64,000 nucleotides of DNA from Aphrocallistes beatrix (Eukaryota; Porifera; Hexactinellida; Sceptrulophora; Aphrocallistidae): NCBI GenBank assembly GCA_963281255.1, contig OY725504.1, positions 1,798,001 to 1,862,000 of the forward strand, written 5' to 3'. The translations under genes were made by a program, and so were the position numbers. This document shows, one piece after another, positions 1-64,000 of the stretch. Under the pieces are notes generated by a model, which worked only from the letters and a program-made list of their open reading frames with translations, ran no database searches and had not been told where the DNA came from. Within the stretch, counting starts at the first letter, position 1, and every line of letters begins with the position of its first letter.

Positions 1-269
1 ACCAGGAACGAAATGTTACTTAGTCTAAAATGAAAATGCTATCAGTGGGTCAAAATTCCATGAGGGTTAGAATCTCATTCAACAGCCCAAACAGTAGCTT
101 GTGGAATTGTGACTAAGGATACGGTAAAACATGGTTGCAAGTTATACATAGCTGCTTAAAACCATTAACCACCGAATGGAGTTTCGAAATGTACTACCTT
201 ACTATATAATTATATAATCAAAGTATTAATATCCATTGATAAAATTTTGATTACTCATCACATGCTATA

Positions 270-769
270 TCTTTACTATTAAAACCCGATTAATGTTATA
301 TATATATATATATATATATATAAGAAACTGTCATGCCCATAAAGCTGATTTATAGCATGTGTCTTTTGGCTATGGCTCCAGTCTTTTGGCTATGGCTCCA
401 GTAAGTTCTGAGCTCAGGCGAAAATGTCGACTCATCATAGAATTATGACATCATTTCCACCTTTTTGAAAATTAGAAATTTCAGTTTTTCCATAACTCAG
501 CCATTTTAAGTGAAAAGACTAAGATTTTGAGAGAATGTATATATTAATATATCTCATATATGATACAACTATCATCAAAAGATAATTACTCATCACTCTG
601 CTATGACGTCATCATTACGCTTCAAAATTTCTAAATTGAAAAATTTGCTGATTTTTCGTGCGATATCGATTATAAAAGTAGGACAGGCGAATTTAGAGAT
701 GGTAGCTCCCTTTTACTTAATCAATGTGTCCGCCAGCCACGCAGCGCAAGTATGCAAAACGCACGCTTG
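270..769 (+). repeat. H-family (Helitron/HINE-like) repeat, copy a
   Basis: The left end TCTTTACTATTAAAACCCG follows an A and leads into a (TA)n tract at about 297-322. The body has the family landmarks: GGCTATGGCTCCAGT, GTCGACTCATCAT and TGACGTCATCATTACG. The right end is GCACGCTTG followed by T. The 3' hairpin is damaged because only its right half (GTGTCCGCCAGCC) remains. A short block, ttttggctatggctccagtc, is tandemly duplicated at 365-402. The Helitron/HINE label is inferred from structure; the repeat itself is certain because about a dozen copies occur here. Confidence 0.75.
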
Positions 770-1059
770 TTTATGACAAATTTGGTGATTTTTATATGCG
801 ATTCAACACTTCTAATTGTTATATTATATGGTTTTTCACATTGAAATGAAAATAAATGGATAGATGCGAAAAAAAGGATTTTTTATTGAATTTTGAAATG
901 GTCAAATTTGAAATCATAGTTTTTCGACTTTCACACTATCACTCTAATTGACCAAATGCGTCTCCATTTCAACATAGAATGTAGCAACTTTCAAACAATT
1001 CCAAATTTTTGCATTAATAAATCCATTTCACACATGAAGTAGCAAAAAGTATGAAGATC
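770..1059. other. AT-rich stretch, nothing recognised
   Basis: No coding similarity, terminal repeat or other structure was recognised in this AT-rich stretch between an H-family repeat and an F-family fragment. Confidence 0.4.
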
Positions 1060-1559
1060 ATGTTTGCTTAAAATTGGTTTGAGATAAAGGTTTGAAAATT
1101 TCAAAAGTTGTTCCATATCATTTGGCGATGAACGTAGGATCACTCGATATCTTATAACTTTTTTGATTTCCCAAAATAACTCATTTTTCGCCGTTTTTTG
1201 GCCCTTTTTTTAGACACCGATAAAAATTACAATTTTTGTCATTTTAATTTTCTTTTGGTCCTATGAAGTGGCAAATATGTTAGACTCTCTAAGATTCGAT
1301 TTTGGAAGCATTTGTTTTCTTGGTATGTCCTAAAAATTTTTTTGAGTGGCCGGATATCTACCATTAAGATGTGCTACCGACAAACAAAAAACAGACTTTG
1401 AGACACTGTATCTCTAAAACTAGAAATGAAAATCAAAAACGGTTTGGAATGTGCAAGTATTTCTAGACGGAGACACGTGCCCACGCTTAACATCTCTTAT
1501 AGCTCTACTTTCATCGTATACTGTAAGCCAAATCATATGGTTTTTCGAGGGCGGTATCC
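1060..1559 (-). repeat. F-family TTAA element, terminal fragment
   Basis: This matches, in reverse, the first 500 bases of the full-length F copy at 57804. It ends in CGAGGGCGGTATCC followed by TTAA at 1560-1563. The other end of the copy is missing. Confidence 0.7.
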
Positions 1560-1850
1560 TTAAGCACTCCGTGTATTTTTAGAAAAATCGTTTTATCAAA
1601 TGTTTCAAAAATTGAAAGAAAGATGGTCTACCATATTAGGTACCATAAAATATTGCTACTTTTCCAGAGTAAAATCTTTCAGTTTATAATGAATAATACA
1701 AGTTTCTAAAATGTATATTAGGAAGGTAGAACAAGAGTCTACGAGTATTAGTTTCCAATTTAGGATTTCGAAAAATGCTACGTCATCACTTGGAAATATA
1801 TTTAAAACAACATTATATTGTATGTACAGCATTTTTATCAATGAATTTCA

Positions 1851-3898
1851 CAGTGGCGGCGCTACGGAGGGACATGGGGGGGGCGCAAGGCTCCCCAAGA
1901 TTTGGTTGAGCCCCCCATGCGGGGGGCTCAGATTTTCTCCAAATGTCATTATTGTCATAGTAAGAAACGCAACGACGTAGGACTCAGCAATATCAAAATA
2001 AATGGATGGTTATATAGTACAATCGATCAATACAGAGCACAACCCGTATACAATAGTCCCCTTATTTAGACTAGTTCAAGTCGACGGTTTCCTCCCTTGG
2101 CGAAATGATCGATCACAGCGTCAGGGTCCTTTCCTATCTTTTCTGCTACCTCCAAGTTAACATTGATTACGGCCAAGTCGCTCAGGCGACTGTTTCCCAT
2201 CGAAGCACGGAGCCACGATTTAATACGTTTCATGGCCGAAAAGGTTCGCTCTGCGGAGGCTCTTGATACAGGTAGTGTCACGGGAATCTGAAGACCCGGG
2301 TACATAACGTTGAATACACGCTTGTGCTCCTGGGTGAACCTAAGGAAAAAAACTATTAAAAAAGGCAACTATGTCAAGACTAGTGGGTCTATCTTACTTG
2401 AGGAATTCCAATAGGCCTTCGGTAGATCTTCTTCATCTTCCCTGTCCCAAATATGCGACATCATTGCGAGCTCGGTCTTGAGGGTCGGTGAGTTGAGAGA
2501 CTCGATGAGCTTGTAATGCTTTTAGAATCCAACTACCTGAAACATAGAACCAGATTAAGAATAAAGTCAGAGTACCGCTCCTATGCGTTTTGTATCTTAC
2601 CTTCTCGGAGTTCAGGAAGTCCGCGGATCCCGGGGAGATACCGCAGATTCCCTGGTAGATAGTCATGTTCTCTTTTGAGAGGAACCTACAAGAAAATATC
2701 GGATTAATATTCAGCTGTATGGTTCTACATATGATCGTACTGGCATCAAGTTCCATCGTTACTTTTTCACAAGTCGGAATGAACACCTTTGTACGGTAGT
2801 CCTCCTTGCTGTGGCAGCGCTTGTCTTGTACCTCGCCATAGTCTGGACGAGCCCATCGCATGCGGCGTTCATGAAGCTCGGGCAGTTCCAAATCATTCGC
2901 CAGGCCATTAGCCCTCTCCCAGAGTGCGTCCCAAACTCCATCAGCTTGCGGTGGAGCTGTGCGGGCAAGAAGTGTCCCCATACTGGCAATCAAGTCCAAG
3001 GAGGTCTGGAGAGTCTCCGACTTGCCCTGAAGGGCCTCAGTGCCGTTGCCACATATCTTCAATATCCACTCCATCGTGACGAGGTGAACTACAAAGGAGG
3101 AGTGTATACGTCCCTGGAGGTTACCGGTTACTCGCTCGGAATGCCTATGTTCGCCACGTCGTCGATGGTGTCAACGAAAGCCTTGAGAGTTTCCATTACA
3201 GCGAAGCATATCCTGTGTTGGCATACCCACCTCGTGTCGCTGAGGGCAGGCAGCTTGCGGGTTTGTTGGCCAGGGTACAGCTCCTTCTGCTTTGCGATGA
3301 AGATACTGTGTACGGCAGATAGTAATAGTAACGATTCTCCTTCACATACTGAACATGCTGATCATCAAGAAGTGCTTTCACGCTCCCGGTTAGCTTAGAT
3401 TACTTCCAGGCTGCGTACTTTGTGGCAGAGAAACTGTGGGCAGTCGATCCAACATGAATTTTTAGTTTGTCCAACGTATTTTTCCAGTTGGATGAGCCGC
3501 CACTGGTGAAGGCGGGGTTTGCCTGGGTTCCCGAGGGGAAGTGACGACAATAGAAACAGTAAGCCTTGTCTTGCTGCTGGGAATATTCGAGCCAATCGCG
3601 CCCAGAATACCAAGCGGGTTGGAACTACCTGCAGTCTCTGTTCTTGGGATAAGAGTTTAGCTTTGGCTGAGTAGATCCATCCTCGAGGTTCTGCGGTAAT
3701 CTGATGGTCCTGCAATAGCCAATCTCACACGCATTGGGTCGGCCTCGACGGGCAGTAAAACCTCACTAATAGCACATGAACAATTTCTGACCAGCTTAAA
3801 TACTTGTTATTTTAATTTCTTTATCCATACATTAAAGGGATAAAGGCCCTCCAGAATATTGAGGAGCCCCCACTCGCGGCGCGCTAGCGCCGCCACTG
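1851..3898 (-). mobile_element. hAT-superfamily DNA transposon, nearly complete
   Basis: The element is bounded by 14-bp inverted termini: CAGTGGCGGCGCTA on the left and TAGCGCCGCCACTG on the right. CAGTG-type ends are usual for hAT. It carries a hAT transposase of ZMYM1-like type on the minus strand (separate entry). The interior is clearly more GC-rich than its surroundings. G/C runs lie next to the left end, at 1875-1930. No clean 8-bp target duplication is visible: the flanks gaatttca and caatggat share little. Insertion was into an F-family repeat. Confidence 0.8.
2066..3720 (-). pseudogene. hAT transposase, ZMYM1-like, disrupted (possible introns)
   Basis: From high to low coordinates the minus strand reads first as a TTF-type zinc-finger region (about 3600-3410), with WLEYS, YCFYCRHF and NWKNTL, then H-x-GS-x-H. 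Next comes KENRYYY and DTRWVCQHR (about 3380-3200), then a long stretch with NDLELPEL (about 3074-2730). Last is the C-terminal dimerisation domain, LPVSRASAERTFSAMKRIKSW, down to the stop at 2066. The reading frame changes several times. Some breaks coincide with GTAAG donors and TTTCAG or TTTTAG acceptors (donors near 2600 and 2398), so short introns are possible. Part of the RNase H-like core seems to be missing compared with usual proteins of about 700-800 residues. It would bind and cut its own ends if intact; here it is probably dead. Confidence 0.8.
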
Positions 3899-4593
3899 CA
3901 ATGGATCATATATATACCGTTATGAGGAACATATTAGGAATTGAGAACTAAGGATTCGGGTTTTATATTTACAGCGAAAAGAGATATCTCTTTTTGGACT
4001 AAATGGGGGGTTTTGACCGAATATGGGAGTTCCAAGGCCAGAACTTGCAAAGTAATTTGACAAAGGAATGTTTGAGGAACCCATATATTATCATATATAT
4101 CCTTTCATTAAAGATATTAATATATATTTTATCTTCAATAGTTTTTTTGATATGACATCGGCGTGTTTCGGGGTCTAGAGAGTTAATTTTGTCCCACCTT
4201 TCCCCATAAATTGTCATAACTTGCGAAGCAACGGTCGGATCTGAACACTTTTTTTCAAATGATCCGAATTTTATTTCTGATGCAATTATCGGAGATTTCT
4301 GCTATTAAACCAGCCTTTCCACGATTGTTATTTAGAGTAATTCTATAATATATCTTGTTTTGGATCGAATTTATGGTTGGCCTGTCATATGGGTATTTAG
4401 TTTTTCATCAAAAATTTGCCAAAAAAACTTTTTAATGATTTTTAGATCACTAAAAGGGTAATACACATTAATTTCGATTTTTTGAATTTCAATACTAATA
4501 TTTCGCAACTTAGAGCCATTTGTACCACTTGGTGTCGCCCAAAAAAGGACACATTTTTGAACCAAAATGTCTCATATCCATAACTTCTTTTAA

Positions 4594-5810
4594 GGTTGGT
4601 GTTTCCCATGCGAAACTTGTTTTTTATTAAAAATGTGCCCAAATTGCTTTTTTATCATTTTTAGATCCTTATAGAGGTTCTAAACAATAATCCCGACTTT
4701 TATAACTCCAACCCCAATATTTCGCCACTTTGAGCCACTTGTATCACCTGGTGTCGCTCTAAAAACGACACATTATAAATGCGAAATGTCCCACAGCTCT
4801 AACTTCTTTAAACAGTGCCAGATCATCTTTTTAATCCTGAATTCATGCTCAGCACTAGATTTCCAGCATTTTGATATATATATTGACCATATTTGGAAAC
4901 ATTTTTGTTTGAACGTGCCTAGCAACGGCCAGGAATTTTTTCACATTCCTGACCGTTGTTAGGAAAAGGCAACCAAAAATATTTCCAAATATGGTCAATA
5001 TATATATCAAATTGCTGGAAATTTAGTGCTGAGTACGAATTCAGTATTAAAATAACGACCTGGCATAGTCAAATAAAGTTATAGGTATGGGATTTCGGAG
5101 AAAACTATCGGACATGGTCATTTTTGGGACCCCAGTTATAACTGTCAACTTTTTCACACTTTTGAAGGTGTCATGATGTGAAAATATTTGATATGTCATA
5201 TTTTGAAGTTAAGTACTACTATAAGTTGTTGATTGAGGATGTTTTGATGTTATATATTATCAGAATACCGTAAAACAAATGGAAATCAAGTCTTTCCGAA
5301 GAAAATTGCTTTGTAGCCTGTTTTTAGCACTTAAAAAATCAATTTTACAAAGGAGGAATCTCTAGTTACAAAGGTCGTAGAGTTAAAAACTCGATGGTTT
5401 TAGAAAGATCTCGTCACGTAGAACAAAATGATAGAGACAGATTTTTGATATTCTACTTTAGAAAAAAGTTAAAATATTTTTCCTTACGAAAATCTGCCTC
5501 TAAATTTTGTATAAACGAAATTTGAAAGAAACATTTATTTGGGTTAAAATTGAAAATTCTATTCCTATTATTTTCTTTATTCAACCATTTTGTGTAAGAA
5601 TAATTGAGTAAAAGAAGGATAAGGCATTGAAGTTTCCTTGAATGTCCTCTATAAATTAGGTCATTTGGGGAAAAAAATATTTTTCTCTTACTTCTTGGGC
5701 TCCCGAAAAGTGTATTTTTGCAGATAACTCATCGAGAATAGTTTCCACAAAAAATTTCAGGAGAAAATAATGAAAACTTTAAAAGTTAGTTCTGGAAGGA
5801 AACACCAACC
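4594..5810. mobile_element. C-family TTAA-flanked non-autonomous element
   Basis: Inverted ends GGTTGGTGTTTCC and GGAAACACCAACC are flanked by TTAA on both sides (4590-4593 and 5811-5814), so the target duplication is TTAA. The flanks rejoin to the D-family sequence ccataacttctttgaacc seen uninterrupted near 10126, which shows a clean insertion. No coding region is seen. The last 265 bases recur at 44690-44959. Confidence 0.75.
4861..5020. repeat. Long hairpin (inverted repeat)
   Basis: The arm starting TTCCAGCATTTTGATATA pairs with its reverse complement ending TATATCAAATTGCTGGAA. The stem includes TATTGACCATATTTGG, and the loop region has CCTAGCAACGGCCAGGAAT with its own complement. Related hairpins lie at about 5860-6010, 10190-10250, 11320-11420 and 57460-57545. 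Confidence 0.7.
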
Positions 5811-6652
5811 TTAACCATGTCAGATCATCATTTTAATGCTAAATACGTGCTCATCACTAAATTCAGCATTTTGATATATATATTGGACACATTTGGAGAA
5901 ATTATTTGGCTGCGGGTTCCTAGCAACGGCCAGGAATGTGAAAAATTCCTTGCCGTTGCTATACACGGACAACCAAAAAATTCTACAAATATGGTCAATA
6001 TATAAATCAAATTGCTGGAAATTCAATGCGGGACACGAATTCAGAATTCAAATGATGATCTGACATGGTTCAAAGAAGTTATTGACCTGGGATTCCGGCG
6101 GATACTATCAAATGTGGTTATTTTTGGGCAGCCAGTCATCAGTAGCCAGTTTTTCACATCTTAAGTACTGCTATAAGTTGTCAAATAAGGATATTTGCAC
6201 GTTATTTAATATTCCAAAGCAGTTAAAACTAATGGAAATTGATGGATAAAGATAAATATTTTCTAAATCCTATTTTCTGAGACTTTTTCTTCAGCAATTA
6301 TAAATGTGATAACTTTTTGTGAATCAACATAGAGGCGAAATCTCAACGGTTTTTGATAGATCTCGAAGAGTAGAACAAAATAAACAGACATATTTTGATA
6401 TTACAAATAAAAAGAGAATTAAGAAAAAAATAGTGTCTAAATTTCTAAAAATAAAATTCCTCGGGTGTTTTGGTGTGATTTTTTAACAATTTTCAAAATT
6501 TCAAAAATCTGTCTGTTCATTGGTTAGATCATCGATTTATGAATGAATTTGAAAAGTTTCTAAAGGATTGTAAGCATATTGTGTTCGATTTCTTCCTTGT
6601 AAAATGACCAAATTTTTTAAAAAAATTTTTATTTGCTGAATTATTTCAATTA

Positions 6653-6822
6653 CAGTAGAACTCGGTTAATACGTACCCTCCGGGAAGCAGAAAAAAGTAC
6701 GTACTAACCGGGTTGATATTACATAAGAATCTATATAATAAATGAATTTTGATTCAGAGAACTGAGTACGTACTAAGCCGAAGTACATCTTATCCCGAGT
6801 ACGTATTAACCCAGTTCTACTG
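6653..6822. mobile_element. pogo-like MITE, 170 bp
   Basis: The left end TA-CAGTAGAACTCGGTTAAT and the right end ATTAACCCAGTTCTACTG form inverted repeats. The sequence keeps repeating the phrase 'gtacgta...'. CAGTNGAAC termini at TA sites are typical of pogo/Tigger-derived elements. A relative lies at 25332-25518. Confidence 0.7.
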
Positions 6823-8676
6823 CATTAATAATTGGAATATTGCAACAGATAAAAAAAATTTTTTAAAAATTTGGGCATTTTACAAGAAAGAAATCGGACA
6901 CAATATGCTTACAATCCTTTAGAAACTTTTCAAATTCATTCATAAATCGATGATCTAACTAATGAACAGACAGATTTTTGAAAGTTTGAAAATTGTTAAA
7001 AATTCACACCAAAACATCCTAGGAATTATATTTTATGTAATTTTGACACTATTTTTTTGTCATAATTCTCTTTTTATTCCTAATATTAAGGTTGACCTTT
7101 CCTATGGGCATTTTGTTTTTTGTCAAAAATTTGCCAAAAGACCTTTTTAATCATTTTTAGATCCCTAAAGGGATTCTAAACATTAATCTCGATTTTTAGA
7201 ATTTCAATGCTATTATTTCGCCACTTAGAGCCACTTGTACCACCTGGTGTCGCCCAAAAAAGGACACATTTTTAAGGCCACCCAGGGCCTAGAATTAATT
7301 TTGGTCATATTTCAATTTCATGATTAGGTTACTTCACTGAGTAGTCTACGATCAATATTATGCAATCAATTTGCTCCTATATCATATTTCCACCTCTCTA
7401 GGGCTATTGTTCCAAATTACGTAATACTAAATTCCTATACCATCGATTTCGTAGTTATGCATGATCCACCAACTCATGTGTTAGTCAATTCATTGTTCTC
7501 AGGTGTTTATTATGCAATATATAGGCTAAGGAAACTTGACTACTAGAATGGACTTTCATGCTCTAATATCTAAAAATATATTGACCTCATAATCTGATAT
7601 CGAGGGCAAAATATCCTAAAATAGCAGAAATTTAATGGTTTCAATATGTATTGTGTTCAATAATAGAACTTTCACTATACTTCTAGTAGTCAAGGTTGCT
7701 TATTATATGAATAGTTTAATTGTTTAACGCTAGTAGAGGTATCCATAGTATTATGAAGTATAGGCAACTCTATAGTCGTTCAGTACACACTATTGATATT
7801 AGGCACGTGGTTTTGTCTATACTAGATAGTATTTTTAGTAGCATCAAAATCATTGAATATTGTATGTGCTCGCTGCATTTTTTGGATTCCTAATTTTAGC
7901 TCCCATAGACGATAATACAACGCAAATAATTTTTCCTAAGGATTCACTAGTTGTTAGTTCTTATTTGAGCTTTGATTCTATTTCAATGTGATATTGTTCA
8001 ACTAGTTATCGTTGGATTTTAGCTCTCCAGTATTCAATATTAAAATTATTTAATTTTATTATCTATGAACGCCGATTTTCCCATTTTTTTACATTTTTTT
8101 TACATAAAAACCCCTCAATTTGAATTTATAGAAATGATATTGAAATTTGGGCTCGATAGATGTCAAAAATGGACAATGCTATGTCTAAATAACACTAAAT
8201 TAACTCTTCTATTAATAATTCCTTTAGCTCAAAAAATTTTTTGAAATGTTACTTTTTCCAAAAATGAAATTTGAGAAAACAGAGAATAAACATTATAACT
8301 GCACTAATGCTTTGTAGGAGAGAACTATAAAGAATTGGAAGATATACTTTCCATAAGAGTCTAAAATTCGAAATAAAGAAGTTTTATTAAGTGCTAAGGT
8401 CGGTATTTAGCAAATATACAAAAATCCAGATTTTTGAAAAAATTTCTAAAAAAATATTTAAGTAACCTCTACTAGCGTTAAATGCTAAGATATATCTCAC
8501 TTACTTTTTCTGAAAAAAGCTACACAATGTAACAAACTGCATTATTTTTGAACATATTTTATCATTGTTTTTATCATACTCTCTATTATTATTAATGGGG
8601 TTTTCAACTTAATTCAATTCACGATAATCTAAAGAATGAATTTGCTCATGATAAATGCAGAAACAATTCGGAGAGA

Positions 8677-9230
8677 CTACGTACAGTCTAAACAATTCCA
8701 TTCAGGGAGATCTTGAACATCTTCAATATTTAGGCCGAGACATTTGACATGATACCAAAGATCGCAAATGTTACACAGGATCCAATCGATTACTTCATCA
8801 TAAAAGCCGATACCAAAACCAACGATGCAATCGTCCTGAGTACCACCGCAAATAGCGCAAGAGTCCGAGTAAATACGGGTGACCCTGATGACTAGGAGGT
8901 TTTTGAATAGGAAGACGTGTTCGATTTCAAGTTGAACTGAATAGAGATGAGAATAGTTTGATTGACAGGTTTTCTGATGTTTTTCAATGAAAGTATCGTA
9001 ATCTGCGGCTGAGGTCGAATTTGATTTCAGTTTATTCTCGTATATAGTGCAAATGTGGCATGAATTGTATCCAATCCCATACGAAATAACCTGAGCAGTG
9101 TCGACAGCTATTGCAGGGCAAAACACTAACGGCTAAAACCCCCGCCTGCCTTACCACTACGCATCTGGTAACACCCGTCGTAGGAGGCAACAATGCGACG
9201 AACATGAGAAGCCGATGGGTCAACTGATTG
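8677..9230 (-). pseudogene. Mutator/Kolobok-like transposase fragment with C-terminal PHD finger
   Basis: The minus strand reads SYDGCYQMRSGKAGGG (another frame, about 9195-9140), resembling the DG-x-WQ-x-RG catalytic-region motif of metazoan Mutator-like transposases. It then reads AIAVDTAQVISYG, SCHICTIYE, a spacer, and F-x-EKHQKTCQSNYS: the C-x2-C, W/F-x3-H, C-x2-NY pattern of the same domain. After QLEIEH the similarity stops. A PHD finger follows at about 8870-8680: C-x2-C (CAICGG), CNIC, WYHVKC, then WNCLDC and the stop. The rest of the transposase core is missing between the two modules, and at least one frameshift lies near 9125. PHD fingers usually bind histone tails. The element is probably inactive. 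Confidence 0.6.
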
Positions 9231-9294
9231 TAATATGTGTAAACGATCTCTTAAACTATCCACGTATTCTGAAGCCAAAACAAAGACTTCTGTG

Positions 9295-9504
9295 CTAAAT
9301 TGAATGTTTTAGTGTCACAGGGAGGAGGCAAATTGAGGGAAGCATGATAAATAATGAGTCCTTGGTATCCTGGGAGGACCACTCATCGATAATATTTTGA
9401 GAATTATCAGGTTGAGAACTGATAGGAACGTTTAAAATATCGCAAATAGATTCTTCATCACTTGATGATACGAAATCTGGATCTAGAACGTTCTTCGATG
9501 CCAT
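9295..9504 (-). pseudogene. Small acidic ORF at the 5' side of the Kolobok-like element
   Basis: This 69-codon frame starts with MASKNVLDPDF and is rich in Ser, Asp and Glu (VSSSDEES). It lies directly upstream of the transposase fragment, in the same orientation and inside the same element. It may be the transposase N-terminus, separated by a frameshift or intron near 9300. It matches no family I recognise. Confidence 0.3.
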
Positions 9505-11659
9505 TGGTTCAGTGAAAGAGCAAATTCAGGAGTACAAATTATGATATATGAATTGTTGTAACTGAAATATATTTCAAAATATTTATGAAATCTACGGATA
9601 TTTTAACATCGTTGGAATAACTTGAATAATCATTTATGTAGTAATATAATATTATTCAAATAAAAGGATGCTATTACATTCATATTTTGAAATGGATATC
9701 ATGTATTTCATACAAGTAATTGAATATTTTTGTATTAGTCAGTAATAATGTAAAGTCAAATTGTGAAAGAGACGGAAGCATTCTATTAGAGTCTCTAACT
9801 GAAAGTAAACAGTAACTACTGAGCAATTTAGAGCATTCAGTATAGAACAATCAACCAATACATCTTTACTATACTGAATCTAAAAATCACTGTGAGTAAC
9901 CTTGTAAATATACAAATTTGGATAAATTCAGAAAAAAATGAATTCGGCTGGTTATTAAAAATCGTCACATTGGAATAAATACGGAATATTTTGAAAAGAT
10001 AATCAAGAGTTAGATTATACAAAGATAAAGAAATATAAATAAGGCATCAGAATGAATTTTGAAATTTTTGATTTTTTTTCGAATCTTAGCCCAGGATGGC
10101 CTTAAGCGAAATGTCTCATATCCATAACTTCTTTGAACCTTGTCAGGTCATCATTTTAATGCCAAATTCGTCCTCAGCACTAAATTTCCAGCAATTTGAT
10201 ATATATATTGGACACATTTGGAGAAATTATTTGGCTGCATCAATAACCAGTTTTTCATACTTTTGATTGTGAAAAATTTTGATGTACCATATTTTGAAGT
10301 TAAGAACTGCTATAAGTTGTCGAATAAGGATATTTGCATGTTATTTAATATTCCAAAGCAGTTAAAACTAATGGAAATTGAGGGACTTATATGAATATTT
10401 TTTAAATCCTATTTGCTGAGACTTTTTTTTCAGCGATTATAAAGGTGATAACTTTTTGTAAATTCAACATAGGGGCGAAAGCTCAACGGGTTTTGATAGA
10501 TCTCGAAGAGGAGAACATAATGAACAGACAGATTTTTGATATTAAGAATAAAAAGAGAATTATGAAAAAAATAGTGTCAAAATTACTAAAAATATAATTC
10601 CTCGGGTGTTTTGGGGTGAATTTGTAACAATTTTCAAAATTTCAAAAAATTGTCTGTTCATTAGTTAGATCATCGATTGACGAATTAATTTGAAAAGTTT
10701 CTAAAGGATTGTAAGCATATTGTGTCTGATTTCTTTCTTGTAAAATGACAAAAATTTTTAAAAAAATTTTTTACTTGTTGCAATATTTCAATTATTAATG
10801 CAGTTTTGCAGATAATTCTGCGATTCAAATCTGCACTGAAAAAATTAAATGAATCGTTGAAAAAGTCAAAAGTTAGCTATTATAGGAAAGGCCAACCTTA
10901 AAATTCTGTCTGTTCTTTATGTTCTCCTCTTCGAGATCTATCAAAAACCGTTGAGTTTTCGCCCCTATGATGAATTTTCAAAAAGTTATTACCTTTATAA
11001 TTGCCCAAAAAAATGTCTCAGAAAATAGGATTTAAAAAATATTTATATAAAGTCCCTCAATTTCCATTAGTTTTAAATACTTTGCAATATTAAATAACAT
11101 GCAAATATTCTTATTCGACAACTTATAGCAGTATTTAACTTCAAAATATTGTACATCAAAATTTTTCACCATCAAAAGTGTGAAAAACTGGTTATTGATG
11201 ACTGGTCACCCAAAAATAACCACATTCGAGAGTATCCGCCGGAATCCCAGCTCAATAACTTCTTTGAACCATGACAGATAATCATTTTAATGCTAAATTC
11301 GTCCTCAACACTAAATTTCCAGCAATTTGATATATATATTGACCATATTTGGATAATTTTTTGGATGTCCGTGCATAGCAACGGCCAGGAATTTTTTCAC
11401 ATTCCTGGCCGTTACTAGGAACCTGCAGCCAAAGAATGGTTCAAAGAAGTTATGGAGATGAGACATTTCGCTTCAAAAATGTGTCCTTTTTGGGCGACAC
11501 CAGGTGGTACAAGTGGCTCTAGGTGGCGAATTATTAGCATTGAAATTCTATTGATCGAAATTAATGTTTAGAACCCTTTAGGGATCTAAAAATGACTAAA
11601 ATTTCTTTTGACAAACTTTTGGTAAAAAACAAATGTCCATAGGAAAGGCCAACCTTAAT

Positions 11660-12080
11660 CGTCTTTCATCCAAATTCTTGCATTATATAATCTCTGAAGG
11701 GGTCAAAACAATCTTTGATGTCCAAATAGTTAAAAAACTGATAAATCCGTTAAAAACTCAATAGCTACTCATTAATTAGTACGATTAGATGATAGACCAC
11801 TCAACAATACAATGAAATCAAAAATATAAACTTAGTTGAATTTAACCTTAATTAAAATTAAAATTTTCATTTTTAATATAAAATCAATGTTGAATCTACT
11901 ATTGAATAGAGGGAGAAAATCCGAGCACGTAAATCTTTTGTCCGCTTTTATAGTATTTGGATTGTAAATTTCAATTTATTTTCTCAGATATATCATTTCT
12001 AATTTACTTTCTATTTTTAGCTCTAGTAGATTTTATGAGTTTTGTTTTATATTCATCTTGTTTTTGCTTTAAAATTTTAT
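11660..12080 (+). other. 5' flank of TRAPPC13
   Basis: This AT-rich, single-copy-looking stretch lies between the D-family repeat and the TRAPPC13 start codon. A possible 3' splice site, ctatttttag, ends at 12020, so a non-coding first exon further upstream is possible. An out-of-frame ATG sits at 12034 and an in-frame TGA at 12036. No clear core promoter element is visible. Confidence 0.35.
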
Positions 12081-12300
12081 ATGGCTTTATTGGATACGAA
12101 GCAAATGAATTTAAAGATCTTGTTTCTCACTGACGTCAATCTATTTAATTGCAAAAAATATCTTCAAGAACCTTTTGAATATTTTTCTCATCAATTTTTT
12201 AAATCTAATATTTCTGACGAGTTCACTATTGTGGATTTTCCAGATATTACTATCAGTGAAGCTATTAAAGTTCCCGAAACTTTAGCTACTAGTTATTTAG
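12081..12300 (+). CDS. TRAPPC13: TRAPPC13 coding exon 1
   Basis: It starts at the first ATG after an in-frame TGA (12036) and encodes MALLDTKQMNLK and onward to LATSYL plus the first base of a Gly codon. The donor is TTTAG|GTATTA. The N-terminus is shorter than the human one before the conserved LK-x-x-x-LT block. Confidence 0.85.
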
Positions 12301-15300
12301 GTATTATGATAAAATACTATAAAATTCTTTTTGATTATGATGTTTTAATAAGATAAACGGTGTCATTTCTTATCATAGATTTGTCCGAGCCATACGCTTT
12401 CGGGACGCCAACAATCTATGTGTGCATCAGGAGGTTTGTAAGAGCCAATTGGCCAGCGTTAAATCACTGGGAACTAGCGCCTATTATCTTCATTCTCAAT
12501 ATTAACATCCATGGCTATAAACAGAAAAGTAACAGAGTTTATTTATAGAATTAAAACGCTTTTTTTATTTATGCATTATTACATATATTGACTATTATAT
12601 TGGCTATAGTGATAGTTCCGCACATGACCACACTCACATATCATTGAAACCGTTTAGTTGTTAGTGTATTTTGTTTTTCATGCATATGTGCAACGAATTG
12701 ATTGAAGAAACTGCTAGGCAAGAAAGCTTATTTTTGAGATATCATCTCTAAATATGTCCATCTTAGTTTTAAAATCGATATCACTCGAAAAAACACCAAA
12801 TTTGTCAATTTTTAAAATTTTGATAAGTAATGATGACGTCATAGCAAAGTGATGAGTCATCATTTTTTGATGATAGTTGCATCATATGTGAGACGTGTTA
12901 GTATACAGATTCTATCAAAATTTCAGCTTCTATCTCCTATAATAGCGGAGTTATGCCCGAATAACTGTGTTGTTTAACTTTTAAAAATGTGACAATGACG
13001 TCATAATTCCATGATGAGTCGACATTTTGCTCTGAGCTCAGAACTTACTGGAGCCATAGCCAAAAGACTCCCACATGCCAAAAATTAGCTTTCTGTGCCC
13101 GCCAGTTTCTTCAATCAATTCGTTACATATATATAAACAAGCGCGCTTCGCTTGCTTGCGTTGCGCGGCTGGCAGACACTTCGTGTCCGCCGGAGGCTCC
13201 CTTCGGTCGCCTGGATGTGACATTGGTTAATTATAAGGGAGATATCATCTCTAAATATGTCCATCTTAGTTTTATAATCGATATCACTCGAAAAGACACA
13301 AAATTTTGATGAGTAATGATGACGTCATAGCAAAGTGATGAGTAATCATTTTTGATGATAGTTGCATCATATGTGAGACGTGTTAGTATACAGATTCTAT
13401 CAAAATTTCAGCCTTCTATCTCCTATAATAGCTTCCGGGCGCAGAAAGCTGATTTTGGCATGTGGAAGTATTTTGGCTATGGCTCCAGTAAGTTCTGAGT
13501 TCAGAGCAAAATGTCAACTCATCATGGAATTATGACGTCATTGTCACATTATTAAAAGTTAAGCAACACAGTTATTCGGGCATAACTCAGCCATTATGAG
13601 AGTTAGAGGGCTGAAAATTTAATAGAATCTGTATAGTAACACGTCTCACATATTATGCAACTATCATCAAAAAATGATGACTCATCATCCTGTTATGACG
13701 TCATAATTACTCATCAAAATTGACAAATTTGGTGTTTTTTCGAGTGATATCGATTTTAAAACTAAGATGGACATATTTAGAGATGATATCTCCCATATAA
13801 TTAACCAATGTCACCTCCAGGCGACCGAAGGCCTCCTCCGGCGGACACAAAGTGTCCGTTAGCCGCGTAGCGCAAGCAAGCGAAGCGCGCTTGTATATAT
13901 TTATAACCAGTTGACTTTTGGCATTTTGAAGTCTTTAGGCTATTAATCCACTCAGTTCTGATCTCATACGAAAATGTCGACTCATCATGGAATTCATTGT
14001 CACCTTTTTTATAAATAAAATTTCAGTTTTTCGACTATACCTCACCATTTTAGGTGAAGGAAGGCTGAAATTTTAGTAGACTGTACATAAATATTATTCG
14101 CATGTACTACAACTATCATCGAAAAGGATCACTCACTCATCACTCTTAAGACGTCATCTTGGCACATTAAAAATTGAAAAATTGACTAATTTGCTTATTT
14201 CCGAGTGATATCGATTATATCTGTAAGACAGACGTTTTCGAGATGTTTTCTACCTTATAATTAATCAATGTGAGCCTAAGTGCCCAAAGGACGCCTCTGG
14301 CGGCTGCGAAGTGTTTGACCGCCGCGCAGCAAAAACAAGCCAAGCGCGCTTGTATTTGTATCAATCGTTCGGTGCATTCTCGTTTCGGTCTTACATTCCA
14401 CCAGTGGTTCTCAACCTCGGGGTTGCCATTAACATTCCTTGAGGTCGCTAAACAATTTATTGAGGTATTTAATGTAATTTGACATTAATGACATTTTATC
14501 CGAATCCTTATTTTGAGCTCAATTCTGGTAACTAAACCTCCTACAAATGCCATGTTTATGCTATTATTCACATATAACATGCAGAGATCAAATATAATAT
14601 AATTTATAAAGCCCTCAGTGACAGTAAATCAGTTCCATTTACGTATATAAGTAATTCATAATGTCATCTTTGGTGGATTGCAAAGTTTGAAAATTGTTTA
14701 ATGGGGTCACGAGAGAAAATTTGTTCAGAGCCACTGAACTACACGATCAATAATTAGTATCCCCACCCCAACTAAATTGCAGGTCAAAAAATTGATAGCA
14801 AGTTAAAAGTAGTAGTGAGTAACTAAACCTAAGCTTAAATGGAGGAAAAAATAAAATGGCTAAGAAATTCCTATAACATTCTTTTTTCCTTTTCTCGAAT
14901 CCAAGATTTGACTTCAAAACACAATCCTGTAGGTCCAATTACCGAAAACGTGATCTTTACCCCTCTTATTTTAGATTTTATCAATTATTTTTTGAAAAGA
15001 ACAATACGATCTTCATTCATTAACAACTCAATAAAAATATGAAAAGAAGAAAGTGATGTAAACATATGATATAAAAACTTTTTTCATTATAAAAAATTCC
15101 CTTATTTGACTTTGTTGAATACTGTGCGTTAGGACAATCCCTTTTCAAAGGACCAGCAGTAATCTACCATCATATGTATGTGCCTTCTTCTTGATACCGC
15201 TGTTCAATCACTTTTATGTCTTGATGGAACAATTCACCCTGCTCTTCACTCAGAGCATCATGATTTTTCGGAAATCTGTCGAGATGGTTTCTCACATAAT

Positions 15301-18300
15301 GATTTTTAATACTGAGATTACAGCCGAGAGCATGATAACTTTCGACTAACTCATTGACAAGATCTTTATAGTTAGATGCCTTTTTACTATCAAGGAAATT
15401 AGAAACAATATTAGAGAACGCTTCCCACGCTCTACTCTTTAGTTCATTCATAGAATTCTTGAAGTGGAAGTCCCTGAGTAACTTGCGAATTTGTGAACCG
15501 TCAAGTATTCCTGCCTTTACTTCTCACTGATTTCTGGAAAGAAATCGTGGAGATACAGAAAACAATCTCTGTCTTTATCCAGAGCTTTGATGAATTGCTT
15601 CATTAAACCAAGTTTAATGTGGGGAGGAGATAGAATGATTTTATTTGAAGTTACCAGGGGCCTCATTCACTAACAAAATTTTGGTTTTGCTTACCTAAAG
15701 CCTAAGTATAACTTAAACAAAATCTAAGTATTTGCTTAACTTAATAAATAGCTAAGAATTTGCTTGCTTTAATAAAATGTCAAGAATTGGATAATTTTGA
15801 ATTAACCAAATACTGTAATCTATCAAGTTCCATGGTTACATTATACGTGTGACAAAAAGTCCTTTTAAGCAGTTATAAATTTCTGAAGCAATTTTCTTGT
15901 TCAGTTAGATTTCATGGTTTCTGCATTAAGTTTACTTGTAATCAACATTGAAATTATTGAAAACAGTTACGTCGCCAAAGAGTTTTTAGGGATTGACTTA
16001 ACCCAATGGAGGCCTATTCTGACTTCGCTTTTATCGCTAGATACAGAATAACGAAGTACATGTGTAGACCTCTTGAACAAAATTTCCAATACTTCGTTCT
16101 ACTGCCCTCCTTACTCAATTGTTTCAACAACACAACTCGCTGTAGCTCTAAAGTGCTTAGCTACCGGAACGTTTCAGACTGTTATCGCATCCGCACATGC
16201 AATCTCGAAAACATCTGTATCGAGATGCGTAACTGCTGTAACTAAAGCATTAACCAGTATAGCTCCAGCATTTATCAATTTTCCGAATACAACTCGACAA
16301 AGGGTCATTCGAAAATATTTCTTTTTAAAAATACAAGTTTCCGCTAGTTCTAGGATGTTTTTATGGCTCCCATGTTACCATCCTTGTGCCATCAACGAAT
16401 GAGGATACCTATGTTAACCGAAAGGGATTTCACTCTATTAAACATCCAAGTGATTTGTGACCATGAATTTCACTTCATCAATGCTGTTGTCAAATAGCCC
16501 GGCTGTACTCATGATGCTTTTATTTGGCGTCAATCATCACCCGGGAGATAACAAGTGGTGGGATTGTAACTTCCCATGGGTTTATCTTAGGTGATATGAA
16601 TTATGTCCTAATTTAATGACTCCTATAACTTCTCCAGCCATATCTGGGCAAAGAAGGTATAATCGGGCTTTCCATAAAGTTCGCCAAACAATTGAGTGTA
16701 CTTCTATTTTGGAGAGTCGTTGGGGGTCCATGGATAAAACAGTAGGCACTCTCTGTTATAGTCCCGAAAATGTTGTAAAATATTCATTGCTACTATGGTG
16801 CTGCATAACTTGTGTATCGACCAAGGCCTCCTGACCGAACTCGAACCATCAATGGATGAACCCACTCCTGACACTGATTATCTGCAGGAATCTTCAGAAA
16901 ACGGTATACTAATGAGGGAAACTATAGTAACTACATTTTCCAGTAAATTATACTTTATTATTGTATGTCAAATTTATGTTAATGTTATTGATTTTGCATT
17001 GTATTGAATTCCAATTAGCCTTTCTTAATACAATTTAATATACAGTTGAACCCGCTTCGTCGGAACGCTTTCAGAGTACAGTTTGTCTCTATTATCCGAT
17101 ATGATGTCCCGATTAACGCTGACTTTTAATTTGAAGAATTTATTTTCGACAATTTTATCCTGATTAAGCTGCTTCACTATCTCAACATCATAACTAGTAG
17201 TTATCTGAAATCATCAATGAAGATTCCAAAGAGAACATATAAATATTACCGATTACTAAATTAATAATCACTGGGACTTCATTTCTGTCCGAAATTTCAA
17301 ACATTCTCTCGTAGGCCTCTTTTCTTGATCCAATGCTGGTCCCTATCTATACCTTCCCAGAAACAAAGAAAACAGGGGTACCTTTAGTCGAAGACTTGAT
17401 AATTCGACACATGATTTACATATATTCGGAATCAGAGGCCTCCAAATTTTATATCAGTTATCAAAAGAAAACAGCTGAAAAAAATATTTTTAGTAAGCCC
17501 TTGTAATAGTTGTTCATAATACCTCCGCAGCTTGCCATTGGCTTAATACTCTTGAATAAATGAATGTACCCATATTTCATCCTGAGTCACGATTTTGCCT
17601 TTAAGAAATTGACTGGGTCAACCTGGTAATGTACCGAATTGATTGAAGAAGCTGCCAACCACAGAAAGCTGATTTTGCATGTGGGAGTCTTTTGGCTATG
17701 CTCCACTATGTTCTGACCTCAGACCAAAATGTCGACTCATCATGGAATTATTTCGTCATTGTCACCTTTTTATAATTAGATTTCAGTTTTTCGACTCAGT
17801 CATTTAGGTGATAAAAGGCTGATACTTTAGTAGAATGTGTGTCTTAATATATCTCAAATATGATGAAACCTTCATTAAAAATGATAACTCATCACTCTGT
17901 TATGACTTAATCATTAAGCATCAAAAAATTGACAAATTTTGTAATTTTTCGAGTGATATCGATTATAATAGTAATACAGACCTGTTTAGAGATATTATCT
18001 ACCTTATAATTAATCAATGCAAACCTAGGCACCCGCAGGCCGCTACATGCGAACACAAAGTGTCCGCCAGCCGCGCAGCGCATGCAAGCGAAACGCGTTT
18101 GATATAATTTATAGGTGAAGGTACATTATCTATGTGGGCCACGACGTTATCGCTCAATCCTCGTATCTGTATGTATCTGTATCTGTAAGTATCTGTACCT
18201 CGTATGGGAATAAAATTTTGTGAGTAAGTTACTAAGGGCATTCAAAAAGTTCTCATCACATATCTGTATCTCAAATGATAGTGAAAATAGGATATTTTCA

Positions 18301-21300
18301 ATTTGTCCATTGTATTCCTTAGGGGATCAGCTTCCAATTTATATATTGGTTTATTTTAAAAGGACAATTATTGTGGTTCCTACATTAGATTTTTTGTGCA
18401 TCGGTTTGAGGGAGTCCCTTTGAACGTGATTTTGGGGTTCCTTTTGATATATTTCAGTTCTGAGCAAATTTAGATTAAAACTGATCCCTCCATCGAATTC
18501 TACGCATCAACTATCATATAGATTGAATTCTCTGAAGTATTATAGTTTGAGGCTGATGGAATACTATGTTTTGAAGTGGTTTACTACCATTTTTGTCCCA
18601 CTTTTTGAGTGGCGAAAATTGACAAAAAATCCACTAAAAGTAGCATGATATTTTTTCAACACGAGCAATACTATTGAACACCTCCCGTTTACTTTTTCAC
18701 ATTGGTTCTTAATTATTTAACCTTTTAATGACCTTATTCTACGATTTTCACAACTTTTATTCTCCAAATTTAGTTTTAAGCCATTTTCAATGGGGAGATT
18801 CCAACTTTTCGACACTACCCTAAACCGATGCACAAAAAATCTAATGTAGGAACCACAATAATTGTCCTTTTAAAATAAACCAATATATAAATTGGAAGCT
18901 GATCCCCTAAGGAATACAATGGACAAATTGAAAATATCCTATTTTCACTATCATTTGAGATACAGATATGTGATGAGAACTTTTTGAATGCCCTTAGTAC
19001 TTCACTTGATTTGTATATTGACCAAATTCTTCCGAGAATTTCTCAATCGTCTATTTTTGTTTTGTTTGTAACCGATTTGCATCGACTCTCCGAATTCTGT
19101 CGATCAATGTTTTTGATAAAAATATAACCACTTTTGCTTCATTAATCGAGAATCCATCTCTCCAATCAAATTTTTAATCGTTTAAAATCAGGAATCGAAA
19201 GTCATAATTTGTCATCAATCTTTATATTCAATTGATCTTTTAAATACATGGAATCCAGTTTTTGTGCTCAAAGGGATTTTCCTAGGAATGGGTAATATAG
19301 TTATAAAAAGGGAGGTTGACCCGACTCTAGGAATGGAGTTAGATCTTTGAGCATCCCGCATAAAGAATTTGGAATGTTGCAGCGTTTTTGAATGAAAGTA
19401 ACTAACTTTTCTACATTGTACTTGTATATAAAATCAGAAATATTAGTTACATAGGGTAAAAGAAAATGTCATTGAAACTAGCTCTTTCAAACGTTCATTT
19501 ATTGTTATTATTAGGATCTAGATTCCAGATATCATATTTTCGATATTATATTGATTTTTAGCCAACTATCAATGTATGTTGTTGCGCGCCTGTGTATCTA
19601 TATATACTACACTGCCTGACCAATATTTATACAAAAATTGAAAAATTGACCAATTTGTTGATTTTTCGAGTGATATCGATTACAGCAGTAAAACAGATAA
19701 ATTAGGGATGTAATCTTCCTTATACTTAATAAATGACAGCCTAGGCGCCTCTTGGAGGCACAATGTATTCGACAGCCTTGCAGCGCAAGCAAACGGATCG
19801 CGCTTGTCATAAATAATATTAAAGTGATCTATCCATGGACAGCAATTCATTCAAACCACGACACCAAATGAAACTCTTGCATCAAATTTGATATCTTTGA
19901 TCTCTGATTACTGCGTTTGAAGATTCTCATAGATTAATCATTTCCAGAACATAATTACTATCAACTGTGTCACCTTGTTCCACTCGTCACTTGTCATAAC
20001 CATTATACACAAGGTAGCGCAATTGATATAAATTACCTTTTAGGCATTCTCAATAGTTAGAAAACTACTGAACTGAATAATCCTAGCTTGCAGATTCGAA
20101 TTCGAAGGCAGATTTTCAGTAGCTGTCGTGGTTTGAATTAATTGGGTGATGGACTCATTTTAATATTATTTATGATGTAAAGCAATATGCTGTTCGAATA
20201 TTTAAGCCATACATTGGATATATATATATACGATATATATAACAAACACTATTTAAAAATACTTGCCATTTAATTATTTCTTTCTAGGCGAATCACTCTC
20301 TTTTATCCTTTGCATCACGAATGATTATTTATGTGATAATGTTTCTCAAGTAAATATTAAACTAGATCTGAGAACTCCCAAATTTCGAAGTACCATTTTT
20401 CGAGAAACTCTTATTGATTCAATACCGCCTTCTTCTTCAGTGAATAGGTTTGTTTACTTTGAACTTAACGACTTAGGTTAGTTACTTGCTACATGCTACA
20501 AGTATACAAAACATTTATAAATTTCTCATTTAAATATTTCCAAATTCTAATCTATTAAATCAAAGTGTTGTATATTTTAAATCTGTATTTGTACTTTACT
20601 CCTAAAGGTTCTATCAAACTCAGTTGTTGATCAGGAATCATGCAAAATAGGAGCATGTTATATACAGGGTGACCAATAAGTTATTTCCCAAGCTTGATTA
20701 GGTATAAAATTTCTTATACTCAAACAATCTTAGTTATTATGGTCTTTAGAGATTGTAATTCGAATTATCCTTACTATTAAAACTCGATGATTGTATATAT
20801 ATATATATATATCTGTAACGAATTGATTGAAGAAACTGCCGGGCGCAGAAGGCTGATTTTTGGCATGTGGGAGTCTTTTGGCTATGGCTCCAGTACGTTC
20901 TGAGTTCAGAGCGAAATGTCGACTCATCATGGAATTATGACGTCATTGTCACATTTTTAAAAGTTAAGCAACACAGTTATTCGGGCATAACTCAGCCATT
21001 ATAGGAGATAGAAGGCTGAAATTTTAATAGAATCTGTATACTAACATACCTCACATATGATGCGACTTTCATCAAAAAATGATGACTCATCACTTTGTTA
21101 TGACGTCATCATTACGCATCAAAAAATTTTAAAATTGACAAATTTGGTGATTTTTCGAGTGAAATCGGTTTTAACACTAAGATGGACATATTTAGAGATG
21201 TTATCTCCCTTATAGGCGACCGAAGGGGGCCTCAGGCGGACACGAAGTGTCCGCCAGCCGCGCAGCGCAAGCAAGCGAAGCGCGCTTGTTTCAATGATTT

Positions 21301-24300
21301 TGAAAGATTTCTGGGAGTCTATGAACTGTGTTTTGTAGGCTGAATTTTTTGATCCTGACTCGCAGCCAAAAGGCCCAATGCTTCTGTAAAAAAATGTCTT
21401 CATAATCGATGTTCATGACGATTTAGCACCAGATACCTTGCATTCAACACGGAAATATTTCATAAATCCACTGAATTCATTATCAGAAATGAGAAAAAAA
21501 TTGTTCATTCACCATTCAAATTCCCAAAATTCTGAACCAACTGGTTCTCTAAATCAAATTTAATATTTCCAAACTTAACGATTATCCAAATTTTTTTTTT
21601 AGAAAATCAAGAACTGCATTGCATGTATGAGCTCTTTCACCATCTTGCTGAAACCACAATCCCTTTCATGTCGTAGAATACCATTTTTTTGGCCGAACCT
21701 CTTCTTTTAACATTTTAAAGGTCTTTCGGTTCACAGAAGCTGATTTTCCTTCGTATCAATGAAATAATCGATTTTTGCACATTTCCATCCCGAAATCCTC
21801 TCCAAGCCATTATTTATCCCCTTAAGGCCTATTTGAAGTCACATAAATATTCAGATTGCTATGAGCCCAGATCCGAACGTTTCGGTGATTTAGGTTATTG
21901 TAGAAGGACTAACCACCTTTTATACTGAATATACCATTTGGAAAAATTCGGCGATTGCTGCCTCGCCCGTGAATGAATTCCTTGCCCTGCATTAGGATCT
22001 GTTGAGGTATAAGCATTCATAAAAGTACCATTCTCTATAGTGCTTTCCATATTAAACAAAAATGCCAACTAAGTTTGGAAGAAGCTGTTACAATTTCCTT
22101 TATGTTGTGACTAGTATATATTATTCCCTTTACTGGGTGGGAAATAAGTTCTGCCCCTTTGATAAAATGCCCGCAACTTAATTATTAGTGATTAGATTGT
22201 ATTCAAAATTATAGGAAGTAACTAGTACATACTATTTGTTTTAAGAGATGCCTTCAACTTTCAATATACCCACCCTTCTTTTTGATTACAGCCTTGAGGC
22301 GTCTGGGAGCGACCTCAACTGGAATTCGCGACGTTTCTTGAGGATTATTGGCCTATCCCTTGACTAAAGACTTCCTCAAATTTCGATTTGGCTTAAAACA
22401 AGCCTTTCCTCAAAAATTGGTCAGATTGAAAAGTCCATTGGGTTCAGGTCTGGACTGGAGGTCGGGTCATTCTTAGACAAAAACCCAAGGTTTTCATTCT
22501 GAAGCCACTCTTGAGTTATTCTGGCCGTGTGTGCAGGAGTACCCTCTTGTTGGAATAGAAATGCACTGTTATTGAACATGGTTTCTTCGATATTTTAGCT
22601 ACAGGCTATATAATGTGCTCTCTGTAGGTGTTTGCAGTTATTTTTACTCCAAAAGTACGAAAACTAAGGGTGTCCGACTCTCAGCAGAGATCCCCGCTGA
22701 AACCATGATATAACTTGGTTTCTGTGCTCTATTTACCAATCGATGTTCTTTATGGATAGAGGAGACTGACTGTGATAAAACTTTGTCATTTCTCCTGTTT
22801 AAACAGGCAAAATGACAGAATTCTTTTAGTCAATGGATTGGCCAATATTCCTCAAGAAACGTCGCGTATTTCAGTTGAGTACGTTCCTAGATGCCTCAAG
22901 GCTGTAATCGAAAAGAAATGTCGGTATATTGAAAGTTGAATGCTTTTCTAAAACAGATAACATGTCATTACTTCCTATTAAATTTGAAGACATTCTAACC
23001 TCTAATAATTGAGTTACAGTATTTATCAATGGGGACAGGACTTGTCACCTACTCTGTATATAATTGATCGAATCAATATTACGCCCTTTTGTCTCCCTGA
23101 ATTTTCTCAACTAGGTATTATATTTATTATCCTTCCATCACGGTTTTCTCCCCAATATGTAGTAGCTTAGGTTTCAGATAACAAAAAGTTCAAGATATAT
23201 GTGTGCTTAGTACATAATGCATACACTTAGATTCAAACAACATAACTTTTGGTGTATTAATTAAATTTGGTATTTGTGGCATGACTATACTCGTATATAG
23301 TGTATTCCATGGCTGGTCAATATTATTACAGTGGAATTCGCTTATTAGCAACTCGAGTTTTGCTCATAAAATGGTTGCTAATACGCGAAGTTGCTAGTAA
23401 GGGAACAGAATTAACACAAAATCTTCACTTGGGACCTGAAGATTGGTTGCTAATAGATCAATATTGCTAATAAGGGAGTTGCTAATAAGCGAATTCCACT
23501 GTATGTCTTAAAACTTTTAAAATTCCCTCGTACTTGGGAATTTGACGGTCAAGGTTTCAGGATGTAAAGATAGACCGGAGATTCGTCATCTTTCCATCAA
23601 AATGACGCTAGCTGTTGGCAATTTCAATTTATTTTTGACCTTGCATGCATTCCGGAGCATCCCAGTGGGGATCATCCTAGGCATTTGCCCCAAATTTGAT
23701 TTTGCGGCCCCAGATTTCATTCGACCGCCTAAGCCTAAATCATAAGAAAGACCCCGGGAACCTTTTTCTTTGGATCTGCCTCGCCCCGGTTTGGAAAAAT
23801 CCTGAGACCGCCCCTGTATACATAAATACGATATATTCGATATTAAATATAACAAGCGCACTTCGCTTGCTTGCGCTGCGCTGCTGGCGGACACTTCGTG
23901 ACAACGGAGGCGCCCTTAGGGCGCCTGTGGTCACTTGATTAATTATATGGGAGATAACATCTCTAAATACGTCTGTCCTACTGTTATAATCGATATCGCA
24001 CGTAAAATCACCAAATTTGTCAATTTTTAAAATTTTTAATGCGTAATTATGACGTCATAACATAGTGATGAGTCATCATTTTTGATGATAGTTCCATCAT
24101 ATGTGAGGTATATTAATATACACATTTTATTAAATTTTCAGCCTTCTATCGCCTAAAATGGCTGAGTTAGGGTCGATAAACTGAAATTTCTAACTATAAA
24201 AATGGTGACAATGACGTCATAATTCCATGATGAATCGACATTTTCGTCTGAACTCAGAACTTAGTGGAGCCATAGCCGAAAGAATCCCGCATGCCAAAAA

Positions 24301-24325
24301 TCATGTTCTTCTTCAATCAATTCGT

Positions 24326-24356
<31 letters not shown>

Positions 24357-24814
24357 TGGAACCTGTATATAACGGCCACCGAAGGGACTGGACAAAATTG
24401 GCCGTTATACACAGGTGACCGTTATATACATTTGATTGTCTTAATCACCAAAAAGAATCAACGTAGTGCAATAAATCTAAGTTTTTAGAAATCCATTACA
24501 TGAAGTCAATACATGAAACTTGTTTATCGTTCGTAAAAGATCCTGTAATTAATACATAAAAAGGTGAAAAAGGTGATGGTCGTTATAGACAGGTTGTGGC
24601 CGTTATAGACAGGTAGTGGCCGTTATAGGCAGGTGATGGCCGTTATAGACAGTTTAGGTGCAGTAAGGGACTACAAACGGGTGGCCGCTGGCCCCGTTGA
24701 GCAGGTGACCGCTATACACCGGTTTAATATTATGGAATTTCGGACGAGACTGTTCATTGGTGATCGCTATAGACAGGTGACCGTTATATAGAGTGACCGT
24801 TATAACAGGTTCGA

Positions 24815-24863
<49 letters not shown>

Positions 24864-27800
24864 TAAATATACATTAATCGAGTTTTAATAGTAAGGATAA
24901 GTATTATACTAAATGTCGTTCCATTGTCTAAGGGCATGTTAAACTTTTAAATGATGAATATTACGATACTATAGATCATACTAAGTTCTTTCCTAATAAA
25001 TTGAAAAATATCGCCATTAACAAATAAGTAGTAAGTATAATGTAGTATAGCTAAATTATTTTTAAACTCATTTTTTTGGTTTTGCAATATGATTGAGGAC
25101 CTGGGAGATGGTTGAGATGTGAAATTTGGCACACAAGTGAATGATAATCGATCTATCATTGGTTCTTGTGTGAACCAATCAATTATCAAGGAAATGGAAT
25201 TTACACTTATATTTCATATAAAAGTTTGATACAGCAATTTTGTGTTTATTATTTGATTGTTAAAAGTTATTTAGTGATCAAATTGATTGATCATAAGCAA
25301 CAAAAAAACTGAAGACAAAAATATCCGAATACATTAGAACTCGGTTAATACGTACCCCTTTGGGAAGTGGAAAAAAGTACGTACTGCCATAAGTTCGTAC
25401 TAACCAAGTTGATATTCCATATGAATCTATATAATAGATGAATTCTGGTTCAGAGAAATTAGTACGTACTAAGCCGAAGTACATTGTATCACGAATAAGT
25501 ACTACTCAAGTTCTACTGTATTTTATAATGAATTTACATGAATAGAACGATTTATACTTCAAAGATTTGATGACAAAACCCCCGATTTAAACTGTACTAT
25601 TATTATTTAGTAGTCTAATTAATAGTAAAGCAGCATTTCTAGTCGAAGATAGCGATGATTTTACTCATTTCACCCAGATAGATGAAATATAATTCCCATT
25701 TTGTTATTGAAATTTGAAATTAAAGATAACTCATCTACGGCCTACTTAATACACTGCCGTGTATGTCACAGACAAGGCTAGTTTTGACAGAATCCAAATT
25801 TAGTTTAGAGCGATAAATCAAAAACTGTATACGATAGACCTTTGAAATGTATTATCACCGTATACAAACATCATATCAGAGTATTCAATTCAACTGTCAA
25901 AACGTTGATATGTCATCATGTGGTTGCGCAATAGGCTCTTTTAACATCAAAAATGATGCTGTTCTAGTTCATTTAAACATAACTATCTGGATTTGTAATG
26001 CTTGATTTTGATAGTAAACAAAAGGAATGCCTTAATCGAAAAAATCCGAAATTCTTAAGTAGAATGTCTATGCATTCCTTATTTGCTATGGAAACAAAGT
26101 ATCAAGTTATTACTTCAATAATATGTGTTCACACGTTTATTTTAATATTCTCTGAGTTATCTGGAATTTAATCCCGATCTATTGAGAAATAATGAGAATT
26201 GACAAAATCCTTGATAATTCAGATAGTATTGGAAAAACTAGTGAACAGTATTATTATTATATAGGAAATAATAGCTTGCGGATGGTATGATTTCTTACTA
26301 TCTACAATACACTAACCGGACAAAAGTATTTGCACACTTCATTATCTCACGTACATTTAATACTAAAATGGGTCTATCCATGAAGATTGAAACTTCGAAA
26401 CGGTTTGTGATACAACTAATCGGGTTTCAAATTCGAAATCTTCGCATTCGAATTAGTTATTGCAGGAAATTTCTAATCAATTATTGATTCCCAATGTTTT
26501 CAAATCATCAATCACTGCCACTTTGTGCCACATATGTCCATTTTTATCACTATACATGATGGTGATGTACTACCTCTTGTGTCACGGGTTGATAATTTTA
26601 CTAATTGGGTTGACCAATCTATTTAGAAATCTTGAACTATTACTAATTCGAATGTGAAGATTCTGAATCTTAAATCAGACTCCTAATAGCTCTTAGAGTT
26701 TGAATACATTCCCTTCATGGAAAGAGCCAATTTACTACTATTTGTATGGGGAATAATATAGTGTACAAATACTTTTGTCCGGTTAGTGTATATACCTTTT
26801 GAGTAATGGCATAAAAATGAGAAATGCATAGACATTCCAATTAAGATTTTTGGATTAAGATCTTCCTATTGTTGTCCTATAAAAAATCAAAGCATTAGAA
26901 ATGCAGATAACGATGTCTAAAATGGACTAGAGTAGCAGCATTTTTCACTCTAAAAGAACCTATTGCGAAATCACATGACGACATATCAACTTTTGTGGTA
27001 GGTTTTCAATACCTAGTAGAGGAACTCCCCACAATTTCAAATGCGAAGATAAAACGTGGCAACTTCCACAGATAAAAGCGCTATATATAGATAATGAATT
27101 TCTTACTATGAGTAGCGTCGAAATAAAGATTTGACTCAACCTTCGTTTGAAACTCAACAAACTTGACGTTATACATACATTGAAAGGGTCAACGCTGACT
27201 CTAAATTGTTTCTGTTGATTATCCGGTCTTGCATTTAAAATCGATTTCACTCGAAAAATCATCAAAATTGATTTTTTAAATTTTTGATGCGTAATGATGA
27301 CGTCATAACACAGTGATGAGCCATCATTTTTGGATGATAGTTGTATCATATTTGCGATATATTAATATACACATTCTATTAAAACTTTAGCCTTCTATCA
27401 CCTAAAATGGGTGAGTTATAGTCGAAAAACTGAGATTGCTAATTATAAAAAAGGTCACAATGACGTCATAATTTCATGATGGGTCGATATTTTCGAGGCC
27501 AGAACTTATTGGAACCATAGTCAAAAGATTCCCACTTGCCAAAAATCAGCTTTCTGTGCCTGTCAGTTCTTCAATCAATTCTTTACAGATATATATATAT
27601 ATCACTACCTAAAAAATGATGTTTCAATCTTTTGGAGAGACACCAATGAATTATGTTAATTTTTAGAGAGTACATACAGTGCAATTCATAATTATTGCAA
27701 CTTACACATCCTATTAAAACTAGACCATAGTTTCGAGTATTTGAGCATTTAGGTAACATTCTACATGTTTTACAGATACTTACACCATGTTTAAGGTAAA

Positions 27801-30800
27801 TGTTGGCTAATTAAATATTTTTCCACGCTTGTTCTATTTTTAGACTTGAACATTTGTTGATGACGTCATCACCGCATATTATTTTTCTTTGAGTTAGATT
27901 TCTTATTCACTTAGTATTGTTTCTGATACTATTATGGCCCAGGAAGCTACTAGAAACAAAGTTGTAGCATTAATTCAGGGAGGAAGGCACAGTGCGATCG
28001 AAATTGCGGTGTAGTGTAAACAAAACAACGGTTTACAGAATCAACGAACGTTTCAATAGAGGAGAATCACTGCGTCACAAGAAAGGAGCAGGTAGGCCGG
28101 ACATTCTACGTAAGAAGATCGCTTTATCGTGTACGAAATACGTTTCCAACGATAAGCAAAACCCTACCATGGAATAGCTGAGGAAATAAGCCGGAAACGT
28201 GGCGTTAATGTCTCAACCAGTGCGGGATACAGTTGTCAAGAATCTCTAGATTATTCGAAACCCTATCCGATTCATGTGCTGATGTTATCTGAAAAGAATC
28301 GCCTCGCACGTCAAGTGGGCTGCAAGGAATAAAGATAGGGATTGGTGTCATGCTGTATTTTCAGATGTGGCTAGTTTCTGGATTCAGAGCACGAATGTGG
28401 TGCAAAGGTTCAAAGAGTATGTATCAACCAACAGTCAAGCATTCAGCAAAGGTAAATATATGGCTGCGTTTTCTTCATTTGACACATTCCCTCTGTGTAT
28501 TTACACAAAACTTGGATTCACATTTCTTTGTCAAGATTTTGAAGTGGCATTTGTTGGAAAACGCTAAAGTTTTTCATGGTACAAAGTGGTTTTTAATCCA
28601 GGATAACCACCCGAAACATACTAGTCGTAGGTGCAAGGTTTGGATGACCGAAAATGTGCCAAATAACCAACTAGATTGGACCAGCCAAAGCCCAGACATC
28701 AACCCAATAGAGAACTTGTTCGGTTGGATGAAATATAAACTCAATCGAGATAGACCCAAAACAATTAAAGACCTAAAAGCACGACTGGGAGATATTTGGG
28801 ATTCTATCACCCCAGAAATTCTTGAACCTTATTATAGTTCAATGACACGCCGTTGCCAGATGGTGGTAGAAAATAACGGTTATAAGATAAACAAGCGCGC
28901 TTCGCTTGCTTGCGCTGCGCGGCTGGCGGACACTTTGTATCCGCCGGAGGCTCCCTTCGGTCGCCTGGGGTCACATTGGTTAATTATAAGGGAGATAACA
29001 TCTCTAATTATGTCCATCTTAGTGTTAAAATCGATTTCACTCGAAAAATCATCAAATTTTAAAATTTTAAAATTTTTGAAGAGTAATGATGACGTCATAA
29101 CAAAGTGATGAGTCATCATTTTTTGATGATAGTTGCATCATATGTGAGGTATGTTAGTATACAGATTCTATTAAAATTTCAGCCTTCTATCTCCTATAAT
29201 GGCTGAGATATGCCCGAATAACTGTGTTGCTTAACTTTTAAAAATGTGACAATGACGTCATAATTCTATGATGAGTCGACATTTTGCTCTGAACTCAGAA
29301 CTTACTGGAGCCATAGCCAAAAAACTCCCACATGCCAAAAATCAGCCTTCTGCGCCCAGCAGTTTCTTCAATCAATTCGTTACAGATATATATATATATA
29401 TATATACAATAATCGAGTTTTAATAGTAAGGATTATTGATCTTAAACATCCCTATTTGATATTAGAATTATAAAAAGTACAAACTAATTCATATAAGATA
29501 ATAATATGGGCTCAAATATGGAGTTGCAATTAGAGATGCACCGGATATCCGGTTTATATCCGGTATCCGGACATTTTCGTTGATTTGCCGGATATCCGGT
29601 CCGGCCGGATAATAATAAGTATCCGGCCGGATATTAATATATTGACAAAATTCATGAATTGATGAAATACTACAGTAACAAACTCAAATTATACACTGCG
29701 CTATAACAAACTTATCGAGAGACTAATAATGGAAATCGAATAATCCTAAATTTTTCTGGATAAAGAGAAGACATTCTCCCTTTTCTCGTAACAATTTGTT
29801 ACGCTTTTCTTCAAATACAATTCCAGCACTACTAAATAATATTTCACTATAAACTGAACTAGGTGGAGCCCTAAATATTTAATCGCAACCCCAACTAAGT
29901 TTGGATATGACAAAGCATTATCCCATAAAGTTGCTTGTGAAAGTACTGCAAATGATTCCATAGCGGAGTTGTACTCTAGTTTTTTGGAGTTTTACTTCAC
30001 AATAATCGTCGAGCACTCTTTACATATAGCTCTTGAATTGTCAGAGCTGTTGACAACAAAAATCGACCAAATCTCACTCATTGTGAAGTTAATGTGAACC
30101 TATTATCAATTGCAATGTGTAGAAGCTAATAATTGTGAACTTTATAATACCTATGTATTATTCATAGTTAAAACATTGTGGTCCTCAGTGGGTAACCAAT
30201 AATATCCGGTATCCAGCCGGATAACCGGATAATTGGAGGCCGGATATCTTATCCGCCCGGATAGGTAATTTTCCTATCCGGTGCATCTCTTGTTGCAATA
30301 ATTATGAATTATACTGTATGTAGGTGCTTGCAGAAAAAGAATTTCATCAATCGTTTAAATCATTTGCTCTAGTTATGCCACCCTCCTTCTGAGATCAGAA
30401 ACCTCTAAAAATTATACTTTCATTTTTTTCTGAAACAATTTGTCAACAGAAATAATACCATTATTTGATATACTCTGCGACATAAATGATGTTTAATATC
30501 ATGGTAACTATAGATTTGTCAAAGTACAAAAGGTTTCTGAATTAGGGACTTGACTTTTCGATTTTCCATAATATTCAGCAGAAATTTGTCTAATTTGTCC
30601 ACAAAGCCTTTCCCTAGCATATTATGCATATTTAAATGCAATCAATTCATTATATCGTATAGACCAATCATGATTAATAGTTATATATTCATTTAAAACC
30701 TTCTTATATGATTTACTTCAAGTTAAAGAAACTATTCGCATGGTGTCGGACATGATAATTCTCCCCCCCCTTTTTCAGAATTTGTTTAACTCCCATTACC

Positions 30801-33800
30801 GTATACATATATACTATTTGGTATATATCCAGTTAATGTTGCATTTACTATAAAATCAGAATTATCTGCTCGTTGATTCGTTCCTTTATCCATTATTCAT
30901 TCGAAAGTCACTAGTCTTAAAAGCAAAGTAATATATATAGGGTGTCTCAAAAGTTCTGCAACAACCAATTTTACTGTGTTAATTGGACTAAGATCACTTG
31001 GTTTTAGTCCAAATTAGCCTCCATAAATGAAATCTAGCACCCTTCTTGCATAGAAATGAGCTTAACTCATTACGCAAAAGATATTTCTTATAAAATTTTA
31101 AATAATTACATTCCATTGACTCCAAAATTCGGAGCTCAAAAGTGTCAAGTTTGGAGATCACTATTTTTCTGATGAAATATTACATTAATCACTTCTATAT
31201 TCTGTAATTGATTGAAATACTAAAATAATATTATTACTTTTGATTTATGTACGGAAATCTTCTATAAGAACGCGAGTATTTTTAAGTATAGACGTCAAAT
31301 GTACCTGGGATATGAGTTTTTTTATTGAGATAAAAAATATTCTTTACTAGACAACGATATATATGATCCATCATTGAAAATAAAATGAGAAAAACAGGCC
31401 ATTGGGAGTGCAAAATAATTAAGATAATCCTCCCTATTTTTGATTAAAAAGAGGTATCGGATATTCGATCTATTTATCTATGTATAATGCATCTGCAATA
31501 TTTGTTGCAGAACTTTTGAGACACCCTGTAGTATGCCCATGGTATCAGACATAATATTTTATTTTCAGAATTCAAATTTCCTTTTTTATTCTACTATTGA
31601 TCAAAGAAATGTTAGATGGATATTAAAATACGTACATATAATCACTGATTACTCAATGCATGAATATGCGTATAATCTTTGATACATTCTTGAAGTATTA
31701 GATTATCTTTATCTTTATTTTATGATATCCCCTATACTTTGTGCGTTAAATTCAACGACCGCTCTTAGGACTTTGTTTGCTCCATTGAAGCGACCTAAAA
31801 CTTCCTTAAACGTGCGATGAGATTATTCAAGCACTGATTCTGCGAAGTATCCAAGGCCCAGAGGTCTTGAATCTGGGCGATTAGCATTTACAGTTAGTAA
31901 GAATTCCTCTAGATGGTCAAGTAGTATGTGAAGCTTTGTGCTTGGTATTAAATTATGGATGGTAATTTGCTGAGCTTTGATATATGTGTCTTTTGTTGAT
32001 TCCAATTTCAAATGCTCAAACTCTCCCTCAATTCCAAATTCAACTTTCTTTCAACTTTTTATCCGACTTTGTAATATCTTGTGCTATTCTTTGTTGCATA
32101 TCAACATATGCCTTTTGAAAGTCTTGTATAGAAGCTTCCAAACCTTATAATAGTATTTTCCCAAACACTTTGTGTTTTAACTTACTTGCAGACGGTAGAA
32201 CAGGTATGAGGGGACTAAGAGCAGGAAATTCCTTAGCTTCTTTGAGATATCACCCGTATATGTTCCACCATGATATTGCTGCCTAGGACTTACTAATGGT
32301 GCTATAAATGACTCTTCAAACCGCTTATACTCATCTTTACCTAAAATCTTTAGTGGGATTATGTCCAACAATTTTTCACGAAGGCCTAGAATTCCATGTA
32401 CGGGAGCTATGGGAAAGGATTGTAGGGGACTTTCGAAATTAGTGAAAATCCGAGAGCGAAAAATACCATTCTTTGGAATACTATTGGGCACTTTTAAATT
32501 GTTCGTTAAATTTCGTATACATTTCATCAAAATGGGTTCCAGTTCGCGAAATTCCAGGCTCACCGTTAATTTTATTGTACAAACAATAAGGACAAGGATG
32601 ACGAGCATTTCCACCTTTGATTCCTAGAACCTGACATAATCCTCTAAATCACAAGTTAGTACATCATTTGGTTGATCTAAGGTTAGATCAAGAAGCCTTA
32701 TAATTTGCTCTATATTAAATGGAGTTTCAATACAATCTGCTACTGCCACTATTAATGTTCCTTCTACACTATCGACAAACTGAAGACCGTGAATTAGGCT
32801 AAGGACAACTTTTAACCAACCCTGGCCATGATTAATGCCATGACGATTTAGTTGACTTGGTTTTCCACGAATTTCTTCAACTCGTTTTAGGAGGTTATCA
32901 ATATTATTACAATATCTGACTTCAGTGGGAGATTTAATGTCATTGTTGTCTTCAAGTTGAACGATCGCAGATTAAAATAAATCAATTACATTCTCCTTCT
33001 CAGGATTTGGGTATATCGAGTGTTTGGTGTACGCTTCATAAATTGGCATATTGTGTGCAATTGATCATTTGTCAAATTAAGTTCTCGTTGAAGTCCTCTT
33101 TAGAAGTTTGACCTTCATCGACATATTTCCATAACCAAGAAGTGGTATAACATTGGGCATCGAAGAAGCTGCTCGTTGATGTAGTATAGTCGATACAACT
33201 GTATCGCTAAGCCCTTTTCGATTTAATGTATCGATAATATTTTGCACGGAGTTACGCTTTGTTCATATATGAATTTTCTTTATAGACAAGCATTTTCGAC
33301 ACTTAACTGGCGTTTGCCTAACCCAAGTGTTCTGATTATCTCGCTCAAGTGGATTTGTATCAAATTGTGCTGCCTCGTTATCCATATTGGAGATGTGTCT
33401 CAAGGAGAACACCACTAGGCTTTGACTTTCTAGTGCAAATTTCGAGTTTGTGAAGAGCAGTTACACATGATTTGCACAATACACATAGAAAGAAAGGGAT
33501 AATCTCTGGAGAATATGCTATTTCCTTTTCTATATCGATATCGTGACTTTATTTTGGATATATGCGATATAATATCAACTCATTGGAGTTTCACAATTTT
33601 CGAAGAACATAGTCGACAAACATTTTTCACTGCTTCTAAATGATATGATGACATTGTGATACAAAGTGGATTAATATATGTTTATTTTAGTAAATAAACT
33701 AATTGTTTGAGTTCTATTTCAGAAAGTACAAAATATCAAATGGGTGGATGAAGTAATTCACACACTAATAAATATTCTACAGAGCGTGAACATTTAATCG

Positions 33801-36800
33801 AATTTTATAAGAATTCTGAAACATACGATAAATACAGATAATTCGACAATGATTAAGGAATACATACTTGCGTATCCTTGAAAAGTCCAGAGCAATAATC
33901 TTTTAAAATTAGAAAACAGATTAAATATATTTCGATCATTTTATGCTGGCTGACTTTGTTCCGATATGGCTAGTAATTCAACAAATCTCAGTGAAAGATG
34001 ACATAAATATACAAATATCATGCTTGTGGCTTTCGAGTTAATAATGGATAAAGAAACGAAGCAACGAGCAAATAATTCTGTTTTTATAGTAATGCAACAT
34101 TAACTGGATATATACCAAATAGTATATATGTATAATGGAAGTTAAACAAATTCTAAAAAAGGGGGGAGAATTATCATGTCCGACACCATTTGAATAGTTA
34201 CTATTACTTGAAGTAAAACATATTAGAAGGTTTTAAATTAATATATAACTATTAATCTTGATTGGTCTATACAATATGATGAATTGATTGCGTTTAAATA
34301 TGCAAAATATGCTAGGGAAAGGCTTTGTGGAGTCCCTAATTCAGAAACCTTTTGTACTTTGACAAATCTATAGTTACCATGATATTAAACATCATTTGTG
34401 TCGAACAGTATCAAATAATGGCATTATTTCGGTTGACAAATTGTTTGGTATTTTTAAGTATTTTTCGAGGTTTCTGAATCCAGACGGAGATTGGCATAAC
34501 TAGAGCAAATGATTTAAACGTTCGATGAAATTTTTTTAATGCAAACACCTACATATGTACTCTCTAAAAATTAACATAATTCATTGGTGTCTCCTCCAAA
34601 AGATTGAAACTTCATTTTTCAGGTAGTTATATGAATTTACAATAATCGAGTTTTAATAGTAAGGATATTTCCTTTTCAAGTCACATCTAAATCCTCTCAA
34701 CATCTACTCAGGTTCGCACTGTTGCCTCCTCCTGCTTCTACAACATCAATAACATCCCGTGTATTAGAAAGTGTCTCTCTGTGGAAGTCTGTGAAGCTCT
34801 CGTTAATGCTCTTATTACATCTCGACTTGATGACTGTAACAGCATATTGTATGGTTGCCCCTCATCCCTCTTACCTCGACTCCAGCGAGTCCATAGCCGT
34901 GCACCCAGACTTATCTACATTGTCTCCCGTACCTTTTCGTCATCTCCTCTTCTTACCAAACTCGACTGACTGCATGTAAAGGATACCGCCCGCGAAAAAC
35001 GATATGATTTGGCTTACAACTTATGATAAAAGTAGAGCTATATGAGATGTTAAGCGTGGGAACTTATCTCCTTCTAGAAATACTTACGCTTCCAAACCGC
35101 TTTTGATTTAGATTTCAAGTTTTTAGATATTGTGTCTCAAAGTCTCTTTTTATCCTTTTTTGTTAGCACATCCCAATGGTAGGCACCCGGCCGCTCAAAA
35201 GATTTAAGACATACCAAGGAAATAAATGCTTCCAAAATCGAATCATAGATAGTCTATCATATTTGCCACCTCATAGGACCAAAAGAAAGTTAAAATGACA
35301 TTCGAATTCTCCATATTCGATTCGAATTCGAATTCTCGAATTCGATTCGGATTCGAATTCTCCATATTCCAATTTCTCATTTTATAACATTTCCACTGGA
35401 TTAATCAATTAAAACTTTTCAAAATAACTAATAATATCTTAAAAAACAGACTTTAATAACATTTAGAAGCAGGCTTAAGAGAGCTTAGTAAATCGCCAAA
35501 ATCTTGCTTTAAATGAACTGTTGTGCAATGATATGATGATCAATGGAAATTTTAACAACGAATATATATTTTGATGCCATATTTATACAGTAGCTAGACT
35601 CAAGTTTTCAACAACCGCAGAAACCTCCCTACAAATAGTATTAAAGTGGGTCTATTCATAAAGAAATATGTTCTCAAATTATAAGGAATACAGTAGAACC
35701 TCTATATTTGGGAACATTTTTTTGCCTTTTTTGAATAGATCCAATTGGATACTATTTGCATTGAAGATTTCGTGGTGGTCAAATACTTTTTTATGGGTAG
35801 TATATACAGGGTGTGCTAAAAAAATTGAGACATTTTCTTTTTACATATTTTTGCAATATCTTTTATTTGATAAAAGGAAGATTCCAGTATTATGTTTATA
35901 TATCATTACTTTGTCATAATTATTTATTGAAAAATTAGCATAGTTTAAAATGAACGAATTAGAGAAACCGCAAAATGGTAGAATCGCTATATCTAGTGCA
36001 TCAGAAATATTCACTTTTTTAAAACATGGAAATATCTTTCGTGCAACAATATATCGTGCTGTTAAAAGGCTATGGCATAAGTATGTCTAGAAAGGAAGGA
36101 TCTGGCAGAAAAGTCAAAGACCAGACAAAAATAGCTGATCGTCTTAGACGTAATAATAATAATAGTATACATTTATATAGCGCAGATTCCATATTAATAT
36201 GTTCAAGTGCGATGTACAATTCAATAAAAGTAGGTGTGTGTTATGCATGTATGTATGTATGTATGTATGTATGTACGTATGTGTATATATGCGTATGTAT
36301 GTGTATATATGCGTATGTATGTGTATGTATGCTTGTAAGGTATGTATATGCATTGAAATTAATTTAAGTGGAGAAAATATTGAATTCTGGTACAAGAACG
36401 ACTGGCCACCAAATTCCCCAGACCTGAATCCTCTTGATTATGAGATATGGGGTATTCTCGAGGCTGATGTCTACAGAAAACCCACGAAAAGTTTGGAAGC
36501 GTTGACGCGAAGGATTCAGCAGACTTGGGATTTTCTTCAAATGACCATTGTTAATAACTGTATTGATTCGTTTAAGAAGCGCCTTAGAAAATGTGTAGAT
36601 GCTAAAGGAGCTTGTTTTGAATAAAATGTGAAGATAAATGCATTGTTATGATACTCTTGTGGTAAATTCTAGTTTTGCATCGTTTTGTGTTTTGTCTCAA
36701 TTTCTTTGGCGCACCCTGTATACTAGTGTATTACATTGTTAAGGTCTAACCTACTTGGTTAATGATTCTAAGCTGATCGTGTATTAATCCATTCGGCTAT

Positions 36801-39800
36801 TAATGCATCCTTGGTTATTTTACTGCAAGGCATTATAATAAGCAGGCTATGATTATACTATTATAACAATTATATATTTTTATATGGACAATATTTTACA
36901 GAGGCAAAAAAAATGGAGGGGGGAAAAGAAACTTGGAGGAAGGTAATTACACCTCCCCGAGGCCCTCGCTCTAGAAGACCCTTGATTACTTTTCCGCACA
37001 GTGGAAGTATTAAGTAGCGGAAAGTTAGAATTCCCACTTGACGGAGATCATTTGTAATTCTTACATTACCAAGTTAGTCATAGGATATTGGGATTGAAAT
37101 AGCTAATCCGATCACAGATCCAAAGAAGATTCACAGCCTTCACCTCCCCATTAGTAAACCCAGTAGGGGGTTATATGTCAATCTCTTTTGTAACTTCTTC
37201 CGAAATCCCATTTAAATATCCTTGGCCCGGGCTTTAGAAAACTAGTATACTTTAATAATTCAACAGTAATTGTAATTTGATATTTAATTTTGGCAATTAA
37301 TAATATTTTTCGAGTAATTGTAGGATATTGTAATCGAAACAAAATGGTCCCTCTCACAGACGGGATTGGAGTGTGCTTCCAAATCATTGTGAGAATAGAA
37401 ATGTGAAATGTTATCATTTATTAACTCCCTGTAGTCCCATTTTAACCCGATCACTCCTACAAATGAAAGCTCTCAACCAGTGTATTATACAGCCTTCCAG
37501 AGATACACTCCTAGGCTCATACTCAATTATTTCCATACGCCTAAATCAATAGATAACATTTCGATTTAGGGTAAATTAAGTAATATTCTGAATTTTACTC
37601 TCCAAAACCTTTCAGGCTTAAAATTATGTGCGGCTTGCAGACACTGCGTGTTCGCATAGTCTCCCTGTGGGCCCCTGGAGTTACTCAATCTAACCCATTT
37701 TGTGATTTTTTTTTTAACTTTACATAAATATTGTATACAAAAGTTAACAAATAATTTATCATGTAAGCCAGAAAATATGATATCCGAAATCTACACCCTA
37801 AAAAACCCATGTCACCCGATGGAAGCTAGTCTCTAGCATATTTTTCAAAATTCGTCAAATGGTGTAGAAATATGTATATAAAGGTGTGAAAATAAGCACA
37901 TAATCTTTTTTATTGCTATATTCTATTATACATTTAAGATATCAAACATAAGTTGTGGCTTTGAAGTATTTTTATAACAATGACAATCTATTGTAGTGTC
38001 TACAATGATTTCTATTGTAATAGTGTTAGTGTAGTAATATATTTTGTACAAGCGCGCTTCGCTTGCATGCGCAGCGTAGCTGGCGTACACTTTGTGTCCG
38101 GCAGAGGCACCCTTTGGCACCTGGGCTCACATTGATTAATTATAAGGGAGATAACATGCCTAAATACTATGTCTGTCTTACTGTTAAAATCGCTATCACT
38201 CGAAAAATCATTAAAGATACCGCCCTCGAAAAAACATATGATTTGCATTACAGCATACGATGAAAGTAGAGCTATAAGAGATGTTAAGCGTGGGGAGGTA
38301 TCTCCATCAAGAAATACTGGCACATTCCAAACCGTTTTTGAATCTCATTTCTAGATTTTGAGATACAGTGTCTCAAAGTCAGTTTTTTTAATTTTCCGCT
38401 AGCACATCTTAATGGTAGAAATTTAGGCACTCAATGAATTGTTTAGGACATACCAAGGAATCAAACGCTTCCAAAATCGAATCATAGATAGTCTATCATA
38501 TTTGCAACTTCATAGGACCAGAAGAAAGTTAAAATGACAAATATTGTAAATTTTATCGGTGTCCGAAAAAAAAGGGCCAAAAATGTCTGTTTTTGGGGGG
38601 AAATCAAGAATAAAATCACCGAGTTAGAATATATCCAAAAAATGGTGGTCCTACCTGCATCGCCTAATGATATGGAACAACTCTTGAAATTTTTAAACTT
38701 CTATCTCAAACCAAATTTGAGAAATAATTCTGTAAAGACGGTCAATTTTGAAATTTCAAAGTCCCGAGATATGGAGATTTTAAGTTTAGGTGTTAAGAAG
38801 AATGTAAAATGAGTTATTAATAATGCACATAAGCATCCACAGACATTTATTCGCATCTATACTGCTGATTTAAGTATATTAAAGCCAAATATTTATCAAA
38901 AATAGCAAAAGTACCCTCAAAATCCACAAATTTCCTTGAGGCCCCTAACTCCGAATATTTTGAGATAATTGTAGATAATATTTCATATTCCTGGCACTGC
39001 GAAGTATAATCTATCAGTTTAGAATGAATAAAAAGCTTCCAAAAAGTATATTAGGAAGTTAGAGCTTTTTATAATGTCCAAAGGTGCTAAAACAATGTTA
39101 AGGTTCATATCATTAAAAAAATATCAAATAAGTTAAAAACTAATTGGTAAATCAGTTAAAATCCTCCAATAATTTTTCAATATTTATTAACGCTAAACTT
39201 TAGGGGGTTATTTCACAAAAAATAAAAAAAATTGCCGTCCAAATAGTGCTATCAGATGGTTGACCGATCAGTAATACAATGAAATTAGCAATAAAACATT
39301 TTGCCTTTTATTTTACGCCAGGCAAGATTTTTCGAGGGCGGTATCCTTAAATTAATCAGTTTTAAATTTTTGATGCATAATTATGACGTCATGACATAGT
39401 GATGAGTCATCATTTTTTGATGATGTATCATATGTGAAGATTATTATTATACATATTCAATTAAAATTTCAGCCTTCTAACACCAAAAATGGCTGAGTTA
39501 TTGCAGAAAAACTGAAATTTCTAATTATAAAAAATGGTGACAATGACTTCATTATTCTATGATGAGTCGACATTTTCGTATGAGCTCAGAACTTAGTCGA
39601 TTCATTGCCAAAAGACCCCACATGCTAAAAATCAGCTTTCTGTGCTTAGCAGTTTCTTCAATCAATTCGTTACATATACACTGCCTGAACAAAAGTATTC
39701 GTACACCCCATAATTTCCCATACAAATAGTTATAATACAGATTTATTTAGCGAGTCAAGGTATTTAATTGGTAAGAGATACGCTTAATTTAACTTCAAAT

Positions 39801-42800
39801 TCGAATTCTCCATATTCGAATTACTCATTTTATGATCTTTCCGCTCGATTAATCTCCCACAAGGTTCAATATTCTCAGACTGTGCCACCTCGTACCACTT
39901 ATGCCATCATCTACAATGGTGATAACTCGTGATACTATATGCCATAGGGTAGCAAATGCCGAAAATACTTAATTTTGAAGGAGAGCAATTAAGTTAAAAG
40001 CTTATAAAGTGGGTAATTTGATTGTGGAGAATTCGAATTTGAAGACAAATTAAGTGTATCTTTACCAATTAAATACCTTGACTCGCTAAATAAATCAGTA
40101 TTATAACTATTTGTATGGGGAATTATGGGGTGTACGAATACTTTTGTTCAGGCAGTATATATGTATATACAGTCGAACCTGCTATAACAGCCACTCTATA
40201 TAACGGTCACCTGTCTATTGCGGTCACCAATGAACGGTCCCGTCCGAAATTCCATAGTATTGAACCTGTGTATAGCAGTTACCTGCTCAACGCGGCCAGC
40301 GGCCACCCGTTTGTAGCCCCTTACTGACCTTAAAACTGTGTATAACGGACATCACCTATCTATAACGGCCACTACCTGTCTATAGCGGCCATCACCTTTT
40401 TCTTTTTTCACATTTTTATGTGTTTATTACAGGACCTGTTACGAACGATATACAAGTTCATGTAATTGCTTCAAGTAATGGATTTCTAAAAACTTATATT
40501 TATTGCAGTTGATACTTTTGGGGATTAAGACAATCACCTGTATATAACGGTCACCTGTATATAACGGCCAATTTTGTCCAGTCCCTTGGGTGGCCGTTGT
40601 ATGCAGGTTCCACTGTATATATACTATATACTATATATACAGACATTAATCGAGTTTTAATTATAAGGATTTGAAAAGGTGTTAAAAATTGTTTTCCATT
40701 TGGTGTGAAAATTTCGCTTAGAACTTGATCGTTGTCGTATTATTTGACAAAATAACGAATATCATAATACAAATTGCAATATTTATAACTCTAGAAGTTA
40801 TATGCATTTTAACATCTTACAATGTGTCCGAATGTGGACTTATAGTGGCATTTAGGGGTGTTCTATCGGAGAGATCTTTTAATGAGATTTTAGTATGTTA
40901 CTAGTTACCATCCCTCATTCATTTACTATTGAACTAAATTATGTAGCAATTTGTTCCAACTGGGCCGAAAAATTTTCTTAAGATTGACTGGACTATTAGA
41001 AGAGGCATATTGTTTGTGTTGTTAACTATTATGTGTGCCTCTTCTGAGACCTATCTTCAATTGACTCCCTACGAGAACAAAGATCCTATTGTTAGTGGTT
41101 GATTCCGAACAGACCTCCCCTCCATTAACTAAATCTTGGATATCTTGGATATTCCTTGGTGTAACGATGGTATGTGCAGATTTTGATGTAAGTTTTTGCT
41201 CTAGTAAAATTTCACTTGAATTAAAAGCCGTAAATTCCTCTGTTTTTAGATAGCTTATCTTCAAAAATGTTTATCTCAGAAATTACTCGATCAAATTTCA
41301 CAAAATATAGTATACAGGGTGGCTTATAAGTTCTGTCCCAAGCTTTATTAGGTTTAAATTTCTTAAACTCAAACAATCTTAGTTATTATGGTCTTTAGAT
41401 ATTGTAATTCGAATATTTTCAATGATTTTAAAAGATTTTTCGATTCTATTACTTAGAAATATGTGTTAGAAATATGTTAGAAATATTAGAAATATGAATA
41501 TGTTAGAAATATAATTAGAAATATGAGAAAAAAAATGTGTCCTGGCACGCAGCGAAAATCGTGAATCAGGGCCCACTGCTTTTCAAGTTATCTTCCCAGA
41601 GTCTTCAAATCCTAGGAAAAATTAGCTCACACATTTTCCTCGAATACTATAAATTTGTAGAAATATAGAATGTTTAGATCAGTATATATTGAGAACCTTT
41701 TGGATCAGATTTTTTGGTGATGTGAAAAAAAGTGCCATTTGGGTGATTTTGCAAAATGTGCCTAATTTGAAGTCGTGAAATAATAACTTTATCTCGTTTC
41801 TGATAATGAATGCAATGGATTTGTGAAATATTTCAATGGTGAATGAAAGGTATCTGGTGCTAAATCGTCATGGAACATCGATTTTTGAGACATTTTTTAC
41901 AGAAGCAGTGGCCTGGATTCTCGATTTTCGCTGCGTGCCAGGACATATTTTTTTTCTCAAAACTCACCATACAAACATATTTCTAAGTCATAGAATCTAA
42001 AAATCTTATAAAATCATTGAGAATATTCGAATTACAATCTCTAAAGACCATAATAACTAAGATTGTTTGAGTTTAAGAAATTTTATACCTAATAAAGCTT
42101 GGGGCAGAACTTACAAGCCACCCTGTACTTAATAGAATAATATTTAGACTATGAATTAGATGCAAATATGGGAGAAGTATGCTAAACAACATGTGCAATA
42201 GTAGGGCTAATTAGGAACTAATTGAGTGCATTTTGTGTATCATTTTCTTTATATTTAGATATCTATAGGGACACATACTATTTCTTCCGAGATGATTTAC
42301 AAGAAAAATGGTGAAGATCTAAATTATAATAAATCTATATCATTTGAAGTTCAAAAACCAATTGATATTAAGACTAAATATGTCAGTCCTGAACTCTTAA
42401 ATTATCTCTTATTTGAGATGAGAATTCAAAATATTTCTCAAGAAACATTTTATTTTAATTCACTATCCCTTAAATCCCCTTTGAATTATGAAGTATTTTC
42501 TCTAAATCAAAAAGAAACAAGTCTCACTTATGAACTTCAACCCAAAGAGATTTGTAGTTTCCTTTACCGCATTCATCCTAAACAATTAAATTTTAGAATT
42601 CGTAAAGATATTGGAAAATTAGACATTTGTTGGGAGAAGAAATTCGGCAATCGAGGAAGATTACAAACAGGGAACCTTGATAGACCATTACTTTCTTCCA
42701 ATCCAAATATAATGATAACTGTTTTACATTTTCCTAAAAAATTACGAACTAAAGTGCCATTTAATATTAAATTTGAGATTACTAATTGTTCTACTGTTTC

Positions 42801-43029
42801 TGTTCACTTGCAATTAATGCTTTCTCAAACTAAATCTAGAATAAGATGGTGTGGTATCTCTAATTTTATGCTAGCTGAATTACCAGAAAATCAATCAGTT
42901 ATTATTAACGTTTTTGCGATATCTTTTGCTACTGGTGAACATCATTTAGGTCTTCTAGTGCTACGAGATAAAAAGAGAAATATAGATTATAAATTTGACA
43001 AAGTTCTGAAATTACTTTTTTATAAATAG
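12081..43029 (+). CDS. TRAPPC13: TRAPPC13, trafficking protein particle complex subunit 13 (three coding exons)
   Basis: Joining 12081-12300, 20288-20476 and 42269-43029 gives 1170 nt, or 389 residues plus stop. The human protein has about 417 residues. Each exon matches a consecutive part of the family. Exon 1 has LATSYLG, like NIFLG. Exon 2 has ESLSF and CITND, like ETFSS and SVHND. Exon 3 has GTH, KPIDIKTKY, GKLDICW, RGRLQT, ITNCS and HWCGIS-type RWCGIS. The protein is a peripheral subunit of the TRAPPIII-type tethering complex, which acts in ER-Golgi traffic and autophagy; that role is known for the family, not shown here. Both introns are phase 1 and split a Gly codon. Both are filled with transposons. 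No frameshift or stop is seen, so the gene looks functional. Confidence 0.9.
12301..12640. other. Start of TRAPPC13 intron 1, nothing recognised
   Basis: This is an intronic stretch with an open frame of about 60 codons at 12360-12548 that resembles no known protein. No terminal repeats are seen. Confidence 0.35.
12735..13137 (-). repeat. H-family repeat, truncated copy b1
   Basis: The interior in reverse orientation has TGACGTCA sites at about 12834 and 12990 and the block ending TTCAATCAATTCGTTACATATATATA. Both termini are missing. A 33-base fragment of the family also lies just before it (caacgaattgattgaagaaac, near 12692). Confidence 0.7.
13138..13432 (-). repeat. H-family repeat, 3'-half copy b2
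   Basis: It begins with CAAGCGCGCTTCGCTTGC, the GC-rich end, and has the CGGACACTTCG hairpin region. It breaks off after about 295 bases at cctataatagcttc, where an oppositely oriented copy starts. Confidence 0.75.
13434..13893 (+). repeat. H-family repeat, copy b3
   Basis: It starts inside the family at CCGGGCGCAGAAAGC and runs to the intact GC-rich end GCGCGCTTG followed by T. The hairpin around GGCGGACACAAAGTGTCCG is at about 13838-13858. It forms a head-to-head inverted pair with the copy before it. Confidence 0.75.
13905..14352 (+). repeat. H-family repeat, diverged copy b4
   Basis: This is a diverged copy beginning near ttttggcattttgaagtc and ending AAGCGCGCTTG followed by T. The hairpin and GC-rich tail are recognisable but mutated. 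Confidence 0.7.
14402..14736. mobile_element. hAT-type MITE (Charlie-like ends)
   Basis: The left end CAGTGGTTCTCAACC and right end TTCAGAGCCACTG are partial inverted repeats of the CAGTGGTTCTCAACC type common in hAT elements. No clean 8-bp duplication is visible and no coding region is present. Confidence 0.5.
14740..15165. other. Intronic stretch, nothing recognised
   Basis: AT-rich. Two overlapping short open frames on opposite strands show no family similarity. Confidence 0.35.
15170..15660 (-). pseudogene. Fragment of a transposon-associated protein family (HIKLGLMKQF / SEEQGE type)
   Basis: On the minus strand the frame reads SPPHIKLGLMKQFIKALDKD, a stop, then QIRKLLRDF, AWEAFSNIVSNFL and LSEEQGELFHQDIKVIEQRY. 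These phrases belong to an uncharacterised protein family that I know from many arthropod and cnidarian genomes and that is usually repetitive. Its biochemical role is unknown to me. One stop (near 15515) and truncation at 15660, against the next element, make this a relic. It lies in TRAPPC13 intron 1 on the opposite strand. Confidence 0.6.
15657..17040 (+). mobile_element. PIF/Harbinger transposon relic
   Basis: It probably starts with GGGGCCTCATTCACTAAC, a Harbinger-like terminus, after a run of 3'-truncated foreign sequence. It carries a HARBI1-like transposase pseudogene on the + strand. The right terminus is not recognised. It is followed by a pogo-like end at 17043. Confidence 0.6.
15970..16960 (+). 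pseudogene. HARBI1-like (PIF/Harbinger) transposase, broken
   Basis: The N-terminal helical region has TTQLAVALKCLATGTFQ, then SKTSVSRCVTAVTKAL and SIAPAFINFP (16090-16290). This is the HARBI1 helix-turn-helix region. After a frameshift the DDE core appears as STNEDTYVNRKGFHSINIQV, then PGCTHDAFIW (about 16390-16525). A further frame has LMTPITSP, YNRAFHKVRQTIE and W-GSMDKT (16610-16740), and the last has VLHNLCIDQ (about 16795). At least three frame changes and several stops break it. Such enzymes cut at TIRs and duplicate 3 bp (TWA). Confidence 0.8.
17043..17625. other. pogo-like left end followed by unrecognised sequence
   Basis: TA-CAGTTGAACCCGCTTCG at 17043 is a pogo-type terminus, but no matching right end was found. 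The remainder to 17625 shows no recognised gene. Confidence 0.35.
17630..18093 (+). repeat. H-family repeat, copy c
   Basis: It runs from ATTGATTGAAGAAGCTGCC through TCTTTTGGCTATG and GTCGACTCATCATGG to AAACGCGTTTG. It lacks the first 40 bases and the (TA)n tract. The hairpin region GACACAAAGTGTCCGCC is present at about 18052-18070. Confidence 0.7.
18232..18997. mobile_element. G-family MITE, copy 1 (766 bp)
   Basis: Ends CTAAGGGCATTCAAAAAG and CTTTTTGAATGCCCTTAG lie between TA dinucleotides. The inverted arms are about 170 bp and nearly perfect. The interior is non-coding. A second 766-bp copy at 44982-45747 has the opposite interior orientation. Confidence 0.8.
19004..19605. other. Intronic stretch, nothing recognised
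   Basis: AT-rich, with no coding match and no inverted ends. Confidence 0.3.
19606..19803 (+). repeat. H-family 3' half preceded by a Tc1-type MITE end
   Basis: CACTGCCTGACCAATA at 19609 resembles the end of the MITE at 39679. From 19625 the sequence is the H-family 3' half (TTTTTCGAGTGATATCGAT to ATCGCGCTTG followed by T). Confidence 0.6.
19806..20287. repeat. Intronic inverted repeat before TRAPPC13 exon 2
   Basis: AATTCATTCAAACCACGACA near 19848 is mirrored by TGTCGTGGTTTGAATTAATT near 20125, giving a foldback of about 300 bases. A (TA)n tract follows at 20218-20236, then the 3' splice site TTTCTAG at 20281-20287. Confidence 0.5.
20288..20476 (+). CDS. TRAPPC13: TRAPPC13 coding exon 2
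   Basis: The acceptor is TTTCTAG|GCGAA and the donor ACTTAG|GTTAGT. The 189 nt encode ESLSFILCITNDYLCD through FVYFELNDL with split Gly codons at each side. It corresponds to human residues from GETFSSY to VKEIG. The first residues of this block form the start of a TRAPPC13 beta-sandwich domain. Confidence 0.88.
20768..21288 (+). repeat. H-family repeat, intact copy e (521 bp)
   Basis: It starts TCCTTACTATTAAAACTCG after an A, then (TA)n at 20793-20810 and CTGTAACGAATTGATTGAAG. Two TGACGTCA sites follow at about 20938 and 21099. A perfect 9-bp hairpin GGCGGACAC/GTGTCCGCC is at about 21235-21255. It ends CAAGCGAAGCGCGCTTG followed by T. The flanks belong to the same M-family element, so the borders are well defined. 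Confidence 0.85.
21590..21720 (-). pseudogene. mariner-like transposase remnant
   Basis: The minus strand reads WFQQDGERAHTC followed by AVLDFL. This is the second catalytic Asp block (QQDGA-x-H) of Tc1/mariner-type transposases with a DDxD triad. The flanking parts are too decayed to read. It would be the transposase of the M family. Confidence 0.6.
22131..23056. mobile_element. Foldback Tc1/mariner derivative with duplicated transposase 3' ends
   Basis: Arms 22131-22380 and about 22820-23056 are inverted copies. Both encode the C-terminal end of a Tc1-like transposase. The left arm, minus strand, reads PRRLKAVIKKKGGYIES. The right arm, plus strand, reads PRCLKAVIEKKCRYIES. The middle (about 22390-22580, minus) reads EGTPAHTARITQEW and SSPDLNPMDF, the second and third catalytic blocks. 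TA flanks both ends. Confidence 0.7.
23060..23328. other. Intronic stretch, nothing recognised
   Basis: No coding or repeat structure was recognised. Confidence 0.3.
23329..23501. mobile_element. pogo-like MITE, 173 bp
   Basis: TA-CAGTGGAATTCGCTTATTA on the left and TAATAAGCGAATTCCACTG-TA on the right are perfect inverted ends. The interior repeats 'gctaataag' phrases. No coding region. Confidence 0.8.
23660..23814. mobile_element. Possible hAT-type MITE
   Basis: It starts CAGTGGGGATCATCCTAGG and ends AATCCTGAGACCGCCCCTG, an inverted pair of hAT style with mismatches. The interior is GC-rich. No target duplication is evident. Confidence 0.4.
23853..24897 (-). repeat. H-family repeat, copy f, split by a pogo-like MITE
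   Basis: It starts CAAGCGCACTTCGCTTGC and ends TTTTAATAGTAAGGA, both complete. The MITE 24354-24817 sits in its (TA)n tract; (TA)n remains on both sides (24328-24353 and 24818-24852). CRE-like sites lie near 24050 and 24212. Confidence 0.85.
24354..24817. mobile_element. pogo-like MITE 'CAGTGGAACCTGTATA', copy 1
   Basis: Inverted ends CAGTGGAACCTGTATAACGG-type and ACAGGTTCGACTG are flanked by TA. The interior is built of repeated 'ggccgttatagacaggt' phrases. Copy 2 lies in opposite orientation at 40170-40615. Confidence 0.8.
24900..25330. other. Intronic stretch, nothing recognised
   Basis: AT-rich; a minus-strand open frame of 80 codons at 24947-25189 shows no family similarity. Confidence 0.3.
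25332..25518. mobile_element. pogo-like MITE 'CAGTAGAACTCGG', diverged copy
   Basis: Left end CATTAGAACTCGGTTAAT and right end AAGTTCTACTG-TA are related to the element at 6653. Point changes occur in the left end. Confidence 0.6.
25885..26965. repeat. Imperfect foldback element interrupted by a Tc1-type MITE
   Basis: The left arm about 25930-26085 (ggctcttttaacatc to gtctatgcattcc) pairs at roughly 70-75 percent by eye with the right arm 26845-26965. The MITE 26310-26788 lies between the arms. No coding region is seen. Confidence 0.5.
26310..26788. mobile_element. Tc1-type MITE, 479 bp (CACTAACCGGAC ends)
   Basis: Ends CACTAACCGGACAAAAGTAT and ATACTTTTGTCCGGTTAGTG are perfect inverted repeats flanked by TA. 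The interior is related to the MITE at 39679. Confidence 0.8.
27934..28891 (+). pseudogene. Tc1-like transposase, broken
   Basis: It begins MAQEATRNKVVALIQGG at about 27934 and has a helix-turn-helix with KTTVYRINERF followed by HKKGAGRPD (about 28020-28100), in a different frame. The catalytic core is partly lost. The second Asp block reads LIQDNHPKHTSR (28590-28620) and the third QSPDINPIENLFGWMK (28685-28730), i.e. a DD34E-type ending. The C-terminus RRCQMVVENNGYK runs directly into the H-family insertion at 28892. The first catalytic Asp is not readable. Several frameshifts and stops show it is dead. Confidence 0.85.
28892..29432 (-). repeat. H-family repeat, intact copy h (541 bp)
   Basis: It is inserted at the end of the Tc1 transposase gene. 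It starts CAAGCGCGCTTCGCTTGC and ends TTTTAATAGTAAGGA. The pre-insertion site reads ...ATAAA|TTATTG..., so there is no target duplication. In the family's own orientation the insertion is between A and T. The hairpin is at about 28925-28945, CRE sites near 29091 and 29254, and (TA)n at 29387-29406. Confidence 0.85.
29531..30291. mobile_element. hAT-type MITE, 761 bp
   Basis: Ends TAGAGATGCACCGGATATCC and ATCCGGTGCATCTCT are inverted. A perfect 8-bp target duplication GTTGCAAT flanks it (29523-29530 and 30292-30299). The TAGAGATGCACCG terminus is typical of hAT. Sub-terminal CCGGATATCCGG phrases are tandemly repeated. No coding region. It is inserted in the Tc1 right terminus. Confidence 0.85.
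30938..31528. mobile_element. mariner-like MITE, 591 bp (GGGTGTCTCAAAAG ends)
   Basis: GGGTGTCTCAAAAGTTCTGC on the left and GCAGAACTTTTGAGACACCC-TG on the right are inverted. It lies next to TA. It sits at the inner edge of the left arm of family L. Confidence 0.7.
31745..33395 (-). pseudogene. Gene of the long-TIR element L (YHGG / GLG-x-x-x-E type), broken
   Basis: On the minus strand an N-terminal piece starts MDNEAAQFDTNPLERDNQ and has C-x2-C (KCRKC) near 33310. Then come IIDTLNRKGLSDTVVSTIL (about 33230-33180), a hydrophobic piece with VHGILGLREKLLDIIPL, and QQYHGGTYTGDISKKL (32280-32230). The C-terminal part has STKLHILLDHLEEF, LGLGYFAESVLE, a stop, then SHRTFKEVLGRF (31940-31790). These phrases belong to a family I know only as an uncharacterised, repetitive transposon protein of invertebrates. 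Stops and frameshifts separate the pieces. It is presumably the transposase of this element, by position. Confidence 0.55.
34690..34972 (+). pseudogene. LINE reverse-transcriptase C-terminal fragment (CR1/Jockey-like)
   Basis: The + strand reads SSCFYNINNIPCIRKCLS, VEVCEALVNALITSRLDDCN and LYGCPSSLLPRLQRVHSRAP. This is the typical thumb and C-terminal region of non-LTR reverse transcriptases (LV-x-A-x3-SRLDYCN-x2-L-x-G-x-P). Only the last 95 or so codons remain. A frame change occurs after the RL-I-Y block. It is 5'-truncated at an H-family end and cut at 34980 by an F-family end. Confidence 0.75.
34981..35299 (+). repeat. F-family left-end fragment
   Basis: It begins GGATACCGCCCGCGAAAAA after a mutated TTAA (GTAA) and follows the F-family consensus for 319 bases, ending at aagttaaaatgac. 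The rest is missing. Confidence 0.7.
35300..35690. repeat. MITE-interior fragment with AATTCG-rich simple sequence
   Basis: 35300-35375 is made of ATTCGAATTC and TTCGATTCG repeats. It and the next 60 bases resemble the interior of the MITE at 39679 (attcgaattctccatattcg). Nothing else is recognised to 35690. Confidence 0.5.
35692..35804. repeat. pogo-like left end
   Basis: TA-CAGTAGAACCTCTATATTTG is a pogo-type terminus. The element is cut by the Tc1/mariner insertion at 35807, and the other end is not found with confidence. Confidence 0.45.
35807..36718 (+). mobile_element. Tc1/mariner-like element, 912 bp, internally deleted
   Basis: Ends CAGGGTGTGCTAAAAAAATT and AATTTCTTTGGCGCACCCTG are inverted and flanked by TA (35805-35806 and 36719-36720). 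The + strand has an N-terminal helix-turn-helix remnant (RATIYRAVKRLWHKY, then GSGRKVKDQTKIADRL in a shifted frame, 36000-36150). It also has the C-terminal block WPPNSPDLNPLDYEIWGILE to FKKRLRKCVDAKG (36400-36615). The LDY instead of IEN suggests a DDxD-type third residue. The middle is replaced by foreign sequence with a TATG microsatellite. Confidence 0.8.
36240..36340. repeat. (TATG)n microsatellite
   Basis: About 25 imperfect TATG/TGTA units lie inside the deleted Tc1/mariner copy. They produce spurious Tyr/Val/Cys-rich open frames on both strands. Confidence 0.9.
36721..38048. other. Intronic stretch with one H-family remnant
   Basis: No gene is recognised. A decayed piece of the H-family GC-rich end (tgcggcttgcagacactgcgt to ggcccctgga) lies at 37629-37677. 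The 36905-37170 part is more GC-rich, with runs of G, but shows no coding pattern. Confidence 0.4.
38215..39346 (+). mobile_element. F-family TTAA element, 1.13 kb deletion derivative
   Basis: Ends GATACCGCCCTCGAAAAA and TTTTTCGAGGGCGGTATCC are flanked by TTAA (38211-38214 and 39347-39350). It lacks about 780 bases of the full-length form. A 92-codon open frame at 38534 is not protein-like by family. Confidence 0.8.
39679..40157. mobile_element. Tc1-type MITE (CACTGCCTGAACAAAAG ends)
   Basis: Inverted ends CACTGCCTGAACAAAAGTAT and ATACTTTTGTTCAGGCAGT lie at TA sites. The arms continue inward for about 120 bases. Non-coding. A second copy is split across 59737-59796 and 61145-61202. Confidence 0.8.
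40170..40615. mobile_element. pogo-like MITE 'CAGTGGAACCTGTATA', copy 2
   Basis: It is the reverse orientation of 24354-24817. Ends CAGTCGAACCTGCTATAAC and GCAGGTTCCACTG, TA flanks. Tandem 'ctatagcggcc' phrases fill the interior. Confidence 0.8.
40670..41312. other. Intronic stretch, nothing recognised
   Basis: AT-rich. A minus-strand frame of 80 codons at 41022-41264 shows no family match. Confidence 0.3.
41315..42125. mobile_element. M-family MITE, 811 bp
   Basis: Ends CAGGGTGGCTTATAAGTTCT and AGAACTTACAAGCCACCCTG are flanked by TA. The inverted arms are well over 100 bp and run through tcttagttattatggtc. It matches the ends of the larger M copy at 20665. It ends 143 bases before the 3' splice site of TRAPPC13 exon 3. 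Confidence 0.8.
42269..43029 (+). CDS. TRAPPC13: TRAPPC13 coding exon 3 (last)
   Basis: The acceptor ATCTATAG|GGACAC restores the split Gly codon and gives GTHTISSEMIYKKNGED. It is followed by SFEVQKPIDIKTKY, QNIS, GKLDICWEKKFGNRGRLQT, FEITNCS, RWCGIS and the end VLKLLFYK with a TAG stop. The 253 codons cover the second half of TRAPPC13 without interruption, although vertebrates have several introns here. Alignment by eye to the human protein is clear along the whole length. Confidence 0.92.
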
Positions 43030-43113
43030 TTTGTATTGGATATTATTTTATTAATAGTCTGTATTGGATAATATTTTTGAGAAATCTTGTATTATTTACT
43101 ATTCAAATCGTAT

Positions 43114-43119
43114 AATAAA
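43114..43119 (+). promoter_or_regulatory. TRAPPC13: Polyadenylation signal of TRAPPC13
   Basis: An AATAAA lies 85 bases downstream of the TRAPPC13 stop codon, followed by T/GT-rich sequence. The 3' UTR appears to end before the Tc1 copy at 43239. Confidence 0.55.
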
Positions 43120-43238
43120 ATGTTTAAACTATGTTTACTAGTTTATCTATTAACCACCATGAGTTTGTTTGATCACTGTGTCTGTCAAATTACTCATATA
43201 ATTCTGCATCTTAGAACATGTTAATCAATTATTAATTA

Positions 43239-44240
43239 CAGTGCGTTCGGAAATTATTGGCAGTAAATATTCCATCATAATCCTTCACATATATTCACTC
43301 ACCGTATTTAAGTTGTATCTGTTATACAAACTTAAAGTATATACCACACTTTAAAAAAACCCATAGACATAGCCTAATTTTCTGCTAAACATAATTTTAA
43401 AAAATTTTGATAAAATTTTATCTGTACAAGCGCGCTTTGATTGCTTGCGCTGCGCGGCTGGCGGACAATTTGTGTCTACCGGAGGCGCCCTTCGGCCCCT
43501 GTGGTCACTTTGGTCAATTATAAGATAGATAACATCTCTAAATACGTAGCGACTGAAATATCGAGCCGCCTCGCTATTCCGAGCGGACAGTCTATCGTGT
43601 TTTGAAGTCTCTTTCTTACAAAAATAACTTGACTCATAAGAAAGGAGCAGGTCGACCTCGTAAATTGTACAAAGCCGATAGGAACCGGATTATGACACTC
43701 AATGCAATCCAAGGATCACCCTGATTGAGTGCCGAGCAAAATTGAGTACTCCAGTTGCCAAAAGTACACTATCGGAAGAAATGAAGAGGAGTGGCCTACA
43801 ATATCGCCATGGAGTCAGAATTCCCGCCTTGTCACCTCTCCATATTGCTAAGCGAATGGAATGGTGTTGGAAAATAAGGGGTCAGGACTGGTCAAAGTGT
43901 TTTTACTGGTGAATGCTCTTATAGATGAATACCGGTGAGATATATGTATGAACAAAAAGTACAGCCCATCAATCTGCCAACTTTCAAACATCCAACGAAG
44001 CCCCATATTTGGGGTGATATTTTGCTAATGGGTAAAACGAACCTCAAAATTTTCACCGAAAACTCCTGCCAGCAACGATATAAAAACGTGTTAAATGAGT
44101 GTCTTATACAAGAAGCTAATGCCTTATGTGGAAATCAATTGGTATTGCAAGAAGATAACATTCACACTGGAAAGGCGGCAATGACTTGAAAAAACAGGAA
44201 TATCTCCCCAACCAATTCGACTGTTCGTCCAATATCCCCA
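43239..44240 (+). pseudogene. Tc1-like transposon relic, right end lost
   Basis: TA-CAGTGCGTTCGGAAATTATT at 43239 is a Tc1 left end similar to that at 45963. The + strand reads ATEISSRLAIPSGQS and LTHKKGAGRPRKL (43545-43665), the helix-turn-helix and GRPR linker. It then reads DWSKCFYW (first catalytic Asp region lost), PHIWGDILLMGK, and LVLQEDNIHTG (second Asp block, 44010-44175). The third catalytic block is replaced by an unrelated tail. An H-family fragment (43427-43545) is inserted before the coding part. Confidence 0.75.
43427..43545 (-). repeat. H-family 3'-end fragment, copy k
   Basis: CAAGCGCGCTTTGATTGC, the hairpin remnant GGCGGACAATTTGTGTC, then agataacatctctaaatac; it breaks off after 119 bases inside the Tc1 relic. 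Confidence 0.75.
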
Positions 44241-44689
44241 TTCTCACCCCAATTAAGGCTGGGCAGGACCCACTAAATGAACTTTTTTTCATTTTTTTTG
44301 AAAATTTTAATTTGATTTGTTTATAGTTATTTAGTATTAATATATTCATCTAAGTATATATGAAGATCAAAATTTTTTTCAACTCCGAACACCTCCAAAA
44401 GTACATTATGACTAAGATATGATTAATGAAATGTATACTTTATATTTCATTTAACCAACATTTCAATATTGGACAAACAAAGGTGTTTAAAAAATGTTTA
44501 GGCTAAAGGTAAGGTTAAGAAAGGGGTTAATATGATTTAATTCGTGTAGAATAGAGTTGAAACTTACAATCTATCGAGCCTGAGTTTTTATTTATTGCAT
44601 ATACTTTAAATGGGAGACAGGTTTGGTGCAAAAATATTGAAAAAAACGCTAAACTCAGAGATCAGCAACAATATTCCAATATACTTGTA
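44241..44689. other. Stretch with nothing recognised
   Basis: AT-rich, no gene or repeat recognised. Confidence 0.3.
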
Positions 44690-44959
44690 TTTTCCAATTA
44701 AATTTGAAAATTCTATTCCTATTATTTTCTTTATTCAACCATTTTGTAAATAATTGAGTAAAAGAGGCATAAGGCATTGAAATTTCCTTGAATCTCTATA
44801 AATTAGGTCATTTGGGGAAAAAAATTTTTCTCTTACTTCTTGGGCTCCCGAAAAGTGTATTTTTGCAGATAACTCATCGAGAATAGTTTCCACAAAAAAT
44901 TTCAGGAGAAAATAATGAAAACTTTTAAAGTTAGTTCTGGAAGGAAACACCAACCTTAA
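44690..44959. repeat. C-family right-end fragment
   Basis: This is nearly the same as 5546-5810, with a few small gaps, ending GGAAACACCAACC-TTAA. The left part of the element is absent. Confidence 0.8.
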
Positions 44960-44981
44960 TGAAAGAAGTAGAATGAAAGTA

Positions 44982-45747
44982 CTTAGGGCATTCAAAAAGT
45001 TCTCATCTCATATCTGTATCTCAAATGATAGTGAAAATAGGATATTTCCGATTTGTCCATTGTATTCCTTAGGGGATCAGCTTCCAATTTATATATTGGT
45101 TTATTTTAAAAGGACAATTATTGTGGTTCCTACATTAGATTTTTTGTGCATCGGTTTAGGGTAGTGTCGAAAAGTTGGAATCTCCCCATTGAAAATGGCT
45201 TAAAACTAAATTTGGAGAATAAAAGTTGTGAAAATCGTAGAATAAGGTCATTAAAAGGTTAAATAATTAAGAACCAATGTGAAAAAGTAAACGGGAGGTG
45301 TTCAATAGTATTGCTCGTGTTGAAAAAATATCATGCTACTTTTAGTGGATTTTTTGTCAATTTTCGCCACTCATAAAGTGGGACAAAAATGGTAGTAAAC
45401 CACTTCAAAACATAGTATTCCCTCAGCCTCAAACTATAATACTTCAGAAAATTCAATCTATATGTTAGTTGATGCGTAGAATTCGATGGAGGGATCAGTT
45501 TTAATCTAAATTTGCTCAGAACTGAAATATATCAAAGGGAACCCGAAAAATCACGTTCAAAGGGACTACCTTAAACCGATGTACAAAAATCTAATGTAGG
45601 AACCACAACAATTGTCCTTGTAAAATAAACCAATATACAAATTGGAAGCTGATCCCCTAAGGAATACAATAGACAAATAGAAAATATCCTATTTTCACTA
45701 TCATTTGAGATACAGATTTGGGATGAGAACTTTTTAAATGCCCTAAG
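44982..45747. mobile_element. G-family MITE, copy 2 (766 bp)
   Basis: Ends CTTAGGGCATTCAAAAAG and TTTTTAAATGCCCTAAG are flanked by TA. Its interior is inverted relative to copy 1 (18232-18997), and the length is identical. Both flanks carry a similar block (agtagaatgaaa). Confidence 0.8.
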
Positions 45748-45962
45748 TAGAATGAAATTGGAATAGATGAAAATATAAATGCTGAAATATTGCAAGATAG
45801 TTGTAATGATAATCAATAAGAAATCTAGCATTATATACACGCACATTGGATCTGCCTATGGCTATGCTTACTTCTAGGGTTAAGCGATGTAATATTTATT
45901 TATTTTAATATACGTACTAGCTGAATTGGGATGCTTAACAGTATTCAAAACAATACCACATA

Positions 45963-47313
45963 CAGTGTGTTTCAAAAGTATTGGCAGTGATAGTAACATG
46001 AATCGTGTGCCTATTGAATTTGATGTAGTTTTCAATCATTGTTTCACTTGAAATTTTATGCAATGGTATTTCTCATGACATTTACCAAGTTCAATTGAAT
46101 TTTTTATATACCAATTGAGTAGATACTCCATCAACCAAAAGAGTGTCTACTAAAAAGTACAATTTGGATTTTTCAGCTCGGCGAAGCTGATCACTTGAGT
46201 ATAATTGGCATGTTTTTAGAACATTCACCTTTATTAAGCCTTAGAATGACTCAATTAGAACAGAGGAAGAAGGTAAAAACTCTAATCGATGCAGGAATCA
46301 CATCCCCAACTGAAATTTCTCGAAGAACGCGGATACCGATAAGAACAGTTTTTCGCATAAAATCTATGGTTCGTGAGGGGAAAAGCTTACAACACAAGAG
46401 TGTTAGTGGACGGCCGAAAGTTGTTACATATTCACAAAAACAATCAATTATAAGAACTTTAAACTGTTATCCGAAGATGTCCACACGTTCTCTCCACGCA
46501 AACCTTTCATCTAAGTTCACAGATATCCCATCCAAGTCGACTGTCTATCGAGCGACTCGCGCGTGTGGATTTGAGTTTAGATCCCTGTTATTGGACCATT
46601 CATTACCGATGAAACTGCAAAAAAGAGAGCTGAATGGTGTAAAATTCATAAAAAGAGGGAATGGGCAAATGTTTACTTCACCGATAAATGCTCTATCTGG
46701 TTAAATAGAGGGACTGTAGGAATATGGACCAAGTCTCAAGAAAATCCAATTTCAAAGGTTCAGAGACATACGCCGAAGCTACATGTATGGGGGGTATTTT
46801 CTTTGTTAATTTTACTTCTAAGATGTATATTGATACGCTGAATGAATGCCTAATCGAAACTGCTAATGTTGACTATCCAGATGGCTCGACTCTCCAAGAG
46901 GACAATTTACCAATTCATCGATCCAAGCTCAGTAAATAATGGAAAGAGAGCCAAAACCTTCAATTATTGGAGTGGCCAGCTTATTCGCCTGATTTAAACC
47001 CTATTGAAAACATCTGGGGCGTTCTTAAGCAGAGGCTATCCAAGAGATGTTTCAATAATTTGCAAGATTTAGGAACTGCTATCTTTACAGAGTGGGAGAC
47101 TTTTACCCCCGATTTTCTTAGAAATTTCATGTATTCTACCCCTAAACGCCTGAAAATGTGCATAAAGTCGAAAGGGAAAAAGATAAAATATTGATTTATC
47201 GCACATTGTTACATTATTGTATCATTACTATTATGCAATTTTAGAAACTGCATTATCAATTCAAGTTTCGAAATACTGTTTAGATTTACTGCCAATACTT
47301 TTGAAACACACTG
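45963..47313 (+). mobile_element. Tc1-type transposon, 1351 bp, both ends intact
   Basis: Inverted ends of 26 bases are identical: CAGTGTGTTTCAAAAGTATT on the left and its complement on the right. TA flanks both sides (45961-45962 and 47314-47315). It carries one transposase gene with a few frameshifts. Intact ends mean it could still be moved by a related transposase. Confidence 0.88.
46246..47194 (+). pseudogene. Tc1-like transposase, lightly damaged
   Basis: It starts MTQLEQRKKVKTLIDAG. The first helix-turn-helix has SPTEISRRTRIPIRTVFRIK, then SVSGRPKVVT (linker), and the second DNA-binding part STKSTVYRATRACGF-like. The first catalytic block is VYFTDKCSIW in a shifted frame (46671-46700; FTDE in most relatives). 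The second is LQEDNLPIHRS (about 46893). The third is SPDLNPIENIWGVLK (46988-47030), a DD34E arrangement. The protein ends PKRLKMCIKSKGKK. At least two frameshifts (near 46650-46705 and 46940) disrupt about 330 codons. Confidence 0.85.
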
Positions 47314-47315
47314 TA

Positions 47316-48338
47316 CCATAGCCTACTGTATATAAGGCCTGCCATCTACTTGGACAATCTGGACTAGGGATGCACTAAAGGACGATTATTATAATGAACC
47401 ACAACTTTTAATTATGATTTTATCACTAGCTTAATCAATGAGAATACATTATGTGAATTTGTTTCCCCATATTCTCTATCACAAATATTTAACCTAGCTT
47501 CCATAATCCTTCTCTGCAGCAGATCACTTTCCATTTTAAGATGCAAGAACTCAGAAGAGACATTTGACCGACGTTTCTGTTCCCGTTCTCCATCCTAAGG
47601 ATCCTGTTGAAGGGGAAACATATAAAACCAAAAGTGGGGACTGGAGCTAAACCATATTGCTTTTCATGGTGTTCTCTTAATTGTCTAAAATAAACGGGCT
47701 CTGTTCTCTAGAGTAAAAGGAAGAATATTGCTTAACAAAGGAGACTCCTAGCTTGAAATATGAGATTGAGGAGAAAGAGAAGTACCTTGTCAGGAATTTG
47801 CAAGATCTTAAAGGTAAGTATATTTGCTTTCAATTAATTCTAGCAAATTATAGTATTTGTTCCATCTGACAATTGTATCCGAATTATTATATTCTGGCAA
47901 ATCTTAAAAACATCTCGGAGGATGTCATAGACAGCGAACGGATCCTATCCCCAAGGGGCTGATACTTAATAATTGTTTTAAATTTGTGGGTAAAATTCTG
48001 GGTTATATTTTTACATGTTGGTCGCTTGGCCATAGCAATATCAATACTGATAATTATATATGTATTTCAATGAAGCATTTATTAACACAGTGGGAGAACT
48101 CCCCGACCTTCGGCGTCTATGATGTTTTCTCGTTTATCCTGAAATAGTCATTTTTATATGCATACGTAGAAGATGCGTCAAAAGCAATAAGGAATAATTT
48201 TTATTTTTGAAAATTGTTCTACGAGAGATATAATCTGCAAAGTAAAAGTAAATTGTATCTCACAGCTTTCAATAAATAAGCGAAACATTTTAATTCTTTT
48301 TAAATTCAGAAGATTATCGAGTAATAGTTTACTATGAT
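47316..48338. other. Single-copy-looking stretch, possible exon at 47718-47813
   Basis: No repeats are recognised. A short open piece ends at a consensus donor (AAAG|GTAAGTA at 47813/47814) and reads LTKETPSLKYEIEEKEKYL, charged and helix-prone. A pyrimidine-rich tract with TTCTCTAG lies just before, but no frame stays open from that acceptor. I do not recognise the protein. Confidence 0.25.
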
Positions 48339-48534
48339 CATGGCCGGCGCTAAGTTGTATGGACAGTGGGTGTCCATGTAGGGATGGATATACAGTTAAC
48401 TCCGATTAATCATGACAAAATTCGGGGTCCGATGTGTCCCAATTAGGCGGAGTCGACTATATACAGTACAATTAAATAAATGGAAAGGCAGTGGGTGTCC
48501 AGACACCCAGAACACCTCAAAGGCGCCGGCCCTG
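48339..48534. mobile_element. hAT-type MITE, 196 bp
   Basis: CATGGCCGGCGCTAAG on the left and CAAAGGCGCCGGCCCTG on the right are inverted with few mismatches. A short pogo-like pair (CAGTTAACTCCGATTAAT to ATTAGGCGGAGTCGACT) lies inside at 48393-48456. Confidence 0.55.
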
Positions 48535-48678
48535 CTATTTTTGTAACCTAATGGAATATAAAATATCCAAACAATATTCTTCAAGAGTCATGAAAATTAT
48601 ATCTAAGGAATTTCTTCGGTATAAATGCATTTGTATCAATACAGCAAAGACCCTGGCGCAAAAATAGTTGCATCACTC

Positions 48679-48826
48679 AGGGTTGGAGTCAATTACAATT
48701 ATAATTGTGTAATTGGTAATTAATTACAATTACACTGTAATTGAAGTGTAATTTTGATTGAAAATTTTACTTGCCTTGAAATTGATTCGTAATTGCAATT
48801 GAACAAATGTAATTGACCCCAACCGA
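48679..48826. mobile_element. hAT-type MITE, about 148 bp
   Basis: GGTTGGAGTCAATTACAATT and AAATGTAATTGACCCCAACC are inverted ends. The interior is made of TAATTACAATT phrases. Confidence 0.55.
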
Positions 48827-48829
48827 CGC

Positions 48830-49765
48830 ACCCTATTGTTATCCGACGTTTGAAATTATTAACCATTTAATTCAATTTTGTAGATATTATTACTTGTTGA
48901 CCTCTTTTCTAGAAACAGACCCTTGGAACATCATTTTGAACTTTTCGTGTGATGTCTGTTTCGTGCTATCAAATCTAATATTTTGAAATATTGAAACGGA
49001 CGTATTCATATTTTACTATTCACACCATGTGTATACAGAGCGAGCGAGTAGGAGAAAGAAAGCAGAAAAGTATTGTGAAGATCTTTTTTATTGCCATTTT
49101 AACCTTTCTATTATGTAATATGTTACATGTTGTTCTTAGTCATTCATTAAATATGTTCAAAATAAAATATTAACTCTTATTAGAGTAGCGAATAATGGAA
49201 AACAGACTATGGCTTAGTTATTTAATGGCAGAATTGGTTAATATACACATTCTTAGAATTTTAATTTCCCGTCCTCTACCGCATCCCTGGTACATTAGAT
49301 GGTAGGCCTTATATAGAGTAGGCTATGCACATACGTATTTTAAAATATGCAGCATTCTCAATAATGCATATTTTTATCTGAAATTTTAAACATAGAGTTT
49401 CCCAAGGGTAGACATTAACTGTATTTGATGAAGATAAATTAGATGGATATTTTTCAAGTTACTAACTGTTATCTGTGACATGGACAAAAGGTACCCATCC
49501 ATGGTCGCCAAATAATATTTTGATTTTTTGAGCATAATGTATGAATCTCCAAATCATCCCCTACACGCTGGTATAATTTGTTACTTGATATCTCTCATAT
49601 TTTATATTTATAAACCTGTTTTGTCTGACATGCGATTCCGCTGCTAAGATAAGGCTCTTCAAATTACCACTCTCAAAGATATTTTCTTCTCCTATTTTTT
49701 CCATGCAATTTTTCGATCACAGTTGATACGACAATATGGTAACACCAATAGTCGAATTGAGTGAA
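48830..49765. other. Stretch with nothing recognised
   Basis: No gene, inverted ends or tandem repeats recognised. Confidence 0.3.
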
Positions 49766-49770
49766 CTAAG

Positions 49771-49880
49771 GCATACTTGCCAACTCTCCCGTTTTTGGCG
49801 GGACGTCCCGCTTTTTTCGCTCTTCTATTGAGCTAATTTTCTCGAGTGTCCCGCTTTTACATAAATTTCCCGCTTTGTTT
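49771..49880. repeat. hAT-like single end (CATACTTGCCAACTCTCCCG)
   Basis: This terminus type, followed by CCCGCTTTT blocks and their GCGGGAC complements, is common in hAT elements. The opposite end is not found before the mariner copy at 50116. Confidence 0.4.
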
Positions 49881-50115
49881 TATATATTTTTATCTATAAT
49901 CATTTAGTCTTCTGTTTATTTTTATCTACTCATAATCAAGTAGAATTCTAGAATAAATTTAACATTATCTACGTATAATAGAATGTTTTAATGAAAGAAA
50001 ACGAAAAATTAGAATAAATATTAATGAAGAAAGCGAAAAATTAGAGTATGTATTAATGTACGTAGAATTAGAAGAAATTATTTATGAGTATTCAGCAGCT
50101 TGTATATAAATACTA

Positions 50116-51434
50116 CTACGGGCGTTCAATAAGTAGTCATTATTGCAATTTATCTTGGTTGTTCCATTTAATTCAGAATTGGGTTAGCATATCTAATGTA
50201 GCCCTACCGATGCTCTTTCAAATGATACTTTACTTTTTCAATTCTGAGCTTTGGTTTTTATACTGTGGCTATTATTAGTTTGGCATTTTTATATACTGGC
50301 ATTTATTATGGCTTCCGAGAGTGCAGATTTCAAAACTGAGCAGCGAGCCTATGTAAAGATTCATACACTGCTCCAAGTTTCTTCAACCGACATCCACAAG
50401 GATTTGATGGAGGTTTATAATGATAGAACTCTTCCATATTCCACGATAGTTGACAGGACCCGACGTTTTCGTGAGGGAAGAGAGTCGATAGAAGATAAGC
50501 CCAGAGCAGGGAGGCCGATTTCCGGCGCCAGTGACAAATTTGTCCTCGAGGTTTCCGAATTACTTGAAGAAGACCCCCTATTTCATTGGTAGAGATAGCT
50601 AATGCAGTTGGGGTCTCCACGGGAACCGCTCATACCATTGTGCATGACAATTTTCAATTTAGGAAAATCTGCGCTCGGTGAGTCCCGCATGCACTAGCAC
50701 AGGCCCAATGTGCTCAAAAGTTGCTTTCTGACTTCGATAGAACCGACTCCAGGAGTCTATTCGAGATCGTGACTGGTGATGAGACTTGGGTGCGTTATAG
50801 CGAGCCTTTATTAAAGGAAGCTAACAAAGTATGGGTAGCTAAAGGCCAGGACCCACCAATAATCCCTCGATATGACTTCCGGAACCCCAAGGTTATGTAC
50901 TGCATATTTTTTGATTCTTATGGTCCAGTGTGCCAGATTTGTGTCCCCAAGAATACCACTATTACTGGATCATTTTACATGAGTGAGTGCCTATCTGAGG
51001 TTGAGAAATTCTACCACAATCGACGGCCAAGGACTGGAACTCGAGGATTGAGATTATTGCATGATAATGCCCGACCCCACTAGACCAAGCTGGTAAGGGA
51101 AAAGTTGGAAAGTCTGAGAGTTGTAGAGCTAGATCATCCTCCCTAATCACCAGACCTCGCTCCATGCGACTTTTGGCTCTTCCCTAAGCTGAAGAAACAC
51201 CTTTCAGGGAGGGAATTCGAAAGTCGGCCTCACCTCGGATCGGCGATTTTTCAGTATATGAAAGGTATACCACGTGGATACTTCAAAAAAGTTTTTTGGA
51301 TTGGATTAAGAGGCTAATACTAGTTATACAGCATCAAGGAGAGTAGTTCGAGAAATTGCAGCATTGATATTAATTATATTACTTGTTTTGGGGAAAGTAT
51401 ACTATGATAACGACTACTTATTGAATGCCCGTAG
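50116..51434 (+). mobile_element. mariner transposon, 1319 bp, both ends present
   Basis: Inverted ends CTACGGGCGTTCAATAAGTA and TACTTATTGAATGCCCGTAG are flanked by TA (50114-50115 and 51435-51436). The length is that of a full mariner. One transposase gene lies inside, broken by a few point changes. Confidence 0.88.
50308..51300 (+). pseudogene. mariner (DD34D) transposase, lightly damaged
   Basis: It starts MASESADFKTEQRAYVKIH. The N-terminal helix-turn-helix includes PYSTIVDRTRRFREGRES and the linker DKPRAGRPIS. Then follows VEIANAVGVSTGTAHTIVHD in a shifted frame (50585-50645). The first catalytic block is VTGDETWVRY (50770-50800), the second LLHDNARPH (51055-51080) and the third SPDLAPCDFWLFPKLKKHL (51150-51205), a DD34D triad. 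One frameshift lies near 50580. Stops lie at about 50678 (where Trp is usual), 51081 and 51145. The three catalytic Asp codons remain. Confidence 0.88.
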
Positions 51435-51436
51435 TA

Positions 51437-51818
51437 ATTATCCTGCTTTAGCTATACCTAATCTATTTCTAACTTTTGAATGTTCAAAAGCCATCACACT
51501 TTTATCAAATAAGAAACATTGAAGAAATTTCTAAAAGGAAATATATTCCAAAAAAATTAAATAACAGGATTTTGAATTTTTTAAGTGATTTAAATCATGA
51601 TTTAAATCAATGATTTAGATCAAAACAACCATGCTACATACTGATGTAAATTTATTTTTGTCTCAACGGTTTCATATTTTTTTTGAATTCCCGTTTATGT
51701 TCATTATTGCAAAAATTAATTTTCAACTTCTAAAGTTAGTAATATTATTAAACTATAAACTTAATTCGTTCAGTCGTTCTTATTATTGTAAATACTTGCT
51801 ACATTGAGTTGATTTAAT
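51437..51818. other. Stretch with nothing recognised
   Basis: AT-rich, with short repeats of atgatttaaatca near 51590-51620. No gene is seen. Confidence 0.3.
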
Positions 51819-51822
51819 TTAA

Positions 51823-53732
51823 GGATACCCCCTCAAAAACTTGGCCTGGCGTAATAAAAAACGACAAATATTTTTATTGTTAATTTCATTGTATTACTGA
51901 GCGGTCTACCATCTGATAGTACTAGTGGGACGGTATTTATTTTGATTTTAATGAGTTAACCCCTAAAGTTTAGAGTTCCTAAAAATTAAAAAATTATTGG
52001 AGATTTTTGGCGCATTCACCAATTAGTTTTTATCTAGTTTGATATTTTATTAATGATATGGACCTTAACATTGTTTTGGCACCATTGGAGATTATAAAAC
52101 ACAAAAATTTAGAAGAATGGCCAGATAAAATCCAAACAAAATAGCTCTATAAGGGAGTTCATTTATATAATGCTCGGGAAATCGCTTGTTTGAGATCAGA
52201 TATTTAGCGATCACTGGATCTGAAATAAAAATCTGATCGTTTCAAAAAAAAATTTGTTCGAATCCGACCATTTGTTCGTGATATATCGCGTACTATAGGT
52301 AAAGTTCGGGCATAATATCTCTCTATGGTCCCGAAAGAGGCCGATGTCATATTTAAAAACTATTGAAGATATATGATCTATTATATTCTTAAATAAAAGG
52401 ATATATGCGAAAATATATAGGTTCCTCAAACATTCCTTTGTCAAAAAATAAATATTTCTCGACTTATCATTGATTTGATTGTAATACAAATTCTATGGAG
52501 AACTATGAATATATTAGAAAATGGCGAATCTAATCATTAAATATGTATCCAAATGTGGCTAATACGGTAAATATTGAATCTTTTCTCGTTAATAATATGT
52601 ACATAAAAATTGGAGAACTTTTGATAATTATTTTGAAAGTTCTGGACTTGGACTCCCAGATTCGGTCAAAAACTCCATTTGGGTCCAAAAAGAGATATCT
52701 CTTTATCTCTGTAAATATCAGCCCAAATTCTTAGTTCTTACTTCCTAATATACTTTTTATGAGGGTACATATGTGATTCATTGATAATAATAGCACTACA
52801 TCATATGGAATGTAAGTTTCAGATTTTTGTCATATGATGACGTAGCATTTTTCGAAAATCCTGCTTGGAAACTAAAAGTCGTAGACTTTCGCTCTAACTT
52901 CCTAATATACTTTTTGGAAGCTCTTTATTCATTCTAAACTGATATATTATACTCCGTAGTGCTAGGAATATGAATTATTATCCACAATTATCTCAAAATA
53001 TTCGGGATTAGGGGCCTCAAGGAAATTTATGGATTTTCAGGGTACTCTTGCTATTTTATGTAAATATTTGGTTCGAATATACCTAAATCAGCAGTATAAG
53101 TGCGAATAAATGTCTGTGAATGCTTTTTTTCATTTTTATTAACTCGTTTTACATTCTTCTTAACATCTAAACTTAAAATCTCTATATCTCGGGACTTTAA
53201 AATTTCAAAATTGACCGTCTTCACAGAATTTTAAGTCAAAATTGGTTTGAGGTAGAGGTTTGAAAATTCAAGAGTTGTTCCATATCATTAGGTGATGAAC
53301 GTATGACTACTTTATTTTCGATATCTTATAACTTGGTGATTTTATTCATGATTCCCAAAAAAGCCGTTTTTTTGCCCTTTTTTTCGGACCCCGATAAAAT
53401 TTACAATTTTGTCTTTTTAACTTTTTTTAGTCCAATGTTGTGGCAAATATGATAGACTATCTTTGATTCGATTTTTCAGCATTTGTTTCCTTTGTATGTC
53501 CTTAACAATCCCTTGAGTGGCCGGATTTCTACCATTAAGATGTGCTAGCGATAAACGAAAAAAACAGACTTTGATGCACTGTATCTCAAAAACTAGAAAT
53601 GAGAATCAAAAACGGTTTGGAATGTGTAAGTATTTCTTGACGGAGATACCTGCCCACGCTTAACATCTGTTATAGCTCTACTTTCACCGTATGCTGTAAC
53701 CCAAATCATATGATTTTTCGAGGGCGGTATCC
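51823..53732 (-). mobile_element. F-family TTAA element, full-length copy (1910 bp)
   Basis: Ends GGATACCCCCTCAAAAAC and TTTTTCGAGGGCGGTATCC are flanked by TTAA on both sides (51819-51822 and 53733-53736). It is collinear, in reverse, with 57804-59732. There is no open frame longer than about 90 codons, so it is non-autonomous. Confidence 0.85.
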
Positions 53733-53819
53733 TTAATCTAATAATAATAATACTTACTAAGTAATAGCTAATTACTAACATAATACTTATACTAACATAA
53801 TACATATACTAAACAAACG

Positions 53820-54010
53820 ATTTCCCCTACTATATCCCTCATAAAATCCAAAAGCTTCGCGGTCCTCCTCCCTCTGATTCCATATAAACCTCATCGTTTT
53901 GCGGTCCTTCTCCCTCTGTTTCCTCATCAACTTTAAGGCTTCGCGGTCCTCCTCCCTCTGTACTTGATAGTTGTTGAGCAGCTTACTATCTTCATCCGTT
54001 TCAAAAAAAT
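53820..54010 (-). pseudogene. C-terminal coiled-coil repeat of a Myb/SANT-like transposon protein
   Basis: The minus strand reads three 14-residue units: VQREEDREALKLMR, KQREKDRKTMRFIW and NQREEDREAFGFY, spaced exactly 42 nt apart (near 53859, 53901, 53943). Tails of this kind (QR-x-x-DR-x-x-x-x-x-M) occur in the Myb/SANT-like accessory proteins of PIF/Harbinger elements. Upstream residues ETDEDSKLLNNYQ fit such a protein. No DNA-binding domain remains, so the family is inferred. Confidence 0.4.
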
Positions 54011-55052
54011 TTTGCGGCTAAGATTTTTAGTTGTCTACTAATTTCCATCTTAGAGCGATTGTGGGAAGTCGAGCGATTGTGGGGAGTAGAGCAATTGTAA
54101 TCTTATTTATACTCGCACTCGTGATACGCCTCGTAATCATATTAAAGTTGATGGGAAGTCATTGGCATCTCACTTAGTATTAAAATTGTTTGTGTAATCG
54201 AATGACTTCTTGTTTCAGTTATGCAACCATTGTTTCGCTTTTATTGGTTTCTTGGTTAGCTGAAATAACAATTTTACATCCATTGTATTTTTAGTATTTT
54301 ATAAATTCCTGTACGTATCTAGTTAAAAATCTACCAATTTATTTAGGATTATTTGAACGAAATTATTTCCTAAGTTTTAAATACAAATACTTAGATTTGA
54401 TTTTTCGCAATTGTACTAGATATCTAGGTATAATAAGTATAAACTAGACCCCAAACCAACATTTTCCAAATGAACAACGAAGACGCGTTTACTTTTCTTA
54501 ATCAAAGCGAAAGCAGTTGTGACGCAGCGCGCAAATACATGGAAATCTTCAATTTAGAAGAATCCTAATTTAACTCTCTGAAATCTAAATTTGATAAGTT
54601 AAAATTATCAAAGTAAAATTATCAAGAATCAAATATTGATACATGGAATTTCCAAACTTTTGAGCCACGTGAGTCACAAGTTAAGAATTTTCCCAAGAAA
54701 CGCAAGTCTGTTTCTACAGATGACTCAATTCAAAGCGATCGATTCCTTTTCCCAAAGCATTTTCTTCTTGGTCATCCACCCTCTCCCTATCTTCGTCTAC
54801 TTCATGGGACGGATGGGAGATGAATCTGAGTCCGAGGGAGGCTCTCGATATCTTCGTTTCATAGCTAAGTTTTAGTATTAGTTTTAGTTAGGGTGTAACA
54901 AAGGTGTAACAAAACTGGATAGAATTAGATTGTACAATTTTAGTGATGTGATTACGTAACACTAGTAAGATAGTGATACTATCCGCATTAGCAATACGTC
55001 AAAATTGTATGTGAACAAATATTTCTATATTCCAAATGCATTCGTAAATTGG
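54011..55052. other. Stretch with only short open frames
   Basis: A short + frame at 54471 (MNNEDAFTFLNQSESSCDAA) ends after about 33 codons. It has the composition of a real protein but no recognised family. A 79-codon frame at 54636 also lacks a match. Confidence 0.3.
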
Positions 55053-55097
55053 CTGTTGTTGTTATTGTTATTGTTGTTGTTATTGTTATTGTTGTTA
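55053..55097. repeat. (GTT)n / (ATT)n microsatellite
   Basis: A run of GTTGTTATTGTTATT units of about 45 bases. Confidence 0.85.
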
Positions 55098-55253
55098 TAA
55101 TTGTAAATATATTTGTAAAATTAATGATATAATTTATTGCTGGTTCACACATATATTGATAGTTGAAACTATATGGTTCGACTATATTTCGTTCATGGTT
55201 GAATAGAAATTTGTTAAATAAACTTTATTGGAAGTGTGTGAGACCTCCTAGGT

Positions 55254-55417
55254 CAGCGGTTTTCAAGCATTTCTGACTGTGGACCCCCTATAGCAATTTT
55301 TCTGTATTCTTTGGGCCCCCTCCTATAACCATAATACAAAATTTCGAATCCTGTGGATCCCCTGATATCTTCTGTCGACGACTAAGGGGTCCATGGACCC
55401 CAGGTTGGAAACCACTG
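55254..55417. mobile_element. hAT-type MITE, 164 bp
   Basis: Ends CAGCGGTTTTCAAGCA and TTGGAAACCACTG are inverted. A perfect 8-bp target duplication TCCTAGGT lies at 55246-55253 and 55418-55425. Ends of this kind are Charlie-like hAT. Confidence 0.85.
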
Positions 55418-55425
55418 TCCTAGGT

Positions 55426-56400
55426 TAACTAATGGATTATACATGGGTATGAACAAGCGAATCTAATAATTTATTTCTTATATCTTTACCCAACATCATG
55501 GATTTTTATTTCCCAATTTTACGCCATCTCCTCAGCCATTCCCAACCTCTCACTCTCGCTCCAGAAAACGCCGCCTGCGAGTGGAAGACATTGACGGAGG
55601 CTTTTATCTCTAAGCGAGGCTTTTATCTCTAAGCGGGTGAAGGAGGAGGACCGTATTATCGGTGAACAGATGAAGGAGATCGAGCGGTATTATTCAGCGA
55701 GAACTTTCAGTCTTATTGGGAATAGAATACATAGTGGGACATATAGTAGAGATAGAACATGTATATTTTCGTGCAACATTGTTGTTGCACAAAAAATGGC
55801 ATTCAACTTGTTGCATTGTGTATGGGAGCCTTTAGACACATAAGGTCTATGAGACAATCTTTACTTTCTACAGTTGCATACTTTTTCTATGGCGCATCAT
55901 TTTAACCCCTTTAGGAATTGAATTGAATAAATGGACACTATGGTCAAACTAAAACTCATTTGTGAAGAAATCTTATTTTGGACGTAGTATTGACTTTTCT
56001 ACTTCTTTGACTTCAGCATAGTGATTGAAAACCTCTGGCTTAGGGATTGTTGAATTTACTTTTTACCAGTTTCCATATTTGGTAATTTGTATTTCAAAAA
56101 TACCCCAACAAAAACTGATAATAATTATCACTTTCACATTTCAATGAACTACAGTGTAATGGATATAAGAACTTGAGTTTACAATTACGATAACAAATGC
56201 CACAACAATACTAGTGAAGGCCTCCCAAGAGGTAAGATCATCAGTATATATTGAATTAGCAAACTTACGCTTTAACAAATTTCACTTTTCATCAAACAAT
56301 AAATAAACACCACACCAAACCAAACTGCGAAAGCTCTCCCAGTATTTCCGGTAAGCATTTCAATTTTCTACGTACAAAGCCTTTTAGATGTACTCCTTTA
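55426..56400. other. Stretch with a possible coding remnant near 55560-55720
   Basis: The + strand at about 55565-55720 reads SRKRRLRVEDIDG and, in another frame, VKEEDRIIGEQMKEIERYY, separated by a short duplicated block (aggcttttatctctaagcg). The composition is protein-like and highly charged, but no family is recognised. The rest shows nothing. Confidence 0.3.
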
Positions 56401-56513
56401 CTTATATATACTTTTTAGGAAGATGAGGAAATACTTTCCTTGCCTAGGGCAGGAGGATGTTCGTCTTGACCCACCTGCTCCACCCGAACCACCGGATCCG
56501 CCGGACCCACCCA

Positions 56514-56632
56514 GCTCTCTTATTTCTCTCCTCTCTCTCCTCTCTCTCCTCTCTCTCCTCTCTCTCCTCTCTCTCCTCTCTCTCCTCTCTCTCCTCTCTC
56601 TCCTCTCTCTCCTCTCTCTCCTCTCTCTCACT
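56514..56632. repeat. CTCTCTCCT minisatellite
   Basis: About 12 tandem 9-base units. Because the unit is a multiple of three it leaves all frames open, giving spurious Leu/Ser-rich and Arg/Glu-rich open frames on the two strands. Confidence 0.92.
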
Positions 56633-56766
56633 CACACCAATCCCAATCCTCATCCTCCCTCCTCCAGTTGTTGTTACGTTAACCGCAGATGTGTCAGCCA
56701 TCACGCTCACTGATGAACCGCCTGACTGCGTTGACCCGAAGATGTCTGACGCTGAGATTAATGTGG

Positions 56767-56826
56767 GCATGTTTGAGCAGCATCTCTTCCATATGACCAT
56801 ATGGAAGAGATGCTGCTCAAACATGC
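56767..56826. repeat. Perfect 29-bp palindrome with 2-bp spacer
   Basis: The arm GCATGTTTGAGCAGCATCTC and on to CCATATG is mirrored exactly after AC. It could form a cruciform. Confidence 0.95.
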
Positions 56827-56829
56827 GCC

Positions 56830-57415
56830 CCCACCAGAAGATACAACAGAAGATATTTGAATGTAAATATGTATATTTGTCAATATTACCTTTTTTGTTG
56901 TGTGGAGATTATTTAAATAAATCTATATAGTAATTTATTCAACTGAATAGGGGTCATTCACAATCCTCAATTGCATAAGCTATTGAGGTAAATGGAAAGC
57001 TATAGCGATTTGTAGGGGAATTATCATGTTGGGAAAACGTTCCTCATTCAAAATAGGCGATAATCTCGGTTGGCGATATATCGAGATGGCGGTGAACATT
57101 GGAGCACTGTAGTCATTTATATTAGAATCAGGGAGCTAAAATGCCACAAATGAAAATAAAATTCAATTACAATTTTAGTAATAATATCATTGAGCTCTCA
57201 TGGAAATCTCCCTAGACAATAATATAATAATTAGATAAATAATGTGTATATAATTACTCCACTTAACCAAATGAAAGAATATGTTATAATAAATAATTTT
57301 GTAAACTAAATTACATCTATTATATAATCTGTATCTTGTGTTTCAAATTAAAATATGACTACTGTGATATCACCAGAGTTGTATCTATCAATATATTTTA
57401 ATCACACCAGATCAT
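56830..57415. other. Stretch with nothing recognised
   Basis: AT-rich, no gene or repeat recognised. Confidence 0.3.
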
Positions 57416-57459
57416 ATTTTGATTGTTTAATTCGTGTCCAGTACTAAATTTCCAGTCAT

Positions 57460-57753
57460 TTGATATATATTGACCATATTTGGAGAGTTTTTTGTTGGCC
57501 GTTCCTAGCAACGGCCAGGAATTTTGAAAAATTCCGATCTCCAAATTTTGGATTAACCATATCGAGTGACCCCTTGTTCTTCTCGACTAGGTTAAGCGAG
57601 TACGAATATGCTAATTAGAACGCTCTAATATATCATATGTGGAATATATGAAGGTTTGGTGGCATGACATAGGTATACTAGTTGAATGTGGTAAAACCTT
57701 CATATATTCCACATACAGTATGATATATTAGAACGTTCTATATTGTATAATTA
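57460..57753. repeat. Two adjacent inverted-repeat pieces
   Basis: 57460-57600 is related to the termini of the foldback at 61212 (atattgaccatatttgg, then ccatatcgagtgaccccttg). 57618-57753 is a separate hairpin: AGAACGCTCTAATATATCAT with TGGAATATATGAAGGTTT, mirrored with a 5-base insertion in the right arm. Confidence 0.65.
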
Positions 57754-57803
57754 ATTGAGTGAATTCTTAAGTCACTCACAGCCATTTATTAGCTTCAATT
57801 TAA

Positions 57804-59732
57804 GGATACCGCCCGTGAAAAATCCATAGGTTTGGCTTACAGCATATATCAAGAATAGAGATATATAAGATGTTAAGCGTGGGCAGGTAGTGCAATTAAA
57901 AAATATTGAGACATGCAAAACAGTTTTTGGCTCGCATTTCTAGTTTTTGAGTTACAGCGTCTCAAAGTCGTTTTTTTCCGTTTTTCCCTAGCACATCTTA
58001 ATGGTAAGCCCTCCTGCACTCTGTGATTTTTTTAAAGCACATGTTTGGATCAAATGCTTCGAAAATTTATTCATAGATAGTCTATCATATTTGCCACTTC
58101 ATAGGACCAAAAGAAAGTTAAAATTTTAAAAATTGTAAATTTTATCGGTGTCCGAATAAAAAGGGCAAAAAAACGGCGAAAAAAGCCCGATTTTCTTTGC
58201 AAATCAGCAATAAAATCACAAATTTATAAATATCAAAAATTGAGTGGTCCTACGCTCATCGCCTAATGATATGGAACAACTCCAGAAATTTTCAAACCTC
58301 TATCTCAAAGCAATTTTGAGTTAAAATTTTTGAAAGACGGTCAATTTTGGAATTTTAAAGTCCCGAGATATAGGGATTTGAAGTTTTGATGGTAAGAACG
58401 ATGTAAAATGAGCTATTAACGAAAAATAAAAGCATCCATGGACATTTAATCGCGTGTATACTAATGAATTAGATGTATTCCAACAGATTTTGGTGAAAAT
58501 AGCAAAATTATACTGAAAATTCACAAATTACCATGAGGCCCCTAACCCCGAATATTTTGAACCAATTAGGGAATGTAAATCATATTCCTAGCAGTACAAT
58601 GTATAATTCATCGGTTTAGAATGAATAAAGAGCTACCAAAAAGTATATTAGGAAGTTAGAGCGAGAGTCTACGACTTTTAGTTTTCAAGTTAGGATTTTC
58701 GAAAAATGCTACGTCATCACGTGATAAAAATTTGAAACTTAGCATTCCATTCCATGTAGTACATTTATTATTTAAGAATCAGATATATACCGTCTTGAAA
58801 AGTATATTAGGAATTGAGAGTTAAGAATTTTGGTGTATATTTCCCGAGATATGGAGGAATATGTTTTTGGACCATAAATGGGGGGGCTTTGACCGAAATT
58901 TGGAGATAAATGCTTTGAACTTCCAAAATAATCATGTTGGGTGCTTCAAAGTTTCTGTATACATTGCTAGTGACTATTGCATTGTTTTTTGAGTATAATA
59001 GCTACTTTTGGGAACTTATTTCATGACAAGATTCACCATTTTCTAATATATTCAAAGTTCTCCATAGAATTTGTATTACAACAAAAACGATGATTAGTCA
59101 AGAAATATTTACTTTTTGACAAAGAGATGTTTGAGGAACCTATATATTATCATATATATCCTTTCATTTAAGATTATTATAGATTATATATCTTCAATAG
59201 TTTTTAAGCATTGACATCGAGCACTTTGGGGGCCATAGAGTGGTTTGATGTCCGAACTTTACCTACAATATACTATAACTTACGAACTAATGGTCCGATC
59301 TCAACAAACTTTTTTTTAAAATGTTCAGAATTTTTTTCTATACACAATAGCTAATATCACAACGGCCATTTCCCGAGCATTTTAGAAATGAAGTCCCTCA
59401 TAAAGATATTTTTGATTGGATTTCAGGTGCCTCTTTTTCTAAATTCATTTGTTTTATAATATTTAAAGGGGCCAAAACCATTTTGAGGTTCGTATAATTG
59501 AAAAAATATCAGATAAGTTAGAAAATAATTGATGAATGCGCCGCAAAATCACGAATAACTTTCCGATTTTTAGTACGCCTGAGCTTTAGGTGCCCAGTTC
59601 TAGAATATCAAAATAAATACCGTCCAACAAGTACGATTAGATGGTAGACTACTCAATAATCCGATGGAATTGACAATAAAAAATTCCACAATTTTTTTAA
59701 ATGTTTTGCGATGTTTTTCGAGGGCGGTATCC
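57804..59732 (+). mobile_element. F-family TTAA element, full-length copy (1929 bp)
   Basis: Ends GGATACCGCCCGTGAAAAA and TTTTTCGAGGGCGGTATCC are flanked by TTAA (57800-57803 and 59733-59736). It is used here as the family reference. No long open frame. Confidence 0.88.
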
Positions 59733-60007
59733 TTAAATTAAGCGTATCTCTTACCAATTAAATACCTTGACTCGCTAAATAAATCAGTATTATAACCAGG
59801 GGCGGATCCAGGATTTCACGAAAGGGGGGCCCAAAGCGAGTGGAACGAGCGACTTTTAGCGACTTTAAAATTTTTTGAATAATTATATTAAAACCCATAT
59901 CGAATGACCATTTGCATATACTATACTTAGATTCATAATATTTTTTAGTATGTAATACTGTGCCACTGTATTGCCACTAGAGACTGAAAACTAGCAGCTG
60001 CTGATGG

Positions 60008-60250
60008 CTAGCACTCAGTCTCATCACCTGCGTTATCTAATAGATTTCTTAACTTCATCAAGCGTGGTCTTTTGATGGCAAACCGATCTACGATCTCAGA
60101 ATACGTGAGATTAATGTCTTTGTGGACATAAAGAAGAATTAAATCATTTAATCGTTCTTCACCCATTGAGCTACGGAGTTCCGTCTTTACATATGCCAGG
60201 GCAGAATTGGCCCTCTCAACAGTAGCAGATGTCACTGGTGCTACTAACAA
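60008..60250 (-). pseudogene. hAT transposase C-terminal dimerisation domain
   Basis: The minus strand reads VAPVTSATVERANSAL then AYVKTELRSSMGEERLNDL and VDRFAIKRPR to a stop at 60008. This is the hAT C-terminal dimerisation domain of ZMYM1-like type (usual form LPV-x-SA-x-ER-x-FS). Only about 75 codons remain. It differs in sequence from the hAT at 2066, so two hAT lineages are present. Confidence 0.8.
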
Positions 60251-60272
60251 AAGGTGTAAAATGCACGATATA

Positions 60273-60795
60273 CAGTAGAACCTCTATAAGTGGGGTCTCT
60301 ATATGTGGGGGGACCTCTATAAGTGGGGCAATTTTTTGACATCCTTGCTCATTTCCATACAGATAAACCTCCATAAGTGGGGAAGTGCCATTATGCGGGG
60401 AATGGGGGTGACTTTTAGGCTAATAATACCTCACGACACTAAGATTAACCTCTATATGTGGGGAATATGATAGGAGTTTTTCTATGCGAAATTGGATATT
60501 AATCAAAACAACCGTTCACAGATGAATCGGAACTTGGGATTGTGCTATACCATTTGCTGGAAATTTCGTGCCTCACAAATCAACCCTTTCTCATATCATT
60601 ACACCCTTAATAAACCATTAAAAAATCGTAAGAAAGTAATAATAAATTTTAGGGAAAGTAGAATAGAGAATTCTCATAGTATTACTAAGGCAAGCTTGTT
60701 TTATGGGAATATTACAATTGGAATCATAAGTGGGGAATGGGGGAGTATCATCATGCTAGCCGGCCCAACCTCCCCCACTTATAGAGGTTCTACTG
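60273..60795. mobile_element. pogo-like MITE 'CAGTAGAACCTCTATAAGTG', copy 1
   Basis: Ends CAGTAGAACCTCTATAAGTG and CACTTATAGAGGTTCTACTG are flanked by TA. The interior repeats 'tatgtggggga' phrases. It is nearly identical to 63112-63633; only a one-base gap and a few substitutions were seen. Confidence 0.88.
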
Positions 60796-61489
60796 TATTG
60801 TCATATATATTTATGATTACAAAGTCTTACTCAATGATATAACATTACTTAGCCTTATGGTAAGGTTTCAAATTTAGGTATAGAATATATATAGTCTTGA
60901 AAAATGAAACAAACCTTAAATATCCATAAAAATACATTAATATTACCGGAATAGTTAAATTTACTGAGAAAATTCCCCATGCACAGACCAATCTGGAAAG
61001 GGTCGCCTTTCTAGATTGGCCTAAAGAAAATGGGGCCCCCAAATATGTAACAAGGAATATACTACTACGAGAACGAGTGCGTTAGGCTAGTCCTCGAAGG
61101 GGGGGCCCAGGGGGGGCCCCCTGGGCCCCCCCTGGATCCGCCTATGAATAACTATTTGTATGGAGAATTATGGGGTGTACGAATACTTTTGTTCAGGCAG
61201 TGTACTATATGTATATTGACTATATTTTGAGCAAAATATTTTGGACCCTCCCTAGCAACAACCTGGAATGCAAAAATTCCGATCTCTAAATCTGGTGTAA
61301 ACCATATCGAGTGACCCCTTGTTTTTCATTTTTGTTGAGTACGAATTTCTTAATATAAATAGTCTACACGTTAGTTTTAAAATATTATGGTTTGCAGCTG
61401 GTGGTATTCATGTATTTTTAAAGGTAAACATACTCATAATTTTTTGTTTTGTCCCTTTAACTCCTATGACATATAAGAATGGAAAATTT

Positions 61490-61850
61490 AGGTGGCACAG
61501 ATGGATTGATATGTTCACATTTCAATTTCATCTTCGGTTTCATCATCCAATGCAATTCCTTCTTTCATATTGCCAAAGTTGTCATCTTGGCATCGTCCGC
61601 ATGTTTGGGAACAGTTGAGTCCTAATTTTCTCTTGCTATATCTGAACTGCTACAGTCCGTGGAACAGCTACAGTAGATCATTTTCAGGAGTGCTTCGGAG
61701 GCAGGGTTACTGTCCAATATGACTGGGATTAGGCTGTTATCTTGGCAGTTCTATCCTCATTCGGTGACCTCCATACCATCAGCCATGCGCATCCACAACA
61801 TCACCTGAAAATAGCACCTCAGAGAGTGAAATTTAGTGGCGGAGGCTGTA
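61490..61850 (-). pseudogene. Inverted duplicate of the same gene's 3' end
   Basis: On the minus strand the frame reads TASATKFHSLRCYFQVMLWM, the same sequence as the right arm. The Cys-rich tail is partly deleted here compared with the right arm. Confidence 0.65.
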
Positions 61851-62800
61851 GTAATAAGGAGGATTCCCTTTCCAATCAAGCCAACAAACAGGCCCTCATC
61901 CATCTCATTTCTAAACCTATGAGAGAAAGTGGGTGCCATGTAATACAGGCTGAGGAGGATGCCGATGTTTGACATTGTGAAAGCAGCAGTATCAATGGCC
62001 TCTTTCAAGACAACAACTCTCATAGGCAAGGATATGGATATATTGGTTCTGTTGCTGCACTACACTCCTAACAACATTGCAAAGAAGATATTCTCCGCTC
62101 GGATAAAGGAAAACCAACCGTAGTGTATGATATCAAGGTGATAAAGCAGGTGCTTGGGGACGAAATCTGCCACAGCCTGCTTTTTCTGCATGCATTCACC
62201 GGGTGTGACACCACTTCCAGCATTTTCGGGCTCGGAAAGAAGTCTGCTCTGTACAAGTTCAAAGAAGATTCCATCTTAAAAAGCTATGCTAGGGTGTTTT
62301 CTGCACCAAACCAAGACCTAGTTGTGATAGAAAGCACTGGTTATAAGTCATGATCGCGTTGTTCAATGCATAACTTGGGGACAGTCTTCGTGACTTGAGA
62401 TACACTATCCTCTGCAAGAAAGTGAGTGCAGCCAAAAGCTTCGACACCCGAAAGACTGCCACCTACAGCCTCCGCCACTAAATTTCACTCTCTGAGGTGC
62501 TATTTTCAGGTGATGTTGTGGATGGCCATGGCTGATGGTATGGAGGTCACCGAATGGGGATAGAACTGCCAAGATAACAGCCTAATCCCAGTCATGTTGG
62601 AAAGTAACCCTGCACCCGAAGCACTCCTGAAAATGATCCACTGTAACAGTTCCACAGGCTGTAGCAGTCTCAGATATAGCTGCAGAAAACAAGGACTCAA
62701 CTGTTCCCAAGCATGCGGGCGATGCCAAGATGACAACTGTGGCAATATGAAAGAAGGAATTGCATTGGATGATGAAACCGAAGATGAAATTGAAATGTGA
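61850..62800 (+). pseudogene. Uncharacterised TE-associated protein (GCDTTS / Cys-rich tail family), broken
   Basis: The + strand reads HVIQAEEDADV, then KAAVSMASFKTTTLIGKD and MDILVLLLHY (61930-62065), a PIN/FLAP-nuclease-like acidic pattern. Then come VYDIKVIKQVLGDEI and LLFLHAFTGCDTTS (62125-62220), GLGKKSALYKF, LPPTASATKFHSL in a shifted frame, and a Cys-rich tail CRKQGLNCSQACGRCQDDNC (about 62680-62740). These phrases occur together in a repetitive, uncharacterised family of cnidarians, echinoderms and arthropods. The nuclease link is only inferred from the acidic residues. Several frameshifts and stops break it, and the 5' part is missing. Confidence 0.65.
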
Positions 62801-63111
62801 ACATATCAATCCATCTGTGCCACCTAAATTTTCCATTCTTATATTTCATAGGAGTTAAAGGGACAAAAAAAAATTTATGAGTATGTGTACCATTAAAAAT
62901 ACATACATGAATACCACCAGCCGCAAACCATAATATTTCAAAACTAACGTGTAGACTATTTATATTAAGAAATTCGTACTCAGCAAGCATAGCAGAAAAA
63001 AACAAGGGGTCACTCGATATGGTTTACACTAAATTTGGAGATCGGAATTTTTACAATCCAGGTTGTTGCTAGGGAGTGCCCAAATTCTTTGCTCAAAATA
63101 TAGTCAATATA

Positions 63112-63633
63112 CAGTAGAACCTCTATAAGTGGGGTCTCTATATGTGGGGGGACCTCTATAAGTGGGGCAATTTTTTGACATCCTTGCTCATTTCCATACA
63201 GATAAACCTCCATAAGTGGGGAAGTGCCATTATGCGGGGAATGGGGGTGACTTTTAGGCTAATAATACCTCACGACACTAAGATTAACCTCTATATGTGG
63301 GGAATATGATAGGAGTTTTTCTATGCGAAATTGGATATTAATCAAAACAACCGTTCACAGATGAATCGGAACTTGGGATTGTGCTATACCATTTGCTGGA
63401 AATTTCGTGCCTCACAAATCAACCCTTTCTCATATCATTACACCCTTAATAAACCATTAAAAAATCGTAAGAAAGTAATAATAAATTTAGGGAAAGTAGA
63501 ATAGAGAATTCTCATAGTAATACTAAGGCAAGCTTGTTTTATGGGAATATTACAATTGGAATCATAAGTGGGGAATGGGGGAGTATCATCATGCTAGCCG
63601 GCCCAACCTCCCCCACTTATAGAGGTTCTACTG
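63112..63633. mobile_element. pogo-like MITE 'CAGTAGAACCTCTATAAGTG', copy 2
   Basis: Same orientation and almost the same sequence as 60273-60795, with TA on both sides (63110-63111 and 63634-63635). It is inserted exactly at the right end of the foldback. Confidence 0.88.
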
Positions 63634-63635
63634 TA

Positions 63636-64000
63636 TCCTTACTATTAAAACGCGATTATTGTTTGTTTGTTTGTTTGTGTACATATATATATATATATAT
63701 ATATCTGTAACGAATTGATTGAAGAAACTGCCAGGCGTAGAAAGCTGATTTTTGGCATGTGAGAGTCTTTTGGCTATGGCTCCAGTAAGTTCTGAGCTCA
63801 GACGAAAATGTCGACTCATCATTGAATTATGACGTCATTGTCACATTTTTAAAAGTTAAGTAATACAGTTATTCGAGCATAACTCAGCCATTATAGGAGA
63901 TAGAAGGCTGAAATTTTAATAGAATATGTATATTAATATATCACACATATGATGCAACTGTCATCAAAAAATGATGAGTCATCACTCTGTTATGATGTCA
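63636..64000 (+). repeat. H-family repeat, copy l, running off the window
   Basis: It begins TCCTTACTATTAAAACGCG after an A, then (GTTT)n and (TA)n at 63660-63705, and CTGTAACGAATTGATTGAAG. CRE site at about 63829. The 3' part lies beyond the window. Confidence 0.85.

Follow-up and report, generated by a model that had tools for sequence, protein, structure and literature searches.

The window, the whole stretch of 64,000 nucleotides that we analysed (C18:1798001-1862000 in an assembly of 100.5 Mb and 28 contigs), contains several copies of a repeat, H, that carries an internal (TA)n tract. The initial annotation had placed four foreign elements in the (TA)n of three H copies, and all four were found at the positions claimed (24354, the 27601 region and 38049-40669). 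H copy 1 starts with its body and the first part of its tract (23853..24353, tract 24326-24353; delimited by sequence, BLAST match to H and the TA run). A 464-bp CAGT-type MITE, recognized by terminal repeats and TA flanks, occupies the tract (24354..24817), and H resumes with the remaining tract (24818-24853) and the AT-side end (24818..24897; sequence, TA run, BLAST match and junctions). The TA halves around this MITE are long, 28 and 36 bp. H copy 3 begins with its body and a short tract remnant (38049..39678, remnant 39674-39678; sequence and BLAST match to H), the body being interrupted by a 1.1-kb insertion at 38220-39341. Its tract holds both a Tc1-type MITE (39679..40157; terminal repeats) and a second CAGT-type MITE (40170..40615; terminal repeats and TA flanks), followed by the remaining tract and the end of H (40616..40669; sequence, BLAST match and junctions). 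The CAGT-type MITEs of the window have TA flanks and CAGT inverted ends; they are putatively pogo-like, the label used in the initial annotation.

The largest visitor, element L, occupies the tract of H copy 2. The body of this copy, truncated at its other end, and a tract remnant (27589-27602) cover 27235..27602, as judged from the TA run and the BLAST match; L, with later insertions, follows at 27603..34628, and the other end of H copy 2 lies beyond it at 34629..34665 (BLAST match and junctions). The terminal repeat of L at 27603 recurs inverted, ending at ~34628, with 71/74 positions identical, and a PF13358 DDE_3 match (E 2e-10) lies in 28350-28880, in a coding region that is not intact. 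By these features, inverted terminal repeats and a DDE_3 transposase remnant, L is marked as a Tc1-type element. Since the missing H end resumes directly after L and continues to 34665, L lies in the H tract. The annotated placement of L thus stands, while its extent had to be revised, L running further than noted, to ~34628. L has itself received an H copy (28892..29432; TA run and H ends) with an uninterrupted tract at 29386-29405. Another H copy with an uninterrupted tract (20794-20811) lies at 20767..21291 (TA run and BLAST match to H); when its flanks are joined, they match other repeats. In the window, both flanks are retained around seven H tracts, of which three (near 24326, 27589 and 39674) are occupied and four (297, 20794, 29386 and 63683) are empty. 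The remaining H copies either break off ahead of the tract or lack a pure TA run of 10 bp.

On the printed strand, H reads CAAGCGCGCTTCGCTTGC ... CAATCAATTCGTTACAG(AT)nACATTAATCGAGTTTTAATAGTAAGGA. Read from its TC end, it has the form TCCTTACTATTAAAACTCGATTAATGT-(TA)n-body-CGCTTG, that is, TCCTTAC...(TA)n...CGCTTG in the opposite-strand reading, and is non-coding and about 0.5 kb long. We estimated ~9,500 copies (about 5,500-15,200) from 17 ends in 180 kb of random regions. In the window and 48 fetched loci, the outer base at the CAAGCG end was A in 58/58 ends, 57 of them distinct (locus L001 overlaps the window), and the outer base at the AGTAAGGA end was T in 55/60. Three of the five non-T ends are head-to-tail H|H junctions, and two further junctions of this kind occur in the list of starts (L025 and L044). 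For two H copies outside H tracts, the joined flanks align to uninterrupted repeats with no duplication. The base after the junction is T in 3/3 relatives of the first empty site; at the second it is T in merely 1/7, which counts against the A|T reading. Taken together, these data show that the insertion site of H lies between A and T and that no target duplication arises, the absence of duplication being demonstrable at the two sites outside H tracts only.

H shares features with several groups of mobile elements. Like canonical Helitrons, as the available text of PMC4778049 describes them, H has a TC end, inserts at A|T and makes no target duplication; in the same text, insertion at A|T is demonstrated in cells for Helibat/Helraiser. 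Helitrons end in CTRR, with a hairpin about 11 nt before the 3' end, whereas H ends in CGCTTG in most copies, i.e. CTTG, and its predicted 6-bp stem lies at the very end, with folding scores that resemble shuffles over 25 nt (z 0.03) and differ from them over 51 nt (z −2.61). We therefore rejected H as a canonical Helitron, its ends being CTTG rather than CTRR and the hairpin support mixed. The DINE-1/HINE group of non-autonomous Helentrons, including Cg_HINE, comprises animal rolling-circle elements with microsatellites (PMC4067079, PMC7492417). As far as the available text of these sources goes, its members are, like H, short, non-coding and very abundant, leave no target duplication, and have a microsatellite close to one end with a palindrome at the opposite end; in H, (TA)n sits between two parts of the element, near the 5' end. 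They differ in having subterminal inverted repeats of 11-15 bp and T-rich or TT sites. The longest inverted word common to both ends of H is 7 bp, in a comparison of consensus-like end sequences typed from the loci that found no subterminal inverted repeats of 11-15 bp. Given this and the A|T sites, assignment to HINE/DINE-1 was likewise rejected. The ATons of Aedes aegypti resemble H in being non-autonomous and inserting specifically at AT, and differ in having terminal inverted repeats, which H lacks (available text of PMC3422177). With no CTRR end, a mixed hairpin signal and no HINE-type subterminal repeats, H looks like a rolling-circle element and is filed in neither the Helitron nor the HINE family. 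It probably moves by a Helitron-like rolling-circle route.

We analyzed the origin of long TA runs in 18 random 10-kb regions (180 kb; contigs C1-C4, C7, C9, C11-C14, C16, C18 and C19). All 21 alternating TA runs of at least 12 bp had an H anchor within 80 bp, and none without an anchor was found in the 180 kb; shorter runs, of 10-11 bp, lay beside an anchor in 4/15 cases. By comparison, 97/3,600 random positions had an anchor within 90 bp under the strict search used here, a looser version having been dropped because it matched 410/1,800 random positions. These results show that H is the source of almost every long TA run in the sample (lower 95% bound 84%). The proposal that the spread of H brings new tracts is borne out, as H copies carry the tract along. 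With no non-H runs of at least 12 bp in the sample, the length-matched comparison group proposed in the initial annotation is empty. Two yardsticks took its place: TA sites at large, and the fraction of element ends beside runs of at least 10 bp.

For the first yardstick, we counted exact patterns across the whole 100.5-Mb assembly, with zero matches for each reversed pattern. H tract anchors numbered 2,720, and 32 of them had a pogo-1 end within 30 bp, compared with about 1.3 expected at random TA sites, an excess of about 24-fold. The expectation derives from 834 pogo-1 ends, 8.67 million TA in the genome and a tract content of about 10 TA, the mean being 10.3 in a set of 31 anchors. The window contig, C18, contains none of these 32 places, which makes the counts independent of the four window cases. 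The motif TACAGT occurred within 30 bp of 171/2,720 anchors, where a random continuation of the sequence would give 32. At 431/2,720 anchors, the tract that follows is short, unbroken and closed by an exact far end; the others form one mixed class with extended tracts, altered or missing ends, or different inserts.

The second yardstick pointed in the same direction. In the 180-kb background sample, 1.12% of TA sites adjoin TA runs of 10 bp or longer (bootstrap 0.33-2.1%). Such a run touched 194/834 pogo-1 ends (23%, about 21-fold over background) and 286/2,382 ends of pogo-2, a second CAGT-type MITE (12%, about 11-fold); against the upper background bound, the excess was 11-fold and 6-fold, respectively. 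These findings support H tracts as insertion hot spots for TA-targeting elements, in agreement with the initial annotation.

To describe occupancy locus by locus, we classified by hand the 29 best-matching H loci, excluding L001, the window copy. A DNA element lay in the tract at eight loci (L006, L008, L012, L018, L019, L022, L026 and L028) and an H copy, end or fragment at six (L002, L003, L004, L007, L014 and L025); 14 tracts were uninterrupted and one locus, L009, was tract-less. The visitors of H tracts showed at least eight different terminal sequences. Summed tract length had a median of 36 bp in seven occupied H copies versus 24 bp in 27 uninterrupted ones (p 0.10). Occupied tracts are thus slightly longer, and some growth after insertion is possible.

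Smaller tallies gave a weaker picture. Chained BLAST matches yielded 10 tract insertions (from 12 rows, two of which, L039 on the plus and L044 on the minus strand, are merely long uninterrupted tracts) versus seven body insertions in H; in random regions the figures were two versus five. As the reference H copy has about nine TA in its tract and 34 in its body, this small chained set alone indicates little enrichment. The set misses tract insertions in which the other H end is lost or far away, and body insertions are under-counted in the 30 H loci, whose selection required a continuous stretch of up to 321 bp. Among 47 element ends in the random regions, 39 were TA-flanked, and seven of these, representing five insertions, lay beside an H anchor; this count is not our main evidence because several of the families were first noticed inside H tracts. 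Against the landing-pad reading, 0/15 pogo-2 ends in the 18 random regions lay beside an H anchor.

H also enters its own tracts. Of 5,263 H ends, 561 (11%) touch a TA run that spans 10 bp or more, compared with 0.84% of A|T positions in the random sample (0.23-1.6%), an excess of about 13-fold. At L004 and L025, joining the flanks of the H copy rebuilds the tract region of another H, and at L042 several H copies are chained via TA runs. Since H uses A|T sites, H too lands in H tracts. This self-insertion was absent from the initial annotation.

Overall, we consider it likely that H tracts act as preferred TA-run targets for Tc1-type elements, CAGT-type elements and H itself. Tc1- and CAGT-type elements insert at TA, and a TA run therefore offers many adjacent targets; it may also be a bendable or easily melted one. 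Every complete new H copy adds one TA run, and Tc1- and CAGT-type elements are found in such runs about 10-20 times above chance; on this account, the preference would arise at the level of the transposase. Repeated landing at one spot would let nests grow there, and the spread of H would raise nesting with time. The initial annotation had offered tract insertion as the explanation of the deep nests. It is better regarded as one cause of them, for H|H junctions and insertions into the H body (seven chained cases, five of these in random regions) also build nests.

Three other explanations were weighed. Insertion could be random over TA sites, with harmless insertions in H tracts kept more often; all our data do come from present-day copies. 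Such differential survival is nevertheless unlikely: the excess also holds over TA sites in general, of which an AT-rich, repeat-rich genome should offer plentiful harmless ones, and a 24-fold excess would presumably need the loss of most other insertions. Still less likely is an H-specific pull beyond the TA run, such as a chromatin state or sequence beside the tract. The variety of visitors, whose terminal sequences are of at least eight kinds, would fit a pull of this kind, but TA use by Tc1- and CAGT-type elements makes the TA run sufficient, and as nearly all sampled long TA runs adjoin H, what the data establish is that TA runs are preferred, and not that H itself exerts a pull. The least probable of the three, that the tracts are themselves products, the TA duplicated by Tc1 or pogo insertion having lengthened through slippage on either side (a scenario put forward for maize TAFTA elements in the available text of PMC5907723), would suit the longer occupied tracts (median 36 versus 24 bp, p 0.10) and the 28- and 36-bp halves around the MITE at 24354-24817, but uninterrupted H copies already have a tract (spacer of 12-102 bp in 26/27), the tract is flanked by H sequence on either side, and 180 kb contained no TA run of at least 12 bp that lacked an H anchor.

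Preferential landing of transposons in the TA runs carried by H has partial precedents. In the available text of the sources, three plant groups described as Mutator-like, SaTar including Micron (PMC5907723), MuTAnT (PMC4486113) and Ac-mMITEs (PMC8449440), favour (TA)n or other microsatellites and are often clustered through them. These elements resemble the visitors of H in their concentration in (TA)n or other microsatellites. They differ in being Mutator-like, with target duplications of 9-11 bp outside microsatellites, whereas the visitors here are Tc1- and CAGT-type with TA flanks; unlike in the plant cases as those texts present them, the microsatellite itself is carried by a mobile element. 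In titles and abstract openings, a coverage that most subscription papers fall outside, we noticed no transposon-borne microsatellite described as a target of other transposons. Transposons that target (TA)n in plants and rolling-circle elements that bear microsatellites in animals are known; what is new is their combination, together with self-targeting.

Nesting of repeats is often attributed to chance. In this case, a single abundant element provides a target for several unrelated families and for itself, and because this target is one that the other families prefer, the spread of H changes where they go. H tracts thus make an interaction between transposon families countable, and they call for caution, as TA-microsatellite statistics in such a genome largely reflect one mobile element. 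We tentatively suggest, as a possibility that we rate somewhat below even, that H is a rolling-circle element carrying its own preferred target: it would be the maker of almost every long TA run in the genome, and these runs would take up additional H copies along with a large share of Tc1- and CAGT-type insertions. The result would be a niche that reinforces itself and channels transposon traffic to several thousand tolerated spots.

Several of the 10-bp TA runs lacking a nearby H anchor come from another repeat family, which carries a fixed 10-bp ATATATATAT and is found at 4874-11339 of the window and at 7375-8546 of the fetched region L037. Within this family, ATATATATAT adjoins CAATTTG or CATTTTG/TTGACCATATTTGG, or sequences much like these.

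H copy 3 (38049-40669) has its body interrupted at 38220-39341 by a TA-flanked 1.1-kb element with ends CCGCCCTCGAAAAA, relatives of which lie near 34977, 53478 and 57800 in the same window. At another H locus (L006:443-815), two adjacent MITEs of the pogo-2 family, linked by a TA run, both reside within an H tract.

The 300-bp stretches of the window at 60268-60567 and 63107-63406 are identical and form portions of 523- and 522-bp elements with ends CAGTAGAACCTCTATA; this identity suggests that they moved recently or were duplicated locally. Additionally, a 573-nt inverted pair (18430-19002 and 44977-45549) is 98% complementary.

A row of five H terminal ends without bodies occupies L025:3060-3263, in units of about 40 bp, each consisting of AATCGAGTTTTAATAGTAAGGA and a TA run. 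Head-to-tail H|H junctions with zero bases separating the two ends were found in L014, L018, L020 (1864), L025 (2380) and L044 (reverse strand, 842). Such direct junctions are as expected if H formed rolling-circle concatemers, which would give this arrangement.
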